Assembly: GCA_910574255.1 (NCBI GenBank)
Contig: CAJTAK010000001.1
Coordinates: 271,779 to 335,778 of the forward strand
From: Clostridia bacterium
Lineage (GTDB): Bacteria; Bacillota; Clostridia; Lachnospirales; Lachnospiraceae
Length of the DNA stretch: 64,000 bases
Reading direction: 5' to 3'
The notes beneath the pieces are model-generated. The model did no database searches and was not told the DNA's origin. It saw only the letters and a program-made list of their open reading frames with translations. Position 1 is the stretch's first letter. Each line of letters begins with the position of its first letter. Both the position numbers and the translations under genes were made by a program. Positions 1 through 64,000 of the stretch are shown piece by piece.

Positions 1-955
1 TGTTGTCATTCAGGATAATATCGGAATAAGCTTCCTTTATTTTTTCAGTAATTCTGGAATCATGATAGCCAAGCTGGTCAAAAACCTGCAGCACAATAGC
101 GGCGAACTCGTCATGGCTTCCATCTATGATTTTTGCTGCAATTCCAAGTCCCAGAGAACGGATTCCTATGGCATAAACACCTAAGGCGCCGCTTTTTCCA
201 ATTAAATCGGGACTTGAAGTGAGAATGGAGCAGATAATGTCTTTTCCGGCAATCATGTTTGGATATTTGTGGAGGATGTTCATATTGTTTTCAACTGCAT
301 TTCGAAGACTGATGTCTTTAATAAGCTCAGGCTGTGACAGACGCAGATAAGAGGTTGCAATGGTATAAAAGGGAACGGCATAAACCGGAACACCGCAGCC
401 GTCCACGCCGATCCGGATATGGGATGCCGGGACATCGGTCATCTGCGAGATGACTTCCAGGATTTCTTTTTGGGTTTTGCTTTCCCGTTTCCAGTAATCC
501 TCTGCGGGTTCTCCCAGTTCACGGGCAAGAAGCATCATCCCCAAGTGCTTGCCGGAGCAGTTATGATATATTTTGCGCATGGGCATATGTGCGCCTATGA
601 GCTGTTCTTTGCGTGCGGCCCGGTTGGGGTAAGTGGGGAGCATAACCATTTGCTCCTCTTTTAATTCTGTTTTAGCCAAAATGGATTCCAAGATGCGGAC
701 ATGATCTTCATCCGCCCAATGGGAGCCGGAGAAGATGGCTGTCTCTTCCTCAGTTAATCCATACTTTTTGTCCACTCCATGAAGCAGAACGGGAAGGGAT
801 TGTATAGGCTTAGAGGCGCTTCGATAAAAGCAGAGCCAGTCCGTATCACCTGCGGAGGCTAAAATCCCCTGGCTGTTTACTGCACACACGGTTCCGTAAT
901 GGATACATTCCAATATACCTGCCCGGTATTCTTCAAATAATGCCTGCGTATTCAT
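1..955 (-). CDS. L-asparaginase, type II (asparaginase_II family), C-terminus cut by window edge
   Basis: The reading frame on the minus strand starts at ATG 955 and stays open to base 1, giving about 318 codons; the family is usually 330-340 residues, so only the last few residues are missing. Near residues 44-50 it has SASKPIQ, and later a HNCSGKH segment (about residue 140) and GVDGCGVP, all typical of the PF06089 asparaginase II family. The predicted reaction is hydrolysis of L-asparagine to aspartate and ammonia in the cytosol. The start is supported by GGAAAGGA about 8 bases upstream. Family membership is seen in the motifs; substrate is inferred. It is divergent from the AraC gene and lies behind an unusual repeated leader. 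Confidence 0.85.
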   Translation of the reverse strand, partial: MNTQALFEEYRAGILECIHYGTVCAVNSQGILASAGDTDWLCFYRSASKPIQSLPVLLHGVDKKYGLTEEETAIFSGSHWADEDHVRILESILAKTELKEEQMVMLPTYPNRAARKEQLIGAHMPMRKIYHNCSGKHLGMMLLARELGEPAEDYWKRESKTQKEILEVISQMTDVPASHIRIGVDGCGVPVYAVPFYTIATSYLRLSQPELIKDISLRNAVENNMNILHKYPNMIAGKDIICSILTSSPDLIGKSGALGVYAIGIRSLGLGIAAKIIDGSHDEFAAIVLQVFDQLGYHDSRITEKIKEAYSDIILNDN

Positions 956-971
956 TGTTGAATTCCTTTCC

Positions 972-1101
972 TTAATTTGCACATGCTTTTTGTGCATAGA
1001 GGTATACCCGAAGGATGTTTCTTTAATTTGCACATGCTTTTTGTGCATAGAGGTATACCCGAAGGGTGTTTCTTTAATTTGCACATGCTTTTTGTGCATA
1101 G
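972..1101 (-). repeat. Three tandem 51-bp leader units upstream of the asparaginase gene
   Basis: The block TTAATTTGCACATGC begins at 972, 1023 and 1074, an exact 51-bp period; the third copy is cut at about 1101. Each unit holds the inverted repeat TGCACA-8 nt-TGTGCA and, in the first two, the 8-bp palindrome GGTATACC. Read on the minus strand, the unit nearest the gene runs directly into the asparaginase ribosome site. A diverged single copy precedes vanR at 11143-11203. It may be a structured 5' leader that has been duplicated; its function is unknown. Confidence 0.85.
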
Positions 1102-1116
1102 CAATAAAAAAGCAAA

Positions 1117-1144
1117 ATATTACTGAAAAATATGGAATTATCAA
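1117..1144 (-). promoter_or_regulatory. Candidate promoter for the asparaginase gene
   Basis: On the minus strand TTGATA (1144-1139) is followed after 16 bases by TAATAT (1122-1117). It sits just upstream of the three 51-bp units, so these would be transcribed as a leader of about 150 nt. Confidence 0.4.
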
Positions 1145-1156
1145 ATTGCTTTTTTC

Positions 1157-1185
1157 TTGCATTTTTTTACAAAATATAGTATAAT
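1157..1185 (+). promoter_or_regulatory. Candidate promoter for the AraC-family gene
   Basis: TTGCAT (1157-1162), a 17-base spacer and a consensus TATAAT (1180-1185) form a strong sigma-A-like promoter. It would give a 5' leader of about 200 nt before the start at 1393. I saw no clear hairpin or known riboswitch in that A/T-rich leader. Confidence 0.6.
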
Positions 1186-1392
1186 CATATGCTGTAAGAG
1201 ATAAACATTAATAAAATTGCACATTTATTTACACTTTTTTGTATTTTTCTTGTATGTTTTCGATAATTATATTCCTGTTTTTCGAAGTTGTCATCATGAG
1301 ATCTTGATTGAAAGTATCACTATCTTGGTTTTAACTCCCCGGTGAAAATTGAAGAAAGGAATTGGAAGACAAATGCCAAAGGAGGATGAATT

Positions 1393-2358
1393 ATGGCAGA
1401 AGGGTTAAAGTCACAGGGGAAAAATCTTGTCAGTTTCCCGCAGTTTCAGCATGAAGGGGAGACTCAGGTAAACTCGGATTTTATTCAGTATAATTTGGAT
1501 GTTTCCACAGATTCCAGGTGGTATATTGCAAGCACACATCCTATGGCAAGGGTGCGCCTGCCTTATGTACAGGAGATAGGGGAATTTACGGCAGGTCAGG
1601 ATTATATGACCACACGGACCCATTTGCCCTCGTTTCTTTTGAAAATTACGCTGGATGGAGAAGGGTTTCTTAGATATAATGATCTGGAGTATTACACATC
1701 GAAAGAAGAATTCTTTTTGATTGACTGCAGGCAGCCGCACTATTATTCTACGTCACCCAGAACGGACTTCTGGAAGGTGATATGGATTCATTTCTGGGGC
1801 GGAGATGCTCAGGAATATTACAGATGTTTTTTGGAGGCCAATCATGGATCTCCGAAAAGTACCCTGCGGACACCGGAATCAATTCAGATTATCCGCAATT
1901 TGATTCAGGATTACAGTGTGGGGTTTTATACGGATTATGGGACGGACGTGAAAGCTTCCGCCCAGATTAGCACGCTTTTATCCAATTGTGTTCTGTCTGT
2001 GCTGGAGGGGGATGAAAAATTATCTTTGCAGACGCCGCCTAAATTTATTTTTGAGGTGCGGAATTATATTGCGGAACACTACCAGGAACGGATAACGCTT
2101 GATTTTCTTGCTGAAAAGTTTTATGTGAATAAGTTTTATCTGCATAAGCAGTTTCAGCTTTATCTGCATACGACACCCAGAGAGTTTCAGAAAAACCTGC
2201 GTATTAATAAGGCGAAGGAATTTCTTAGAATATCAACGCTGTCAGTGGGAGATATTGCTGAGAAGCTTGGATTTGATACCCCCAGTTATTTTATCTCATC
2301 CTTTCGGAAGTCTGAGGGGAAGACGCCTTTACAGTATCGGCATGAATGGGGAGTCTAA
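1393..2358 (+). CDS. AraC-family transcriptional regulator
   Basis: This 321-residue protein has the usual AraC layout. An N-terminal cupin-like sensor domain (about residues 50-130) includes a stretch with HYYSTSP and FWKVIWIHFWG. A C-terminal pair of helix-turn-helix motifs covers about residues 220-321, with LDFLAEKFYVNKFYLHKQF as the first and VGDIAEKLGFDTPSYFISSF as the second. The start at 1393 follows AAAGGAGG with good spacing. Its ligand is unknown; the cupin type is common in regulators of sugar use. It is divergent from the asparaginase gene, and no regulated sugar genes lie nearby. Confidence 0.9.
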   Translation: MAEGLKSQGKNLVSFPQFQHEGETQVNSDFIQYNLDVSTDSRWYIASTHPMARVRLPYVQEIGEFTAGQDYMTTRTHLPSFLLKITLDGEGFLRYNDLEYYTSKEEFFLIDCRQPHYYSTSPRTDFWKVIWIHFWGGDAQEYYRCFLEANHGSPKSTLRTPESIQIIRNLIQDYSVGFYTDYGTDVKASAQISTLLSNCVLSVLEGDEKLSLQTPPKFIFEVRNYIAEHYQERITLDFLAEKFYVNKFYLHKQFQLYLHTTPREFQKNLRINKAKEFLRISTLSVGDIAEKLGFDTPSYFISSFRKSEGKTPLQYRHEWGV

Positions 2359-2364
2359 AGGGTA

Positions 2365-2393
2365 TTGCCAGAAAAAAGGGATTGTGCTACAAT
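2365..2393 (+). promoter_or_regulatory. Promoter of rnpB
   Basis: TTGCCA (2365-2370), 17 bases, then TACAAT (2388-2393) preceded by TG at the extended -10 position. Transcription would begin close to the first pairing strand of the RNase P RNA at about 2400. Confidence 0.65.
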
Positions 2394-2399
2394 GAGTTA

Positions 2400-2745
2400 C
2401 CGTAAGTAAGGTAAATGTTTGCGGCTGACAATGCCGAAAGGCGTCAGGTGAGGAAAGTCCGGGCTCCATAGGGCAGGATGCCGGATAACGTCCGGTGGAG
2501 GTGACTCCAAGGAAAGTGCAACAGAAATGTACCGCCAGGCAACTGGTAAGGGTGGAAGGGCAGTGTAAGAGACTACCGCCCGTCTGGTAACAGACGGGGC
2601 ACATGTAAACCCCATCCGGAGCAAGACCGAAACGAAACAGAAGCCGGCCCGGCTGTTTCAGGTGGGTCGCTTGATTCTGCCGGTGACGGCAGAGCTAGAT
2701 AGATGAACATTCAAGACATAACCCGGCTTATCGCCTTGCTTACAT
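2400..2745 (+). ncRNA. rnpB: RNase P RNA, bacterial
   Basis: The conserved RNase P core blocks are all present and in order: GAGGAAAGTCCGGGCTCC near 2451, ACAGAAATGTACCGCC near 2521, AGTGTAAGAGACTACCGC near 2563, and ACATAACCCGGCTTATCG near 2716. The ends pair as helix P1: GTAAGTAAGG (2402-2411) with CCTTGCTTAC (2734-2743), ten base pairs including one wobble. This RNA is the catalytic part of RNase P and matures the 5' ends of tRNAs. Class A is likely for a clostridial genome but I did not fold it. It has its own promoter and terminator. Confidence 0.95.
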
Positions 2746-2788
2746 GAAAATAATGGTATGCTGATAATCCGTATACTTTGAAAAAGAT

Positions 2789-2846
2789 GACACTCTCCTT
2801 GTGGGGAAACAAGAAATGTTTCGATACCGGGAGAGTGTCTTTTTTA
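2789..2846 (+). terminator. Rho-independent terminator of rnpB
   Basis: GACACTCTCC (2789-2798) pairs perfectly with GGAGAGTGTC (2830-2839), followed at once by a run of six T. The loop is long, about 31 nt. It ends rnpB and lies just before the 3' end of the convergent PH-domain gene. Confidence 0.8.
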
Positions 2847-2880
2847 ATAAGCAGCATGGTTAACGATTCAGCACACAACA

Positions 2881-3261
2881 TCAATCATCATCCGTGTCAT
2901 CCATATCAAATTCTGGCATGGCTCCAATGTTCTGAGTGTTCAGTGTCCGGCGTTTTAATCTCTGTTCCTCTGACTGCTCCAGAATAAAATCTTTGACTGC
3001 CCGTGCATTTTTGATGTGCTGAAGCTCCAGCCGGGGATGTGTGATGTCGCCCGTGTTGCAGACTACGGTGCCAAGGCCGAAGATTCGCTCAAACAGGCTG
3101 GAATTGAGGGTTACATCCTGGATTTTGTACATGTAACAGTCATTTTCCCTATGATTTAAGAATCCCTCGTTGATGGTGAGGACTTCAGGCTTGATGGTAT
3201 AGGTGGTAAAAGTCAGGGGAAGTCCGAAAAAGACCCAGCGTTTTTTCTCTTTAAATTCCAT
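2881..3261 (-). CDS. Small PH-domain (bPH2-like) protein
   Basis: The 126-residue protein starts with [22 protein letters not shown] and continues with a segment ([25 protein letters not shown]) typical of bacterial PH domains of the YdbS/YdbT group (PF03703), in which a beta-rich domain follows membrane spans or stands alone. Here there are no convincing membrane helices and the tail ends in an acidic DMDDTDDD. The start has AAGGAGAAAG upstream. Its role is unknown; the family is thought to bind partner proteins or lipids. It is a single-gene unit with its own promoter. Confidence 0.75.
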
Positions 3262-3311
3262 AAGCTTTCTCCTTGCAGATAAAGTATTGATATAAACAAT
3301 TTGCTATAAAA

Positions 3312-3340
3312 AGTATATATCAAAAAAATGCTTTTTGCAA
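3312..3340 (-). promoter_or_regulatory. Promoter of the PH-domain gene
   Basis: On the minus strand TTGCAA (3340-3335), a 17-base spacer, then TATACT (3317-3312). It lies 50-80 bases before the start at 3261 and is back to back with the pyrB promoter. Confidence 0.6.
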
Positions 3341-3350
3341 AATATATTTG

Positions 3351-3379
3351 TTGAAATCCATTTGGGTTTGATGTAACAT
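3351..3379 (+). promoter_or_regulatory. Candidate promoter of pyrBI
   Basis: TTGAAA (3351-3356), 17 bases, TAACAT (3374-3379). This gives a leader of roughly 115 nt before pyrB that contains the hairpins at 3414-3475. Confidence 0.5.
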
Positions 3380-3413
3380 AGTACAAGAATCTTTATGAAC
3401 CCATAAATAGGAA

Positions 3414-3475
3414 AAGTTTGGAAGCAAGATTTCAAACTTGCCGTTGATGGTTTTAATCCGGTAAACGGATTAAAA
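3414..3475 (+). promoter_or_regulatory. Structured pyrB leader with competing hairpins
   Basis: AAGTTTG (3414-3420) can pair with CAAACTT (3433-3439), while GCAAG (3424-3428) can pair with CTTGC (3437-3441); the two pairings exclude each other. Downstream a perfect ten-pair stem, TTTTAATCCG (3451-3460) with CGGATTAAAA (3466-3475), ends 16 bases before the ribosome site. No T run follows, so it is not a plain terminator. Control of pyrimidine synthesis through this leader is an inference. Confidence 0.5.
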
Positions 3476-3502
3476 TCATTTCACTAGAATAATGGAGGTA
3501 TT

Positions 3503-4420
3503 ATGAGACATCTGATGAGCCCCTTGGATTTTTCCGTAGAGGAGCTTGGCAGGCTTCTTGACCTGGCCAGTGACATTGAGAAAAATCCGGCAAAATATGC
3601 ACATGCCTGTGACGGAAAGGTTCTGGCAACTTTATTTTATGAACCCAGTACACGAACAAGGCTGAGCTTTGAATCGGCTATGATCCATCTGGGCGGCCAG
3701 GTACTTGGTTTTTCCAGTGCGGCATCCAGTTCCGCTGCCAAAGGAGAAAGTGTTTCCGATACAATTCGAATGATTTCCTGTTACGCTGATATTTGTGCCA
3801 TGCGGCATCCAAAGGAAGGAGCCCCCATGGTAGCTACAGCGGTTTCTTCCATTCCCGTGATTAATGCCGGCGACGGCGGACATCAGCATCCCACTCAGAC
3901 GCTTACTGATTTAATGACGATTCGCTCTTTAAAAGGCCATTTGGATCATTTGACCATTGGGCTTTGCGGCGATCTGAAGTTTGGACGGACGGTTCATTCT
4001 CTGATTAATGCGCTGGTGCGGTACGAGAATATTTCTTTTGTGTTTATTTCGCCGGAGGAGCTTAGGATTCCGGGGTATATCCGTGAGGATGTTTTGGATG
4101 AGAAGGGTGTGCCTTATCGGGAGGTGGAGCGCCTGGAGGATGTGATTGGCGGATTGGATCTGCTTTATATGACCCGGGTACAGAGGGAGCGCTTTTTTAA
4201 TGAAGAGGATTATGTGCGCCTGAAGGATTTCTATATTTTGGACAAGGCGAAGATGGCTTTGGCAGGGCCTGATATGCTGGTACTGCATCCGCTTCCAAGG
4301 GTAAATGAGATTTCCGTGGAGGTGGACAGCGATCCCAGGGCGGCTTATTTTAAACAGGTGCAGTATGGCGTTTATGTGCGGATGGCGCTGATTCTCACTT
4401 TGCTGGAGGTGAATGTATAA
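3503..4420 (+). CDS. pyrB: Aspartate carbamoyltransferase, catalytic chain
   Basis: The 305-residue protein carries the carbamoyl-phosphate motif [12 protein letters not shown] at residues 48-59, the HPTQTLTDL motif near 129-137 and the HPLPRVNEI aspartate-loop motif near 265. It condenses carbamoyl phosphate and aspartate to carbamoyl aspartate, the first committed step of pyrimidine synthesis, in the cytosol. Length fits the family. The start at 3503 follows TGGAGG. It overlaps the regulatory chain gene by one base, so the two are translationally coupled and probably form the c6r6-type complex. The other pyrimidine genes are not in the window. Confidence 0.97.
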
Positions 4421-4857
4421 TGGCAAGTATTTTGAATGTTGGACGGATTGCCGAGGGGTTTGTGCTGGATCATATTCAGGCCGGGAAGAGTATGGAGATC
4501 TATAAATATCTGAATCTGGATAAGCTGGATTGTACGGTGGCGATTATTAAGAATGCCCGGAGCGGGAAGATGGGGAAAAAGGATATTATGAAGATTGAAT
4601 GTCCTATTGATTACATAGATCTGGAGGTTTTGGGATTTATTGATCACAATATTACGGTGAATATTGTGAAGGATGAGGAGATTGTGGAGAAGAAGGAACT
4701 GACTCTTCCGAAAGAGATTCGCAATATTGTCCGGTGCCGGAATCCCCGGTGTATTACATCGATTGAGCAGGAGTTGGATCAGGTGTTTATTTTGACCAAT
4801 GAGGAGAAGGAGATTTACCGGTGTAAGTATTGTGAAGAGAAGTATAAGAAGAAATAA
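4420..4857 (+). CDS. pyrI: Aspartate carbamoyltransferase, regulatory chain
   Basis: This 145-residue protein has the nucleotide-binding N-terminal domain and a C-terminal zinc domain with Cys106, Cys111, Cys135 and Cys138, the expected four zinc ligands. It binds CTP or ATP and gives allosteric control to the catalytic trimers. The ATG overlaps the TAA of pyrB, which indicates coupled translation. An imperfect hairpin follows the stop. Confidence 0.95.
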   Translation: MASILNVGRIAEGFVLDHIQAGKSMEIYKYLNLDKLDCTVAIIKNARSGKMGKKDIMKIECPIDYIDLEVLGFIDHNITVNIVKDEEIVEKKELTLPKEIRNIVRCRNPRCITSIEQELDQVFILTNEEKEIYRCKYCEEKYKKK

Positions 4858-4866
4858 CGGTATGGA

Positions 4867-4904
4867 TGAGGGAACTGTCGGCTTATTTTCTGACAGCTCC
4901 CTTT
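4867..4904. terminator. Imperfect hairpin between convergent pyrI and the racemase gene
   Basis: GGGAACTGTC (4870-4879) pairs with GACAGCTCCC (4892-4901) with a single central mismatch on the plus strand, which becomes a G-U pair on the minus strand. It lies between two converging units and could stop either, but neither side has a long U run, so it would be weak. Confidence 0.45.
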
Positions 4905-4942
4905 GGTATTGTTGGCTTGCCCTTTGGAAGATGCCATAACAT

Positions 4943-6094
4943 TTACTCTTCCCGAAGATTCAACCTGCAGAGCAGTTCGTTGGTGATGGTTCCGGCAGCT
5001 TTAGCAAGGTCCTCGGCATGGAGGGTGTAAGCACCGTCAGTGCCCAGGATGGTGACGATATCCCCGGGGCGGGCATCGGGGATGCGTGTGATGTCTACTA
5101 CCATTTGATCCATGCAGATGTTTCCTATGATATGTGTTTTCTGGCCCCGGATTAGGACGGGGATTTCCTTGTTGGAGAGACTGCGGGGCAGGCCGTCGGC
5201 ATAGCCGATGGTGACGGCAGCGATGCGCATGGGGGCTTCTGCCCGGAAGTTTCGTCCGTAGCTGACGGTTTCCCCCTCTCTAAGCTCTTTGACTACGGCA
5301 ATTCGGGCGTGAAGGGAGAGTACCGGGCGCAGAGGGATACGTTTGGACAGCTCCGGTTCGGGGCTGCTGTAGCACCCGTACATGGCAATGCCGAAACGGG
5401 CGTAGGACATGGGGAGATCCGGGTAGTTTAATGCGCCGTAGCTGCTCTGGAGATGGAGCTTTCCGGGATTCAGTCCTCGTTCCTGCAGCTGTTCTGCGGT
5501 TCGGAAAAAGGCGGAGATCTGCAGCTTGGTAAAGAGAATGTCTTCCATGCTTTGGCTGTCTGCCACGCAGAGATGGGAGTACATGCCGCAGATCTGAAGC
5601 TTTTCACAGGCAAAGATGGATGCCAGATCGTCTATGTGATCGGAACGCTCCCCCAGACGGTGCATGCCGGTATCCAGTTTGATATGGATTTTTATGGGAT
5701 AGAGTGCCGCATCGTTGAGGGCATGGGCGTGGGCGCTGTCAGCCGCTGTCTGAATTAAGTCGTAGGTTGTCAGAAGATGAACCTGATGAGGGGAGGTGTA
5801 CCCCAGAATCAGAATTTCCCCCTGGATTCCGTGAAGACGCAGTTCCACGCCTTCCTGTACGGTAGCTACCGCAAAGGCGTGAACGCCCAGCCGATTCAGA
5901 TAGGAAGCAGTCGGGACGGCTCCGTGTCCGTAGGCATTGGCCTTGACTACGGCCATGAATTCACAGTGCTTTGGCAGAAGGCTGCGGAGGGCTTCTACAT
6001 TCCATTTTAGATTTTCATAATGAATTTCTTTCCAGGCTCTTCGATCCGGAAGAAGCCGAACGATCATAGCGTCCTGATTGATTCTTGTAATCAT
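4943..6094 (-). CDS. Serine/alanine racemase, the racemase half of a split VanT
   Basis: A PLP-dependent alanine racemase fold: AVVKANAYGHG near residue 50 gives the PLP lysine and MYGCYSS lies mid-protein. Near residue 372, TITNELLCRL has Asn where typical alanine racemases have Tyr (INYE; Tyr354 in the Geobacillus enzyme); Asn there is, as I recall, the feature of VanT serine racemases. It is therefore likely to make D-Ser for the VanG ligase. ATG 6094 is preferred over TTG 6100 because GAGGGGGAA lies about 8 bases before it. It lacks the membrane half, which is encoded by the next gene upstream. Housekeeping alanine racemase remains possible. Confidence 0.85.
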   Translation of the reverse strand: MITRINQDAMIVRLLPDRRAWKEIHYENLKWNVEALRSLLPKHCEFMAVVKANAYGHGAVPTASYLNRLGVHAFAVATVQEGVELRLHGIQGEILILGYTSPHQVHLLTTYDLIQTAADSAHAHALNDAALYPIKIHIKLDTGMHRLGERSDHIDDLASIFACEKLQICGMYSHLCVADSQSMEDILFTKLQISAFFRTAEQLQERGLNPGKLHLQSSYGALNYPDLPMSYARFGIAMYGCYSSPEPELSKRIPLRPVLSLHARIAVVKELREGETVSYGRNFRAEAPMRIAAVTIGYADGLPRSLSNKEIPVLIRGQKTHIIGNICMDQMVVDITRIPDARPGDIVTILGTDGAYTLHAEDLAKAAGTITNELLCRLNLREE

Positions 6095-6190
6095 GTACAA
6101 ATTCCCCCTCTTTTAAATAGAGTATAAAAATTTTGTTTCTTTCATAGCTGCATGCAAAAACTGCTGCAGAATCATTACAATAGGAATATA

Positions 6191-7276
6191 TTACGCTTCC
6201 TCATCGAAAGCCGAATCAGAAAGCTTTTGATGAGTTTTGGGCTTCCTTTTTCCGGCTTTGGTTTTGACTCCGGAATCATTTTTCTTCGGAAGCAGTGAAA
6301 GAAGCTTTATCAAAATCCATGCACCCGCAAAGGTAGAAATGGTCACTGCAAGAAAATGAGCCAGACTGTTGTCTACAAAGACAGAAAGCCTGGTAATCTT
6401 GGCTCCGCCTCGAACCAGAATGATGAAAAGGGGATGAAGCAGGTAAATGAGCAGAGGCAGATCCTTGGGCATGGCTTGCTGCTGTTCCTCGGTGCTGTCT
6501 TCCAGTAAGGCGGAAAACAGAAAATACATAACCGGGATCAGAAAGAAATACATGCTGTCATGGCGCTGTGTATCCAAAAGCTTCAAAAGAATCCCCTCAC
6601 CTAAAAGGAAACCAAAGGAGCCGCCCAAAGCGCCCAGTGACAAGGCGAAGGAGGGACGGTGCTCTGTCATGAGGTATCCCAATAAAAGAAAGACGGGAGT
6701 GTAAAACAGCCCGTTTCGGGTATATTCAAAGACATGGAACAGCCCCATATAGATGGTGTATACAAAGGAACCCTCCGGGAGAAATCCAAAGTAGCTGTCT
6801 CCGAATAAGCCTGCCAGATAGAGAAGACCGCAGATAACACCCACAGCCGGGACCGGAAGGGCTCTAAGCAAAAGAACTATCAGTCCAAATCCCAGAATAA
6901 GAGCCGGAAGATACCACAGATGATAGAAAGTTCCATCGAGTAAAATCATTTTTAAGACAGAAACAATACCTGCCCCTTTGAAATGACCGGCATAAATTCC
7001 CACAGGAAGATAAATCACCATGGAAATAAGATATATAAGGCCAATCCGCTTTAAATAGGAACAGGCATAGGCGCCGCTTGCAAGGGCTTTTGGAAGAACA
7101 AAGTATCCTGTTACCATAAAAAAGAAAGGAACGGCAATGCGGGCCAGTATTCTTGCAAAGATATAGTCAGCTTCCGGGCTTAAGGAGGTGAAAGGAGAAG
7201 TGTGAATAGCAATGACAAGGATAGCGGCCAAAAGCTTGAAACGGTCTATGGCAGGATAAAAGTGTTTGGTTGTCAT
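6191..7276 (-). CDS. Membrane acyltransferase-like protein, the N-terminal half of a split VanT
   Basis: The 361-residue protein has about ten hydrophobic segments and begins with the acyltransferase-3 pattern IDRFKLLAAILVIAIHTSPF followed by ARIAVPFFFMVTGYFVL, which is what the N-terminal domain of VanT of vanG-type clusters looks like. In VanT that domain is fused to the racemase and may help take up L-Ser. Here it ends with a basic tail and a stop, and the racemase begins 97 bases later. It follows vanXY by seven bases in the same operon. The role in serine supply is inferred from the context. Confidence 0.8.
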   Translation of the reverse strand: MTTKHFYPAIDRFKLLAAILVIAIHTSPFTSLSPEADYIFARILARIAVPFFFMVTGYFVLPKALASGAYACSYLKRIGLIYLISMVIYLPVGIYAGHFKGAGIVSVLKMILLDGTFYHLWYLPALILGFGLIVLLLRALPVPAVGVICGLLYLAGLFGDSYFGFLPEGSFVYTIYMGLFHVFEYTRNGLFYTPVFLLLGYLMTEHRPSFALSLGALGGSFGFLLGEGILLKLLDTQRHDSMYFFLIPVMYFLFSALLEDSTEEQQQAMPKDLPLLIYLLHPLFIILVRGGAKITRLSVFVDNSLAHFLAVTISTFAGAWILIKLLSLLPKKNDSGVKTKAGKRKPKTHQKLSDSAFDEEA

Positions 7277-7283
7277 GAGTGAT

Positions 7284-8030
7284 TTACCTCCAAAGGGTGA
7301 AGATGAAGCCTTCCCGGTTGTCCCCGGATACCTGATAGGGGAGATAGCCAGGGAGGGTCAGTCTTGTTACATCATCTTCTGCTTTTAAATAGAAGATCTC
7401 AAAGCTTTTATTTTCAATGCGGACCTCCAGATGATGTCCTTCATAGGGAAATTGCATCAGGTAATCCAAATATTCCTCCAGACAGAAGCCATGGGAGTTC
7501 ATAATGGAGGCATGGGGAAGTCCTACATACCGAAAATGCCAGGGCTCCGGTGCAATTCCCGTCAGGCTTTCTTTTCCTTTCGGATATCGTTGGATAAATC
7601 CGTAGGAGGCCGCCTTGGAGCGAAAACGTCCGCAGATCCCGTCTTCCGGAAAGTAGGGGCGGATAAAGTCAACCGGCTCCCGGTTTAAGGCCAGATCAAT
7701 GGCCAGTCCGGTTTCGTGCTCGCTGCAGCCGGGGAGGGCTACATAGTTCCTGGTAAAGACCTCTCCGTGATCTCTGAGAGAGGAAGCATAGATTTCTTCC
7801 TGTTCTTTATGGGTACGAAAACCGCTGACAGGAACAATGGAAGAGCCGCTTCCTATGGTGGAAAGAAGAGTTTCCAAAACCAAAGCAGTTTTTCGCTCCA
7901 GGCTGACAGTGGAATGCTCCAAAGGCCGGATTTGTTCCGGGGGGATTGTGCATTGTAAAGGATGATTTCTATTTACCAGAAGCAGGCTCCCCTGATGTAC
8001 CTGCACCCGGTTTAAGGCCGCCGCTTTCAT
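7284..8030 (-). CDS. vanXY: D,D-dipeptidase/D,D-carboxypeptidase of the VanXY type
   Basis: The 248-residue soluble protein is an M15B peptidase with the zinc ligands in SEHETGLAIDLAL (His105, Asp112) and PEPWH (Glu162, His165), and SGFRTHKEQEEIY near 69-81. VanXY enzymes hydrolyse D-Ala-D-Ala and remove terminal D-Ala from pentapeptide precursors, leaving D-Ala-D-Ser products intact. No signal peptide or membrane anchor is seen, which fits VanXY rather than VanY. Its ATG overlaps the vanG stop by four bases, so translation is coupled. Confidence 0.9.
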   Translation of the reverse strand: MKAAALNRVQVHQGSLLLVNRNHPLQCTIPPEQIRPLEHSTVSLERKTALVLETLLSTIGSGSSIVPVSGFRTHKEQEEIYASSLRDHGEVFTRNYVALPGCSEHETGLAIDLALNREPVDFIRPYFPEDGICGRFRSKAASYGFIQRYPKGKESLTGIAPEPWHFRYVGLPHASIMNSHGFCLEEYLDYLMQFPYEGHHLEVRIENKSFEIFYLKAEDDVTRLTLPGYLPYQVSGDNREGFIFTLWR

Positions 8031-9076
8031 GGCTCCACCGCCAGTCGAATCAGGGCGTCCACAATCTCCTCAAAGGTCATGCCGATCCCCTTTAGCATAT
8101 TGGGGTAGCGACTGTGGGAGGTAAAGCCCGGAATGGTATTGACTTCATTGAAGATCAGCCGTCCGTCCGGAGTCAGGAACAGGTCTACACGGGTAAACCC
8201 CTTGCAGGACAGGATCCGGTAAATGCGGCCTGCAGTTTCCCGGATACGCTCTGCCATTTCCCGGCTGATGCGGGCAGGCATGTGGATCTTAGAGGTTTTC
8301 AGAGTGTATTTTTCCGTATAATCGAAGAAACCGTCGGAAAGCTCAATCTCGTCCGGTTCTCCCAGGATCAGTTCATTGTTTCCCAGAACGGCGCAGCCCA
8401 CCTCAAAGCCGGGAATGGCTTCCTCGACAATCACGCAGTCGTCATGGGAAAAGGCCAAAGTAATGGCTGCTTCCAATTCACTGGGATTCTCGATTCGGGT
8501 AATGCCAAAGGAAGAACCGGCCTTTACCGGCTTTACAAATAAGGGATAGGTCAAATGTTCGGTCATGGAGAACTGTTCTGTCTCCGTAGGCATACGGCGG
8601 AATAATACGGATTTGGGAACCTCAATGCCATCCAAATTCACCAGGGTGTGAGCCAGATGCTTGTCCATACCCAGAACGGAGCTTTTCATGCCGCAGCCGA
8701 CTACGGGAATGCCGGCAAGCTCACATAAGCCCTGTACGGTACCGTCTTCGCCGTTTTTTCCGTGGAGAACCGGGAAGACGGCGTCCAGCCGGATTAATTC
8801 AATCTCGCCGCCGTGCATGAGATAGAGACCGTGATCTGTCCGGTTGGGTGAGATCATGGCAGGAGAGCAGTCTGCGGAAGCCCAGGTATCATCGGGGATC
8901 CGGTCAAGATCTCCCTCATAATAGAGCCAAGTGCCCTCACGGGTGATGCCTACCAGGTGAACGGCGTATTTTTCCTGATTGATATGTGAGATAACGGAAT
9001 AGGCAGACTGAAGGGAAACCTCGTACTCTGTGGAGCAGCCTCCGAATAAAATTGCAATTGCTGTTTTATTTTCCAT
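8027..9076 (-). CDS. vanG: D-alanine--D-serine ligase, VanG family
   Basis: The 349-residue ATP-grasp ligase has the same length as VanG. It opens with FGGCSTEYEVSLQSA, has HGKNGEDGT at 105-113, the ligase-type motif EKYTLK at 255-260 (the D-Ala:D-Ser signature; D-Lac ligases differ here) and the NEVNTIPGFTSHSRYP block near the end. It should join D-Ala to D-Ser, giving peptidoglycan precursors with low vancomycin affinity. The start follows AGGAGGATATC. It is the first gene after the putative VanR-controlled promoter. Confidence 0.92.
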   Translation of the reverse strand: MENKTAIAILFGGCSTEYEVSLQSAYSVISHINQEKYAVHLVGITREGTWLYYEGDLDRIPDDTWASADCSPAMISPNRTDHGLYLMHGGEIELIRLDAVFPVLHGKNGEDGTVQGLCELAGIPVVGCGMKSSVLGMDKHLAHTLVNLDGIEVPKSVLFRRMPTETEQFSMTEHLTYPLFVKPVKAGSSFGITRIENPSELEAAITLAFSHDDCVIVEEAIPGFEVGCAVLGNNELILGEPDEIELSDGFFDYTEKYTLKTSKIHMPARISREMAERIRETAGRIYRILSCKGFTRVDLFLTPDGRLIFNEVNTIPGFTSHSRYPNMLKGIGMTFEEIVDALIRLAVEP

Positions 9077-9140
9077 ATGAATGATATCCTCCTAGTATTT
9101 TGCTTTTGTTTTCATTTTGTGATTCCCGATACAATTCCTG

Positions 9141-9201
9141 AATAAACTTTCTTTATATTTTAGGACTGCCCGGTGACAGGAACATGACTTTTCTGTGACA
9201 G
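9141..9201 (-). promoter_or_regulatory. Predicted VanR operator and vanG promoter
   Basis: On the minus strand four heptamers start exactly 11 bases apart: CTGTCAC (9201-9195), AAGTCAT (9190-9184), CTGTCAC (9179-9173) and the weaker CAGTCCT (9168-9162). This is the spacing and nearly the sequence of PhoB-type boxes bound by OmpR/PhoB-class regulators, the class of VanR. There is no consensus -35; a poor -10 such as TTTATT (9146-9141) would suit an activator-dependent promoter. It lies directly after the vanS terminator and 65-125 bases before vanG. Confidence 0.65.
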
Positions 9202-9210
9202 TATTGTCAT

Positions 9211-9249
9211 AAAAAAAGCAGATCCATACCTGTATGGTATCAGACCTGC
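9211..9249 (-). terminator. Terminator after vanRS
   Basis: On the minus strand GCAGGTCTGATACC (9249-9236) pairs with GGTATGGATCTGC (9230-9218) with one bulge and a wobble, followed by seven T. It separates the sensor genes from the inducible vanG-vanXY-vanT unit. Confidence 0.75.
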
Positions 9250-9305
9250 GGATAAAAATTCTGTAGATTCTCTGTCAGGAAACTTAAGAATACTTGAATA
9301 AAATA

Positions 9306-10439
9306 TTAATTTTCCATGGAAGGCAAGGAAATGGAAAATACGGTACCATTCTCACTGCTTGCGGCGGAAATCGTACCCTGATGAGCCGTAATAATCTCCT
9401 TTGCAATGGCAAGTCCCAGACCGGCGCCGCCCGTACTGGTGGAACGGGCGCTGTCCAGCCGGAAGAACTTCTCAAAGATAGAGCTTAAATTTTCCGGCGG
9501 AATCACGGGGCCCTGATTGGTGAAGGTGATGTGTATCTGAGAGCCCTCCTGCCAGGCCCGGATTTCAATGGTGGTGTCCGTATAGCTGTAGGCTGCCGCA
9601 TTTTTCAGAATGTTGTTAAAGACCCGTGCCAGCTTGTCCGGATCGCCGGGCAGGATTAGATCCTCCGGTACATCCACATGGGCTGCTTTTCCGGCAGGGG
9701 ACAGGATGGGGTAAAATTCCTCCACCATCTGCTGCAGCATATAGGAAAGATGCAGATTTTCCCTGGCCAGAGGGATGGACTGAAGATTAAAACGGGTGAT
9801 TTCAAAAAATTCATTGATGAGCTGTTCCAGGCGGTAAGCCTTATTGAGGGTGATGGACAGATACTTTGCCCGCTGCGTGGTGGGAAGATCCGGGGCCTCG
9901 TTCATCAGATCCAGGTAGCCGATCACGGAGGTTAGGGGGGTACGGATGTCATGAGCCAGGTATACTACCAGATCGTTTTTCCGCTGCTCGGCCTGCCGTG
10001 CGTCACGCTCCCGTTTTTCCAGAACATTTTTGCATTCGTTGAGTTTTAACTCCAGGAAGCTCATTTCCGGGGAAAGGGCGATAAGTTCCTTGGATTCATC
10101 CAGAAGGGCATCACAGCCGGCGGAGATTTCATTGAAATACTCCGTAACCCAGCGGATGGAATACCGAAATACGGCAATCAGCGCAATGATGATAGTGACG
10201 CAGATAATCATATCCAGATGCTCACGGAAGGTTTTTTCATAGATGTACAGGGCATCTGAGTATTCCAGCCGGAATCTGCTGGCCAGAAAGGTTACGACAG
10301 CCTCCCCGAAGCGCCCCCGGATTAACTCTCGAAACAGGAAAACCATTCCGATAGAAATGAGAATCAGGGAGAGCATTTTCCGCATCATTTTTCGTTCAAA
10401 CAGGTAATAATTACTCTTTCGTACTCTTCTTTTACTCAA
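9306..10439 (-). CDS. vanS: Sensor histidine kinase VanS
   Basis: The 377-residue protein has two membrane spans (about residues 22-40 and 76-92) bounding a short extracellular segment of about 35 residues, then an H-box YLAHDIRTPLTSVIGYL with His163, an N-box NNILKNAAAYSY and a glycine-rich ATP lid with GGAGLGLAIAKEI. It should sense the glycopeptide or cell-wall state and phosphorylate VanR. The likely start is the TTG at 10439 that overlaps the vanR stop, with GGAGTGGG upstream; an ATG about 17 codons in is the alternative. A terminator follows its stop. Confidence 0.9.
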   Translation of the reverse strand: MSKRRVRKSNYYLFERKMMRKMLSLILISIGMVFLFRELIRGRFGEAVVTFLASRFRLEYSDALYIYEKTFREHLDMIICVTIIIALIAVFRYSIRWVTEYFNEISAGCDALLDESKELIALSPEMSFLELKLNECKNVLEKRERDARQAEQRKNDLVVYLAHDIRTPLTSVIGYLDLMNEAPDLPTTQRAKYLSITLNKAYRLEQLINEFFEITRFNLQSIPLARENLHLSYMLQQMVEEFYPILSPAGKAAHVDVPEDLILPGDPDKLARVFNNILKNAAAYSYTDTTIEIRAWQEGSQIHITFTNQGPVIPPENLSSIFEKFFRLDSARSTSTGGAGLGLAIAKEIITAHQGTISAASSENGTVFSISLPSMEN

Positions 10440-11130
10440 TTTTGTATCCCACTCCCCATACGGTTTTGATGTACTTCGGCTTTTCGCTGGAATCGTTCAT
10501 TTTTTCCCGAAGATGCCGGATGTGTACCATGATGGTGTTGTTATTGCTGCTGTAGTATTTTTCTCCCCACACGTCAAAAAAGAGCCGGTCGGAGCTGACC
10601 ACCTCGCCCTGGTTCTTGCAGAGACTCCAAAGGATGGAGAATTCCGTAGGAGTCAGGGCAAGGGGCTTTTCATTCAGGGTGCAGGTGTGATCACGCTTGT
10701 TGATTGTTAATCCGGAGATGGAGATGGTGTCCGGGTCCGCTTCCTGGGCAGGAAGATTGTTGTACTTTGTAAAACGGCGAAGCTGGGCTTTTACCCGTGC
10801 AATAAGCTCCAGGGGGCGGAATGGCTTGGTGATGTAGTCATCCGCTCCTAAGGTCAGGCCGGTGATCTTGTCGATCTCTTCATCCTTGGCGGTGAGCATG
10901 ATAATGGGAAAGTTCTGGGTTTCCCGGATTTTCTGACAGATGGAAAAGCCGCTCATATCAGGGAGCATCACATCCAGAATGGCCAGATCCGGGGTTTCGC
11001 ACTCTAAGTAGGAGAGAACCTCCCTGCCGTTGTAGAATTTATGGACTTCGTAGGCCTCGTTGGAGAGATAGAGTTCAATGAGATCTGCGATTTCTTTTTC
11101 GTCATCAACTACCAGAATTTTTGCTTCCAT
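10432..11130 (-). CDS. vanR: Response regulator VanR, OmpR/PhoB class
   Basis: This 232-residue protein has a receiver domain with Asp9/Asp10, phospho-acceptor Asp53 in LAILDVMLPD and Lys102 in ITKPF, and a winged-helix DNA-binding domain ending in KYIKTVWGVGYKIE. ATG 11130 (MEAKILVVDD) is chosen because it follows GGAAAGGAG; a frame extension upstream runs into the repeat leader and lacks a ribosome site. It is predicted to bind the 11-bp-phased repeats before vanG. It pairs with vanS by an overlapping stop and start. Confidence 0.92.
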   Translation of the reverse strand: MEAKILVVDDEKEIADLIELYLSNEAYEVHKFYNGREVLSYLECETPDLAILDVMLPDMSGFSICQKIRETQNFPIIMLTAKDEEIDKITGLTLGADDYITKPFRPLELIARVKAQLRRFTKYNNLPAQEADPDTISISGLTINKRDHTCTLNEKPLALTPTEFSILWSLCKNQGEVVSSDRLFFDVWGEKYYSSNNNTIMVHIRHLREKMNDSSEKPKYIKTVWGVGYKIE

Positions 11131-11142
11131 ATATGTAAAGAC

Positions 11143-11203
11143 TCCTTTCCTTAATTTGCATATGCTTTTAATGCATAAAGGTATACCTGTAAGGTGTTTC
11201 AAT
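11143..11203 (-). repeat. Single diverged copy of the 51-bp leader unit upstream of vanR
   Basis: Read on the minus strand this has the same order as the units before the asparaginase gene: GAAACACCTT, the palindrome GGTATACC, a short hairpin (ATGCA...TGCAT around AAAAGC), then TGCAAATTAAGGAAAGGAG that includes the ribosome site. The hairpin bases differ but both arms changed together (TGCACA/TGTGCA in one, TGCAT/ATGCA in the other), which suggests that pairing matters. Confidence 0.7.
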
Positions 11204-11212
11204 TCTAGTTCC

Positions 11213-11304
11213 GCATCTTTTGCTCAATGCCCCTTGATATAGATGAATTTCCGGCCGCAAAAGGATGCGTCCGTAAATCCATCTGGGCATTGCTCAAAAG
11301 ATGC
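11213..11304. repeat. 92-nt imperfect palindrome, possible small mobile element or structured leader
   Basis: GCATCTTTTGCTCAATGCCC (11213-11232) matches the reverse complement of 11285-11304 at 18 of 20 positions. The right arm continues without gap (11275-11284), pairing with AGATGAATTT (11241-11250) at 9 of 10 positions, leaving an 8-nt bulge on the left. The whole folds into one long hairpin in the vanR-ugd divergent gap. No coding gene fits here. Confidence 0.65.
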
Positions 11305-11634
11305 TGTCAAAGATATAATGACAGTTTACCACATTTTCTTAAATATATCAGAAAAAGGTCTAAAAGTTCTTTAAAAATTTGGGAGAAAATCTTAAGAAGG
11401 GATGAAGAATTATGCGAAAGGCTTATAATGATGCAGAATAGTGTTAAAATAAGGCAAACGGCAGATGAGCACCGGTAAAATTATATTTAAACAGTAAATC
11501 AGGGATATTTTAGAGAAAAAATCAAGAAAATACAAAAAGCTCTGTATTAGGAGTATGTACTTTCTTTCCAAATTGTTTTGTGCTATACTAAACCAAGAAA
11601 AATTAGAATTAAGATAATACAAAGGTGGAAAATA
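11290..11634 (+). promoter_or_regulatory. Non-coding gap before ugd with two candidate promoters
   Basis: About 330 bases without a credible gene. TTGCTC (11290-11295)-18-TATAAT (11314-11319) is one promoter-like pair. CTGTCA (11304-11309) and TGACAG (11319-11324) form an inverted repeat around its -10. Closer to ugd is an extended -10, TGCTATACT (11581-11589), with a poor -35 near 11561; it would give a short leader of about 40 nt. Confidence 0.4.
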
Positions 11635-12927
11635 ATGAAAATAGCAGTAGCAGGAACAGGGTATGTAGGATTGGTAGCAGGCGTGTGCTTTGCAGAGGTA
11701 GGACATCAGGTAACCTGTGTGGATGTGGATGAGGCCAAGGTAGAACTTATGAAGTCAGGCACAAGCCCCATTTATGAACAGGATTTGGAAGAATTAATGC
11801 AGAAAAATTATGGGGCAGGTAGGTTAGACTATACGACAGATTATGTGACAGCATACAAGAATGCTGATGCAATTTTCATAGGAGTAGGAACACCAGAGAG
11901 ACCGGATGGTTCAGCTGAGTTGTCTTACATTGCGACTGCTGCCCGTCAGATAGCGGAAAATGTAGTGCATGACTGCCTTGTGGTTGTAAAGTCTACGGTT
12001 CCGGTGGGAACAAATGACAAGGTAGAGCAGTTTATTAAAGATTTTCTGGTTAATGATGTGAAAATAGAGGTGGCAAGTAACCCGGAATTTCTTGCTCAGG
12101 GAACAGCGGTTCATGATACACTGCATGCTGCAAGAATTATCATTGGAACGGAGAGCCCGGAGGCAGAGGCAAAATTAAAAGAGATCTATGAGCCCTTTCA
12201 TTTGCCCATTGTATCAGTAAAGCGCAGGAGCGCAGAGATGATCAAATATGCCAGCAATGATTTTCTGGCATTGAAGATTTCTTATATGAATGACATAGCC
12301 AATCTATGTGAGCTGGTTGGAGCAGATATTGAAGATGTGGCAAAGGGCATGTCTTATGATGAGCGGATTGGAAAGAGGTTTCTAAATGCAGGAATTGGGT
12401 ATGGCGGAAGCTGTTTTCCAAAAGATACAAAAGCATTGGAATATCTGGCAAGGCAGAATCACTATGAGCTGAAGACTGTAAAAGCAGCTATTGAAGTGAA
12501 CAGGGAACAGAAGGTACTGTTGTTCAAAAAGGCATCTCAGCGTCTGATTACCTTTCATGGGCTGAAGGTTGCCGTGCTGGGACTTACCTTTAAGCCTGGA
12601 ACCGACGATCTAAGAGAAGCTCCATCTCTGGACAATGTGCCTCTTCTTTTGGAAGCAGGCGCTGATATTTATGCCTATGATCCTATAGGAGCAGAGCGTT
12701 TTCAAAAGAGATTTCCGGAAGGAATTCAATATACAAAAACCATAGAAGAAGCATTACAGGGGGCAAATGTCTGCTTTGCCTTTACAGAATGGGAAGAGAT
12801 CAGAAGCATATCGCCCCGGCAGTTTAAGGAATGGATGCGGACGGCGCTTCTGTATGACGGAAGGAATATGTATGACAAGGCCGCTATGGAAAAAGCGGGT
12901 GTAGAATATTATGGAGTAGGAAGATAA
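11635..12927 (+). CDS. ugd: UDP-glucose 6-dehydrogenase
   Basis: A 430-residue enzyme of the UDP-glucose/GDP-mannose dehydrogenase family. The Rossmann motif GTGYVGLVAGVCFAE is at the N-terminus and the catalytic Cys lies in GIGYGGSCFPKDTKAL near residue 260. It oxidises UDP-glucose to UDP-glucuronate with two NAD. ATG 11635 is chosen over an upstream frame extension because AAAGGTGG lies 6 bases before it. The next gene encodes a matching epimerase, so the pair should supply UDP-GlcA and UDP-GalA to this glycan locus. Confidence 0.95.
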   Translation: MKIAVAGTGYVGLVAGVCFAEVGHQVTCVDVDEAKVELMKSGTSPIYEQDLEELMQKNYGAGRLDYTTDYVTAYKNADAIFIGVGTPERPDGSAELSYIATAARQIAENVVHDCLVVVKSTVPVGTNDKVEQFIKDFLVNDVKIEVASNPEFLAQGTAVHDTLHAARIIIGTESPEAEAKLKEIYEPFHLPIVSVKRRSAEMIKYASNDFLALKISYMNDIANLCELVGADIEDVAKGMSYDERIGKRFLNAGIGYGGSCFPKDTKALEYLARQNHYELKTVKAAIEVNREQKVLLFKKASQRLITFHGLKVAVLGLTFKPGTDDLREAPSLDNVPLLLEAGADIYAYDPIGAERFQKRFPEGIQYTKTIEEALQGANVCFAFTEWEEIRSISPRQFKEWMRTALLYDGRNMYDKAAMEKAGVEYYGVGR

Positions 12928-12937
12928 GGAAACGTAT

Positions 12938-14020
12938 ATGTTGAAAAAAAATATACAGTTATCAGACAGGACAATCTTAGTTACCGGTGCAGCCGGATTT
13001 ATAGGTGCCAATCTGGTTATGGCGCTGCTGCGGACAAAAGGTCACATTCAGATTGTAGGGCTGGACAACCTGAATGATTATTATGATGTTTCTCTGAAAG
13101 AGTTTCGGCTGGAGCAGATTCAGGCTATATGCAAGGAAGGTGCAGGAAGCTTTACTTTTATTAAAGGAGACATTGCGGATAAGGGGCTGGTTGATGAAAT
13201 TTTTCACAAATATCAGCCTGCTATTGTAGTGAATCTGGCGGCACAGGCAGGAGTTCGGTATAGTATTAAGAATCCGAATGCGTATATTCAGTCGAATATA
13301 ATAGGATTTTATCATATTCTTGAGGCTTGCCGTCACAGCTATGATAATGGAGCAGCAGGAGTGGAGCATTTGGTTTATGCAAGTTCTTCGTCTGTCTATG
13401 GCAGCAATCAAAAGATTCCGTATTCTACAGAGGATAAAGTAGATAATCCGGTATCCTTGTATGCAGCCACAAAGAAGTCCAATGAATTGTTTGCGCATGC
13501 TTATGCCAAGCTTTATGGGATTCCTTCCACAGGACTGAGGTTTTTTACCGTCTATGGGCCTGCCGGACGTCCGGATATGGCTTATTTCAGTTTTACGAAT
13601 AAGCTGCTTGCAGGGGAAAAGATTCAGATTTTCAATTATGGAAACTGCAGGCGGGATTTTACTTATATAGATGACATTGTTACAGGTGTGATAGAGGTTA
13701 TGCAGCGCAGCCCAATGTCCAATGAGGATGGGGTGAAGTATAAGGTCTATAATATAGGCAATCAACAGCCGGAAAATCTTTTGGATTTTGTGGAGATTTT
13801 GCAGACAGAATTGAAAAGAGCGGCTGTTTTGCCGGAGGATTATGATTTTGAGGCTCATAAAGAATTGGTTGGCATGCAGCCGGGGGATGTGGAAGTGACC
13901 TATGCGGATGTGTCAGAGCTTGTGAGGGATACAGGGTTTAGGCCGGAGACGCCGCTTAAGGAAGGACTTAGGCAGTTTGCCAAGTGGTATCGGGAGTTTT
14001 ATAAGGATTTGGTACAATAG
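12938..14020 (+). CDS. NAD-dependent epimerase, UDP-glucuronate 4-epimerase-like
   Basis: The 360-residue extended SDR has TGAAGFIGANL near residue 16-26, the catalytic Tyr-Lys in SLYAATKKSNE and, before it, YASSSSVYG. The sequence LRFFTVYGPAGRPDMAYFSFT is typical of UDP-glucuronate 4-epimerases (CapI/LpsL group). It follows ugd by ten bases, so conversion of UDP-GlcA to UDP-GalA is the likely job. Dehydratase activity on another sugar is less likely. Confidence 0.88.
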   Translation: MLKKNIQLSDRTILVTGAAGFIGANLVMALLRTKGHIQIVGLDNLNDYYDVSLKEFRLEQIQAICKEGAGSFTFIKGDIADKGLVDEIFHKYQPAIVVNLAAQAGVRYSIKNPNAYIQSNIIGFYHILEACRHSYDNGAAGVEHLVYASSSSVYGSNQKIPYSTEDKVDNPVSLYAATKKSNELFAHAYAKLYGIPSTGLRFFTVYGPAGRPDMAYFSFTNKLLAGEKIQIFNYGNCRRDFTYIDDIVTGVIEVMQRSPMSNEDGVKYKVYNIGNQQPENLLDFVEILQTELKRAAVLPEDYDFEAHKELVGMQPGDVEVTYADVSELVRDTGFRPETPLKEGLRQFAKWYREFYKDLVQ

Positions 14021-14149
14021 AGAAAGGGAAAAGAAGTAGGGAAATTTATTCGATTTGTAAACGGATTGAGGCTATACGATTCCGGTTATTTAGAAAGATG
14101 GGGGGCCGGTTCCTTTGCAGGGTATAGTGAAAAAGTTGGGAGAACGATT

Positions 14150-14887
14150 ATGGAGATACCAAAATGTGAGATTCTTGGAGTCAAGGTGGCTGCCGTTAAT
14201 ATGAAACAGGTTCTGAGGCTTCTTGGAAAATGGGCAAGGCAGTGGTCGGGAGAATATATTTGTGTGTCGAATGTTCATACCACAGTAATGAGTTATGAGG
14301 ATTCTAAATATCGTGCAATACAGAATGAGGCGGTTTTAGCGCTTCCGGACGGAAAGCCTTTATCTGTGATATGCAAAAAAAGAGGGTATCCGAAGGCAGG
14401 GAGAGTGACGGGGCCGGACTTGATGATGGAGATGCTAAAGGCATCTAAGATAGAGGGGTATCGCCACTATTTTTATGGCAGTACTCAGGAGACATTGGAT
14501 GGAATGAAAAAACGTCTGGACATAGAGTTTCCCCGTGTGGTAGTCGCGGGGATGTATTCCCCGCCTTTTCGGCAGCTTACAGAAGAAGAGAATAAAAGAA
14601 TAACGGAAGAGATTAACCTGGTGAAGCCTGATTTTGTATGGGTGGGTCTCGGAGCACCGAAGCAGGAACTATGGATGGCAGAACATAAGGGAAAAATAAG
14701 CGGGTTGATGGTAGGAGTGGGAGCTGCCTTTGACTATTTTACGGGTAATATAAAAAGGGCCCCTGTTTGGATGCAGAGGTGCAGCCTGGAATGGCTGTAC
14801 CGTCTGTTTCAGGAGCCGGGGCGCTTATGGAAACGGTATTTTGTCACAAATCTGAAGTTCTTATGGCTGATTTTCAAGGGAAAATAG
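14150..14887 (+). CDS. WecG/TagA/CpsF-family glycosyltransferase
   Basis: The 245-residue protein begins with IPKCEILGVKVAAVNM, contains NVHTTVM, ALPDGKPL, TGPDLM, YFYGST and the WVGLGAPKQELWM block, all typical of family GT26 (WecG/TagA/CpsF). These enzymes add a second sugar to a lipid-linked primer. ATG 14150 is preferred because GGGAGAA lies 6 bases upstream. The 3' end overlaps the convergent next gene by 27 bases. Confidence 0.9.
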   Translation: MEIPKCEILGVKVAAVNMKQVLRLLGKWARQWSGEYICVSNVHTTVMSYEDSKYRAIQNEAVLALPDGKPLSVICKKRGYPKAGRVTGPDLMMEMLKASKIEGYRHYFYGSTQETLDGMKKRLDIEFPRVVVAGMYSPPFRQLTEEENKRITEEINLVKPDFVWVGLGAPKQELWMAEHKGKISGLMVGVGAAFDYFTGNIKRAPVWMQRCSLEWLYRLFQEPGRLWKRYFVTNLKFLWLIFKGK

Positions 14888-15889
14888 GATATTACTTAGG
14901 GCTTCTTTTATGTGTTCTCCTTTTATAAGACCCAAACGGAGCTTTAAGCAGTTTTCACGGAATGCCTGATAATCTTCTAGATTGACAGAGGTGATCTTGC
15001 TCTCCAATTCATCCAGGGAGTCCAGGCATATGCCAAGCCTGTGTTCCCTTACAAAGTCAGCTATAGCGGCTTTTGACCAGACAATGATGGGAAGACCAGC
15101 CGTAATATACAGGGATGCTTTATGAGGATTGTTGTAACGTAGATAGTTGTTTTCTTCACAAACCTCATAGCCGCCTTCCCAGATAAGACCGTAATTGCCT
15201 TTTATCTCTGCGGGTAGTTGCTCTGCAGGTAAAGAGCCGCAGTAATGCAGATTGGCGTATTCTGTTTTCGGCATTCCGTAAATACAAAATTGCAGAGCGG
15301 AAGCATTCATAGACTCATCAAGCTTTTTTAAAAACGGGGATTTCCCTAAATTGCCTGCAAAGCTGATACATGGAAGGGTAAGCGGCCTGTCCTGAGGAAT
15401 AAAGTCTTCCGTATAATAATCAAAAATAGCAAGCGGAATCAACTGCGAGGTGCATCCAAGTTCAGACAGACGTTCTGCCATCCGCCTATTATGGCAGATA
15501 ATGTAGTCGCATCGATTAAAACGCCTGATTTCCGACCTGATTTCATTTTTGTGCGCCTCTGCATCATCATATCTGATTGGAAAAACATCATGAATGAGAT
15601 AGATGATTTTAAATCTTTTCATGCTCTTTATTCTTAAAACACCTTCTAAAACCTTTGATGAGGTCTGGAGAAAAAGAATATCATTTTTGTTTAGCCTGAC
15701 AAAAAGCCTGCCGTAAATGCTTAATGCCAGCAACAGTTTTAAAAGCTTATTTTTTCGAAATTTACGCTTATCATTTTTGGCAATGGACTGAAATCCATTC
15801 TGCAATACGAATTGAGATACGTCCTCCCTGGCTTTGGAAGATGCATTGTACTCATTTAGCACATATTCTTCCAGTACATATTTCCTCAT
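14861..15889 (-). CDS. Glycosyltransferase, Gtf3/galactofuranosyltransferase-like
   Basis: A soluble 342-residue protein with a two-domain GT-B look: FKIIYLIHDVFPIRYDD in the first half, CDYIICHNRRMAERL, then ISFAGNLGKSPFLKKL and GLIWEGGYEVCEENNYLRYNNPHKASLYITAGLPIIVW in the second. This resembles streptococcal Gtf3-type and galactofuranosyl transferases. The sugar is not predictable. It is transcribed against its neighbours as a one-gene unit; GAGAGGGA precedes the start. Its 3' end overlaps the previous gene by 27 bases. Confidence 0.75.
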   Translation of the reverse strand: MRKYVLEEYVLNEYNASSKAREDVSQFVLQNGFQSIAKNDKRKFRKNKLLKLLLALSIYGRLFVRLNKNDILFLQTSSKVLEGVLRIKSMKRFKIIYLIHDVFPIRYDDAEAHKNEIRSEIRRFNRCDYIICHNRRMAERLSELGCTSQLIPLAIFDYYTEDFIPQDRPLTLPCISFAGNLGKSPFLKKLDESMNASALQFCIYGMPKTEYANLHYCGSLPAEQLPAEIKGNYGLIWEGGYEVCEENNYLRYNNPHKASLYITAGLPIIVWSKAAIADFVREHRLGICLDSLDELESKITSVNLEDYQAFRENCLKLRLGLIKGEHIKEALSNILFSLENQP

Positions 15890-15957
15890 AATCAGTAATC
15901 CCTCTCAAGTATTTCTTATATCATAGCGGGATTTCGGAGATATTTCAAGAGAATAAC

Positions 15958-15985
15958 TTGTAAAATCAGAAGATTCTGATAAAAT
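15958..15985 (+). promoter_or_regulatory. Promoter with embedded palindrome before the acyltransferase gene
   Basis: TTGTAA (15958-15963), 16 bases, TAAAAT (15980-15985). The spacer is a perfect inverted repeat, ATCAGAA-GA-TTCTGAT (15965-15980), that touches the -10 and could be an operator. Confidence 0.45.
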
Positions 15986-16021
15986 AATAAATTATTGTTT
16001 CGTGCGTAGTAGGAGAAATAA

Positions 16022-17128
16022 ATGAGAAAAGAACGTAATTTTGGAATAGATTTATTGAGAATTTTTTGTATGCACATGATTGTGTTGCATCATATTTTAG
16101 ACTATTGTGGTATTAGTGCTGGAGTGGAACTATTTTCGGTGAATTATTCAATAGTTTGCTTATTACATGGTGTGAACCACTGTGCAGTGAATACTTATGC
16201 ATTAATTACTGGTTATGTATATGTAGATTCAAATTATAAACTGTCTAATATCATAAAAATGTGGCTGCAGGTATTATTCTATACTGTTGGCTTTTTGGCT
16301 GTTTTTGCTGTTTTGGCACCAGAGACAGTGGACAGCAAAATTATTTTGAGTTCATTATTTCCGATGCTGAGCAATCATTACTGGTACTTTACACAGTATG
16401 TCTGTATGTTTTTCTTTATTCCGGTGTTAAATCTTATTTTGAATAATTGGAATCCACGAGAGTTTAAAAAATTTTTTCTTGCGGTTTTTTTGTTATTCTC
16501 ATGCGTTAATGTAATTGCGTATACAAATCTTTTTAATGTTGCAGATGGGTTTAGTGTGGTATGGCTTTCCGTTATGTATTTAATTGGAGGGTATATTAAA
16601 AAAAATCCAGAGCATATTAAGCGTAATAAGAAGAAGTATATATTAATTTATACAATTTGTGTTATGATAACGGCAGCAAGCAGATGGAGCATTCAATTTG
16701 CCACTGCAAAAATACTGGGGGTGGCAAATAACGGTGGACGATTAATGGTATATACATCACCAACCATGATTTTTGCAGCGATTTCGTTACTAATCATTTT
16801 TTCAGAGCTATGCGTGAAAAGGATGCAGAAGTGGGTTCAATTTTTAGGACCATTAACCTTTAGTGTTTATATTATTCATAATAATCTTTTTCTCAAAAAA
16901 TTGTATCCGGCTTTGCAAGGATTGTCAGAACCACTTTTAACGGCTAATCCCTTTATTTTTTTAGGGATAATTCTGTTAATTACAGTGGGCATTTATATGG
17001 GGTGCTCACTAATAGACTTTGTACGTTTGAAATTATTTCAATTTCTTCAAGTTGGCGTGTTTAGTGAATGGGCAGGCAAGAAGCTCTCAGCCATTAGTGA
17101 CAAAGTATTAGATTCATTAGAATTGTAA
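16022..17128 (+). CDS. Acyltransferase-3 family membrane protein, probable glycan O-acetyltransferase
   Basis: The 368-residue protein starts with NFGIDLLRIFCMHMIVLHHIL, the acyltransferase-3 motif with the conserved His, and has about ten membrane spans. Proteins of this family transfer acetyl or other acyl groups to surface sugars from the cytosolic side. AGGAG lies 6 bases before ATG 16022. Its DNA is clearly richer in A/T than the flanking sugar genes, which suggests separate acquisition. It stands alone between two convergent or opposite units. Confidence 0.85.
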   Translation: MRKERNFGIDLLRIFCMHMIVLHHILDYCGISAGVELFSVNYSIVCLLHGVNHCAVNTYALITGYVYVDSNYKLSNIIKMWLQVLFYTVGFLAVFAVLAPETVDSKIILSSLFPMLSNHYWYFTQYVCMFFFIPVLNLILNNWNPREFKKFFLAVFLLFSCVNVIAYTNLFNVADGFSVVWLSVMYLIGGYIKKNPEHIKRNKKKYILIYTICVMITAASRWSIQFATAKILGVANNGGRLMVYTSPTMIFAAISLLIIFSELCVKRMQKWVQFLGPLTFSVYIIHNNLFLKKLYPALQGLSEPLLTANPFIFLGIILLITVGIYMGCSLIDFVRLKLFQFLQVGVFSEWAGKKLSAISDKVLDSLEL

Positions 17129-17214
17129 CAGGCAAGGGACGAAATAGAGCGTCAGCTATTATTTTGAAGGAATGTTCCGGTATTTGATGTGCGGCGGGTA
17201 GTTTCAATTTTGGC

Positions 17215-18816
17215 TTATACAGAAAATAAGTTGTGGTTATAGACCAGGATGATATAATTTTCAGCCTGATAGATTTCGTCCATTGTTTGAATGAGAAAGT
17301 GTTCCACAGAAACCATATGTTCATAGAGGGAACTGGAAACCACGATAAAATATTGTTCTACATTTTCCTGATCCCGATACCAATTTATATTTGTCTGATA
17401 AAAATGGATACTATAGAAGTCATCATTGATTAGAATATTGCGTACCTGAATGTCCGAATCAGTAATGACTGTTAAGGCAGCTGCTTCCCAGAATTCAGCA
17501 TAGCCATAGGTGAGATTTTTCTCTTTTAGAAAGGCTGCAAGGGCAAAATGGGGATTTACAGCCAGATAATTTGACGGAAGGGATACAACTTCTGAAAAAA
17601 TCAGCAGGCAGGTGGCGATGACGGTAAGAACAGATACACAGGCAAGGCGTTTCATGATTAGACCACGCTGTTCTGTGAGTACCCAATGAAAGAAAAAGGC
17701 TGTCATGACAGCAGAGGAGTATACAAGGGGAGAAAGTCTCCAGGTAAGATTTGACAGTTCCCCAAAGATCCATCCAAAAAGGATAACAGCAGTTAATGTC
17801 CAGTGAGTGAGCGTATATATACGAATCGCACGGGACTTTATTTTGGAATAGGATATTAACATAAATACGGGAATCCCCGCAAGAAAAATACCTGCGCATA
17901 TTTTGAGCAGGACAGAGAAACCGGATAAGGAGACAATTGGGTCATTGGCGGCAGGGGCAGCGCCTAGAAGGGTCAGCCAGCTTGTAAATAACCGCAGAAA
18001 GTTGTCAGGCCAGTTGCTGATATCCGAGTAGATCAGGTAGCCATCCGCATATTCGGAGGGATAAGCGGATGCCAGATTAGTTCCCCACAGATAACCGACA
18101 ACAGAAACAAGGAACAGAATCATAACAGAACACCAAAAGCCGGACGATTGTTTCAGGGAAAGAGGTTCCTGACGCAGAAGCTTCTCGCCTATGATTCCGG
18201 CAAAAAGCGGAATGACAGTGAGCGGCATGACGCTGTTGCCATTGGAAGCGCAGAGAAACATCCAAATGCACAGACGTATCAATTCGATTCATTTTTGCCG
18301 GCTGTTTTCTGGGATAGGCTTTCTTGTATAATAAAAGAATAGGAGAAAACCAATCTGGATGCCTAAAACTCCGCAGCTGTAATAGAGAACGTGGCCCCAG
18401 AAGATTTCCCGAAGTTTGGCGCTGGAACTCAAAATAAGCAGTATAAAAGCACAGGAAAGGCAGCTTTCGTTTGTTGAAAAACGGATGATTTTAAAAAAGA
18501 AAAAGAGAGTAAGTGTAAATACAAGCAAAAACAAGCTCATTCCCAGAAGCTGCGTTTTCATAGATACGCCGAAGATACCAATGAAAGGAAGGAAAAACCA
18601 TTGCCCTCCAAAAGGAAGGGTACAGGCATAAATAAAGTCCGGATTGAAAAAGCTTTTAGCGTCATAGGCGGCTTTTGCCCAATAAAGAGAATCGGCCCAG
18701 TCGGAGTTGAAGCTTCCTCTGCTTAATCAAAGTACAAAATATAAAGTTAAACCAAATGTAATGCCAAGAGTGCACAGTGAGAAAATGTTTTTAAATTTGC
18801 TATTTGAAATCTCCAT
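17215..18816 (-). pseudogene. Broken GT-C-type membrane glycosyltransferase (two in-frame TGA codons)
   Basis: One frame reads from ATG 18816 to 17215, about 533 codons, interrupted only by TGA at 18729-18727 and TGA at 18291-18289. The protein-like sequence continues in the same frame across both: LYFVL-stop-LSRGSFNSDWADSLYWAKAA and PENSRQK-stop-IELIRLCIWMFLCASNG. It has about ten hydrophobic segments and an acidic SDWAD loop after the first, like lipid-sugar-dependent GT-C transferases. Both changes could be single substitutions, for example CGA to TGA. The largest open piece, 17215-18282, lacks the catalytic N-terminus. No frameshift is seen. Decay is more likely than recoding. Confidence 0.8.
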
Positions 18817-18910
18817 TACTGCAGGACCTTTCTTATATGCTATCATTAATTTAGCATTTGAAGGAGTATAAGTCAAGAAAAGAGAGCTTGCATCTATGTT
18901 TTTTTGTTAT

Positions 18911-18939
18911 TTGCATGTTCTTGTGTTTTATGCTATGAT
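18911..18939 (+). promoter_or_regulatory. Promoter for the GT4-GT4-GT2 operon
   Basis: TTGCAT (18911-18916), 17 bases, TATGAT (18934-18939) with TG at the extended position. The remainder of the gap 18817-18968 shows nothing else clear. The operon it would drive runs without large gaps from 18969 to 26468. Confidence 0.6.
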
Positions 18940-18968
18940 AGCCATAACAAAATAACAGGGTATAGAAT

Positions 18969-20189
18969 ATGAAACAAAAAGAGCCATACCGGGTTTTAAT
19001 CATTCATAATTATTACCAGATTCCGGGCGGGGAGGATACCGTTGTGAGCAATGAAAAGCGGCTGCTTGAGGAGCACGGACATGCCGCTTTTTTTTATATG
19101 CGTGAGAATCGGGAGATCAATGAATTTTCTCCCACGCAGAAGCTGTTTCTTCCTTTTTGCGCTGTGTTTTCACGAAAAACTTACAGTGATGTCAAAAAGT
19201 TAATAGAGAAAGAACATATTGATCTGGTACATGTACACAATACCTTAAGCCTTATCAGTCCGTCTGTATATTATGCTGCTTTTCAGTGTAAAGTACCAGT
19301 GATACAGACGATTCACAATTTTCGCCTGTTGTGTCCCGGCGCAACATTCGTGAGAAAGGGCGTTATCTGTGAGGAGTGTGTGGAAAAAGGGCTGTTTTGC
19401 TCCGTAAAAGGAAGATGTTACCGGAATTCCCTGCTCCAGACACTTGTGTGTGCGCTGACCCAGAAGGTACACCGCATGACGGGAGCTTACGGAAAAATAT
19501 ATTATATCAGTCTGACGGAGTTTAATAAGAAGAAGCTTTTGCAGTTAAACAACAGAGGGAAGAGGTTAATCGATCCGGATCATGTTTTTGTAAAGCCTAA
19601 TTTTGTGCGGCAGGAGGGAGAAGTTCTTTCCATGTCGGAACGCAGAGATCAATTTTTGTATGTGGGAAGGCTGGATGTATTGAAAGGGATCAAGGTGCTC
19701 CTGGAGGCATGGAAGAAAATAAGCGGCAGTCTGCTGCTGATCTGCGGCACCGGTCCTGAAGAGTCCTGGGCGGCTGATTTTTTGAGGAAGAACGGCATGG
19801 ATCATGTCCGCCTTCTGGGACAGGTCAGCCATGAACAGGTATTGGGCCTTTTGCGGGAATCAAGAGCACTGCTTATGCCTACACAGTGGTATGAGGGACA
19901 GCCTATGGTAATCCTGGAGAGCTACTCGGTGGGGACGCCTGTTGTGGGAAGCAGCCTGGGAAATGTGAAGGATATGATTATCGATGGGGTGACCGGGTGC
20001 ACATTTCCCTGTGATGAGCCCCAAAAGCTTTGCCATGCCATTTTAAATCTCCCGGATTTTGATGCCGCTGTGATTCGCAGACATTTTGACGAGAGGTACG
20101 CAGAAGAGCGAAACTATGAAAAGCTTATGGAGATCTATGAACGATGCGTAGAGGATGTGCGAAATGAAAAGAGCAGTCATCATCACTAA
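18969..20189 (+). CDS. Glycosyltransferase family 4
   Basis: A 406-residue GT-B enzyme. The N-terminal half has NYYQIPGGEDTVVSNEKRLLEEHGH and VHVHNTLSLISP; the C-terminal half has the GT4 features FLYVGRLDVLKGIKVLLEAW and the acidic EX7E-like site in MPTQWYEGQPMVILESYSVGTPVV. It should transfer a sugar with retention from a nucleotide donor to the lipid-linked glycan in the cytosol. A four-Cys segment (CEECVEKGLFCSVKGRC) sits mid-protein. First gene of the operon; its end overlaps the next gene. Confidence 0.88.
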   Translation: MKQKEPYRVLIIHNYYQIPGGEDTVVSNEKRLLEEHGHAAFFYMRENREINEFSPTQKLFLPFCAVFSRKTYSDVKKLIEKEHIDLVHVHNTLSLISPSVYYAAFQCKVPVIQTIHNFRLLCPGATFVRKGVICEECVEKGLFCSVKGRCYRNSLLQTLVCALTQKVHRMTGAYGKIYYISLTEFNKKKLLQLNNRGKRLIDPDHVFVKPNFVRQEGEVLSMSERRDQFLYVGRLDVLKGIKVLLEAWKKISGSLLLICGTGPEESWAADFLRKNGMDHVRLLGQVSHEQVLGLLRESRALLMPTQWYEGQPMVILESYSVGTPVVGSSLGNVKDMIIDGVTGCTFPCDEPQKLCHAILNLPDFDAAVIRRHFDERYAEERNYEKLMEIYERCVEDVRNEKSSHHH

Positions 20190-21279
20190 CATACCGGCGC
20201 CGTATAGGGTAGATTTTTTTTATTATCTGCAGACACAGGTGCCGGAAATGAAGTTTTATATTATCTATTCCAGCAGGACAGAGGATAACCGCAGATGGGA
20301 AGTGAATCAGGAAAAGATAAAAAATTCATTTTTTCTGGAGTCTTTCACAATTAAAGTAAAAAAGAGGTATGACACAAAATATATTCATATTCCGAGAGGC
20401 GTAAAGCAGGCATTGGCTCGGATACGGCCGGACGTAGTGATTGGATCGGAGTATAATCCTACTATAATACAAGCAGTGCGTTACTGCAAAAGGCGGAGGA
20501 TTCCGTATGTGAGCTGGACAGATGGGACATTGTTTTCAGAGCGGAATATAAATCGGCTTCAGAAGGCTCTACGTAAATATGTGATTCGTTCGGCAGTGGC
20601 TTATATTGCCAGCAGCACGAAGTCAAAGGAAGCTCAGCAGTTTTATGGAGCAGATTCGGATAAAATCAGAATTAGCTATCTGACTGTAGATGTTGATCGG
20701 TACAGACAGGAGCGTTGCCGGACACAAGAGCGGCGATTGCTGTGTGTGGGAAGCCTGATTGAGCGCAAGGGTATGGATCTGCTGCTTCGGGCCTGTGCCC
20801 GTATACAGGAGCAGACATCCTGGCATCTGGTTTTGGCAGGACAGGGGCCGGAGGAAGCGGGCTTAAGGCGGCTTGCAAAAAGTCTGGGAATTGAAGAAAA
20901 GGTGGAATTACTCGGGCATTTAAATCAGAAGGAGCTGCTTCAAGAGTACAAAAAAAGCTTTTGCCTGGTGCTCCCTACCAGAGAGGATTGCTTTGCACTG
21001 GTGATTTTGGAGGCTATGTGCTCTGGTTTGCCGGTGATCTGCTCACAGTATGCGGACGGGGCTTATGATTTGATTGAAGAGGGAATAAACGGCTATATTG
21101 TAGATCCGTTGGATGAAGCTGCGTTCACTCAAAGGATTGAAGCTCTTTTGAAGGAGCCGGATGAGGCGTGGCTTATGGGAGAGAGGGCACGGGAAATGGC
21201 AGAGAAATTTCGATTTTCCCGCGTGTCTCAGGGATTTTTGGAGGCTGTAGGCCTGGCGCTGCTTGGGAAGGAAGAGTAA
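20164..21279 (+). CDS. Glycosyltransferase family 4
   Basis: A 371-residue GT-B enzyme that begins with MKRAVIITNIPAPYRVDFFY, a frequent N-terminus of GT4 transferases in polysaccharide loci, and has LLCVGSLIERKGMDLLLRA and LPTREDCFALVILEAMCSGLPVI in the donor domain. ATG 20164 is preferred over ATG 20155 because GAGGA lies 8 bases before it. It overlaps the preceding gene by 26 bases, so translation is coupled. The donor sugar is unknown. Confidence 0.88.
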   Translation: MKRAVIITNIPAPYRVDFFYYLQTQVPEMKFYIIYSSRTEDNRRWEVNQEKIKNSFFLESFTIKVKKRYDTKYIHIPRGVKQALARIRPDVVIGSEYNPTIIQAVRYCKRRRIPYVSWTDGTLFSERNINRLQKALRKYVIRSAVAYIASSTKSKEAQQFYGADSDKIRISYLTVDVDRYRQERCRTQERRLLCVGSLIERKGMDLLLRACARIQEQTSWHLVLAGQGPEEAGLRRLAKSLGIEEKVELLGHLNQKELLQEYKKSFCLVLPTREDCFALVILEAMCSGLPVICSQYADGAYDLIEEGINGYIVDPLDEAAFTQRIEALLKEPDEAWLMGERAREMAEKFRFSRVSQGFLEAVGLALLGKEE

Positions 21280-21314
21280 AGGTACTGCCAGAGCGCAGCC
21301 GGAATAGAGGTATA

Positions 21315-22142
21315 ATGAAAAAGAAGATTCTGGCAATCTTTACATGCTTTAACCGAAAAGAAAAAACGCTCTCCTGCATCAGGGGGCTTTTGGAGAAAAA
21401 TCCGGGAATCAGCCTTGAGTTTCTTGCAGTAGATGACAAAAGCACGGACGGAACCGCTGAAGCATTGGAACAGATGGAATGTGTGACGGTGCTTTACGGG
21501 ACGGGAGGATTGTATTATACGGGCGGAATGCGCAAAGGGATGCAATATGTGAAGCAGCAGGGCTTGACGTATGATTATCTGCTTCTTTTAAATGATGATG
21601 TGGTATTTTATCCGCATGCGCTTGAACGTATGGCGGAAGAATTGGCGGATGATGAGAACAGGGTATTGGTGGGGGCTGCCTGTGGAAGTGACGGGAAGCT
21701 GTCTTATGGCGGGGCGAAGAAGAAATCACGCTTTCGGCCATCCTTTCAGGTAGTCATGTCGGAAGGGGAAAGGACCTTTTGCGATACCTTTAATGCCAAC
21801 TGTGTGCTGCTTCCATGGAGGATATTTACAGAAGCTCCCGTTATGGACGGGCATTTCCGTCATTCCCTGGGAGATTTTGCTTATGGACTGACTTTGGGAA
21901 GTATGGGGTATGAGATTGAAACAGTTGATTTTTTTGTGGGAGTATGTGATGATAACCCGGCGGACGGAACGTGGAGGGATCCTAAGATTCCCAGAAAAAA
22001 GAGGATTCAGATGAAGGAATCTCCAAAGGGACTTCCGGCCGGAGAATGGTTTTATTTTGTGAGAACTTATTTTGGAACGGCAAGCGCATGTATTTATGCT
22101 GTGCTGCCTTATATAAAGATAATACTAGGGAGGCCTACATGA
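21315..22142 (+). CDS. Glycosyltransferase family 2, rhamnosyltransferase-like
   Basis: A 275-residue GT-A enzyme with MKKKILAIFTCFNRKEKTL, the DDKSTDG motif and LLLLNDDVVFYP, the metal-binding DxD-type site. GLYYTGGMRKGMQY and DTFNANCVLLPW also match this group, often annotated as rhamnosyl or galactofuranosyl transferases. ATG 21315 follows AGAGG; longer upstream readings cross the end of the previous gene. Its TGA overlaps the next ATG. dTDP-rhamnose could come from the rfbBAC genes at 55-58 kb, but this link is only inferred. Confidence 0.85.
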   Translation: MKKKILAIFTCFNRKEKTLSCIRGLLEKNPGISLEFLAVDDKSTDGTAEALEQMECVTVLYGTGGLYYTGGMRKGMQYVKQQGLTYDYLLLLNDDVVFYPHALERMAEELADDENRVLVGAACGSDGKLSYGGAKKKSRFRPSFQVVMSEGERTFCDTFNANCVLLPWRIFTEAPVMDGHFRHSLGDFAYGLTLGSMGYEIETVDFFVGVCDDNPADGTWRDPKIPRKKRIQMKESPKGLPAGEWFYFVRTYFGTASACIYAVLPYIKIILGRPT

Positions 22143-22807
22143 AGGAGTTTTTAAAATGCCACAGTCAGATACAGAGTTGGTTGTCCTGGCTTTATCGTTT
22201 TTTATACGGTACCCGGAAAAAAATAAAAGGGACAGGGAATCAGGTGCTCCTTCAGGGCAGCTTTTTAAAAAAGTGTAAAATTGAGATATTTGGTGATGAT
22301 AATGTGATTGAGATTGGTGAGCGGTGTGTTTTTCAAAATTGTCATTTTTATATTAGAGGAAATCACAATCGAATCTGTATTGGAGAAGAGTGTAAATGTG
22401 CCGAATTGGAGATATGGGTGGAGGATGACTCCAATCAGACGAGTATCGGACACAATACCCGGGTAACGGGGCGGACGCACCTGGCAGTGACAGAGGGGAA
22501 GACGCTTCAGATTGGGGACAGATGTCTGCTGGCCAATGGGATCACCATGCGCACAGGAGACAGTCATTCCATATTCATGCAGGACAAGAGACGCTGCAAT
22601 TATGCAGAAGATATCCGTATCGGAGCTCATGTTTGGATTGCGCAAGGAGTCTATATCTTAAAGGGCGTTTCTGTGGGAAGGGATTCTGTGATCGGAGCGG
22701 GAGCCGTGGTCACAAAGCCTGTGCCGGAAGAGACGGCGGCGGCAGGCAATCCGGCAAAGGTGATAAAGGAAGGGATTACCTGGGATAGTGAGAGGTTTAT
22801 GGAATGA
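22139..22807 (+). CDS. Hexapeptide-repeat (left-handed beta-helix) acetyltransferase
   Basis: The 222-residue protein shows hexapeptide repeats from about residue 45 (for example IEIGERCVF, IRIGAHVWIAQGVYILKGVSVGRDSVIGAGAVVTKPV) and ends with NPAKVIKEG, as in WcaF/NodL-type O-acetyltransferases. It should transfer acetyl from acetyl-CoA to a sugar in the cytosol. An ATGA overlap joins it to both the GT2 gene before and the ABC transporter gene after. Confidence 0.85.
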   Translation: MKEFLKCHSQIQSWLSWLYRFLYGTRKKIKGTGNQVLLQGSFLKKCKIEIFGDDNVIEIGERCVFQNCHFYIRGNHNRICIGEECKCAELEIWVEDDSNQTSIGHNTRVTGRTHLAVTEGKTLQIGDRCLLANGITMRTGDSHSIFMQDKRRCNYAEDIRIGAHVWIAQGVYILKGVSVGRDSVIGAGAVVTKPVPEETAAAGNPAKVIKEGITWDSERFME

Positions 22808-24543
22808 GGATGTTAAAAAGATTGCAGAAGATATTTGACAGAAAACAGAAATGGGAAATAGCGAAGCTTATGGTTCTGGTGGTGATAGGCGCTTTTTCAG
22901 AATTAGTAGGCGTAACTATTATTATACCATTTATAAATGTCATTACAACACCTGAAGAATTGATGCAGGAACCTATTGTGCAGAATATCTGTAAAGTGCT
23001 GAATATTACTAAGAGTAATCAGTTAATTATAGGTATTGCTGTTTTATTAAGCCTGATCTATGTTTTGAAAAATATCATTGCGCTTGTTTTAGCAGATCAG
23101 CAATATAAGTTTTCTTACTATGGAAGGCGTGATTTGAAAAACCGGATGATGCGATGCTATATGGCTCAGGAATATGCGTTTCATCAGGAAAACAACAGCG
23201 CAGATTTGATGCGGAATATTAATGGGGATACGGACATGTTCTATGAGACTGTTTTGAATATGCTTCAATTAGCCTCTGAAATATGTATTTGTATCGTGCT
23301 TGTTACCTTTTTGATTATAAGAGATCCGGGAATAACTCTTTGCGTGGCTTTCAGCATGGGGATTCTGGTATTTATTTTCCTGATAAAATTCAAGAAATCA
23401 CTTTCCTTATTGGGGCATCAGAGAAGAATTTATACTTCTGCTATGACAAAATGTATGCAGCAGGGATTTGGAGGAATTAAAGAGATTAAGGTCTCCAATA
23501 AAGAGGAAGTGTTTTGCAGGAATTACGAAAAAAGTAATTTTATTTTTACAGAAGCTATGCGTAAAAATCTTTTGCTCAACGCAATTCCTAAGCCTATTAT
23601 GGAGATGATTTGCATCAGCAGCTTAATGGCAGTGATTGCAGTGAAATTTTATATAAATTCTTACACAGGTGATTTTATTACAACCCTTGGTGTATTTGCA
23701 GTTGCGGCATTTAAACTTCTGCCATCTGTCAATAAAATATCCGGTTTTTTAGGCACAATTATTCATAATGGCGTGGTGGTAGACATTATTGCTGAGGAGT
23801 TAGAGCATATACGGATATTGGAACAAAATATTGGCGGGGAAAGAAAAGAGGCAGAGGAGGATATTTCCTTTGAAAGAGCGATTTGCCTGGATGATATAAG
23901 CTTCCATTATCCAAATGCAGAAGAGAATGTGTTAGAGCATGTGACACTAAAGATACCAAAAAATAAGTCGGTTGCTTTTATTGGACCGTCCGGGGCCGGA
24001 AAGACTACTCTGGTAGATTTGATTTTAGGAGTGATGAGTCCGACAGAGGGATATATACGAATTGACGATCAGGGACTTGGAGATAATGTGAAAAGATGGC
24101 ATAAAAAGATAGGATATATTCCTCAGACAATTTATATGCTTGATGATACCATTAGAAATAATGTTAAATTTGAATTAACAGAAGAAAAAGATAATGATGC
24201 GGAAATTTGGGAGGCCCTGGAGGAAGCACAGTTGAAAGAATTTGTAGAAGGTCTTGAACATGGCCTCGACACAGTGATTGGAGAAGCAGGCACAAAAATT
24301 TCGGGCGGACAGCGCCAAAGAATCGGAATTGCCAGAGCCTTGTATCGTAAGCCGTCCGTGTTAGTATTGGATGAAGCAACATCTGCTTTGGACACAGAGA
24401 CGGAGGCAGCTGTTATGGAGGCGATTACGCATCTTAAGGGAAGGATGACGATACTTATTATAGCTCACCGTTTAAGCACCATTGAAGGCTGTGAGATAGT
24501 GTATGAAATAAAAGACAGGAAAGCCATAAGGAAGCAGGGCTGA
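22804..24543 (+). CDS. ABC transporter, permease fused to ATPase (PglK/MsbA type), candidate lipid-glycan flippase
   Basis: The 579-residue protein has about six membrane spans in residues 15-320, then an ATPase with Walker A GPSGAGKTT near 394-402, signature ISGGQRQRIGIARAL near 498 and Walker B VLVLDEATSALD near 518. Half-transporters with this layout flip lipid-linked oligosaccharides (PglK) or lipids. No Wzx-type flippase was found in the window, so this is a plausible substitute for the repeat-unit pathway. It lies in a tight operon with glycosyltransferases (4-base overlap upstream, 8-base gap downstream). Confidence 0.88.
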   Translation: MRMLKRLQKIFDRKQKWEIAKLMVLVVIGAFSELVGVTIIIPFINVITTPEELMQEPIVQNICKVLNITKSNQLIIGIAVLLSLIYVLKNIIALVLADQQYKFSYYGRRDLKNRMMRCYMAQEYAFHQENNSADLMRNINGDTDMFYETVLNMLQLASEICICIVLVTFLIIRDPGITLCVAFSMGILVFIFLIKFKKSLSLLGHQRRIYTSAMTKCMQQGFGGIKEIKVSNKEEVFCRNYEKSNFIFTEAMRKNLLLNAIPKPIMEMICISSLMAVIAVKFYINSYTGDFITTLGVFAVAAFKLLPSVNKISGFLGTIIHNGVVVDIIAEELEHIRILEQNIGGERKEAEEDISFERAICLDDISFHYPNAEENVLEHVTLKIPKNKSVAFIGPSGAGKTTLVDLILGVMSPTEGYIRIDDQGLGDNVKRWHKKIGYIPQTIYMLDDTIRNNVKFELTEEKDNDAEIWEALEEAQLKEFVEGLEHGLDTVIGEAGTKISGGQRQRIGIARALYRKPSVLVLDEATSALDTETEAAVMEAITHLKGRMTILIIAHRLSTIEGCEIVYEIKDRKAIRKQG

Positions 24544-24551
24544 AGGAAAAG

Positions 24552-25592
24552 ATGAATATCAGGGAATTTTACTATAAAGGAAAGGCAAAATTGAGATATC
24601 TTCTGTACAATCAAAATTTTGGAAAAAGATGGTATCCATATTTGTACAGTTCTTATTGGCATATGTATCTGCAGAGAAGGCAGCCGGAAGAAAGGTATCA
24701 AAATTATTTTTCCGCCCGGCCCAATCCGGGTGCTGGGATTGGACATCAAATGGCAAATTGGATAGCGGGTTATTGGTTTGCGAAACAGTTCGGACTGAGG
24801 TTTGCGCATATTCCTTTTTCGAATTCAAGAATTCCATATACAGAATCTTCATGGGAGGAGTTTTTAGGCTTTGGAAATGAAGAAACGTCACTGAAAGAAC
24901 TGAAAAAGGAGCAGGGATATAAGATCGTTCGCCTGCCAATGTTTGGGGAGAAAAATGAGAAAGATTTATATATGATACGAAAAATTATTCGTTCTTATGC
25001 AGATCAAAAAGTGGTTTTCCTGGCGGAACAGGATCAATTTTATGAAGAGCAGTTTGGTGTCATGGATGTCATACAGAATAAATTTTATCATGCGCCGGTG
25101 AAAAGGCCACTGCTGATATATGAAGCATATAAAGGGATTCATATCGCAGTTCATATAAGAAGAGGGGATGTGACAGAAGCCTCATCAAACCCCAATATTC
25201 GTATGCGATGGCTGGATACAGACTATTATTGCAGGGTGCTGAGACAGCTTTTAAAGAATTTGTCGGGAAAAGATCCGCATATTTATATTTTTTCACAGGG
25301 GAAAAGAGAAGAATTTGAGGCATATTTTCCATTCCCAAATGTCCATTATTGTTTGGATATGACCGCACAGAACACTTTTTGGCACTTAACCCAGGCAGAT
25401 ATTCTGCTTATCAGTAAAAGCTCGTTTTCTTATAAGCCGGCTTTGCTGTCTGCCGGCATTGTGGTTGCGCCCCAAAATTTTTGGCATGGATATCCGGATT
25501 TAAGGCGTTGGATTATTGTGAATGAGGAAAATGATATTAAGGAAGAAGTATTTAATGATTTAGCAGAGCAGTTGAAAGAATTGGAGACTTAA
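24552..25592 (+). CDS. Fucosyltransferase-like glycosyltransferase (HxRRGD type)
   Basis: A soluble 346-residue protein with PGAGIGHQMANWIAGYWFAKQFG near residue 58 and HIAVHIRRGDV near 196-206, the donor-binding motif shared by alpha-1,2 and alpha-1,6 fucosyltransferases and O-fucosyltransferases. A SKSSFSY block follows late in the protein, similar to the ANSSYSWW block of the neighbour. GDP-fucose is therefore a likely donor, but the group is diverged and the linkage cannot be told. The next gene is a clear GT11 member, suggesting a two-step fucosylation. Confidence 0.72.
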   Translation: MNIREFYYKGKAKLRYLLYNQNFGKRWYPYLYSSYWHMYLQRRQPEERYQNYFSARPNPGAGIGHQMANWIAGYWFAKQFGLRFAHIPFSNSRIPYTESSWEEFLGFGNEETSLKELKKEQGYKIVRLPMFGEKNEKDLYMIRKIIRSYADQKVVFLAEQDQFYEEQFGVMDVIQNKFYHAPVKRPLLIYEAYKGIHIAVHIRRGDVTEASSNPNIRMRWLDTDYYCRVLRQLLKNLSGKDPHIYIFSQGKREEFEAYFPFPNVHYCLDMTAQNTFWHLTQADILLISKSSFSYKPALLSAGIVVAPQNFWHGYPDLRRWIIVNEENDIKEEVFNDLAEQLKELET

Positions 25593-25598
25593 AAGTAT

Positions 25599-26468
25599 AT
25601 GAAGATTATCGTTGATATGGCGGGAGGTTTTGGAAATCAATTATTTTGTTATTGCTTTGGATATGCTTTGTCAAGGGAAAAAAATGCGGAATTTGTGATT
25701 GATACAAGTATGCAGGATAATGGTATTGCCAGAAAATTGGAGCTTTTCAATTTTAAAGTGGTTTATGACAAAAGAATTTCTTATGTATATAAAAGAGACA
25801 TAGTAAACAGAGCAGTTATTAATAAATTAAGACGAAAACAAGCAGTTGGGTGGAATACAGAATATTATGAAGAAAATCGTTCTATTCAATATGATCCAGA
25901 AGTGTTTTGCATTAGAAGGAATACTTTTTTTATGGGAAATTGGCAGTCAGAAAGATATTTTAAGAAATATAGAGAGGAACTGTTGCCGCTGTTGGCACCT
26001 GTTAAGAAAAGGACAGAGAATGTAAATATGATTATGGAACATGTGGCAGGTGAAGAGAGTGTGGCTGTTCATATCAGAAGAGGGGATTATCTCCAAATTA
26101 ACGGAGATTTGCCCCTGAGTTATTATGAACAAGCTTTTTGCTCCATGCATGCCAAAATAGATAGTGGGTTATCATTTTATATTTTTTCGGATGATTTAGA
26201 TTATTGCAGGAATTGTTTTAAAAATCATGAAAAAAAGTTTCATATTATCTATATGCAATATGAATCCGATAACACTACATTAGATGATTTGCTTATTATG
26301 AGTAAATGCAGACATATAATCACCGCAAATAGTTCCTACAGCTGGTGGGCGGCATGGTTAAATCAAAATCCGCATAAGATTGTAATTTGCCCGGAATGGG
26401 GGATGTGGTCAGGCGACTTTTACCCAGAGGAATGGGAAAAAATACCTATTTTGCCCCTTTCCCCATGA
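25599..26468 (+). CDS. Alpha-1,2-fucosyltransferase family GT11
   Basis: The 289-residue protein begins with MAGGFGNQLFCYCFGYAL, has VAVHIRRGDYL near residue 155, YIFSDDLDYCRNCF and the TANSSYSWWAAWLN block, the classic GT11 set. GT11 enzymes transfer L-fucose from GDP-fucose to the 2-position of a sugar, often galactose. GDP-fucose genes are not in the window. The coding end overlaps the convergent sugar-phosphate transferase gene by 23 bases. The DNA is A/T-rich compared with the genes around it. Confidence 0.88.
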   Translation: MKIIVDMAGGFGNQLFCYCFGYALSREKNAEFVIDTSMQDNGIARKLELFNFKVVYDKRISYVYKRDIVNRAVINKLRRKQAVGWNTEYYEENRSIQYDPEVFCIRRNTFFMGNWQSERYFKKYREELLPLLAPVKKRTENVNMIMEHVAGEESVAVHIRRGDYLQINGDLPLSYYEQAFCSMHAKIDSGLSFYIFSDDLDYCRNCFKNHEKKFHIIYMQYESDNTTLDDLLIMSKCRHIITANSSYSWWAAWLNQNPHKIVICPEWGMWSGDFYPEEWEKIPILPLSP

Positions 26469-27867
26469 TTACAACCCATACAGTCATAAGAAGAATCTTT
26501 ATATCTGCCAGGAGAGACCAGTTGTCAATATATTCCAGGTCCAATTTTAAGATTTCCTGAAAATCTGTGATATCGTTTCTGCCGCTTACCTGCCAGAGGC
26601 CCGTAAGTCCGGGTTTGATGCTGAGTCTGCGGCGATAGTACAGCTCATATTGTTTGAACTCATCTACGGTAGGGGGGCGTGTCCCTACAAGACTCATCTG
26701 TCCCAAAAGTATATTAAAAAACTGCGGGAGCTCGTCAATGCTGGTTTTTCGTAAAAAAGCGCCGACCTTTGTGATGCGCGGATCATGCTCCATTTTGAAG
26801 AGAGGTCCGCTCATCTCGTTATCGGCCATCAGTTCCTGTTTTCTGTCCTCTGCATTGATATACATGGAACGGAACTTGTAAATCTTAAAATTTCTTCCGT
26901 TTTTTCCTACCCGAAGCTGTGAGAAAAATACAGGTCCCGGAGAGTCCAATTTGATTGCACAAGCTACAAAGGGAGTGATAAAAAGCGTGATAATACAGCC
27001 GACAAATGCTCCGAGAATATCAATCCCGCGCTTTATAAAAAGCCGGCGATAGTCAAAGGAATTGGCTTCATAGGATAAGACGGTGAAGCCGGCAAAGATT
27101 TCTGTTGTTTTATGGGCTACTACATTGTCAAAATAGTCAATATTTACATGCACCGTGATTCCCATACTTTCGAATTGCTGAATCAGCGTTTCCAGCTCCT
27201 GTTTGGAATAATCCGGCAGATGAAGGAAAACCTCGTCAACGACGGCAGTTGTAAGGATATCATACAGAGTGGACCGGTCTGCGATTACAGGGATATTATG
27301 GACAGCTGTGCCGGTTAAGCCCTTGTCCAAAATTGCAAGTCCTGAGATCTCAAAGCTCCATTCGGGAGCGGAAAGAAGGCGATCAAGAATTTTTTCCCCA
27401 TAAGCGGCCGTAGTAATTACAATCAGCTTATTGCTACTGTTGCTGTTTCGGTAAACTCTGGTAAAATACTGCTTGATAAGCAAATGGCAAATGTAAGTAA
27501 AGACGATATTATAAATAAAAAAATAGAAAAAGATAAGCCGGGAAAAATCCTCTGCAAATTTGGCAAAAAACAGAAAAAGGCTTAAAAATAAAATGAGAAC
27601 ACTGTTGTATTTGAATACGGCAACAAATTCTACAAAATATCCTCTTTGGAAAAATGCCGTATTCCAGTCAAATAAATAAGAGGAAAGCAGATGAAAGAAT
27701 AGAATACATATAATCGTAGAGATATACGTTTCCGCATAAAGCCGGTAGCTGGCCGATACGCCTCTTGTAAAGACTGCCAGAACAAATGACAGAATGATGC
27801 ACAGGCATTCAATTCCTAGGATAGTATAGTTCTGTATGATACGTTGTTTTTGATTAAGATTCGACAT
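26446..27867 (-). CDS. Polyprenyl-phosphate sugar-1-phosphate transferase (WbaP/CpsE-like), initiating enzyme
   Basis: A 473-residue protein with four to five membrane spans at the N-terminus, a central CoA-binding-like domain, a re-entrant hydrophobic segment near 280-300 (RGIDILGAFVGCIITLFITP) and the catalytic bacterial sugar transferase domain: KLDSPGPVFFSQLRVG, FKIYKFRSM, LRKTSIDELPQFFNILLGQMSLVGTRPP. It loads the first sugar phosphate onto undecaprenyl phosphate and starts repeat-unit synthesis. It is on the opposite strand to its neighbours and is downstream of the DUF6056 gene by 22 bases. Confidence 0.93.
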   Translation of the reverse strand: MSNLNQKQRIIQNYTILGIECLCIILSFVLAVFTRGVSASYRLYAETYISTIICILFFHLLSSYLFDWNTAFFQRGYFVEFVAVFKYNSVLILFLSLFLFFAKFAEDFSRLIFFYFFIYNIVFTYICHLLIKQYFTRVYRNSNSSNKLIVITTAAYGEKILDRLLSAPEWSFEISGLAILDKGLTGTAVHNIPVIADRSTLYDILTTAVVDEVFLHLPDYSKQELETLIQQFESMGITVHVNIDYFDNVVAHKTTEIFAGFTVLSYEANSFDYRRLFIKRGIDILGAFVGCIITLFITPFVACAIKLDSPGPVFFSQLRVGKNGRNFKIYKFRSMYINAEDRKQELMADNEMSGPLFKMEHDPRITKVGAFLRKTSIDELPQFFNILLGQMSLVGTRPPTVDEFKQYELYYRRRLSIKPGLTGLWQVSGRNDITDFQEILKLDLEYIDNWSLLADIKILLMTVWVVIMGKGAK

Positions 27868-27889
27868 ATGCTTTCCTCAAATCAGGACC

Positions 27890-29236
27890 CTATTCCTCCG
27901 CTTTTTCTTCCGGAAAAGCAACAATGGTGTGAAGTCCGAAATAATTACTGGTATTGCCGTTCAGCCAGTGTGTAGGATATCCCTGCAGATCCTCCAGCCC
28001 GTAAAGACCGTTGAATTTCGTTTTGGGTTCGATGCGGTAGGTAACAATGTCTAAGATTCCCGCGTCCCGCTGCATAAGAATAGAATCAATTCTTCTGTTA
28101 TAAACACGGTAGGTATAGCCGATATCCAAAAGTCCGTAGCTATACTGAATGCAAAAGACGGCCAGCAGGCTGCATGCGATGCCGCAGGCCCATTTTACCG
28201 TATTTTCGTTTAATAGTAAAGAGGCACAGTAGAGAAGACCGGCGGTCAGGAACAGTACCGTGCCCAACGCAGCCCGTTCCGGATATTCTGTTACCACGAG
28301 CATAACATAATTGTTGGCCAAAGCGGTAATGCCGAACAGAGCGGCAATCCATTTCCGACAGGCTTCTGTATTCTGATAAAAGACAAGGACCAGAAGAAAA
28401 ATGTAAGCAAGCAGGAAGGGAAGCAAATATTCATAAAGCATTTGGTTGCAGACACTGAGGCGTCCTCCATAAGTGAGGAGGAATCCCGTATTTTCGGAAC
28501 TGCTTTCAAGACGGAGATAGTTGCCGGGAGCGGCAATCATAATAAGAAAGCCGACGATTTGCGAGCCGAAGCCAAGAAGCATCCAGCGAGGAAGCTTTTT
28601 GCCGAGCCTTCTTCCGGTAAGAAGCAGTATTCCTGTGAAAAAGATACCTGCCCCTGAGGTGTTTTCGTTTCCCCAGCCGGCCAGGAGGCCAAGTATGGGC
28701 ATAAAGCCAATCAAAATTTTATTTGATAATAATTTTCCTGTCATAACATATTGGTAGTATGGCCAGATAAAGGTAAAAATAAAGACAGCCGGCCACAGAT
28801 AATTGCAGGCGCCGATAAGCCAGAGAAAATCCTGTCCAAAGGCGGGCACAGCAAACCAAATACACAGATGTACGGCCAGATAAATAAGAAGATGTCCCTT
28901 TTTGGCATGAACTGAGGCATAGCGATAGATAAGATATGCCAGCCAGCAATAAGCGGCTGTGTTAAAAATGTTGAACACAGGCTTTCCGATCAGCAAAAAT
29001 ACCGTGGCAATAAAATGAGTGATAATCCGTCCGCCCCAGCTGAAATAATGAGCATACATGGATAAACATGCCCCCCAAAGTGTAGTAATACTGCTGCGAT
29101 CATACCAACTGAAGGTATAAGAGTAGTCGTCGGCCAGCATGGGAGTGAGAAGGTTAAAAAGCAGTATGGCAAAGCCAAAGCCGATTGTCATCAGGTAAAA
29201 AATAGTTTTTTTATTTTTAAAAAGATTGTTCAGCAT
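27890..29236 (-). CDS. DUF6056-like polytopic membrane protein, probable GT-C fold
   Basis: The 448-residue protein has about eleven membrane spans. After the first span is LADDYSYTFSW with the Asp pair expected of GT-C transferases; GACNYLWPAVF and GWGNENTSG are typical of the DUF6056 group. Such proteins occur in glycan loci of Firmicutes and may transfer sugars from lipid carriers outside the membrane, but activity is unproven. AGGAG precedes ATG 29236. It shares an operon with the initiating transferase gene downstream. Confidence 0.72.
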   Translation of the reverse strand: MLNNLFKNKKTIFYLMTIGFGFAILLFNLLTPMLADDYSYTFSWYDRSSITTLWGACLSMYAHYFSWGGRIITHFIATVFLLIGKPVFNIFNTAAYCWLAYLIYRYASVHAKKGHLLIYLAVHLCIWFAVPAFGQDFLWLIGACNYLWPAVFIFTFIWPYYQYVMTGKLLSNKILIGFMPILGLLAGWGNENTSGAGIFFTGILLLTGRRLGKKLPRWMLLGFGSQIVGFLIMIAAPGNYLRLESSSENTGFLLTYGGRLSVCNQMLYEYLLPFLLAYIFLLVLVFYQNTEACRKWIAALFGITALANNYVMLVVTEYPERAALGTVLFLTAGLLYCASLLLNENTVKWACGIACSLLAVFCIQYSYGLLDIGYTYRVYNRRIDSILMQRDAGILDIVTYRIEPKTKFNGLYGLEDLQGYPTHWLNGNTSNYFGLHTIVAFPEEKAEE

Positions 29237-29281
29237 ATGAAAGGACTCCTATATTTTTTATGAAGATGAATGAACAATGAA

Positions 29282-29310
29282 AGTATAACAATTTTGCGGT
29301 TGAAAAGCAA
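29282..29310 (-). promoter_or_regulatory. Promoter for the DUF6056-initiating transferase unit
   Basis: On the minus strand TTGCTT (29310-29305), 17 bases, TATACT (29287-29282), about 45 bases before the start at 29236. It diverges from the promoter at 29324. Confidence 0.6.
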
Positions 29311-29323
29311 CTGCAACATTTCC

Positions 29324-29353
29324 TTGTCAAAGGCAAGAGATCTGTTATATACT
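29324..29353 (+). promoter_or_regulatory. Promoter for the polymerase/GT-C operon
   Basis: TTGTCA (29324-29329), 18 bases, TATACT (29348-29353). Transcription would begin just before the polymerase gene at 29387. Confidence 0.55.
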
Positions 29354-29386
29354 AGTTGCAAATACAGAGAATGGAGTAATAGAAAT

Positions 29387-30616
29387 ATGAAGAGCCATAA
29401 TAAAGGGCTGCAAGACCTGCTCTTGAAGCTTTTTTTAATAGTTTCACTTTTTTTCCCGGCATTCTACAGTATCTTTGATGCTGATTATTTAGCAGAGTAT
29501 TTTGTCGGTCCTTCTGCCGCATATATGATCTTAGTTCTGTATCTGACATGTCAGCTTGTGCGGCTGCGGACAATGCCGGAGGGAAAAAGCTTTTGGATAT
29601 TTCTGGGGATTATTCTTCTGTACAATGCTGTTTCATTCTATTATAATGCAAAATACCTTCACTGGTATTGGGAGCAGATTAATAATACAATCGCATTTTT
29701 CCTGCTTTTATTTTTGCTGGGATATGGGGTACGGATTCAGGAAGAGACTGAAAAACTAATATCTTTTTTTATAAAGGCTGTTACGTGTTCTAATATTCTC
29801 AGTCTTATATATTTTGCGGCTGGTTATACCAGCTTTATTATCTGCAATAATCATCCGGTGTTTTATCGGGCGACAGATGATATATATTATTATGAATTCC
29901 GTCATTATTGGCTCTACAGCCATAAAAGCGACTATTCCGTTATGCTGCTTTGCTTTTTGGCCGTATGCCTGTGTTATAGAAAAGAATTTAAAAAGAAGTA
30001 CGGCTTTTGGATAACAATGGCTGTTCTAGGCGCTGCTCTTGTGACAACCCATTCCTGGACAGGATATGTGGCAGGAGTAATATTAGTGGCAGCTGCAATA
30101 TTGGATTGTATGGATATGAAAAAGCTTTTAAAAAGCCGGCGGGGGAAACTGGCCATGTCATTGGCAGCAGCGTCAGGAGCGCTTGCAGGCGTAATTATGC
30201 TGAGCCAGAGAGATCTTTCTACTATAGGGGACAGGCTTCCTATATGGAGAGCCGTTGCTGGTGTCCTCAAAGAACGCTCCCAGGGCCTGGGGCTCAGATT
30301 TGGAGAATATCCAATTCTGACCGAGAAAGGTTTTACAGTGACAAATGCTCACAATGTATTCCTGAATCAAATGCTGCGTTTTTCGGTTCCGGCAGGCATC
30401 ATTTTCACGGTATTAATTCTGATGATTGCAGGGTATTGCATTTATAAAAGCAGAACCTGGCTGTCACTTGGCCTGTGGGTAGGCTTGCTTTTGCTGTTTA
30501 ATATGGATTATTCTCTGCTTAATTATGAAGTGGCGATGGTATTGCTTTGTGCATATTTTGTATGCATTTTCCCGAGAGTCAGTAAAAAGAGGGAAGCGGT
30601 AGGAGATGAGCTATGA
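29387..30616 (+). CDS. O-antigen polymerase/ligase-like membrane protein (Wzy type)
   Basis: The 409-residue protein has about eleven membrane spans and a longer outside loop with RDLSTIGDRLPIWRAV and TVTNAHNVFLNQMLRFSVP, the GR-PIW and AHN-L patterns typical of the Wzy/WaaL (PF04932) family. It should join lipid-linked repeat units or move the glycan to an acceptor outside the membrane. ATG 29387 is chosen because GGAG lies upstream and the promoter lies inside any longer reading. It overlaps the next gene by four bases. Confidence 0.82.
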   Translation: MKSHNKGLQDLLLKLFLIVSLFFPAFYSIFDADYLAEYFVGPSAAYMILVLYLTCQLVRLRTMPEGKSFWIFLGIILLYNAVSFYYNAKYLHWYWEQINNTIAFFLLLFLLGYGVRIQEETEKLISFFIKAVTCSNILSLIYFAAGYTSFIICNNHPVFYRATDDIYYYEFRHYWLYSHKSDYSVMLLCFLAVCLCYRKEFKKKYGFWITMAVLGAALVTTHSWTGYVAGVILVAAAILDCMDMKKLLKSRRGKLAMSLAAASGALAGVIMLSQRDLSTIGDRLPIWRAVAGVLKERSQGLGLRFGEYPILTEKGFTVTNAHNVFLNQMLRFSVPAGIIFTVLILMIAGYCIYKSRTWLSLGLWVGLLLLFNMDYSLLNYEVAMVLLCAYFVCIFPRVSKKREAVGDEL

Positions 30617-32481
30617 CAAAACAACAGGGATTTTTGCGGAATCTGGCCGGACAGTGCACAATCGTTCTTTTTTTTCCGGCGGCATTTCTTATGCTGGCAT
30701 TTTTGTCGGGAATGGGGCCGAGGACGCATGGGATCAGACATTTGGGTGCGGCGGTGCTTCTTGCGGCAGCAGTTGTTTTTATGCTGTTTTTATGGCTGTT
30801 TTTGCTTGTCAGGGATAAGAGGTCACTGGAGAGTCTAAAAAGCAAAATCAGCAGAGAGCGCTGGCTATATGGGATACTGCTTCTGTCCGGCATTTTAAGA
30901 AGCTTTAGCTTGAATGTTATGCAGCGCTGGGATGCAGGGGAGTATTACTATAGGCTTGGGACAGCCTGCGAGAATTTTGACTTTACATGGGAAGCCTTTT
31001 TGGAGCAGTTTTCTCTGTGCGGACATCCGACTCTGGGATTTGCGCCTATCTATGCCATAGGGGACTATCTGGCGCCGAGAAGAATCTGGGGTATGGAGCT
31101 GATGAATCTGGCACTGACATTGGCTGCCATAGCTTGTATTTATCAGATTCTGAAAAAAATTCTTCCGGAAGCAGGAGACAGGCGTTTGGGATTGTATATC
31201 TTGCTGGTTTCCTTCTGCCCTTTGTTCCTTGGCACCTTTCAGCAGTTTAATCCAGATACGGGAATTGCTTTGTTTGCAATTTTTGTGATCCATAGCTGTA
31301 TCTACAGACAATATCTTCTTTTGTTTTTCTGGAGCTGTGTTGTAGTTCAGACAAAGGAAACGGGTATTGTTATGCAGGCAGGCCTTGTGCTTGGGCTGGT
31401 TTTCTATGACTTTTTTACAGAAAAGAAGGCCTTGAAGGTCAGGATTAAAACCGTGTGGAACAATCCCTGTACCTGGATAACAGGAGCCAGTGTGCTGCTT
31501 CAGCTTGGTTATATGAAGCTGATAGGAGGTCTTACCAAATGGGCCTCTCCGGAACAGCAGCAGTTTCGCTGGGATAGTGACGGAATGAACTGCTTTGGAT
31601 TTCGGGGTGAATATATTTGGACAAAATGGAAGCAGTTTTTCATTTTGAATTTTAACTGGATCTATGTGCTGCTTATTATTCTTGGGATCCTTTTGGTGAT
31701 TTTGGGCAGGAAGTATATACGAAGACTTCCGCAGGGAATGGTTCTTTTGTGGTCTGTGAGCGGCAGCCTGTTTTTATTTTTGAACTTGTATATTACAGGA
31801 GCTTTGGCGCGGTATAATCTTTTCTGTGATTTGGTATTGGCAATTACCGCCATTGCTGTGATAGAGAAAATCTTGCCTGAGAATTTCAGGCATACAACAG
31901 CGGCATTGTGCGCCGGACTTATGCTGCTTCAAAGCTTTTTGACCGTAGATCCCGTAAGCAGGCTGGTATTTCCTCATGTAAAGACTGGAACAGTGGATAT
32001 GCTTTATATGCAGATGCCTTCAGAGGAACTCTATTACGGAGATCCAATAGTTTATAACTATCAATATACATTTATTGATAAGGCGCTGGATTCTATTCTT
32101 GCTGATACTTATCAGGGAGGACGGCTCAACATTGTACATTTTGGGGATACTTATGAGGACGGCGCTCATTTTGGCGGGAATTGGTATCAGGACTGGATTC
32201 CCTACCGGATAAGCTGGGACAAAGAGGCAAAAAAACGAGTTCATTATGAAAATGATGATACCGTCCGTATCAATGTCTTTGGGGAAGAGATGCTGAATGA
32301 AAGCTTTGAGAACGGTACGGCAGTCGGAATAGATACAGGCGTGCTGATTTTTCTGCCGCAGTTTGAATATCCTCAGGAGGAATGCTTGGATAAGCTAAGA
32401 CCCTTCTTTGAAATAGGGGATAAAAAGACCTGGCGATCAATTTGGGGATGTGTGGATTACTATGAGCTGAGTGAAAAATAA
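30613..32481 (+). CDS. GT-C-type polytopic membrane glycosyltransferase
   Basis: The 622-residue protein has about ten membrane spans in residues 1-430 and a soluble C-terminal domain of roughly 170 residues. RWDAGEYYYRLG after an early span (about residues 106-117) supplies the acidic residues expected of GT-C enzymes, and QTKETG appears mid-protein as in GT39/GT83-like transferases. It should use a polyprenyl-linked sugar on the outer face. The exact family is uncertain. It is coupled to the polymerase gene by an ATGA overlap. Confidence 0.7.
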   Translation: MTKQQGFLRNLAGQCTIVLFFPAAFLMLAFLSGMGPRTHGIRHLGAAVLLAAAVVFMLFLWLFLLVRDKRSLESLKSKISRERWLYGILLLSGILRSFSLNVMQRWDAGEYYYRLGTACENFDFTWEAFLEQFSLCGHPTLGFAPIYAIGDYLAPRRIWGMELMNLALTLAAIACIYQILKKILPEAGDRRLGLYILLVSFCPLFLGTFQQFNPDTGIALFAIFVIHSCIYRQYLLLFFWSCVVVQTKETGIVMQAGLVLGLVFYDFFTEKKALKVRIKTVWNNPCTWITGASVLLQLGYMKLIGGLTKWASPEQQQFRWDSDGMNCFGFRGEYIWTKWKQFFILNFNWIYVLLIILGILLVILGRKYIRRLPQGMVLLWSVSGSLFLFLNLYITGALARYNLFCDLVLAITAIAVIEKILPENFRHTTAALCAGLMLLQSFLTVDPVSRLVFPHVKTGTVDMLYMQMPSEELYYGDPIVYNYQYTFIDKALDSILADTYQGGRLNIVHFGDTYEDGAHFGGNWYQDWIPYRISWDKEAKKRVHYENDDTVRINVFGEEMLNESFENGTAVGIDTGVLIFLPQFEYPQEECLDKLRPFFEIGDKKTWRSIWGCVDYYELSEK

Positions 32482-32501
32482 GATTGCTTAATGAGTGTGC
32501 C

Positions 32502-32530
32502 TTGCACAACAAAAGTAAATGTGTTATAGT
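32502..32530 (+). promoter_or_regulatory. Promoter before the GT-C/rfbFGH operon
   Basis: TTGCAC (32502-32507), 17 bases, TATAGT (32525-32530), 38 bases before the start at 32568. It could drive the long run of genes up to 48242. Confidence 0.6.
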
Positions 32531-32567
32531 TCAAAAGAGATATTTGGGATAAGGGTATGTAGGAGCA

Positions 32568-34181
32568 ATGAAGGAAAGCATAGAAGGAATAAAAAGACAA
32601 ATAGATAAAATCAACAGAGAGAAAGCCTGGAGATGGTTTGCAGTTATATGGCTTGCGATTTTTCCTTTTTTGTGTTGTGCGGCTTATTGCCTGAAAACAG
32701 ACAACCTGATCAGTGATCTGTATCTGCCAGCCGGGCTTTGGAACGATGATATTATCTATTATAAGGAAGTGGAAGGCATCGTCCACTATGGGATTCCCCA
32801 GGGGTACTTTGGTTACAGCGATACCCATGCTCTGGTGGGCTCTTTCTCTGTGTGGAGTCCGATGCTGTTGGTACCCTGGAGTATCTGGGGACTGTTTTTT
32901 GGATGGAATTATATGTCGCCCATCTGGTGCAACATCGTTATGATGATGCTGGGTATGGGCTTTTTTGCGTTCCTTGCGAAGCCGAACAAGAAGCAGGTAT
33001 TTTGGCTTTCTGTGTTTTACGCGCTTTTTATCCGTCTGACTCGGTATGCCTTAAGCGCTCATGTGGAATCAACCGTGTATTTTATGGTGATGCTGCTCAT
33101 GGCTCTTGTGTTTTATCTACGAAGAAAGGATGCCAGGCAGAAGCAGGCCCTGATTGCCATGATTGTGATTACCATGGTTCTTACGTGGATGCGTCCTTAT
33201 TATATTATTTTTCTGGCGGTTCCCGGTTATTACCTTGTGAAAAAGAATCGGAAAAACAGCTGGGTGATGGCAGCGGTTACCATTGTAACGGCGGGGGTCT
33301 ATTTTCTTATTTCCAAATACCTCTGTGCGGCTTATCTGGATGGCGGAACTCTTTTTGATACCGAATTTATTACCCGGTTTTTCACCCACGGATTCCTTTC
33401 CGGGGTTAAAAATGTTCTCTATATTCTCCTTGAAGGCTGTGATACTTTTATGAAGTATCTTGGGAGCGCTATTTCCACAGGACACTCTTTTGGGGAAAAT
33501 GCAGGAATTTCTTTTGCTATTGTGTTTGTAGGATTTGTATACAAGCTTGTAATTGCCGTCAGGGAGAAGGATAAAGAGACAACCCTTCGGTATGGATACT
33601 GGACCAGTTTTTTTGTGATTATGTTTCTGGCGATTATCTTTATTTTCCGCATATCCAGCGGACAGAAGCATCTTCTGGGCTTTACGGTGATCGGAATTCT
33701 CCTGCTGGCTATGGATGGGCTGTCGGAGGGAAAGATGTGGATGATTGCCCTCATGTACAGCTATCTGTTCGTGATGATGACACTGGATTCCACCTCCTGG
33801 GACATCCCTTATGATATGGAGGGTGCCGTGCATGCAGAGCTTCAGGCAGGAGAGGAGGTACTTCATAAAGAGATTCAGATAAAAGAAGGAGGGCCGTCCT
33901 ATGACAATACGATTATATGGGTGTTTGATGATGTGGTGAATGAGGAATATGTCTACAGCAGATGGCAGATGCTGTATGCATTGCCTCCCGGAATGGGAAT
34001 CAATATGTGTCTGTTTGATAAAATCGAATCAGATTTCAGCAATATTCAGTCCAAATATATCTTTACCGTGCCCGGAGGCCATACAGAAAAGCATCTGAAA
34101 GAGCTGGGGGCAAGAAAGCTTGTAGAATATGGCGGCTGTGTAATATATGAACGAACTGACGGAAGATACAGGGAAAAGTGA
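32568..34181 (+). CDS. Polytopic membrane protein, probable GT-C glycosyltransferase
   Basis: A 537-residue protein with about ten membrane spans and a C-terminal soluble part from about residue 415. GLWNDDIIYYKEVEGIVHYG follows the first span and carries the paired Asp typical of GT-C transferases; MRPYYIIFLAVPGYYLVKK appears mid-protein. No precise family is recognised. AGGAG is only two bases from ATG 32568, so the true start may be slightly different. It is the first gene of the unit that continues with rfbFGH, which ties it to the dideoxysugar. Confidence 0.68.
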   Translation: MKESIEGIKRQIDKINREKAWRWFAVIWLAIFPFLCCAAYCLKTDNLISDLYLPAGLWNDDIIYYKEVEGIVHYGIPQGYFGYSDTHALVGSFSVWSPMLLVPWSIWGLFFGWNYMSPIWCNIVMMMLGMGFFAFLAKPNKKQVFWLSVFYALFIRLTRYALSAHVESTVYFMVMLLMALVFYLRRKDARQKQALIAMIVITMVLTWMRPYYIIFLAVPGYYLVKKNRKNSWVMAAVTIVTAGVYFLISKYLCAAYLDGGTLFDTEFITRFFTHGFLSGVKNVLYILLEGCDTFMKYLGSAISTGHSFGENAGISFAIVFVGFVYKLVIAVREKDKETTLRYGYWTSFFVIMFLAIIFIFRISSGQKHLLGFTVIGILLLAMDGLSEGKMWMIALMYSYLFVMMTLDSTSWDIPYDMEGAVHAELQAGEEVLHKEIQIKEGGPSYDNTIIWVFDDVVNEEYVYSRWQMLYALPPGMGINMCLFDKIESDFSNIQSKYIFTVPGGHTEKHLKELGARKLVEYGGCVIYERTDGRYREK

Positions 34182-34190
34182 GGAATGCAG

Positions 34191-34970
34191 ATGAAAGCAG
34201 TAATATTGGCCGGAGGATTCGGAACCCGAATCAGCGAGGAGAGCCACCTAAAACCAAAGCCCATGATAGAGATCGGAGGAAAACCCATTCTCTGGCATAT
34301 TATGAAGGGCTACTCTCATTATGGAATTCATGATTTTATTATCTGCTGCGGCTATAAGCAGCATGTGATAAAGGAGTGGTTTGCGGATTATTATCTCCAT
34401 AACAGTGATGTGACCTTTGATTTTACTCAAAAGAATGAGATGACCGTGCATAATAATGTGGCGGAGCCCTGGCGGGTTACCCTTGTAGATACGGGGCTGA
34501 ATACCATGACAGGCGGAAGAGTGAAGCGCGTACAGCCCTATATTGGGGAGGAATCCTTCTTTTTGACCTATGGAGACGGGGTGGCGGATGTAAATATCCC
34601 CAAGCTGCTTGCATTTCACCGCAGCCATGGAAGGATTGCAACCCTTACGACTGTGACTCTGGATCAGAGATTCGGCGTTCTGGAGGTGGAGGATGACGGG
34701 AGAATCGGCTCCTTCCGGGAGAAGGCGGAACAGGACGGAGGACGGATTAACGGCGGCTTCATGGTATTGGAGCCGGCCATCTTTGACTATTTAGAGGGGG
34801 ATGAGACTGTCTTTGAGCAGAAGCCTCTGCAGACCTTAGTGGAAGAGGGACAGCTTATGGCTTATCGGCATAACGGCTTCTGGCAGTGTATGGATACAGC
34901 CAGGGAAAAGGAAAAGCTAGAGAAGCTGTGGGCTTTGGGAAAAGCCCCCTGGAAGATCTGGGAGGCTTAA
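34191..34970 (+). CDS. rfbF: Glucose-1-phosphate cytidylyltransferase
   Basis: The 259-residue nucleotidyltransferase has MKAVILAGGFGTRISEESHLKPKPM at the N-terminus, then KPMIEIGGKPILWHIMK, LTYGDGVADV and GGRINGGFMVLEP, the pattern of the RfbF/DdhA group. It makes CDP-glucose from glucose-1-phosphate and CTP. ATG 34191 is preferred over 34185 because GAGGA is six bases before it. It is the first step of CDP-3,6-dideoxysugar synthesis and is followed by rfbG and rfbH. Confidence 0.94.
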   Translation: MKAVILAGGFGTRISEESHLKPKPMIEIGGKPILWHIMKGYSHYGIHDFIICCGYKQHVIKEWFADYYLHNSDVTFDFTQKNEMTVHNNVAEPWRVTLVDTGLNTMTGGRVKRVQPYIGEESFFLTYGDGVADVNIPKLLAFHRSHGRIATLTTVTLDQRFGVLEVEDDGRIGSFREKAEQDGGRINGGFMVLEPAIFDYLEGDETVFEQKPLQTLVEEGQLMAYRHNGFWQCMDTAREKEKLEKLWALGKAPWKIWEA

Positions 34971-35030
34971 AGAAATACTCTGGAAGAGAGGAATATTCAT
35001 AGAGAAGAGGTTAAAAGGAGAGGTATATTG

Positions 35031-36113
35031 ATGGAACAGGAGAATTGGCTGCAGTCAAATTTTTATAAGGGAAAGCGGGTGCTGGTGACCGGTCATACGG
35101 GATTTAAGGGCACCTGGCTATGCAGAATTCTTTTACAATTAGGTGCTCAGGTCACCGGCTATGCTTTAATGCCCCCCCCATTTTTGTCCCTGTTTGAAAT
35201 TTCAGCAGTGTCGGATAAGATAAATTCCATAGAGGGAGATGTGAGAGATTTTGCCCGCTTAAAAGAAGTGTTTGAACAGGTTCAGCCGGAGATCGTGTTT
35301 CATTTGGCCGCTCAGCCGCTGGTAAGGCGTTCCTATGAAGCTCCGGTGGAGACTTATGAGACGAATGTAATGGGGACCGTACATGTCTGTGAATGTGTGC
35401 GGCTTTTTCCCTGTGTAAAGTCTTTTTTGAATGTGACAACGGATAAGGTCTACGAGAATAAGGAGTGGGCTTGGGGATACAGGGAGAATGAGCCGCTTGA
35501 CGGATACGATCCTTATTCCAACAGCAAGTCCTGTTCGGAGCTGGTGACCCACAGCTATATCAATTCTTTTTTCAGGGATATGGATACGGCTGTTTCCACC
35601 GCACGGGCCGGAAACGTAATCGGCGGCGGAGACTTTGCGGACAATCGGATTATTCCGGATTGTATACGGGCGGCGGGTAAGAAAGAGCCGGTTGTCATTC
35701 GGAATCCCCATTCCACCAGACCCTATCAACATGTGCTGGAGCCCCTGTTTGTATATCTGACTATTGCGGCTATGCAGGCAATGGATAAGAGATATGCAGG
35801 CTTTTACAATGTGGGGCCGGATGATCGGGACTGTGTGTCTACCGGAGAATTGGCGGATTTGTTCTGTGAGAGCTGGGGAGAGGGCATGAGCTGGGTAAAC
35901 CGGTATGACGGAGGTCCCCATGAGGCGAACTTCTTAAAGCTTGACTGCTCGAAGCTGAAAGCCGTCTTTGGCTGGAAGCCTGTATGGGATGTCCGTACAG
36001 CTGTGGAAAAAACGGTGGAATGGTCAAAGGCATGGATGAATGGCAATGATATGGAGCTTATTATGGAAAAACAGATTTTGGAATATAGAGATGAGAGAGA
36101 AAAGGAGTACTAG
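35031..36113 (+). CDS. rfbG: CDP-glucose 4,6-dehydratase
   Basis: The 360-residue extended SDR has VTGHTGFKGTWL near residue 18-29, TTDKVYENKE with the catalytic Thr-Asp-Lys type arrangement and YDPYSNSKSCSE holding the Tyr-Lys pair. RPYQHVLEPL is typical of RfbG/DdhB. It converts CDP-glucose to CDP-4-keto-6-deoxyglucose. ATG 35031 follows AAAGGAGAGG at about 8 bases; a TTG three bases earlier is the alternative. Two bases separate it from rfbH. Confidence 0.94.
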   Translation: MEQENWLQSNFYKGKRVLVTGHTGFKGTWLCRILLQLGAQVTGYALMPPPFLSLFEISAVSDKINSIEGDVRDFARLKEVFEQVQPEIVFHLAAQPLVRRSYEAPVETYETNVMGTVHVCECVRLFPCVKSFLNVTTDKVYENKEWAWGYRENEPLDGYDPYSNSKSCSELVTHSYINSFFRDMDTAVSTARAGNVIGGGDFADNRIIPDCIRAAGKKEPVVIRNPHSTRPYQHVLEPLFVYLTIAAMQAMDKRYAGFYNVGPDDRDCVSTGELADLFCESWGEGMSWVNRYDGGPHEANFLKLDCSKLKAVFGWKPVWDVRTAVEKTVEWSKAWMNGNDMELIMEKQILEYRDEREKEY

Positions 36114-36115
36114 AG

Positions 36116-37459
36116 ATGTTTGAGGATAAAACAGAGCAGCAGGCCAGGGAGGAGATTCTCACAGCAGTTAAAGCTTATTGTGATACTTTCCATAATAAGA
36201 AAGAGCCATTTATGGAGGGACAGCGGATTCCTTATGCTTCCCGGGTATATGATAACAGAGAAATGACAAATCTGGTAGACAGTGCATTGGAATTTTGGCT
36301 GACTTCCGGACGTTACACAGACGAGTTTGAGAAAAAATTAGGTGAATATCTGGGTGTACGTCATTGCTGTCTGGTGAATTCCGGGTCATCTGCTAATTTG
36401 AATGCATTTATGGCCCTTACCTCACCCTTACTAAAAGAGCGTCAGGTAAAACGGGGAGATGAGATTATTACAGTGGCAGCGGGCTTCCCAACTACCATTG
36501 CGCCAATGATCCAGTATGGGGCGGTCCCTGTTTTTGTAGATGTGACGATTCCCCAGTATAATATTGATGTAACAAAGCTGGAAGAGGCATATTCTGAAAA
36601 AACAAAGGCAGTGATGCTGGCTCATACCCTGGGCAACCCCTTTGACTTGAAAGCGGTAAAGGAGTTCTGTGAACGCCATAATCTGTGGCTGATTGAGGAT
36701 AACTGCGACGCTTTGGGTTCCAGATATGTGATTGATGGAGAAGAGAAATTTACAGGAACCATTGGAGATATCGGAACCTCAAGCTTTTATCCGCCCCACC
36801 ATATGACTATGGGGGAGGGAGGCGCTGTTTACACAGATAATCCCCTGCTCTATAAGATTATTAAATCTTTTCGTGACTGGGGCAGGGACTGCGTATGTCC
36901 CTCCGGACGCGACAACATGTGCGGCCATCGGTTTGACCGCCAGTATGGAGAGCTGCCCTTGGGATACGATCATAAGTATGTATACTCCCATTTTGGCTAT
37001 AATCTGAAGGCTACCGATATGCAGGCGGCCATCGGCTGCGCTCAGCTTGACAAGTTTCCGGGATTTGTAGAGCGCAGGCGCAAAAATTTTGAACGGCTTA
37101 GAAACGGCCTTAACGGTATGGAGGATAAGCTGATTTTGCCAGAGCCCTGTGAAAACAGCAGGCCAAGCTGGTTCGGCTTTTTGCTGACCTGCAAGGAGGG
37201 CGTGAACCGGGAACAGGTGGTTCCTTATATCGAGAGCAAGGGAGTTCAGACCCGGATGCTGTTTGCGGGGAATATCATTAAGCATCCCTGCTTTGATGAA
37301 ATGCGTGCAAAGAACAGCGGCTATCGGGTAGTTGGAGAGCTTCAAAACACGGATCGGATCATGCGGGATACCTTCTGGGTAGGCGTTTATCCGGGAATGA
37401 CGGATGAAATGATTGATTATATGGCAAAGACCATCAGGGAAGCAGTGTCAGATGAGTGA
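36116..37459 (+). CDS. rfbH: CDP-6-deoxy-4-keto-glucose 3-dehydratase (E1, RfbH)
   Basis: A 447-residue aspartate-aminotransferase-fold protein. The usual PLP lysine is replaced by His in SFYPPHHMTMGEGG, the hallmark of the PMP-dependent E1 dehydratases, and CVCPSGRDNMC gives the C-X-C-X7-C set that holds the [2Fe-2S] cluster. It removes the 3-OH, giving CDP-4-keto-3,6-dideoxyglucose with a reductase partner (E3), which I did not find in the window. The 3' end overlaps gtrA by eight bases. Confidence 0.95.
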   Translation: MFEDKTEQQAREEILTAVKAYCDTFHNKKEPFMEGQRIPYASRVYDNREMTNLVDSALEFWLTSGRYTDEFEKKLGEYLGVRHCCLVNSGSSANLNAFMALTSPLLKERQVKRGDEIITVAAGFPTTIAPMIQYGAVPVFVDVTIPQYNIDVTKLEEAYSEKTKAVMLAHTLGNPFDLKAVKEFCERHNLWLIEDNCDALGSRYVIDGEEKFTGTIGDIGTSSFYPPHHMTMGEGGAVYTDNPLLYKIIKSFRDWGRDCVCPSGRDNMCGHRFDRQYGELPLGYDHKYVYSHFGYNLKATDMQAAIGCAQLDKFPGFVERRRKNFERLRNGLNGMEDKLILPEPCENSRPSWFGFLLTCKEGVNREQVVPYIESKGVQTRMLFAGNIIKHPCFDEMRAKNSGYRVVGELQNTDRIMRDTFWVGVYPGMTDEMIDYMAKTIREAVSDE

Positions 37460-37880
37460 TAAGAAGAAAATGTGGTTTCAGCCATTGATTCAGTTTATTA
37501 AATTCGGCATTGTGGGATTATCCAATACCTTAATCTCTTATGTAGTGTATCTTATGGGAGTGCGGTTTGGAATGCATTACCTGCTTGCAAGTGTTTTGGG
37601 TTTTGTGATCAGTGTGCTGAATTCCTTTTACTGGAATAATAAATATGTTTTTCAGCAGGGCGACGAGGAAAGAAATCTTTGGCTGACTCTGGTAAAGACA
37701 TTTATGGCTTACGCATCCACAGGACTGGTCCTGGCAAATATTCTATTGTATATCTGGGTAGATGTATTGAATATATCCGAATATCTGGGGCCGGTTATTA
37801 ATCTGGTGATTACCGTACCTTTGAATTTTGTGATTAATAAACTATGGGCTTTCCGTGGGAAGCGTAAAGGTGGAGCTTGA
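37452..37880 (+). CDS. gtrA: GtrA-family membrane protein, candidate lipid-sugar flippase
   Basis: The 142-residue protein has four membrane spans and the GtrA (PF04138) pattern: QFIKFGIVGLSNTLISYVVY near the start, SVLNSFYWNNKYVF mid-way and NFVINKLWAFR at the end. GtrA proteins are believed to flip undecaprenyl-phosphate sugars used by outside transferases. ATG 37452 lies within the end of rfbH. Its place between dideoxysugar synthesis and the branched-sugar genes suggests it handles that sugar together with the GT2 at 44091. Confidence 0.88.
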   Translation: MSDKKKMWFQPLIQFIKFGIVGLSNTLISYVVYLMGVRFGMHYLLASVLGFVISVLNSFYWNNKYVFQQGDEERNLWLTLVKTFMAYASTGLVLANILLYIWVDVLNISEYLGPVINLVITVPLNFVINKLWAFRGKRKGGA

Positions 37881-37886
37881 GAGAAA

Positions 37887-39497
37887 ATGATGAGAAATAT
37901 AGAATTGTTAGACTGCACCCTCAGGGATGGAGGCTATCTAAATGACTGGGAGTTTGGCCATGATAATCTGGTAAATATTTTCGAGCGTCTGGTCAGCGCA
38001 GAAGCAGACATTATCGAGGTCGGATTTTTGGATGAGAGAAGAGACTTTGATCCGAATCGGAGCATTATGCCAGATACGGCCTCTGTGGAAAAGATTTATG
38101 GGGGCCTTGATCGGGGCAGCTCCATGGTTGTGGGAATGATTGATTATGGTACTTGTGGAATTTCTCAAATTCAGCCCTGCAAGGAAAGCTTTCTGGATGG
38201 AATCCGGGTGATTTTTAAGAAGCACCTGCGCCGGGAGGCCATTGCTTTCTGCAAAGAATTAAAGGCTTTGGGATACCAGGTTTTTTCCCAGGCGGTTTCC
38301 ATTACAAGCTATACGGACGAAGAGTTTGCAGATTTATTGGATTTGGTGAATGATTTGGAGCCTTTTGCCATGTCCCTGGTAGATACTTATGGACTTTTAT
38401 ATGAAAAGGGGCTTTTGCATTATTTTAAGCAGGCGGATAAGATGCTGAAAAAGGGAATTGGCTTGGGGTATCATGCCCACAATAATTTTCAGCTTGGCTA
38501 CGCTAATTGTATCTCCGTGCTGGCGCAGGAGACAAACCGCAAGGTGATTGTAGACGGAACCCTTTATGGAATGGGAAAGAGTGCAGGCAATGCGCCTCTG
38601 GAGCTTTTAGCTACTTATCTCAATGAAAACTTTGGGAAAGATTATAAGATCAGCCAGATGCTGGAAGCTATTGATGTAACGATTCTGGACATTTATAAGA
38701 AAATGCATTGGGGTTATTCTTTTACCTTTTTCCTTTCAGCCTCCAATGCATGTCATCCCAATTATGTCACTTACCTGCAGAATAAGAAAAAACTGTCTAT
38801 TAAGTCTATCAATGAGATCTTGAGCAGTATTGCAGAAGAAAAGAAGCTCATGTATGACGGCGGATATATTGAAGACCTGTATCGGGAATATCAGAAAAAG
38901 GATTGTGATGATCGAAAAGCCAGAGAGGAATTGTACAGGCAGTTGAAGGACCGCAAAATTCTGCTGATTGGTCCGGGAAAAAGTATTCGAACTCAAAAGG
39001 ACAGAATCGAAAAATGTATCAGGGAAAAACAGCCTCTGGTAATATCCATTAATTTTATACCAGATGATCTTTCCTGTGATTATGTATTTATGAGTAATGC
39101 CAAGCGGTATGTGCAGATGTCTACCATGCTCAGCAATCGGGCTTCTCATATTAAGACAATTGCTACATCCAATGTGACCTCTACCAAGACTTTTGACTAT
39201 GTACTGCGGTATCAGGACTTGTTGGATGAGGAGGCTTTGATTGCAGATAATCCTATGCTGATGCTTTTGAAGCTTTTGAGAGAATATAGAGCAGGGGAGA
39301 TTTATCTGGCAGGCTTTGACGGCTATTCCGTGATGGAAGAGCCGAATTATATTAATCCGAATATGGAATATTCCTATAGCACAGAGGTGGCGCAGGATAT
39401 TAATCAGGATGTGATCATCAGTATGAAGAAGCTGGAGCTTGAGATGCCAGTGGTATTTGTGACAGACTCTTACTATGAAAGATCCTTTTCTGCATAG
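37887..39497 (+). CDS. HMGL/DmpG-like aldolase fused to a C-terminal domain of unknown function
   Basis: The 536-residue protein has an N-terminal TIM-barrel aldolase (about 1-290) with LLDCTLRDGGYLNDW at residues 7-21, VDTYGLLYEKGL and the metal site YHAHNNFQLGYAN near 195-207, as in 4-hydroxy-2-oxovalerate aldolases. A domain from about 350 to 536 begins with KILLIGPGKSIRTQ and has YVFMSNAKRY and EIYLAGFDGY, a Rossmann-like layout resembling MptE/DUF115-type proteins. It could cleave or form a C-C bond with pyruvate or a 2-oxo acid. The sugar-locus role is unknown. Six bases separate it from gtrA. Confidence 0.8.
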   Translation: MMRNIELLDCTLRDGGYLNDWEFGHDNLVNIFERLVSAEADIIEVGFLDERRDFDPNRSIMPDTASVEKIYGGLDRGSSMVVGMIDYGTCGISQIQPCKESFLDGIRVIFKKHLRREAIAFCKELKALGYQVFSQAVSITSYTDEEFADLLDLVNDLEPFAMSLVDTYGLLYEKGLLHYFKQADKMLKKGIGLGYHAHNNFQLGYANCISVLAQETNRKVIVDGTLYGMGKSAGNAPLELLATYLNENFGKDYKISQMLEAIDVTILDIYKKMHWGYSFTFFLSASNACHPNYVTYLQNKKKLSIKSINEILSSIAEEKKLMYDGGYIEDLYREYQKKDCDDRKAREELYRQLKDRKILLIGPGKSIRTQKDRIEKCIREKQPLVISINFIPDDLSCDYVFMSNAKRYVQMSTMLSNRASHIKTIATSNVTSTKTFDYVLRYQDLLDEEALIADNPMLMLLKLLREYRAGEIYLAGFDGYSVMEEPNYINPNMEYSYSTEVAQDINQDVIISMKKLELEMPVVFVTDSYYERSFSA

Positions 39498-39585
39498 CAG
39501 AAAACTAAGTTTAGGGATGCATGTGGGTTTACTATAAAGTATAAAACGATTGTGATGTGAGAAAAGAAGAGGGGGAAACGTAAAT

Positions 39586-40251
39586 ATGCGGAAAGCATTG
39601 ATAACAGGAGGATCCAGAGGAATCGGCAAAGCTACGGCGGAAAAGTTCCGAAGCTGCGGCTACGAAGTGGTTACTCCTACCAGACAGGAATTGAATCTGA
39701 CAGATGGAGCATCTATTGCCGCTTATATTGAGAAAAATAAGGATGTCTATTTTGATGTGATTGTAAACAATGCAGGCTGCAATGATATCCATGAGATTGA
39801 GGACATTACGGATGAAGAGATTGAACAGATGATGGCCTTAAATCTTGTAGCCCCTATTAAGCTGATTCGGGGATTTGCAGGCAAAATGAAAGAAAACAAT
39901 TATGGCAGAATCGTGAATATCGGTTCTATCTGGGCAGTAGTCTCAAAGCCTGGCCGCTGTGTTTACAGTGCCACAAAAAATGGAATTCATGGGGTAACTA
40001 ACACTATGGCAGTGGAACTTGCACCCTATAATATTTTAGTAAATACTGTCTGCCCGGGATTTACCATGACAGAGCTGACGAAGAAGAATAATACGCCGGA
40101 ACAGATAGCCGAGATTTCAAAGGACATTCCTATGCAGAGAATGGCCGAGCCCTGTGAGATGGCCGAGGTGATCTATTTCCTATGCAGTGAGCAGAATACC
40201 TATTTGACCGGTCAGAAGATTACGGTGGATGGAGGATTTTCGGAAAAATGA
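39586..40251 (+). CDS. Short-chain dehydrogenase/reductase
   Basis: The 221-residue classical SDR has TGGSRGIGKATAEKF at residues 6-20, NNAG near 62, NIGSIWA with the catalytic Ser and YSATKNG with Tyr and Lys near 126-131; LTGQKITVDGGF closes the protein as in FabG-like enzymes. It reduces or oxidises a hydroxyl with NAD(P). GAGGGGGAAA precedes the ATG. It shares a four-base overlap with the dehydroquinate-synthase-like gene, so the two probably act in one pathway. Confidence 0.88.
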   Translation: MRKALITGGSRGIGKATAEKFRSCGYEVVTPTRQELNLTDGASIAAYIEKNKDVYFDVIVNNAGCNDIHEIEDITDEEIEQMMALNLVAPIKLIRGFAGKMKENNYGRIVNIGSIWAVVSKPGRCVYSATKNGIHGVTNTMAVELAPYNILVNTVCPGFTMTELTKKNNTPEQIAEISKDIPMQRMAEPCEMAEVIYFLCSEQNTYLTGQKITVDGGFSEK

Positions 40252-41312
40252 TTATTAAATCAAGCACAAAAGACTACAGAGTTCAGATTGAGGACAGCTT
40301 TTCTTTTTTTGAGCCATTGCTTCAGACAGATAATACTCTGTTTGTGGTTGACAAAAAGCTGTATGGTTTGTATGAGAAAGAGCTGTTCGGCAAAATTCCA
40401 GAGGATAAATTGTATTTGATTGAGGCGCTGGAGGAAAATAAAACCATTGAGACGGCTCTTGGAGTCTGTGAAAAGATGACAGAGATCCCCGGCAAGCGCA
40501 ATGCTCGTCTGGTTTCCTTTGGAGGGGGAATTATTCAGGATATCACAGGCTTTGCAGCGAATATTCTCTATCGGGGGATTCATTGGACTTTTGTTCCAAC
40601 CACGCTTTTGGCGGCCTGCGACAGTTGTATCGGAGGAAAAACTTCCCTTAATTACAAATCTTTTAAGAACCTCTTAGGAACCTTTTATCCGCCGGAGAAG
40701 ATCTATATTTGTCCGAAATTCTTTTTCACTTTGTCCCAGAAAGATTTTGAAAGCGGCCTGGGAGAGGTTGTAAAGTTCAATATTATGTCCGGTGAGGCAG
40801 GTCTTGAGCGGATAGAGTCTCAGATGGCAGGCCTTTTAGAGAGAAGACCGGAAGTAGTAGAAGAATTTCTCCGAACCTCTCTTGCTTTTAAAAAGGACTT
40901 TATTGAGGAGGATGAGTTTGATCGGGGAGTTCGGATTCATCTGAATTTTGCCCATACCTTTGGACATGCCTTTGAGACTATGAGCAAATATGAGATTCCT
41001 CATGGGACGGCTGTTGCCATGGGAATGATTGTGGCGGATCGGGTATCGCTTCACCGGGGCTGCATGGATGAAACGATTTGTACCCGGGCGGAACAGCTTT
41101 TGAAAAAGATCATTCATGTAAACCTGGATGGAATCGATTGGAACATGGATGAAGTGGTGAAAGCTATCCGCAAGGATAAAAAGCAGATTGATGATGCATT
41201 GACCTGTGTACTTTTGGAAGAAGATATGAAGCTTAAGGTAGTGCATGATCTGAAACGGGAAGAGATAGAGACGGCTGTGAGAGAGATGCTGCAGTTATTG
41301 CGTACAAAGTGA
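40248..41312 (+). CDS. 3-dehydroquinate synthase family cyclase
   Basis: The 354-residue protein has DSCIGGKTSLNYKSFKNLLGTF near residue 124-145, GLGEVVKF near 171 (metal Glu), RIHLNFAHTFGHAFE near 228-242 (Arg and metal His) and PHGTAVAMGM near 251 (metal His). All metal ligands and most substrate residues of dehydroquinate synthase are kept, so an NAD-dependent carbocycle-forming reaction is expected. Being in a sugar cassette without other aromatic-pathway genes, it is probably a specialised sugar-phosphate cyclase rather than housekeeping AroB. The true substrate is unknown. Confidence 0.85.
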   Translation: MIIKSSTKDYRVQIEDSFSFFEPLLQTDNTLFVVDKKLYGLYEKELFGKIPEDKLYLIEALEENKTIETALGVCEKMTEIPGKRNARLVSFGGGIIQDITGFAANILYRGIHWTFVPTTLLAACDSCIGGKTSLNYKSFKNLLGTFYPPEKIYICPKFFFTLSQKDFESGLGEVVKFNIMSGEAGLERIESQMAGLLERRPEVVEEFLRTSLAFKKDFIEEDEFDRGVRIHLNFAHTFGHAFETMSKYEIPHGTAVAMGMIVADRVSLHRGCMDETICTRAEQLLKKIIHVNLDGIDWNMDEVVKAIRKDKKQIDDALTCVLLEEDMKLKVVHDLKREEIETAVREMLQLLRTK

Positions 41313-41326
41313 GAGGAGAACACAAA

Positions 41327-43126
41327 GTGAAAGTTAAGTTATCAGAGTATGTGGCGGATTTTCTGGTAAAGAGTAAGATAGAGCATGTATTTACTCTTAC
41401 AGGTGGAGGTGCCATGCATCTGAATGATTCTTTTGGCCATAAGAAAGAGCTTGCCTGCATCTACAATCATCATGAGCAGGCATGCGCTATCGGTGCAGAG
41501 GCATATACCAGACTGACAGGAAAGCTGGCGGCTGTGTGTGTGACAAGCGGTCCGGGAGGAACCAATGCAATAACTGGCGTTTTGGGCGGATGGCTGGATT
41601 CCATTCCTATGTTTGTGATCTCTGGTCAGGTAAAGAGAGAGACCACCACTTGGTCTACAACCGTTCCTTTACGACAGTTGGGAGATCAGGAGTATAACAT
41701 TGTTGCCTCAGTTGCTCCTATGACCAAGTATGCTCATATGGTAACAGAGCCAACAGAGATTCGGTATCATTTGGAGAAAGCGCTACATTTGTGTAAAAAT
41801 GGAAGAGGCGGTCCCGTATGGCTGGATATTCCCCTGGATGTGCAGGCGGCGCCTATAGAGACAGAAGAGCTGAAAGGATTTGATCCCTCCGAATTGGAAC
41901 AGCCAGAGGTACCGGTGTATGATGAGAGTCTTACAGAGCAGATTCTAAACAAGATCAAAGAGGCAAAGAAGCCAGTTGTATTTGCAGGCTCCGGAATCCG
42001 TCTGGGTAAGGCTCATGCAGAATTTCTGGCGGTGATTGAAAAGCTTAACATTCCTGTTGTGACAGCCTGGAATGCGCATGACAATCTCTGGGATGAGCAT
42101 CCCCTTTACTGCGGACGGCCGGGAACTCTTGGAACAAGGGGAGGAAATTTCGTGGTACAGAACAGTGATCTGCTTCTGGTTCTGGGCTGCCGACTGAATA
42201 TTCGGCAAATCAGCTACAATTATAAGGAATTTGCGCCGAATGCTTATAAGATTATCATAGATATCGATGAAAATGAGCTTAAGAAGCCGACTGTGAAAGC
42301 GGATCTTCCGGTTCATGCAGATGTAAAGGCGGTTCTGGAGGCTATCTTAAAAGCCGATTATCACAGGGAAAATGAGGAACATCAGAGATGGCTGGCGTGG
42401 TGCCGCCAGACAGACGCAAAATATCCGGCAGTTTTGCCAGGGTATCGTGCTCAGCAGTCGCCCTTGAATCCCTATGCATTTGTGGAGGAGTTGTCCAAGG
42501 TTATGGAGGAAGAAGATACAATTATCACCGGAAACGGAAGCGCCTGTGTAGTCACGTTCCAGGCAATGAAAATTAAGAAAGGACAGCGGTTGTTTACCAA
42601 TTCCGGCTGTGCGGCTATGGGGTATGGATTTCCGGCAGCTATCGGAGGCTGTGTGGCACGAGGCGGAAAGCGTGTCATCTGCATTGATGGGGACGGAAGC
42701 TTCCAGATGAATCTTCAGGAGCTGCAGACGGTGGTATATAACCGGCTGAATCTGAAGCTGCTTTATCTGAATAATAACGGGTATCATTCCATTCGTCAGA
42801 CACAGACGAATCTGTTCAAGCTGCCTTTGGTAGGCGTCTGTGACGGAAACGGTCTTAGCTTTCCGGAGGCAGAAAAGATAGCCGGGGCGTATGGGATTCC
42901 TTTTTACCGTATAGACAAACTGGACGAAGCAGAGGCAATATTGCGCAGGGCATTGACCACGGAGGGGCCTGTGTTCTGTGAGATTGTCTTGGATCCGGGA
43001 CAGAATTTTGAGCCAAAGCTTTCCTCAAAGGTATTGCCAGACGGACGGATTGTGTCACCACCGATTGATGATATGTATCCTTTCCTGGAGCGGGAGGAAT
43101 ATGAGTCTAATCATTATGATTCATAG
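41327..43126 (+). CDS. Thiamine-diphosphate enzyme of the acetolactate synthase fold, YerE-like
   Basis: The 599-residue protein has all three ThDP-enzyme domains: the activating Glu in YNHHEQACAIGAEAYTR (about residue 50), a central domain and GDGSFQMNLQELQTVVYNRLNLKLLYLNNN (453-482) for metal and ThDP binding. Next to rfbFGH it is best compared with Yersinia YerE, which adds a two-carbon unit from pyruvate to CDP-4-keto-3,6-dideoxyglucose. GTG 41327 is chosen because AGAGGAG lies 8 bases before it; GTG 41309 is the alternative. Another 2-oxo acid donor or a carbocyclic acceptor cannot be excluded. Confidence 0.85.
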   Translation: MKVKLSEYVADFLVKSKIEHVFTLTGGGAMHLNDSFGHKKELACIYNHHEQACAIGAEAYTRLTGKLAAVCVTSGPGGTNAITGVLGGWLDSIPMFVISGQVKRETTTWSTTVPLRQLGDQEYNIVASVAPMTKYAHMVTEPTEIRYHLEKALHLCKNGRGGPVWLDIPLDVQAAPIETEELKGFDPSELEQPEVPVYDESLTEQILNKIKEAKKPVVFAGSGIRLGKAHAEFLAVIEKLNIPVVTAWNAHDNLWDEHPLYCGRPGTLGTRGGNFVVQNSDLLLVLGCRLNIRQISYNYKEFAPNAYKIIIDIDENELKKPTVKADLPVHADVKAVLEAILKADYHRENEEHQRWLAWCRQTDAKYPAVLPGYRAQQSPLNPYAFVEELSKVMEEEDTIITGNGSACVVTFQAMKIKKGQRLFTNSGCAAMGYGFPAAIGGCVARGGKRVICIDGDGSFQMNLQELQTVVYNRLNLKLLYLNNNGYHSIRQTQTNLFKLPLVGVCDGNGLSFPEAEKIAGAYGIPFYRIDKLDEAEAILRRALTTEGPVFCEIVLDPGQNFEPKLSSKVLPDGRIVSPPIDDMYPFLEREEYESNHYDS

Positions 43127-43170
43127 CTGCCAGTTCAAAAGATATTTTTTATAATTTGGTAGGGAGTTTT

Positions 43171-44094
43171 ATGAAAACAGTTGTCATTACAGGCCCGACA
43201 GGTGCCATTGGAACCGCATTGATGGGAAATTTTATAGAAAAGGGGATTCATGTATATGCAGTAGTGCGCAAGGACTCCAGCCGTCTTGAACGGATTCCGG
43301 AAAGCCCGCTGATAACGCCGGTGCTTTTGGGCCTGGATGAGCTGCAGGGGCTTAAAAATCAGATTCCGGTAAGCTGTGATGTTTTTTATCATTTTGCATG
43401 GGCCGGAACTATTGGTGACGGAAGAAATGATGTTTATCTCCAGAATCAAAATGTGAAGTATACACTGGATGCTGTCAGGGCTGCGGCAGAGCTTGGCTGT
43501 AAAAGATTTGTGGGAGCCGGCTCTCAGGCGGAATATGGGCGCACAGAGGGGCTTTTAAGTCCGGATACGCCGGCATTTCCGGAAAACGGTTATGGAATGG
43601 CAAAACTCTGCGCCGGACATATGAGTCGTTTGCTCTGTGAACAGCTTGGAATAGAACATGTCTGGGGAAGAATCTTAAGCGTTTATGGTCCTCGTGACGG
43701 TGCAAAGACAATGATTATGTCTGCCATAGACAGTTTTTTGAGAGACCGATGTCCAAGGTTTACAAAAGGGGAACAGCTGTGGGATTACCTTTACTCAAAG
43801 GATGCTGCGCAAGCTATGTATCTTTTAGGGGAAAAGGGAGTGAATGGGAAGGTCTACTGTCTGGGAAGCGGTCATGCCAGACCATTGGCGGAATATATTA
43901 CAATTTTGAGGAATTCTATTGATTCTGCCCTTAAGATGGAGCTTGGAGCCGTTCCCTATAGTCCGAAGCAGGTGATGTATCTTTGTGCGGATATTAAGAC
44001 TTTGAGAGAAGACACAGGCTTTGAGCCGGAATATTCCTTTGAGCAGGGAATCAAGGAGACAATTGCCTGGTATCGGGAGGAAATGGGAAAATGA
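43171..44094 (+). CDS. NAD-dependent epimerase/reductase, abequose synthase- or YerF-like
   Basis: The 307-residue extended SDR has MKTVVITGPTGAIGTALM at the N-terminus, VGAGSQAEYG with the catalytic Ser-like position and ENGYGMAKLCAG with the Tyr-Lys pair. It resembles the last-step reductases of CDP-3,6-dideoxyhexose synthesis. It would reduce the keto group left by the earlier enzymes and give the final CDP-sugar. ATG 43171 follows AGGGAG at four bases; a TTG at 43156 is unlikely. It overlaps the GT2 gene by four bases. Confidence 0.83.
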   Translation: MKTVVITGPTGAIGTALMGNFIEKGIHVYAVVRKDSSRLERIPESPLITPVLLGLDELQGLKNQIPVSCDVFYHFAWAGTIGDGRNDVYLQNQNVKYTLDAVRAAAELGCKRFVGAGSQAEYGRTEGLLSPDTPAFPENGYGMAKLCAGHMSRLLCEQLGIEHVWGRILSVYGPRDGAKTMIMSAIDSFLRDRCPRFTKGEQLWDYLYSKDAAQAMYLLGEKGVNGKVYCLGSGHARPLAEYITILRNSIDSALKMELGAVPYSPKQVMYLCADIKTLREDTGFEPEYSFEQGIKETIAWYREEMGK

Positions 44095-45023
44095 AAAAAA
44101 TCAGTGTTTTGATTCCCTGTTATAATGAGGAAGAAAATGTAGTTCCCATCAGCAAGGCGGCGACGGATATTCTGGAGAAAGAACTGCCGGAGTATGATTA
44201 TGAGCTGGTTTTCATTGATAATTATTCCACAGATCGTACAAGGGACCTGCTTCGTATGATATGCAGTCAAAATCCGAAGATCAAGGCTATTTTCAACGTG
44301 ACGAATTTTGGGCAGTTTAATTCGCCTTACTATGGAATCTGCCAGACTACAGGGGACTGTACCATTGCCATGTCCTGCGATTTTCAGGATCCAGTGGAAC
44401 TGATTCCTGTGTTTGTCCATGAATGGGAGAATGGGTATAAGATTGTCAGTGGAATCAAAAGTTCCAGCAAGGAGAATGGATTTATCTATTTCCTCCGCAG
44501 CATGTACTATAAAGTGATTAAAAATATGTCCTCGGTGGAGATGATTGAACATTTTACAGGTTTTGGGCTTTATGATAAAACCTTTGTAAAGCTTCTGCAG
44601 CAATTGGATGACCCGATTCCTTTTATTCGGGGAGTTGTGGCGGAGTACGGCTATAAGCGCAAGGATGTGGAGTATGAACAGCCCAAGCGGAGGGCAGGGA
44701 AGACTCATAACAACTGGTACAGTCTTTATGATGCGGCTATGCTGAGCTTTACTTCTTATACGAAAATTGGCCTGCGGCTGGCCACCTTTGCAGGGTTCCT
44801 GGGTTCGGCATTCAGTATTCTGGTGGCATTGGTTTATCTGGTGATGAAGCTGATCTGGTGGGAGCGGTTTCCGGCGGGTATGATACCAGTACTCATCGGC
44901 ATTTTTGTGATTGGATCCATGCAGCTTTTCTTTATTGGCTTGTTGGGAGAATATATTATGAATATTAATACACGTGTGATGCATAAACCTCTTGTTGTGG
45001 AGGAAGAAAGGATTAACTTTTGA
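44091..45023 (+). CDS. GtrB/DPM1-like glycosyltransferase family 2 with C-terminal membrane spans
   Basis: The 310-residue protein has an N-terminal GT-A domain (KKISVLIPCYNEEENVVP, FIDNYSTDRTRDLLR, MSCDFQDP as the DxD-type site) and two membrane spans near residues 230-255 and 268-292. That is the layout of GtrB and dolichol-phosphate mannose synthase relatives, which attach a sugar to undecaprenyl phosphate. Together with GtrA at 37452 and the GT-C proteins that follow it suggests a lipid-linked branch-sugar system. It overlaps genes on both sides by four bases. Confidence 0.88.
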   Translation: MKKISVLIPCYNEEENVVPISKAATDILEKELPEYDYELVFIDNYSTDRTRDLLRMICSQNPKIKAIFNVTNFGQFNSPYYGICQTTGDCTIAMSCDFQDPVELIPVFVHEWENGYKIVSGIKSSSKENGFIYFLRSMYYKVIKNMSSVEMIEHFTGFGLYDKTFVKLLQQLDDPIPFIRGVVAEYGYKRKDVEYEQPKRRAGKTHNNWYSLYDAAMLSFTSYTKIGLRLATFAGFLGSAFSILVALVYLVMKLIWWERFPAGMIPVLIGIFVIGSMQLFFIGLLGEYIMNINTRVMHKPLVVEEERINF

Positions 45024-46975
45024 AGATGAAGAACGAGACGATTAACGGAACCTGGATATCAGGTTCTGCCGCAATGATTTTTGCAGGAATAGAACTGCTG
45101 CTGTTTCTGTTTGTTCCTGGAGTACGGGAATGGTTTCAAAAATTCAGCAATGAAAATATGGTGTTTTATGCTGTCTTTTTGATGACCTTTGCAATTGTGT
45201 TCTTAGGGGCAAATTGCTTTTTGTATAAAAGAGAATTTTCAATAAATATATCCCTACCGGTCCAATGGGGCCTGCTTTTGTTGGGATTGGCGGCGGGAAT
45301 CGGGTTTTTGATGAAGATGATTATGAATGAGGGAAGAGTTTTAGGAGTATTGATTACAGATTTTGTCTGGCATAGGATCCCTTATATACTTAGCTTTCTA
45401 ACCGTACTTGGAATTGCGTTTGTCTTGCTGTGGTGCTGGAGACAGGATGAAAAGAAGGAAAAAGGACATATTTTTTATGTGATTGATGTAATAATTGCAG
45501 CTGCGTCCGGATTTTCCTTGTATATTCCGAATTATTTGGCGGCAGATCCGCTGCATGGACACGCCTATTATAGCTCTATCTATGATGTGGCGCACGGTAC
45601 GCCTTATGATGATTTGTTCACCAGTATCTACGGACATTATGCAATATTTCTCCGGTGGCCTGTAAAGATAATAGGAAACGGAAATATCAAGGATGCGGCA
45701 TTACTGATGGCGCTTTTAGGTGGTTTGGCTACATTTTTGGCATTGTGGGCGCTTCATCAGAATATCCGGGATAATAAAGTACGTATCCTGGCGGCATTAT
45801 CGATTGGATTTCCGGTGATTGGTACACGTTTAAACAATTATTGGCAGGTACAGCCTCACCGGGTATTATTTACTTGTATCTTTTTGTTTTATGGAGCAGT
45901 GTACAATAAGTATAAATTTAAGGGTGCAAAGATTTTTGGATATGTTTTAGCAACCTTAGCAATTGTTTGGAACACGGAGACAGGGTTAGTTTGTGCCGCA
46001 GCCTGGGTGGCTTTCCTTTGCTATGAATATACAAATGAAAAGGATTTTTTTAGAGGAAAGACGTTATTATTTTTGTTGATTCAGGTTTTAGCTGCTGTTG
46101 CCGCTTTTTTTGGGGCAGTAGTATTTGTGGGAATTTACAATTTAATTCATGGAGGAAGTTGGAATTCCCTTTCTACATTTTTGTATCCTCTTCTGACAAA
46201 AGAGTATATGGATGGCTTTTTGCGGATTGATCTTCCGAATTTTATCAGTGCATATATGCTTGTGCTGGCATTGTTCCTAATGGGAATGGTGTGGAGCCTG
46301 GCACATCACAGAATTTTTCGGAGAGAACAGGCAGTGAAGAGGGAAGCGGACAGGGCTTTTGTTTTTCTTGCTTCAGTATTGGGATTGGGGCAAATTACCT
46401 ATTTTATGAATCGGGCAGTATATTATAATTTGGATTTGATTCATGTAGTAGTCGTGGTTTTGCTGTGCATATTTTTGGATCACAATATTTTTGCCTGGAA
46501 AGAATTTAGGAAAAACGGATTTCAGGGAGTGGGAATGAAGAATGGATTCCGAGGAGTAATGGTTGTATGGATGACCGTGATTTTAGTAGGTACATCCTTA
46601 GGAACGATTATGCAGGGCGGTTATCATATATGCTTGAGAGGAGAACGGGAGTATCAGGATTTAAGTAAAGTCTATGAGCTTTTAGATGAGATCAAAAAAG
46701 ATGTCCCAATCAATACATTTGGCTTTGGACAAGGGGTTCCGGAGTTGTATGGATTGATGGAATGGGATACGAGATGCCATGTAATTGATTTTTCGGATAG
46801 AACAGAGCAGCAGCTTCAATATGTCAGAGAGAGATTGGAAAATGAGGATTCCTTTTTTGCATATATTCAGGATGCTGAATTTATTCTGGAGGAACAGCAG
46901 GGGATTTGGCACAGATATAAGTCTTATGAATATGCGGGCGATGAATATGGAGCCTTTTTGAGAGTGAGTTATTAA
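45020..46975 (+). CDS. Large polytopic membrane protein, probable GT-C glycosyltransferase
   Basis: The 651-residue protein has about thirteen membrane spans. An outside loop with AADPLHGHAYYSSIYDVAHG and FTSIYGHYAIFLRWP lies near residues 170-210, and NTETGLVCAAAW mid-protein recalls the ETG pattern of other GT-C proteins of this locus. A soluble tail runs from about residue 545. TTG 45020 has AAAGGA seven bases upstream and overlaps the previous stop; ATG 45026 is the alternative. No named family is recognised. Coupling to the GtrB-like gene suggests it transfers the lipid-linked sugar outside the membrane. Confidence 0.68.
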   Translation: MKMKNETINGTWISGSAAMIFAGIELLLFLFVPGVREWFQKFSNENMVFYAVFLMTFAIVFLGANCFLYKREFSINISLPVQWGLLLLGLAAGIGFLMKMIMNEGRVLGVLITDFVWHRIPYILSFLTVLGIAFVLLWCWRQDEKKEKGHIFYVIDVIIAAASGFSLYIPNYLAADPLHGHAYYSSIYDVAHGTPYDDLFTSIYGHYAIFLRWPVKIIGNGNIKDAALLMALLGGLATFLALWALHQNIRDNKVRILAALSIGFPVIGTRLNNYWQVQPHRVLFTCIFLFYGAVYNKYKFKGAKIFGYVLATLAIVWNTETGLVCAAAWVAFLCYEYTNEKDFFRGKTLLFLLIQVLAAVAAFFGAVVFVGIYNLIHGGSWNSLSTFLYPLLTKEYMDGFLRIDLPNFISAYMLVLALFLMGMVWSLAHHRIFRREQAVKREADRAFVFLASVLGLGQITYFMNRAVYYNLDLIHVVVVVLLCIFLDHNIFAWKEFRKNGFQGVGMKNGFRGVMVVWMTVILVGTSLGTIMQGGYHICLRGEREYQDLSKVYELLDEIKKDVPINTFGFGQGVPELYGLMEWDTRCHVIDFSDRTEQQLQYVRERLENEDSFFAYIQDAEFILEEQQGIWHRYKSYEYAGDEYGAFLRVSY

Positions 46976-47003
46976 TGGAAGAAGAATCCGGGAGGAGAGT
47001 GTA

Positions 47004-48242
47004 ATGGCAGTTAAAAAGGATAAAGCGTTTGTCATTTTAATGGGGATTCTGATTTTGCTTTTTCTGCGTGGATTTCATATCGATATTCATGGGGATCAAG
47101 GCGCTGTCTTTTTTGGAAGAACAGATAATTATATGGCGGATTATTACAATGTAGCCAAATTTTCATCAGCAAGAAATCCATATAATTACGGGGTAGAGGA
47201 TGATATGATCGATGCGGTTGATAGGGAATATCCTCCGCTGGCTTATGTATTGGGGTATTGCTGGTCAAGAACGGCCGACTACTTGACTCTTCCGGGCCAG
47301 GAAGCGGGAAATACGGATCTGGGAACAGCAACTTCCGCCTTGTATATGTTTTCTGTTTCTGCTTTATTTCTGCTTTTGATTTATGACACGCTCGAAAAAC
47401 AAAAGGTTTATAAAATGCTTATTGTATTTTGCTTGATGATGTCCGGAATATTTATTTTTTCTTATGAAAGAGGAAATAATATTTTTTTGGCAGCCTCATG
47501 CAGTATAATTTTTGTTTTTAATTACAATCATAAAAATAAAGTAATTAGAGAATGTTCTTATATAGCCTTAGCGATTGCAGCGGGAATTAAAGTGTATCCG
47601 GCGTTATTAGGAATTTTGCTGATTTTTGACAAAAACTACAGAGGTGCCTTCAGGCTGATAATCTATGGTATTGCTTTTGCATTCCTGCCGTTTTTATTTT
47701 TCAAAGGGGGATTCTTTAATCTTCCTATTCTGCTTCGAAATTCGAAGATGAGTGTAGAAAGATATTCAATGTTTGCCTTTTCCAGATTTAATTATAGATT
47801 TTGGGTAGCTCAGATTCAAGATCCTGTTCTTCAAACGAGAATGTATACAATCGTAGGAGTTCTTAATAAGATTCTTTGCTGTGCAGCTGTGGCGGCAAGT
47901 TATCTTCAGAAAAAACCATGGAAGCGTATTATGTTGCTTTTGCTTGTTATGATTATGTTTCCCGTTAACAGTTCTCCGTATACAGGATTATACTTATATA
48001 TTGGTATCGTAATGTTCTTGAATGAAGATGAATGGTCTGTTCTGGATGCAGTTTATCTGCTGCTGATCGTTATGATTTTAAATCCATTTCAGGTTATCAT
48101 CAACGAATGCAACTATACCACATGGGCGATGAATCTGTCGGCGTCTGTTCTGTTTCTTTTATTGTGCGTGGAGACACTTTATCCTGTGGTGAAAGGCTTT
48201 TTTGAGTCAAAAAATAGAGACAGAATAAAAGTGCAGAATTGA
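47004..48242 (+). CDS. GT87-like (DUF2029) membrane glycosyltransferase
   Basis: The 412-residue protein has about ten membrane spans. REYPPLAYVLGYCW near residue 74, YERGNNIFLAASCSI near 152 and AIAAGIKVYPALLGILLIFDKN near 190 match the GT87 family, which includes polyprenyl-phosphate-mannose dependent transferases. GGAGGAG precedes the ATG. It is the last gene of the long plus-strand unit, and a strong hairpin terminator overlaps its stop codon. Confidence 0.78.
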   Translation: MAVKKDKAFVILMGILILLFLRGFHIDIHGDQGAVFFGRTDNYMADYYNVAKFSSARNPYNYGVEDDMIDAVDREYPPLAYVLGYCWSRTADYLTLPGQEAGNTDLGTATSALYMFSVSALFLLLIYDTLEKQKVYKMLIVFCLMMSGIFIFSYERGNNIFLAASCSIIFVFNYNHKNKVIRECSYIALAIAAGIKVYPALLGILLIFDKNYRGAFRLIIYGIAFAFLPFLFFKGGFFNLPILLRNSKMSVERYSMFAFSRFNYRFWVAQIQDPVLQTRMYTIVGVLNKILCCAAVAASYLQKKPWKRIMLLLLVMIMFPVNSSPYTGLYLYIGIVMFLNEDEWSVLDAVYLLLIVMILNPFQVIINECNYTTWAMNLSASVLFLLLCVETLYPVVKGFFESKNRDRIKVQN

Positions 48243-48256
48243 ATACTGCACTTTTT
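48227..48256. terminator. Bidirectional terminator between convergent genes
   Basis: AAAAGTGCAG (48227-48236) pairs perfectly with CTGCACTTTT (48246-48255) around a nine-base loop, with A runs and T runs on both sides, so it can stop transcription in both directions. It includes the stop codon of the GT87-like gene and the last bases of the ATP-grasp gene. Confidence 0.85.
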
Positions 48257-49170
48257 CATTCTGGAACAGAAGGAAGAATTATCTTGTTGCTCAGCGCCTG
48301 GTTTCCTTCCGGAGTATAATCAGAGTCCGTTCCGGCAAGCGGCGTAAAGGTCATTTCTCCAAAATAAACGTTATCCTCCATTACATAAAAGTCCATTCTG
48401 ACAAACGGGAATCCTGCGGAAAGCTTTTCGGCATAAGAAAGAAGGCTCTTAAGGCAGGCGGGTTTGGCAAAGGTCTTTTTGTTTTCATGAAGCGTACTTA
48501 TGATCCATTTCATAAGATTCCATTCCCTGTCAAAAAGAAAGTATTTGCAATGACCTGTTTCCCGTTCTGTACAAAGCATAATATATTCTGCCTTACCGTT
48601 ATAGCAATAGATTTTATAGTCATCCGGCAAAAATCCAGATGCAGGCTGAAGATATTTTTCGCATATAATGAGTGGCTTAATATTGTGATATTGCATTTCT
48701 GCAAAGGATAGGGAATAATCCTCCTTTAACCACGCGCTCAATTTTTTCTCGGTTTCTTTTATATCCAATGTATCTTTATCGCTGCATACAATATTATATC
48801 CGGAACCATGGTTGCACTTTAATACAAATTGTTTCGGAAGAGCTTTCCATGGAATGTCAGAGGGGGCTTCATATATACCAAGGCAATCAATTAGAATCTC
48901 GCTGCAGCCAAGCTTTTTGACATAGTCTCTTACCTTGACCTTATCGGCACATTGACAAACTAATGGGTTTTTATAATATGTGTTCAGTTTTAACCAAATT
49001 AACTTTTCGTTGAATTCGGTGGGATTTTTCAAATTCGGCCATTTTCCCAGCGCCTGCTTATATCTGATTTTGCTGACTGCGGCCGGAGAAAAGGGTGTTA
49101 ACCTTTTCATAGACCAGTCCATAAAAGAGTAATATGTTTTCCGAATAAAGCTTGTTTGACTGATTCTCAT
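48256..49170 (-). CDS. TupA-like ATP-grasp protein
   Basis: The 304-residue protein has NPTEFNEKLIWLKLNTYYKNPLV near residue 50, the CADKVKVRDYV block, FVLKCNHGSGYNIVC (nucleotide-binding loop) and FVRMDFYV plus YFGEMTFTPLAG near the end, all typical of TupA-like ATP-grasp proteins (PF14305). The founding member acts in teichuronopeptide synthesis, joining amino acids to a surface polymer; others occur in capsule loci. Substrate here is unknown. It lies 35 bases downstream of a GT4 gene on the same strand. Confidence 0.85.
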   Translation of the reverse strand: MRISQTSFIRKTYYSFMDWSMKRLTPFSPAAVSKIRYKQALGKWPNLKNPTEFNEKLIWLKLNTYYKNPLVCQCADKVKVRDYVKKLGCSEILIDCLGIYEAPSDIPWKALPKQFVLKCNHGSGYNIVCSDKDTLDIKETEKKLSAWLKEDYSLSFAEMQYHNIKPLIICEKYLQPASGFLPDDYKIYCYNGKAEYIMLCTERETGHCKYFLFDREWNLMKWIISTLHENKKTFAKPACLKSLLSYAEKLSAGFPFVRMDFYVMEDNVYFGEMTFTPLAGTDSDYTPEGNQALSNKIILPSVPE

Positions 49171-49205
49171 TTTTTTACCTCGTCATTGATAGATTAAATT
49201 CATGT

Positions 49206-50483
49206 TCAAGTATGATGATAGATTTCTTCATAGGTCTGAATCAGAGCTTTTAAATTTTGCTGCGGATCATGAGTTCTCTGGGCATGCTTTCTGGCTGCTG
49301 CGGAAAACTGCAGTGCTAATGTATCATTGTCAAATATGCGGCTGATATAATGTGCAATCATGTAGTATTCCTCATAAGGATACAAAAAGCCTTCTGCGCC
49401 GTGTTCAAGCATATTTTTTACACCGCCGACATCTGAGGATATACATGGTAAGCCTAAAAGCATGGCTTCACCCAACGAATTTGGCGAGTTTTCGATCGAA
49501 GAAGGTGATAAAAATACGTGTGCATGCAAAAATGCACGGCACATAGCCTGCTCATCCAGCTCCCGCCCAAGGAATACAATATGCTCCTTCAAGTGATATT
49601 TTTGTATTAATTTTTTGATATAGATTAAGTAATAATTTTGCTTTAAACGGTTTTTAAATTCCATTTTGTCTAAAGGGCTTTTGCCTGTTGTATAAACCTT
49701 TAAATCAGGATAACACCTTAACAGTATGGGCAGAGCTTCCAGCAATAGGTGAAAGCCTTTGATGGGGTAGTCCCATTGGCTGACAAAGATGGAATGGCGC
49801 TCGCAGCTTTCCAGAGACCATCTGTTTTCATAAAAAGTGCGGCGCAGAATTCGATTGCAGGAATGATAGACTGCATCTGGATTAATCGCTTCAGCACATG
49901 CTTTATCCCAATCAGTCCGGCCAAATACATGGGATACCTTCTTTAGAGCTTCTATTTCTAATGCCCCCCGTTTCCGGTATTTTTCGCAGGCATGAAATAT
50001 ATTATCTTTTTTGATAATATCCCGAAGGGAGTAAGAATGCACGACTTTTTCCGGTAATGCGGCAAAGTAATGATATGCATAGATAGAAGTAAGACCTTGA
50101 ATATCTATAACAATATGATTTAATAGATTTGCTCGTTCACAAGCACGCACCATTGCAAGGCAGTGAGGAAATTCTGTTCCGAAAATATGGATAATATCGG
50201 GATTTGCTTTTTTCAGCACAGAAAAAAGATAGTCTTCGGTAGCCTGACAAAAGGTGTAATTCTTTCCGCTCAAGGGAAAGGCATAGTATGTGATTCCAGC
50301 AACACTTCCCTCCACAGGAACAGCTTGGGTTAAAATAGGAAAGGAAACAGAAAAGTCTATATTTTCCTGCTTTATTAATTCTTCGGACATAGCAGTCAGC
50401 CATCCGTTGATGCTGCGAGGGGGCAGAGACAGATTTTTTGCAATTTTAGGAAGCATAATATTACATAACCATAATATTTTCAT
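49206..50483 (-). CDS. Glycosyltransferase family 4
   Basis: The 425-residue GT-B enzyme starts with MKILWLCNIMLPKIAKNLSLP, and its donor domain has HSIFVSQWDYPIKGFHLLLEALP and LSPSSIENSPNSLGEAMLLGLPCISSDVGG, the E-x7-E-type region of GT4. ATG 50483 is chosen because GGAG lies 6 bases before it; the frame is open further upstream but lacks a ribosome site. The sugar is not predictable. It heads a two-gene minus-strand unit with the ATP-grasp gene. Confidence 0.85.
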   Translation of the reverse strand: MKILWLCNIMLPKIAKNLSLPPRSINGWLTAMSEELIKQENIDFSVSFPILTQAVPVEGSVAGITYYAFPLSGKNYTFCQATEDYLFSVLKKANPDIIHIFGTEFPHCLAMVRACERANLLNHIVIDIQGLTSIYAYHYFAALPEKVVHSYSLRDIIKKDNIFHACEKYRKRGALEIEALKKVSHVFGRTDWDKACAEAINPDAVYHSCNRILRRTFYENRWSLESCERHSIFVSQWDYPIKGFHLLLEALPILLRCYPDLKVYTTGKSPLDKMEFKNRLKQNYYLIYIKKLIQKYHLKEHIVFLGRELDEQAMCRAFLHAHVFLSPSSIENSPNSLGEAMLLGLPCISSDVGGVKNMLEHGAEGFLYPYEEYYMIAHYISRIFDNDTLALQFSAAARKHAQRTHDPQQNLKALIQTYEEIYHHT

Positions 50484-50582
50484 AAGGGTCTCCATTCTGA
50501 TGCTGCAGATAAGAGCAGGTCTTGCGGACACATTTTTCGTGTGTTATAATTGGCACATCAACTCAGAAAGCAGGAAATATAA

Positions 50583-51530
50583 ATGTTATCGCTTTTTATC
50601 TGGTATTGGGCTAAGGCAAAAGCCAGGCTTCTCTCAAACTGTGTTCACAAATATGGAACGGACAGGTATCATCAGGTTAAGAGAAGGTACGCAGGAAGGA
50701 CAATTTATAATATATCTGATACGAACCTGGCATTAAAGAATTTAATTTACAGTGATGAGCCGTTTATGGCTGCCAGGTTCGGAGCAAATGAGATCTGTGC
50801 AATGGCTGTATATGATTTCCATATTAATTCCAAAATGGACAAGATTACATTTGAATTGTGTAAAGGTGCAGGATTTTTTATTCAGTCCGAAAACGATATG
50901 GAGGACTTTTCCAGACTTATGAAAGAATCCTGCTCTTATATTGATTATCTGGCAATTTGGTATAAGCCTTTTGAAGCTTACTATATTCGAACAAAAATGC
51001 GAAAGGATATCATTCTTTCGTGGCTGAGACATTTTGAACCATGGTACAGCGATGAGCCCTGGACAAAGGCTCTGAGCGGAAAAAGGGTGTTGGTTATTCA
51101 CCCCTTTACCGATACTATTCGTTCCCAATATGCAAGAAGAACTAAACTGTTTGCCAATCAGGACATGCTCCCTGAATTTGAGCTTCACACGCTAAAAGCG
51201 GTTCAGACAATTGCCTGGCAGAAGGATCCGCGCTTTCAAAACTGGTTTGAGGCCCTTGAATATATGTATGAAGAAGCTATGAAAACCGAATTTGATATTG
51301 CCCTAATCGGTTGCGGGGCTTATGGCTTTCCCTTAGCCGCCAAGCTTAAAGCAGCAGGCAAACAGGCTGTGCATATGGGAGGGATGCTGCAAATCCTTTT
51401 CGGCATAAAAGGAAAACGATGGGATCAAGATGCCAAAGTGTCTTTGCTTTATAATAAATATTGGGTATCTCCGTCTGAAAGTGAAATTCCGGAAAAAGCA
51501 TCTGTTGTTGAAAACGGATGCTATTGGTAA
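50583..51530 (+). CDS. Uncharacterised protein with GT-D-like features
   Basis: I do not recognise this 315-residue protein with certainty. It is soluble apart from a hydrophobic N-terminal stretch. MAARFGANEICAMAVYDF near residue 60, KRVLVIHPFTDTIRSQY near 160, DIALIGCGAYGFPLAAKLKAAGKQAVHMGGMLQ near 238-270 and FGIKGKRWDQD follow. The first motif and the GCGAYG...HMGG block recall GT-D transferases (PF08759), but the match is partial. AGGAAATATAA precedes the ATG. It lies among glycan genes and its end overlaps the convergent pseudogene by ten bases. Confidence 0.6.
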   Translation: MLSLFIWYWAKAKARLLSNCVHKYGTDRYHQVKRRYAGRTIYNISDTNLALKNLIYSDEPFMAARFGANEICAMAVYDFHINSKMDKITFELCKGAGFFIQSENDMEDFSRLMKESCSYIDYLAIWYKPFEAYYIRTKMRKDIILSWLRHFEPWYSDEPWTKALSGKRVLVIHPFTDTIRSQYARRTKLFANQDMLPEFELHTLKAVQTIAWQKDPRFQNWFEALEYMYEEAMKTEFDIALIGCGAYGFPLAAKLKAAGKQAVHMGGMLQILFGIKGKRWDQDAKVSLLYNKYWVSPSESEIPEKASVVENGCYW

Positions 51531-53372
51531 AATTCACTTTTTTCATTAACAAAGATAATGCACCGGTTGTCGCCGCGATAAAAATGAAAACCATAATCTT
51601 CCCAATTTCCCTGTATAGTTTGATTTTTATCCTGTCCGATAGCAACAAAATCGCAGCCGCTGCTTTGAACCAAAGGTCCAAGGACTGCAAGATCCGGATA
51701 ATCTTTGGCTAATTCTACGGAAATTGCGTCCGGGCCGTTCCTTTCGTTGACTAAGGTAATCGTCGGATTATATTGACGAATAAAAGGAACCAGCCAATCG
51801 GCACCGACAATGTAGGCGCCGTCGGGAAGCCACTTTGCAGTATCGACACTTTCCTGAGTAAGCTTGTATGGGTTGGTAACCGGATAAAAATTAGGCTCTT
51901 TCAGCATATAGGAGCCGAATTGTGTGGAACAAAACAGCAGAACCAAGAATAAACACAGCCTTTTAACACCTTGTAAATGCGTGATAACAGTAGTAGCCGT
52001 ATAGCAGAAAAGAGGTACAAGGGGTACTAACCAAAAAATACGGAAATACGTACCTTGGCTTAAACAATAGTGCAGAATTTTGCCTGATACAGGGCAGATG
52101 TATAAAAAGAAAAGAAACAGTGTACCCCAAAGAAAAAATGTTCTCCATAGAGATGATTTATCTTTAAAATAAAGATAGATCAGGCAAACAGGAACAAGAT
52201 AGAGGATAGGGCTGCTTTCCATTACAATAGCTAATTCACTGATAGCGAGGGAAAAAGTTTCTTTCATTAATTATAGTCATTCCTTTCGTGTGACAACCGG
52301 AAAATATCATAAGAATAGTTCTTCGAAGTTATCAATATATTTAGCACATCCATAAATAAAATATTCCCAGTAATAAACAGGGCGTACAGCTTAGTACTGT
52401 TTTAAAGAAAAAGGCAGGCTTTTTGGTCTTTAAAACCCATAAGAAACTAAGAGAACCAGCCAAAACTGGGATAAACATAATACTCATAGGTGTATGCAGA
52501 CAGGCAGCCAGAGCATTTATAAACAGTAATATCCAATCTCCGAAAAAACCGTCATGCTTAATTAAACGAAGCATTAAATACAGAATTGCAGGCAAAGAGA
52601 TGCTTGATAGGATCGCCTTACCCATCCACGGGGCCAAAAGCAGATAGCTGCTGCCGAGCGTATGGATATTAGGTAAAAACATATGCATAACTGCAGCAAA
52701 GATCAAAAAATATCCCTGTGCTTCCGTATCCTTCGGAAAAAGGCATCGTCCCATAAGCATGTAAACAAGATAAGCAAAGGAAATCGTGATAAACGGAAGT
52801 ACGGTATGGGCAATAATAGCCACAGGAATATGAAACCAATTTCCCAATAATGCATAAAAAATTGCCCACAGCGAAAGAGCATATCGAGGCAGCATGCCTG
52901 TTCCTACTCCCTTTTCAGGATTGATTTTGAATATCTGATTCGTTTGGATTGCATCACTGGCAATAGGCACATAAAAAGCATCGTCCCATTCGAAGTAAGT
53001 ATAGTGATGTATATAATATAACTGAAAAATAATAATAATGATGGCAATCATGGTGGTCCAGGATATATATGATTTCCAGTTTTTCACAGAATCAGAAAAG
53101 ATTTCCAGCATCCTCTTCCGGAAAAACAAAGAGGCAATGCATCCGGCTATTAAGAGAAATCCATATAAAAAAGATAAAACCTGAAAAGAAATATTCAAAA
53201 ATGTGATTGGAACCAAAAGCAATTCTAAAAGTGCCCATACAGTGAGGGTTCCGGTAAAGATATTCAGAATAACTGTCGATTCTTTTTGACGGCACAGGCA
53301 GTTTACTAAATGTCCAATCAAAAAAGCGACGATAAAAAAAACGGATGAAATTAAAAGGATGGTCCATTTCAT
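51521..53372 (-). pseudogene. Broken DUF6077-like polytopic membrane protein (frameshift plus stops)
   Basis: The first part, 53372-52341 (343 codons), has about nine membrane spans with YFEWDDAFYVPIASDA near residue 127 and ends abruptly in a span at FYLWMC-stop. The second part, 52267-51521 (248 codons), is in another frame and looks like the missing C-terminal half: more spans with SQGTYFRIFWLVPLVP and a soluble tail. Switching frame at about 52345 gives AKYIDNFEELFL before further stops, so one frameshift and then at least three stop codons separate the halves. Proteins of this type are usually one chain of about 600 residues with a GT-C look. Confidence 0.65.
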
Positions 53373-53615
53373 GGCTGTACAAGAATCCTTCCTTGAAAAA
53401 TAATTGGTGTTAAATATATCATATACCTTTTAAAAAGTCAAGGATGGTAAGACATTTGACACGGAAATCGTTCTCTCTTTCTGCCTCTTTATCAGATTGA
53501 GTGCCAATTTTCGTACCATTGTTCAGATTTTGATGTATGTTTTTGTCCTCTGTCCGACACTGATTTTCTGAAAAGTTTACATCTAACAGCCAGTGCATCG
53601 TTTCCACAAATCTGG

Positions 53616-53645
53616 TTGCTCTTTTTATTGGTTTGATGCTATAAT
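53616..53645 (+). promoter_or_regulatory. Promoter of the acyltransferase remnant, similar to the rfbB promoter
   Basis: TTGCTC (53616-53621), 18 bases, TATAAT (53640-53645) with an extended TGC. The surrounding 50 bases resemble 54869-54925. The rest of the gap 53373-53770 holds no credible gene; CGGAT and ATCCG before TTTTTAG near 53662-53696 make a weak hairpin in the leader. Confidence 0.65.
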
Positions 53646-53770
53646 ATCTCTGTCTATAGGGACGGATGGGTAACTCTTTAATATCCGCCGGTTTTTAGAT
53701 TATCTAAAGGATACGAAAAAATAGATTTATAAATGAAAAAGTCTAGATTGTTATAATGAGGGGATGGAAT

Positions 53771-54829
53771 ATGGGTAAACGGATAGTTTGGATTGATATT
53801 GCGAAGGGACTGGGTATTTTATTAGTTATTGCAGGTCATTTGTTTTTATATGATTCTAAAATAAGTGCAATTATTTTCAGCTTTCATATGCCTCTTTTTT
53901 TCTTTTTTGCCGGAATGCTGGAGCATGATGGTGATTTGAACTTTTCAGAATATCTTAAAAAAGGAATAAAGAAATTACTTTTGCCGTGGGCAATATTTTT
54001 TATTGTGGGTTTAGCGGTTACATTGGGTATTCCAGCATGGAGAGCAAATTTTAATGCCGCCGATACTCCTGTGGCTTTTTATACTTTAACAGCAGACTAT
54101 GTCCATGTGGGCCAGATTTGGTTTTTATCATGTTTATTTGGTGTTAAAATATTTTTTTATTTTTTTAATAAGCTTGTGATAAAAAGTAATAATATGCCAT
54201 TCATATTTTTATCTCTTTCCGGGCTTACAATTGTACAGATGATTTTAAGATTATTTGCAAATACATATTTGCCGTATCATATACTACCTTTTCAATTAGG
54301 AAGCGCATTTATAGGACTTGTTTTTTATGTTGCGGGATATTTTTACAAAAATTACAGAGATGAACTTTCAAAAACTGTTCGTTTCTGGAATTTTGTTGTT
54401 TGCTTGGCATTGGTTTTATATTCTCCCCACAATGAACATGTGAATATAGCAAGTATGGATCTAAAGAATAATTATTTCTTTTATATTTTTGCGTTTGCCG
54501 GTATATTCTTGACGATTTCGGCATCAAAGTTTATTGCGGATTTATCCTGGAAGTGGGCGGAACCAGGGAAGAATCTGCTATAGTATATTGGAAAGAATTC
54601 TATGTATATGTTTGCACTTCATAGTTTTGGACTTTATTTATGGGAATATCTTCTATCTGTCTACAGAAATGACTCTACAATATTAATTATGGAAAATATA
54701 AGGAGACGGGATTGCATTACGGGAACTGTTTTTGTCTTAGTGTTTACGTTGGGCATTGTATTTTGTCTCAAAGCCGTTTATAAAATAATTTGTGAGCATA
54801 TGGCGTTTCTGCCTTCTGAACGGAAATGA
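53771..54829 (+). pseudogene. Acyltransferase-3 family gene (fucose 4-O-acetylase-like) broken by an in-frame TAG
   Basis: The frame from ATG 53771 begins with RIVWIDIAKGLGILLVIAGHLF and FSFHMPLFFFFAGML, the acyltransferase-3/COG3594 pattern, and has about ten membrane spans. It is stopped by TAG at 54581-54583, yet the same frame continues with YIGKNSMYMFALHSFGLYLWEYLL to 54829, which is the typical C-terminal block of the family. A CAG to TAG change is the simplest cause. The truncated 270-residue product lacks the last two or three spans and is probably inactive. The DNA is A/T-rich. Confidence 0.8.
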
Positions 54830-54874
54830 TTTTTAATAAAAGGTGTTAAAGTATACGCCGAATTTTAAATTTGG

Positions 54875-54903
54875 TTGCCCTCTTTTCCATTTAATGCTAT
54901 AAT
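54875..54903 (+). promoter_or_regulatory. Promoter of the rfbBAC-wzm-wzt operon
   Basis: TTGCCC (54875-54880), 17 bases, TATAAT (54898-54903) with an extended TGC. It precedes rfbB by about 80 bases and could drive all genes to the right edge. Confidence 0.7.
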
Positions 54904-54916
54904 ACTTATATCTATG

Positions 54917-54945
54917 GAGCCGGACAGATCCAAGATGTCCGGCTC
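54917..54945 (+). promoter_or_regulatory. Leader hairpin before rfbB
   Basis: GAGCCGGACA (54917-54926) and TGTCCGGCTC (54936-54945) form a perfect ten-pair stem with a nine-base loop. It begins about 7 bases after the expected transcription start and has no T run, so it may stabilise the messenger or pause the polymerase rather than terminate. Confidence 0.6.
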
Positions 54946-54985
54946 TGCTATATAAAAAAGCAAATATTCTGGAGGAAATTATTTC

Positions 54986-56068
54986 ATGAGAACTTATCTC
55001 GTTACCGGAGGAGCCGGATTCATTGGTTCTAACTATATTCACTATATGTTTCGCAAGTATGGTGACAGCATCCGTATTATCAATGTAGATGCCCTCACCT
55101 ATGCGGGGAATCTGGAGAACCTGAAGGATGTGGAAAGTCAGGAGAATTATACTTTCATCCGGGCAGATATCCGTGACAGAGAATCCATTGAAAAGATATT
55201 TGAAGAAAATGACATCGACCGTGTAGTCCACTTTGCAGCAGAGAGCCATGTGGATCGCAGCATCCGCAACCCGGAGATTTTTGTGGAAACGAATGTTCTT
55301 GGCACGTTGGTAATGCTGAATGCGGCTAAGAAAGCATGGGAGCTTCCGGACGGAACTTATGGGGAGGACAAGCGTTTTTTATATGTATCTACCGATGAAG
55401 TGTATGGATCTCTGGAAGAAGGGGATACCTATTTCTATGAGACAACTCCTTTTGCGCCTCACAGTCCCTATTCAGCCAGCAAGGCTTCCGGCGATATGCT
55501 GACTAAGGCTTATTGGGATACCTACAAGTTCCCAATTAATATCACAAGCTGCAGCAACAACTATGGTCCCTATCAGTTTCCGGAAAAGCTGATTCCCTTA
55601 ATTATCAACAATGCTTTACAGGGAAAGAAGCTTCCGGTCTACGGTGACGGCAAGAATGTCCGTGACTGGCTATATGTAGATGACCATGCCAAGGCCATTG
55701 ACATGGTACAGGAAAAGGGGCGTCTGGGAGAGCGCTACAATATTGGCGGTCATAATGAAAAGCAGAATATAGAGATTGTCAATATTATTCTGGAAACCCT
55801 GCAGGAGATGCTTCCTGAGGATGATCCAAGAAAGTCTCTGATCAGCAAAGACCTGATTACTTATGTGGAGGATCGAAAGGGCCATGATCGCCGATACGCC
55901 ATTGCTCCGGATAAGATCAAAGAGGAGATTGGCTGGTATCCGGAAACCATGTTCAAAGAGGGTATTCGTCTCACAATACAGTGGTTTTTTGAGCATGAGG
56001 ATTGGATGAAAAATGTAACCAGCGGCGATTATCAGAAGTATTATGAAGAAATGTACCGGGTAAAATAA
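54986..56068 (+). CDS. rfbB: dTDP-glucose 4,6-dehydratase
   Basis: The 360-residue extended SDR has VTGGAGFIGSNYIHYM near residues 6-21, HFAAESHVDRSI, VSTDEVYG with the catalytic Thr-Asp-Glu and YSASKASGD with Tyr-Lys; CSNNYGPYQFPEKLIPL is typical of RmlB. It makes dTDP-4-keto-6-deoxyglucose, the second step to dTDP-rhamnose. CTGGAGG precedes ATG 54986. rfbA and rfbC follow. Confidence 0.96.
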   Translation: MRTYLVTGGAGFIGSNYIHYMFRKYGDSIRIINVDALTYAGNLENLKDVESQENYTFIRADIRDRESIEKIFEENDIDRVVHFAAESHVDRSIRNPEIFVETNVLGTLVMLNAAKKAWELPDGTYGEDKRFLYVSTDEVYGSLEEGDTYFYETTPFAPHSPYSASKASGDMLTKAYWDTYKFPINITSCSNNYGPYQFPEKLIPLIINNALQGKKLPVYGDGKNVRDWLYVDDHAKAIDMVQEKGRLGERYNIGGHNEKQNIEIVNIILETLQEMLPEDDPRKSLISKDLITYVEDRKGHDRRYAIAPDKIKEEIGWYPETMFKEGIRLTIQWFFEHEDWMKNVTSGDYQKYYEEMYRVK

Positions 56069-56130
56069 TATAATGAGTGCGGCGGCTCTTAACAATGGCG
56101 CTGATTACTTAATAGCTGCTGTACCAACAC

Positions 56131-56162
56131 AGGGACAGACACAAAGAAAGGTGCCTGTCCCT
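56131..56162 (+). repeat. REP-like hairpin between rfbB and rfbA
   Basis: AGGGACAG-A-CAC (56131-56142) pairs with GTG-C-CTGTCCCT (56151-56162). Short GGGACAG/CTGTCCC palindromes of this type are scattered in many Firmicutes genomes and are often linked to REP-type transposases. No T run follows, so it is not a clear terminator. The rest of the gap 56069-56239 shows nothing else. Confidence 0.5.
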
Positions 56163-56239
56163 CACGTACGTTAAAAAAGAGCAATCTCTAGATAAGCGGC
56201 ATTGTTCAAGGGATTACAGAACTTAAAATGGAGGTTTTT

Positions 56240-57109
56240 ATGAAAGGAATTATTCTGGCAGGCGGAGCCGGAACCAGACTTTATCCGCTGACAAAAGCAA
56301 TATCAAAGCAGATTATGCCGGTATATGATAAACCTATGATCTACTATCCTCTATCTACCTTGATGCTGGCAGGCATTCGGGAGGTGCTGATTATCTCCAC
56401 ACCCCGGGATTTGCCTGTGTTCGAGGAACTGCTGGGAGATGGATCTCAGCTTGGTATGGAGATGCACTATGCCATACAGGAATACCCCAGAGGACTGGCA
56501 GACGCCTTTATCATTGGAGAAAAATTCATTGGAACTGATCATGTAGCGCTGGTTTTGGGAGATAATATCTTCTATGGGCAAAGCTTTTCAAAGGTTCTGA
56601 GAGCTGCTGCCGCCCGGACAGAAGGTGCCACTATATTTGGATATTATGTAAAAGATCCGAGAGAATACGGTGTTGTGGCCTTCAATAAGGAGGGAAAAGC
56701 TCTCTCTATCGAAGAAAAGCCGGTGAATCCCAAGTCAAATTATGCGGTGCCGGGTCTCTATTTCTATGATAATGATGTAGTAGAGATAGCCAAAAACGTA
56801 AAACCGTCCACAAGAGGTGAAATTGAGATTACCAGTGTCAATAATGAATACCTTCGCCGCAGCACGCTTCATGTGGAAACATTGGGCAGGGGCTTTGCAT
56901 GGCTGGATACCGGAAATCATGATGCGCTTCTGGATGCCGCCGATTTCGTGGCTGCTTTTCAGAAACGTCAGGGGCTTTATATCTCCTGTATAGAGGAGAT
57001 TGCCTACAAACAGGGCTTCATAAATAAGGATCAGCTCTTAAAACTGGCTGCTCCCTTGATGAAAACGGCCTACGGCCAATATCTGACTGATGTGGCCAAC
57101 GGCCTGTAA
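56240..57109 (+). CDS. rfbA: Glucose-1-phosphate thymidylyltransferase
   Basis: The 289-residue protein has [49 protein letters not shown] and [18 protein letters not shown], the RmlA set. It makes dTDP-glucose from glucose-1-phosphate and dTTP. ATG 56240 is chosen because GGAGG lies five bases before it; an in-frame ATG at 56228 would put the ribosome site inside the gene. Confidence 0.96.
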
Positions 57110-57195
57110 AATTAAGAAAACTGACATATAAACAACCTAATAAAAACATTGTGCGGATAATCCGTCTTAGATTAATCCAAGGGAGAAAACAGACA

Positions 57196-57768
57196 ATGTC
57201 CAAAATAACAGTAGAAACCTGCCCTATTGAGGGACTGAAAATTATAACCCCGTCCGTTTTCGGCGATGAACGAGGCTATTTTATGGAAACCTACAACTAT
57301 AATGACTTTAAGGAAGCCGGGATTGATATGGAGTTCGTTCAGGACAACCAGTCTGCTTCAAAAAAAGGAGTGTTACGGGGATTGCACTTTCAGATTAATC
57401 ATCCCCAGGATAAAATTGTCCGGGTGATCAGCGGAGAAGTTTTTGACGTAGCTGTAGATCTCAGGGAAGGCTCTCCCTCCTACGGGCAGTGGTACGGCGT
57501 TATCTTGTCAGCAGAGAACAAAAAGCAATTCTTTATCCCTAAGAATTTTGCCCACGGTTTTCTTGTTCTGTCCGATTCTGCAGAGTTTGCCTACAAATGC
57601 ACCGACTTTTACCATGCCAATGATGAAGGCGGCCTTGCATGGAATGATCCGGATATTGGTGTAGAGTGGCCCATTCCAGAGGGAATGGAACTTATCATAT
57701 CCGAGAAGGATCGGAAATGGGGCGGCATTCAGCAGTTGGCAGGCGTGTCTGGAAAGAGGAAAAAATAA
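57196..57768 (+). CDS. rfbC: dTDP-4-dehydrorhamnose 3,5-epimerase
   Basis: The 190-residue cupin-fold protein has PSVFGDERGYFMETYN, FVQDNQSASKKGVLRGLHFQ with the catalytic His, GEVFDVAVDLREGSPSYGQW and FIPKNFAHGFLVLSD, all typical of RmlC. It epimerises carbons 3 and 5 of dTDP-4-keto-6-deoxyglucose. ATG 57196 has GGGAGAA about 11 bases upstream. The last enzyme of the pathway, RfbD, is not found in the window, so rhamnose synthesis must be finished by a gene elsewhere. Confidence 0.95.
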   Translation: MSKITVETCPIEGLKIITPSVFGDERGYFMETYNYNDFKEAGIDMEFVQDNQSASKKGVLRGLHFQINHPQDKIVRVISGEVFDVAVDLREGSPSYGQWYGVILSAENKKQFFIPKNFAHGFLVLSDSAEFAYKCTDFYHANDEGGLAWNDPDIGVEWPIPEGMELIISEKDRKWGGIQQLAGVSGKRKK

Positions 57769-57769
57769 C

Positions 57770-58591
57770 ATGGAAGAAAGCAGACAGCTTACAGCCGAGG
57801 TATTTATAGATACAGGAAAGGACTTCCGCCCAGAAGATTCCCTGCAGGCAGAGTACCCCTGTGCATTAGGAGAAACAGTTACTTTAGAATTTGATTTGAG
57901 TGTTTTTGAGCGTACTTGCGGCTTTCGCTTTGATCCCCTGCTGGAAGACAGCAGTATGATCAAGCTTCTTTATATCACCCTTACCTATGAGGATGGAGAA
58001 TCCAAAACAATAGAATGGAACCGTATCAAGACTAACAGTGATGTAGACTTTGAGCCCATCTTTGCTTATCTTCATAAAGATCCTAAGTTTTTTGTTGATG
58101 AAGCTCTCTGCCTGAAACTTGTTAAAGCAAAGGTAAGTTTTCAGGTGTTAGAGCTGGGGGTAGGAGAAAAGGAATACTGGCAGGAGATCAAAAAGCACAG
58201 CATATCTGAGAAAGAAAAAGCACAGCTTTTGAATAAGCTGGAGCTGGCCATGAACCAGAATCGTGTTCTGGAACAGGAAAACCGCAGGCTGAAGATTGAG
58301 GAGGCGGACATCTACGCTACTGGTATCTGGAAGCTTCAGCATGACGCAAGGGGGCCCATGAAGGTTATTTTCGGAAAGGGAAATATTCTGACCTTTTTGG
58401 CTGCAGTTTATCTTGCTCTTTGCTCTGAGCTTTTTATTTTTAACAATGCTTATTATTCCACACCCCGTCCAAACGAGCAGATTCTTTGTTTTAGCTTCTT
58501 CCGCTTCGGCATGGTGTGGCTGGGGGCGTTTGTGCTGATTGCAGTCATCAACGGACTGATTCAGAAAGGATACCGACGTGAGCTTACTTAG
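57770..58591 (+). CDS. Uncharacterised protein: beta-rich domain, coiled coil and two membrane spans
   Basis: I do not recognise this 273-residue protein. An N-terminal beta-rich domain (about 1-120) contains VTLEFDLSVFERTCGFRFDPL, similar in style to beta-sandwich domains seen at the start of rhamnan-type glycosyltransferases. A coiled coil follows (about 145-180, with EKEKAQLLNKLELAMNQN) and then two hydrophobic spans near 203-222 and 240-262. It starts one base after rfbC and overlaps the wzm gene by 14 bases. A link to the Wzm/Wzt exporter, perhaps as a glycan-recognition or docking partner, is inferred from context only. Confidence 0.6.
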   Translation: MEESRQLTAEVFIDTGKDFRPEDSLQAEYPCALGETVTLEFDLSVFERTCGFRFDPLLEDSSMIKLLYITLTYEDGESKTIEWNRIKTNSDVDFEPIFAYLHKDPKFFVDEALCLKLVKAKVSFQVLELGVGEKEYWQEIKKHSISEKEKAQLLNKLELAMNQNRVLEQENRRLKIEEADIYATGIWKLQHDARGPMKVIFGKGNILTFLAAVYLALCSELFIFNNAYYSTPRPNEQILCFSFFRFGMVWLGAFVLIAVINGLIQKGYRRELT

Positions 58592-59366
58592 CGTTTTTGT
58601 AAAATACAGAAATCTTATTAGCCAGCTTGTAATGAGAGATATCAAAACAAAATACCGCCGATCTATTCTGGGCTTACTGTGGACTGTACTGAATCCGCTG
58701 CTGATGATGACAGTACTTTCCGTTGTATTTTCCTACTTCTTTTCTAAATATGGACAGATTGATAATTTTCCAGTGTATCTGCTCTGCGGACAGCTGATTT
58801 TTAACTTTTTCAATGAGTCCACCAGTATTGCTATGGGCTCCATTATACACAGCGGAGAGCTGATTAAAAAGGTCTATGTGCCAAAATACCTGTTTCCTAT
58901 TTCCAAGGTTATGTCCAGCGGTGTTAATCTGATGGCTTCCATGATTGCATTGATTATTGTGATGCTTGTTACAAGGGCCAGGGTGACACCTACGATTTTG
59001 TTGGCATTGTTTCCGCTTTTGTATGTACTGCTGTTTTCCACAGGTGTCAGCCTGTTTTTGGCAGCTGCAGCAGTGAGCTTTCGGGATTTGATGCATCTTT
59101 ATGGGGTAATTACTACAGCATGGATGTACCTGACTCCAATGATTTATCCCATAGAAATTTTAGATGGTGCGCCGGCCTGGGTAAGGATGATTGTGAATAT
59201 TAATCCGCTGACGGGCTTTATTAAGATATTCCGCTGCGTAGTTTTGGACGGCGTGACAGCTCCGGCCATTCTCCATGTACAGAGTCTTATCTGGTGTGCG
59301 GTGGCTCTTGCGATTGGTTCCGCAGTGTTTAAAAAGGCTCAGGACGGCTTCATATTAAAGATTTAG
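58578..59366 (+). CDS. wzm: ABC-2 polysaccharide export permease
   Basis: The 262-residue protein has six membrane spans and the ABC-2 polysaccharide export signature RDIKTKYRRSILGLLWTVLNPLL near the N-terminus, with TAWMYLTPMIYP and VNINPLTGFIKIFR near the end. It forms the channel half of an exporter for lipid-linked polysaccharide such as O-polysaccharide, teichoic acid or rhamnan. The start is GTG 58578, supported by AAAGGA seven bases before it. It overlaps the previous gene and is 19 bases before the ATPase gene. Confidence 0.92.
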   Translation: MSLLSVFVKYRNLISQLVMRDIKTKYRRSILGLLWTVLNPLLMMTVLSVVFSYFFSKYGQIDNFPVYLLCGQLIFNFFNESTSIAMGSIIHSGELIKKVYVPKYLFPISKVMSSGVNLMASMIALIIVMLVTRARVTPTILLALFPLLYVLLFSTGVSLFLAAAAVSFRDLMHLYGVITTAWMYLTPMIYPIEILDGAPAWVRMIVNINPLTGFIKIFRCVVLDGVTAPAILHVQSLIWCAVALAIGSAVFKKAQDGFILKI

Positions 59367-59385
59367 GAGAGGAAGACAGGGAGCA

Positions 59386-60132
59386 ATGAAGATAGAGAAT
59401 GCCATAGAGGTAAAGGATGTGTCCATGTGCTTCAACCTCTCACGGGAAAAGGTAGACAGCATCAAAGAATATATTATTAAGGCATTAAAACGGCAGCTTT
59501 TTTATGAAGAATTCTGGGCCTTAAATGATGTAAGCTTTGAGATACGTAAAGGGGATTCCGTAGGGCTGGTGGGGATGAACGGTTCCGGAAAGAGTACGAT
59601 GTTAAAGATCATTGCCGGTGTGCTTCGGCCTACCAAGGGCACGGTGGAGACTGCGGGAACCATTGCGCCCATGATAGAGCTGGGAGCGGGCTTCGACCAT
59701 GATCTGACAGCCAGGGAAAATATTTTTCTCAACGGAGCCCTGATCGGCTATCCGAAGGAGATGCTGGAAGAGCGGTTTAACGATATCATTGCCTTTGCCG
59801 GGCTGGAACGCTTTGTGGACGTACCGATTAAGAACTTTTCTTCCGGTATGCTGGCCCGTCTGGGATTTTCCATCGCAACCATTGTTGATGCGGACATTTT
59901 GATTGTGGATGAGATTCTGGCTGTCGGGGACTATCAATTTCAGAATAAGTGTAAGAAGCGTATCCGGGAAATGATGGAGAAAAACACCACGGTGCTTTTC
60001 GTATCCCACAGTATTGAGCAGGTGAAGGAGATCTGCAATAAGGCTATTTGGATTGATCACGGTCATGTCCGCATGATGGGAGAGGCCGAGGAGGTCTGCG
60101 ACGCTTATGAGGACCCAGCCGAAAAAATGTAA
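59386..60132 (+). CDS. wzt: ABC polysaccharide export ATPase, short form without C-terminal sugar-binding domain
   Basis: The 248-residue ATPase has Walker A GMNGSGKSTMLKIIAGVL near residue 63-80, a Q-loop-side GAGFDHDLTARENIFLNGAL, signature-like FSSGMLARLGFSIAT near 151 and Walker B ADILIVDEILAVGD. This is the Wzt/TagH group. At 248 residues it lacks the C-terminal carbohydrate-binding domain of classical Wzt, so it is of the TagH-short/RgpD-like type. Together with the permease it exports a completed glycan across the membrane. Confidence 0.93.
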   Translation: MKIENAIEVKDVSMCFNLSREKVDSIKEYIIKALKRQLFYEEFWALNDVSFEIRKGDSVGLVGMNGSGKSTMLKIIAGVLRPTKGTVETAGTIAPMIELGAGFDHDLTARENIFLNGALIGYPKEMLEERFNDIIAFAGLERFVDVPIKNFSSGMLARLGFSIATIVDADILIVDEILAVGDYQFQNKCKKRIREMMEKNTTVLFVSHSIEQVKEICNKAIWIDHGHVRMMGEAEEVCDAYEDPAEKM

Positions 60133-60198
60133 GAGGCTTCCGCCGGTGCCGGTGACATAACGATAAAGCTGTGAAACAGCTGTTTAGGAGAACGGAAT

Positions 60199-62160
60199 AT
60201 GGATAACCAGGAAATGCAGAATGATTATAAAAAATTGTATGAAGCCGAGCGGGAGAAAACAGAGGTTCTCTTAAGTAAGATTGAGGAATCGGAAAAGGAG
60301 ATTGAGGAGCTTCGCTTTAAGCTTGACCGGATTAAGAACAGCTTTGCATGGAAGCTGTCTACGCCCCTGCGCAAAGGACTTCATTTTTATGAAAAAACCA
60401 AATACCGGCTAACACGGTACGGTTCGATTCCGGGACTTATGCGGAAGGTACGCAGTAAGATTCAGGAGCGCAAAAACATGAAGCGCCATGGAACAGCCAG
60501 TTTTCCTTCGCCGGAGGAGGCGTTAAGGCAGCGGGAGACTGTTTTTGAGAAAAAGGTAAAGTTCAGCATTTTGGTGCCTCTTTACAACACGCCGGAAAAG
60601 TTCCTTACAGATATGGTGGATTCTGTAAAAAAACAGACCTATGAGAATTGGGAGCTGTGTCTGGCGGACGGCAGCGATCATGAACATGCTTATGTGGGAG
60701 AGATCTGCAAGAGATATGCGAAGGATGACAAGCGTATTATTTATCATGTGCTGGATCACAACTATGGAATCTCCGGGAATACCAATGAATGCCTGAAGCT
60801 GGCTGCCGGAGATTATATCGGCCTTTTTGATCATGACGATGTTCTGCACCCGGCAGCTCTTTTTGAGTATGCAAAAGCTATCAATGAGGAAGGGGCGGAC
60901 TATATCTACTGCGATGAGATTACTTTTGAGGGTGATAGCATTGATCACATGATTGTGCTGCACTTTAAGCCGGATTTTGCCATTGATAATCTGAGGGGTA
61001 ATAATTATATCTGCCATTTTTCTGCATTTTCCAGAGAGCTTCTGGATGAGGCAGGAGTATTCCGAAGTCAATATGACGGAAGTCAGGATCATGATATGAT
61101 TCTTCGGCTTACCGCAAAGGCGAAGAAGGTTTATCATGTGCCAAAGGCCCTATATTACTGGAGATCCCATAAGGCTTCCGTGGCTCAGGATATCAATGCC
61201 AAGACCTATGCGGTGGATGCGGCCAAGAGGGCAGTTCACGATCACATTCTGGAGGTCTATGGAATGGATGCCAAGGTGGAGAGCACCCGGGCATTTCCGA
61301 CAATCTTCCGGATTCGCTATCCGCTGTTTGAAAAGCCTTTGATTTCTATTATCATTCCCAACCGGGATCACATGGAGGATTTGTCCCGCTGCGTGGAGTC
61401 CATCATCAATAAGTCTACCTATCCTGATTATGAGATTATTGTAGTGGAAAATAACAGTGAGACAAAGGAAATTTATGATTATTACAAGGCACTGGAGCAC
61501 AATGAACGAATTCATATAGTGAAGTATGAGGGGGACTTTAACTATTCCCGTATCAATAACTTCGGAATATCCTTTGCCAGGGGAAAATATGTACTTTTGC
61601 TGAACAATGATATGAAGGTGATCACCCGGGAATGGATGGAAGAGCTTCTTATGTATGCCCAGAGACCAGATGTTGCGGCAGTGGGCGGTAAGCTTTACTA
61701 TGCGGACAATTCCATTCAGCATGCAGGCATTGTCATTGGGCTGGGCGCCCATCGGGCGGCCGGACATACTCATTATAAGGATGATAAGATGCATCTGGGC
61801 TATATGGGGCGGCTCTGTTATGCTCAGGATGTAACGGCTGTGACAGGAGCGTGTCTCCTGGTGGGAAGGGAACAGTATGATCAGGTGGGAGGTCTGGATG
61901 AGAACTTCAGTGTGGCTTTCAATGATGTGGATTTCTGCCTGAAGCTTAGAAAAGCTGGTTATTTGAATGTGTTCACTCCGTTTTGTGAGCTGTTTCATTA
62001 TGAGTCCAAGACCAGAGGCATGGAGGAAGGTGAAAAACTGAAGCGCTTCCAGAATGAGGTTGCGCTATTCCGTGAAAAATGGAAGGAAGAGCTGGAAGCA
62101 GGGGATCCTTACTTTAATCCGAATTTCTCATTGGATTATTCGGATTATACCATTAAGTGA
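60199..62160 (+). CDS. Glycosyltransferase with coiled coil and two tandem GT2 domains
   Basis: The 653-residue protein begins with a coiled coil (about 1-55), then KNSFAWKLSTPLRKG, a common lead-in of this group. GT2 domain one (about 114-340) has FSILVPLYNTPEKFLTDMVDSV and LFDHDDVLHP; domain two (about 375-640) has ISIIIPNRDHMEDLSRCVESI and LLLNNDMKVI. Such two-headed enzymes often build rhamnan or other repeating backbones before ABC export. It follows wzm-wzt in the operon, so it may extend the exported polymer with dTDP-rhamnose; this is inferred. Confidence 0.9.
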   Translation: MDNQEMQNDYKKLYEAEREKTEVLLSKIEESEKEIEELRFKLDRIKNSFAWKLSTPLRKGLHFYEKTKYRLTRYGSIPGLMRKVRSKIQERKNMKRHGTASFPSPEEALRQRETVFEKKVKFSILVPLYNTPEKFLTDMVDSVKKQTYENWELCLADGSDHEHAYVGEICKRYAKDDKRIIYHVLDHNYGISGNTNECLKLAAGDYIGLFDHDDVLHPAALFEYAKAINEEGADYIYCDEITFEGDSIDHMIVLHFKPDFAIDNLRGNNYICHFSAFSRELLDEAGVFRSQYDGSQDHDMILRLTAKAKKVYHVPKALYYWRSHKASVAQDINAKTYAVDAAKRAVHDHILEVYGMDAKVESTRAFPTIFRIRYPLFEKPLISIIIPNRDHMEDLSRCVESIINKSTYPDYEIIVVENNSETKEIYDYYKALEHNERIHIVKYEGDFNYSRINNFGISFARGKYVLLLNNDMKVITREWMEELLMYAQRPDVAAVGGKLYYADNSIQHAGIVIGLGAHRAAGHTHYKDDKMHLGYMGRLCYAQDVTAVTGACLLVGREQYDQVGGLDENFSVAFNDVDFCLKLRKAGYLNVFTPFCELFHYESKTRGMEEGEKLKRFQNEVALFREKWKEELEAGDPYFNPNFSLDYSDYTIK

Positions 62161-62199
62161 TCCGTATATTGCAGCATTAAATAACAGGAGATATAGACC

Positions 62200-63954
62200 A
62201 TGATAAGTAGGATATATGGAATCATAGAAAAAATCGCAGCAGTATTCGCAGCGTTTTTGGCTGTAGTGGGTTTTAATCTGCTTTATGGTGTACGTGGGGA
62301 AAGTACCATGTTCTCCAACAGTGTCTTTTCCATGTCTGTTTTTGGTGCATTTCTTTTCTTATACCATTATATTGTTAGTAAGAGTTTGGATCGAAGGACT
62401 CTCATGTATGGTTTGGCAGGCGGTTTTTTGGCGGCACTTTTAACCAGTATGGGGGTTTCTCTGAATTATTTAGATACGATTTGGTCTAAAAATACATTTT
62501 GGGCTATTCCATGTCTTACGCCGTTTTTTGGAGGATGTATCAGCCTGGCTCTTTTTTATCTGAAAGATGGCTTCAGCAGACCAGGGAAAGATGATGAAAT
62601 TGGATCCCGGTGGTTTCTTTTTTGCTGGCTGCTCTTATTTTTATCCTGGGTTCCGGTGCTTTTGGCCTCTTGGCCTGGTATTTTTTCCTATGATTCGGGG
62701 TTACAGCTTGGCTCCTTTGTGGACAAAAGGGTGTCAGGACATCATCCTATTCTTCATACGTTTCTGTTGGGAATCTGCAGATGGGCAGGGGTGAAGCTAT
62801 TTGAAAGCAAAAATGCAGGAGCAGTTTTGTATTCTCTGATTCAGATGCTTCTGATGTCGGGGATGTATGCTTATGTTTGCTGCTACTTAAAAAAGAAACG
62901 ATCTCCTAAATGGCTTCAGACAGGAACTTTTATATTTCTGGCTTTTCATCCGGTAAATAGCCTTATGGCTTTATGCGCTACGAAGGATTCCATTTTTACA
63001 GCTTTGTTTGCTGTATTTCTGGTACAGCTTTTTGAGATAGCAGAGGACAGGGAACGATTTTTTTCTTCGGTAAAATGGCAGGCTGTTTTTTGTCTGAGCG
63101 TGTTTCTTCTTTTTGCCTTCCGAAATAATGCTTTCCATGCGTTTGTGCTCAGTGCACCCTTTTTCATGTGGACCTTTCAGAAACACTGGAAGCGTATGGG
63201 GTTACTGATACTTATTTGTCTGGGGCTTTACGGATTGTATACAGGTCCGGTTTATAAAGTTCTCGAAGTGGAAAAGGGAGACCCAAGAGAAATGTGCTGT
63301 GTGCTGATGCAGTCGGCAGCCCGGGTTTATAATCTGGATTATCTGGGGTTGACAGAGGAAGAGAAAGAGACGTTTCTTTCGATTATCAGGGAGGAAGGAA
63401 TGGATTCTTACTTATCCTGGTTTGCAGATCCGGTAAAGCAGCACTTCAACGGCGAAAAATTTGTTCAAAATCCGGGGCCGTTTTTAAAAACATGGTTTTC
63501 TGTGGGGATGCGGCATAAAAAGATTTATATAGACTCCTTTTTGACTAATACCTATGGATACTGGTACCCGGGAAATTCAGATCATGGGAGAAATTATCTG
63601 GAATATTTCTGCTCAGAGGTTCGTGAGGATGTGGATGTAGTGATGGTATCGAAGCTTCCGGTATTGTCAGAATTTTATCGGAAAATCAGTCAGGAGCATT
63701 CTTATAAAAAGCTTCCTGTTGTGTCAGCTACTTTTAATTTGGGCGTATATACCTGGCTTTTATTGTTTGCATTTCTGTTGCTGCTTTATCGAAGACAATA
63801 TAAGGAATTGTTTCTTGGAATTCCATTGTTTATGTATCTTTTGACTACAATGCTGGGACCGATAGTGACCATGCGGTATCATTATCCGTTGATTGCATGC
63901 GGACCGCTGATTATTTTTCTTATATGGAGGAGAGATAAGGAATGGATAAAATAG
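62200..63954 (+). CDS. DUF6020-like polytopic membrane protein
   Basis: The 584-residue protein has about thirteen membrane spans. After a span near residue 155 is LASWPGIFSYDSGLQLGSFVDKRVSGHHPILHTFLLG, typical of the DUF6020 group of Firmicutes membrane proteins, and HPVNSLMALCATKDSIFTALF follows. An outside region of about 150 residues lies near 355-500. The pattern is that of lipid-sugar-using GT-C proteins but no activity is known. CAGGAG precedes the ATG. Its stop overlaps the next gene by 13 bases. Confidence 0.75.
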   Translation: MISRIYGIIEKIAAVFAAFLAVVGFNLLYGVRGESTMFSNSVFSMSVFGAFLFLYHYIVSKSLDRRTLMYGLAGGFLAALLTSMGVSLNYLDTIWSKNTFWAIPCLTPFFGGCISLALFYLKDGFSRPGKDDEIGSRWFLFCWLLLFLSWVPVLLASWPGIFSYDSGLQLGSFVDKRVSGHHPILHTFLLGICRWAGVKLFESKNAGAVLYSLIQMLLMSGMYAYVCCYLKKKRSPKWLQTGTFIFLAFHPVNSLMALCATKDSIFTALFAVFLVQLFEIAEDRERFFSSVKWQAVFCLSVFLLFAFRNNAFHAFVLSAPFFMWTFQKHWKRMGLLILICLGLYGLYTGPVYKVLEVEKGDPREMCCVLMQSAARVYNLDYLGLTEEEKETFLSIIREEGMDSYLSWFADPVKQHFNGEKFVQNPGPFLKTWFSVGMRHKKIYIDSFLTNTYGYWYPGNSDHGRNYLEYFCSEVREDVDVVMVSKLPVLSEFYRKISQEHSYKKLPVVSATFNLGVYTWLLLFAFLLLLYRRQYKELFLGIPLFMYLLTTMLGPIVTMRYHYPLIACGPLIIFLIWRRDKEWIK

Positions 63955-64000
63955 CCGTACTGATTCCCTGCTATAATGAGAGCAAAACAGTAAAAAAAGT
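63942..64000 (+). CDS. Glycosyltransferase family 2, cut by the window edge
   Basis: Only the first 19 codons are present: MDKIAVLIPCYNESKTVKK, the typical N-terminal strand and nucleotide-binding loop of GT2 enzymes, close in style to the GtrB-like enzyme at 44091. GGAGGAGAGATAAGG lies before the ATG. It overlaps the previous gene by 13 bases. The full protein, and so its type, cannot be judged from here. Confidence 0.75.
   Translation, partial: MDKIAVLIPCYNESKTVKK

Follow-up and report, generated by a model that had tools for sequence, protein, structure and literature searches.

Yersiniose A of Yersinia pseudotuberculosis is a branched sugar made with equivalents of rfbF, rfbG and rfbH, a ThDP-dependent branching enzyme, YerE, and a reductase, YerF. 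We know of no aldolase, short-chain reductase (SDR) or dehydroquinate synthase-like (DHQS-like) gene in that pathway. The donor in Yersinia is pyruvate, according to the accessible portion of PMC12247030. The same portion describes ErwE, which acts in erwiniose formation in Pectobacterium atrosepticum, as accepting 4-hydroxy-2-oxo acids and refusing pyruvate, and gives a similar donor preference for MMAR_2332 of Mycobacterium marinum, whose LOS contains caryophyllose. The caryophyllose branch is a 1,3,4,5-tetrahydroxyhexyl chain in the accessible portion of PMC5706390, a constitution that fits a heptulosonate donor minus its terminal oxygen. For long branched sugars such as caryophyllose, the ThDP step alone is described in the accessible literature.

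Whereas caryophyllose comes from M. marinum, the host of the window examined here (a stretch of 64,000 nucleotides) is a Clostridia-type bacterium. The product of a cassette in this window (Table 1) is most likely an unusual surface sugar, branched and long-chain, in which an aldolase-made keto acid is attached to a CDP-sugar. A sequence-only reading had listed rfbFGH, an aldolase fusion, an SDR, a DHQS-like gene, a ThDP enzyme and a reductase at 34191-44094; all eight are open on the plus strand and close together in the ORF list, and profile matches confirm them. The list omitted two genes, for a GtrA-type membrane protein and a glycosyltransferase (GT2). With these, the conserved unit would comprise ten genes at about 34191-45023, because rfbF to GT2 are 84-95% identical, gene by gene, in L001 (a contig matching G002, of the same genus) versus 49% for the next gene. 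No description of a pathway with this exact set was found in the open-access literature, key subscription papers lying outside the search. Bradyrhizose was rejected as a model: PMC4743980 names a dTDP-glucose 4,6-dehydratase, and its main text mentions neither an aldolase nor dehydroquinate.

Table 1. Genes of the cassette and the two that follow it, in window coordinates
Feature	Position	Strand	Basis
rfbF, glucose-1-phosphate cytidylyltransferase	34191..34970	+	ORF open from 34185; TIGR02623 from residue 3
rfbG, CDP-glucose 4,6-dehydratase	35028..36113	+	TIGR02622
rfbH/E1, CDP-6-deoxy-4-hexulose 3-dehydrase	36116..37459	+	NF011936, 3bcx, Cys + His228
GtrA-type membrane protein	37413..37880	+	PF04138 86.4 bits; listed TTG start overlaps rfbH
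Aldolase fusion	37887..39497	+	PF00682 barrel + C-terminal domain, MAF/CstII/MptE-like fold
SDR, FabG-like classical short-chain reductase	39586..40251	+	PF13561/PF00106
DHQS-like enzyme, proposed heptulosonate-phosphate phospholyase	40248..41312	+	TIGR04425
YerE/ErwE-like ThDP carboligase	41309..43126	+	Best PDB 8rph; ThDP tree position
Terminal extended-SDR reductase	43156..44094	+	PF01370 116 bits; 2pk3 68 bits
GT2, DPMS/ArnC/PgfS type	44091..45023	+	PF00535; NF047588
Two large membrane proteins	45020..48242	+	45020-46975 no Pfam match; 47004-48242 GT87

The first three genes belong to the CDP-3,6-dideoxyhexose pathway. Equivalog-level matches in profile searches to RfbF (TIGR02623, 407.6 bits, cut-off 300), RfbG (TIGR02622, 434.5 bits, cut-off 278) and RfbH (NF011936, 733.8 bits, cut-off 423) lie within one operon, each above its cut-off. 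The closest solved relative of RfbH is 3bcx (519 bits). In RfbH of the window, His228, at the position of the PLP lysine in the DegT family, aligns with the histidine of Yersinia E1, and Cys197, 259, 261 and 269 form the pattern C-X61-C-X-C-X7-C. A histidine replacing the PLP lysine together with four Fe-S cysteines is the signature of E1, and the earlier assignment of this gene as E1 holds. No E3 reductase partner of E1 is encoded in the cassette, a point against the pathway proposed below; the same genome (G000) has only three matches to E3, of 27-28% identity and with a best E value of 6e-8. By family membership, RfbF, RfbG and RfbH would supply CDP-4-keto-3,6-dideoxyglucose.

The best solved relative of the ThDP enzyme is 8rph (410 bits), which appears, from the CDG motif described in the accessible portion of PMC12247030, to be JanthE; the next, an acetolactate synthase, scores 248 bits. 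Acetolactate synthase was rejected as an assignment, the equivalog match of 361 bits falling below a cut-off of 538 and 8rph being a far better match. A tree of ThDP enzymes, which included neither YerE itself nor L003 (same place as L036) and L035 (a fragmented locus with no full ThDP gene), is divided by a 100/100 branch. On one side are 21 enzymes with a synthase gene in the locus, that of the window among them; on the other are eight from loci without one. By homology and by analogy with ErwE, the window enzyme would couple a 2-oxo acid to CDP-4-keto-3,6-dideoxyglucose. The likeness to erwiniose formation would lie in this acceptor and in a hydroxy-functionalised 2-oxo-acid donor, while a DHQS-like or SDR step is absent from the description of ErwE in the accessible portion of PMC12247030. 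The caryophyllose system shares a YerE-like ThDP enzyme with long hydroxylated donors (accessible portions of PMC12247030 and PMC5706390). The yersiniose A pathway has the rfbFGH equivalents, branching enzyme and reductase in common with the window but no dedicated 2-oxo-acid synthase, and does not seem to account for it: the window operon contains the aldolase fusion, and in the tree its ThDP enzyme groups with those linked to a synthase. Comparison supports the earlier suggestion of a product beyond yersiniose.

The aldolase fusion has an HMGL-type domain (PF00682, residues 5-247) and a C-terminal domain (about 335-536) with a MAF/CstII/MptE-like, sialyltransferase-like fold; its last 202 residues have no Pfam match. 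With DmpG, the 4-hydroxy-2-oxovalerate aldolase, it shares the HMGL-type barrel and, presumably, a pyruvate aldol reaction. Unlike DmpG, it has no communication domain (PF07836 was not matched) and carries the sialyltransferase-like-fold domain instead, the cassette lacks a DmpF gene, and TIGR03217 gives 59.4 bits against a cut-off of 286; assignment as DmpG was therefore rejected. 4-Hydroxy-2-oxovalerate is presumably the natural donor of ErwE, as we derive it from the erwiniose structure. HMGL fusions lie by the ThDP core in the window, L001, L002, L004, L031, L036, L038, L040, L112 and L039, where the contig end leaves just the C-terminal part. Other HMGL aldolases are found there in L095 and L110 (by Pfam) and in L096, L100, L102 and L103 (by similarity), and L105 has an acylating acetaldehyde dehydrogenase with a 4-hydroxy-2-oxovalerate aldolase (a DmpF-DmpG pair), both above cut-offs. 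The position can also be held by an HpcH/HpaI aldolase (L032, L033) or by NeuB (L034 by Pfam, L080 by similarity). Because unrelated synthases interchange beside the ThDP gene and the tree splits accordingly, the role of the aldolase is probably to make the long 2-oxo acid that the ThDP enzyme couples, in the manner of YerE/ErwE, to CDP-4-keto-3,6-dideoxyglucose. A Leisingera protein of like length and build (22% identity over 510 residues) adjoins KdsB- and HAD-family genes, a neighborhood that would favor a ulosonate as the aldolase product.

The DHQS-like protein matches TIGR04425 with 439 bits (cut-off 400). This family is named 'AroB-related putative sugar phosphate phospholyase (cyclizing)', so that the name itself marks the cyclization as putative. 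The protein shares its fold family with AroB and the sugar phosphate cyclases DOIS and EEVS. Twelve of the 13 AroB catalytic positions compared are alike; the other has Asp for Glu260, the commonest change among DHQS-like proteins (11 of 14). All three metal-ligand positions are kept, as the sequence-only reading had stated; L031 has Asn instead of one metal-ligand His. K250 and R264, which we assume to be carboxylate-binding in AroB, are retained in 14 of 14 and would suggest an acid substrate if those roles are right. Unlike AroB, DOIS and EEVS, the window enzyme is set in a nucleotide-sugar operon, apart from AroB, and its product would be open-chain. A stray housekeeping aroB was rejected. 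A distinct AroB is encoded on a different contig of the genome, the AroB equivalog match of the DHQS-like protein (267 bits) is below its cut-off of 305, and a single 95/90 branch separates DHQS-like from AroB rows in a tree that took ten of 13 AroB loci (L009, L011 and L016 left out).

The last 4 bases of the SDR gene overlap the DHQS-like gene. Such overlap is seen in eight of ten neighboring pairs, the others having gaps of 29 bases (L039) and 306 bases (L035). In L112, a close relative, the order is rfbFGH-ThDP-ALD-HAD-RED-GtrA-GT2, with an HAD phosphatase in the SDR-DHQS place of the window. In L030 the SDR-DHQS pair is followed by one opposite-strand ORF and then by a homologue of KdsB, the CMP-Kdo-synthetase (TIGR00466, 160 bits, cut-off 155). 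The swap in L112 and the KdsB context in L030 point to phosphate removal without ring closure by the DHQS-like enzyme; that this enzyme and the SDR tailor the donor in such a way has, tentatively, slightly less than an even chance. Some relatives appear to fit poorly (L030, L031, L036 and L038, and genomes G925, G044 and G237). For example, L030 also carries a GmhA-like isomerase, which would fit a heptose phosphate as well and counts against this explanation. L036 holds a DHQS-like gene and a KdsC-type phosphatase together, which does not seem to fit a simple replacement of one by the other. L031, L036 and L038 have no paired SDR, the L038 contig ending soon after.

DHQS-like genes are not confined to genomes without CDP-sugar genes, a pattern that the sequence-only reading had held would speak against a joint pathway. 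RfbH is above cut-off in 10 of 13 genomes with a DHQS-like gene (8 of them pass the TIGR04425 cut-off; the other 5 fall short of it, with E values of 1e-95 or better), the exceptions being G925, G044 and G237. Within the phylum to which the Treponema genome G041 belongs, RfbH occurs in 5 of 6 DHQS-like genomes versus 39 of 247 overall (Fisher p 4e-4, or p 0.002 without G041, the chosen centre). No significant association is seen within the family of the window itself (3 of 4 versus 134 of 397, p 0.11; without the window's own genome, p 0.26). The idea of a single joint pathway is supported by the gene swaps among relatives, the ThDP tree and the RfbH co-occurrence.

We give an even chance to a single pathway whose product is a CDP-activated 3,6-dideoxyhexose carrying a long 4-C branch, as in erwiniose and caryophyllose; formation of the CDP-4-keto sugar and ThDP coupling with an aldolase-made donor are, as parts of it, highly probable. 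The HMGL aldolase would join pyruvate to a sugar-phosphate aldehyde, most likely D-erythrose 4-phosphate, to give a 3-deoxy-2-ulosonate phosphate, in that case a stereoisomer of DAHP. The DHQS-like enzyme would oxidise, eliminate phosphate and reduce, as AroB does, and the SDR would take the open-chain 3,7-dideoxy-2,6-diulosonate and reduce C6 before ring closure. That the DHQS homologue dephosphorylates without closing the ring, and that the SDR traps the intermediate as a 3,7-dideoxyheptulosonate for ThDP coupling to CDP-4-keto-3,6-dideoxyglucose, is possible, with the balance leaning against it. On the strength of the ThDP clade and the precedent of ErwE and MMAR_2332, the ThDP enzyme would decarboxylate the 2-oxo acid and attach the remaining six-carbon acyl group at C4 of the CDP-4-keto sugar. 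The terminal reductase, by analogy with YerF, would reduce the side-chain ketone. With a seven-carbon donor, the product would be a C12 sugar whose branch is 1,3,4,5-tetrahydroxyhexyl, matching caryophyllose in constitution; caryophyllose itself is a somewhat unlikely product.

The carbocycle proposed in the sequence-only reading is decidedly unlikely. To form it, the ThDP enzyme would couple a phosphorylated ulosonate, the DHQS-like enzyme would then close a cyclohexane on the CDP-sugar side chain, and the SDR would reduce the ring ketone. The AroB catalytic residues are kept, TIGR04425 is named as cyclising, and nothing in the DHQS-like sequence forbids ring closure. However, these steps would consume the side-chain ketone, yet a terminal reductase is present in both window and HAD variants, and the presumed carboxylate-binding residues are kept though the carboxylate would be lost. 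A carbocycle is further disfavored because ring closure on the heptulosonate would destroy the 2-oxo acid needed by the ThDP enzyme, whose clade is tied to 2-oxo-acid synthases, and because the CMP-Kdo-synthetase context of SDR-DHQS in L030 needs an uncyclised ulosonate.

Both L034 and L040 carry genes for an FGGY kinase, which, like the GmhA-like isomerase of L030, point to a sugar-phosphate supply. They would suit a DHQS-like enzyme and SDR acting upstream of the aldolase to make its aldehyde from sedoheptulose 7-phosphate, a hexose 6-phosphate or an FGGY kinase product, an arrangement made unlikely by the acid substrate that K250 and R264 suggest if they bind carboxylate as presumed. It is very unlikely that two unconnected products share the operon by chance, with rfbFGH, ThDP enzyme and reductase making a pyruvate-derived yersiniose-type sugar and aldolase, SDR and DHQS-like enzyme a carbocyclic or ulosonic acid. 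G237 has SDR-DHQS but no RfbH, which means that the pair can act in other pathways, and the RfbH link in the window's family lacks significance; but in loci lacking a DHQS-like gene this ThDP clade is still accompanied by aldolases, or by unrelated synthases in their place, and the synthase-less ThDP enzymes fall on the opposite side of the tree.

In the preferred reading, a single pathway with an open-chain donor, the cassette and its swapped relatives form a testable donor-side gene set: a synthase that yields a 2-oxo acid, together with either a phosphatase or a DHQS-SDR pair for the possible removal of phosphate. The ThDP clade could also offer enzymes for the synthesis of tertiary alcohols from long, functionalised donors. 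If no ring is closed, a textbook shikimate enzyme family gains a second use and the sugar phosphate cyclase superfamily a new outcome, and glycan-locus genes annotated '3-dehydroquinate synthase' may be misnamed. A Clostridia-type bacterium would then hold every donor-side gene needed for a caryophyllose-type sugar.

The GT2, which scores 166 bits with PgfS (NF047588), below the cut-off of 500, is proposed to transfer the sugar to undecaprenyl phosphate. It is 95% identical in L001 and has 46-66% homologues in L002, L004, L032, L033, L039, L040 and L112; none that close was found in the compared stretches of L031, L034, L036 and L038. The GtrA protein is a probable flippase for the lipid-linked sugar, which it and the GT2 would probably hand to membrane glycosyltransferases. 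The two large membrane proteins that follow are probable lipid-sugar-dependent glycosyltransferases; this pair varies between relatives, the first being the protein with 49% identity in L001.

All the genes listed in the sequence-only reading are present in the window, and family searches place them in the families that it named. RfbF, RfbG and RfbH each score above their equivalog cut-offs in the family profile search, and the RfbH has His228 and cysteines at 197, 259, 261 and 269; no E3 partner for E1 was seen in the cassette. In L001, whose contig matches that of the same-genus genome G002, identity to the window is 84-95% from rfbF through GT2 and drops to 49% at the next gene, so that rfbF to GT2 is the conserved unit. 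Large membrane proteins, one of them a GT87, accompany GtrA and GT2 in the window, and this company suggests that the sugar is lipid-phosphate-linked and used outside the membrane. The additional C-terminal domain that the aldolase carries had no match in a Pfam search and has a fold like those of MAF, CstII sialyltransferase and MptE.

Features of the window and of related loci, with positions in each stretch
Feature	Locus	Position	Strand	Remark
Gene run with cassette	window	ca. 29270-48242	+	small gaps or overlaps
HMGL-type aldolase with additional C-terminal domain	window cassette		+	family search
C-terminal domain of aldolase fusion	window	38889-39497
SDR	window cassette		+	family search
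DHQS-like protein	window cassette		+	exceeds TIGR04425 cut-off
ThDP enzyme	window cassette		+	family search
Extended-SDR reductase	window cassette		+	family search
GtrA	window	37413-37880	+	further cassette member
DPMS-type GT2	window	44091-45023	+	further cassette member
VanG-like D-Ala-D-Ser ligase (in 4943-11202)	window	8027-9076		NF000091, 554 bits, cut-off 495
VanT-like membrane protein	window	6191-7276		251 bits, below cut-off
Second glycan gene group	window	18969-27867
GmhA-like isomerase, SDR, DHQS-like and KdsB-like cluster	L030	8640-12692
DHQS-like protein with altered metal ligand	L031	9895-10947
Two proteins between ThDP and reductase genes	L110	4500-6648

The neighbours of the ThDP gene were identified by similarity and family searches in the stretches round all 43 RfbH places listed from the phylum to which the Treponema genome G041 belongs, and round the other DHQS-like loci. 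A full ThDP homologue occurs at 21 of the 43 RfbH loci. The enzyme that accompanies it varies: it can be the HMGL aldolase fusion, another HMGL aldolase, a DmpF and DmpG pair (L105, both above cut-off), an HpcH/HpaI aldolase (L032, L033) or NeuB (L034, L080). These families include makers of 2-oxo acids hydroxylated at C4; HMGL and HpcH members also catalyse other reactions. A NeuB-like gene is also found at L077 and L035, where there is no full ThDP gene. When 29 ThDP enzymes were placed in a tree, a branch with supports of 100/100 separated 21 with a synthase gene from 8 without, as judged within the fetched stretches; a synthase lying outside these would be missed. Of the 21, the window's enzyme and those retrieved via the DHQS-like gene make up twelve; the remaining 9, like all 8 synthase-less enzymes, came from the RfbH search. 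Five of the 21 (L095, L096, L100, L102, L103) are near-copies. According to PMC12247030, ErwE uses 4-hydroxy-2-oxo acids as donors and refuses pyruvate, the preference of MMAR_2332 is similar, and MygE accepts C3 to C8 acids with benzaldehyde. Gene pattern and known enzymes agree, and the donor in the window's ThDP clade is therefore probably a longer 2-oxo acid, the product of the neighbouring synthase. The cassette represents a variation on the established YerE/ErwE type of branched-sugar pathway.

Transketolase-type half genes replace the YerE-like gene at four rfbFGH loci (L076, L079, L083, L042) and lie beside it at a fifth (L094), perhaps another route to sugar branching. Of the two intervening proteins at L110, one, of 494 residues, has a phosphoribosyltransferase-like domain, and the other, which is short, is cytidylyltransferase-like.

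The joint pathway proposed for the CDP-sugar genes and the added set is supported. RfbH is above cut-off in 10 of 13 genomes with a DHQS-like gene (8 above the TIGR04425 cut-off, 5 below) and absent at that level from G925, G044 and G237. In the G041 phylum, a sample chosen through G041, RfbH is found in 39/247 genomes and in 5/6 with the DHQS-like gene (Fisher p 4e-4; 0.002 without G041). In the window's family, where the base rate is high (134/397), the figure of 3/4 is not significant (p 0.11; 0.26 without the window's own genome). The two samples pooled give p 1e-4, or 0.0015 without G041 and the own genome. RfbH is on a different contig from the cassette in G043, G1002 and G245, and about 29 kb away in G953.

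The DHQS-like gene is rare. It exceeds the TIGR04425 cut-off in 2/41 near relatives and, at E 1e-95 or better, is found in 4/397 family genomes (2 above cut-off), 1/348 genomes of the window's phylum (its own) and 6/247 of the G041 phylum (3 above cut-off). The own genome encodes a separate AroB. In a 31-row tree, in which the program flagged several long branches, one branch (95/90) splits 14 cassette-type proteins from the other 17.

The carbocycle suggested earlier for the product is not supported. The central, unproven proposal is that this DHQS homologue acts without ring closure: it would strip phosphate from a 3-deoxyheptulosonate 7-phosphate through the oxidation and elimination typical of such enzymes, and the open-chain 2,6-diketone would be reduced by the SDR before a ring can form. 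The archaeal dehydroquinate route passes through an open-chain diulosonate of this type. L112 has the same set as the window (rfbFGH, ThDP, aldolase fusion, reductase, GtrA, GT2) with a HAD phosphatase at the place of SDR-DHQS; in the ThDP tree it sits beside the group that holds the window, on a branch (88/72) that is not firm. At L030, a KdsB homologue above the TIGR00466 cut-off comes after SDR-DHQS, and KdsB requires the anomeric centre of a free ulosonate. Of 10 pairs in which an SDR and a DHQS gene are neighbours, 8 show an overlap, that in L004 depending on the start chosen; the other two have gaps of 29 bases (L039) and 306 (L035). Against the proposal, the paired SDR is missing in L031, L036 and L038, L036 carries both DHQS-like and KdsC-type genes, L030 has a GmhA-like isomerase, and FGGY kinases, unassigned in the proposed route, occur in L034 and L040. 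Nor does the DHQS-like protein hold any residue change that would forbid ring closure. Thirteen positions, which we take to be the AroB active site, were compared. Those of K250 and R264, presumably carboxylate-binding, are Lys and Arg in 14/14 DHQS-like proteins, that of Glu260 is Asp in 11/14, and that of H271 is His in 13/14. The exception is Asn in L031, where the neighbouring genes look intact.

The genome of L030 (G237) has no RfbH, and its fetched stretch no ThDP match, which shows that SDR-DHQS can serve an RfbH-less pathway. The clustered L030 genes perhaps make a CMP-activated deoxyheptulosonate.

With loss of CO2, a C7 donor would add six carbons to the hexose to give a C12 sugar, whose side chain would end in a methyl where the phosphate was. 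Caryophyllose, given in PMC5706390 as 3,6-dideoxy-4-C-(D-altro-1,3,4,5-tetrahydroxyhexyl)-D-xylo-hexose, has the same constitution (carbon count, terminal methyl) as this predicted product. By our derivation, the last two centres of its side chain match D-erythrose 4-phosphate, and the first side-chain centre beside them is opposite to that of DAHP, a difference that would account for a dedicated aldolase.

Elsewhere in the window, the VanG-like ligase and the VanT-like protein lie among neighbouring genes of one strand. The second glycan group includes group 1 and 2 glycosyltransferases, a hexapeptide transferase, an ABC transporter, a Bac_transf priming transferase and a GT11-type protein, with another GT11-type below cut-off.
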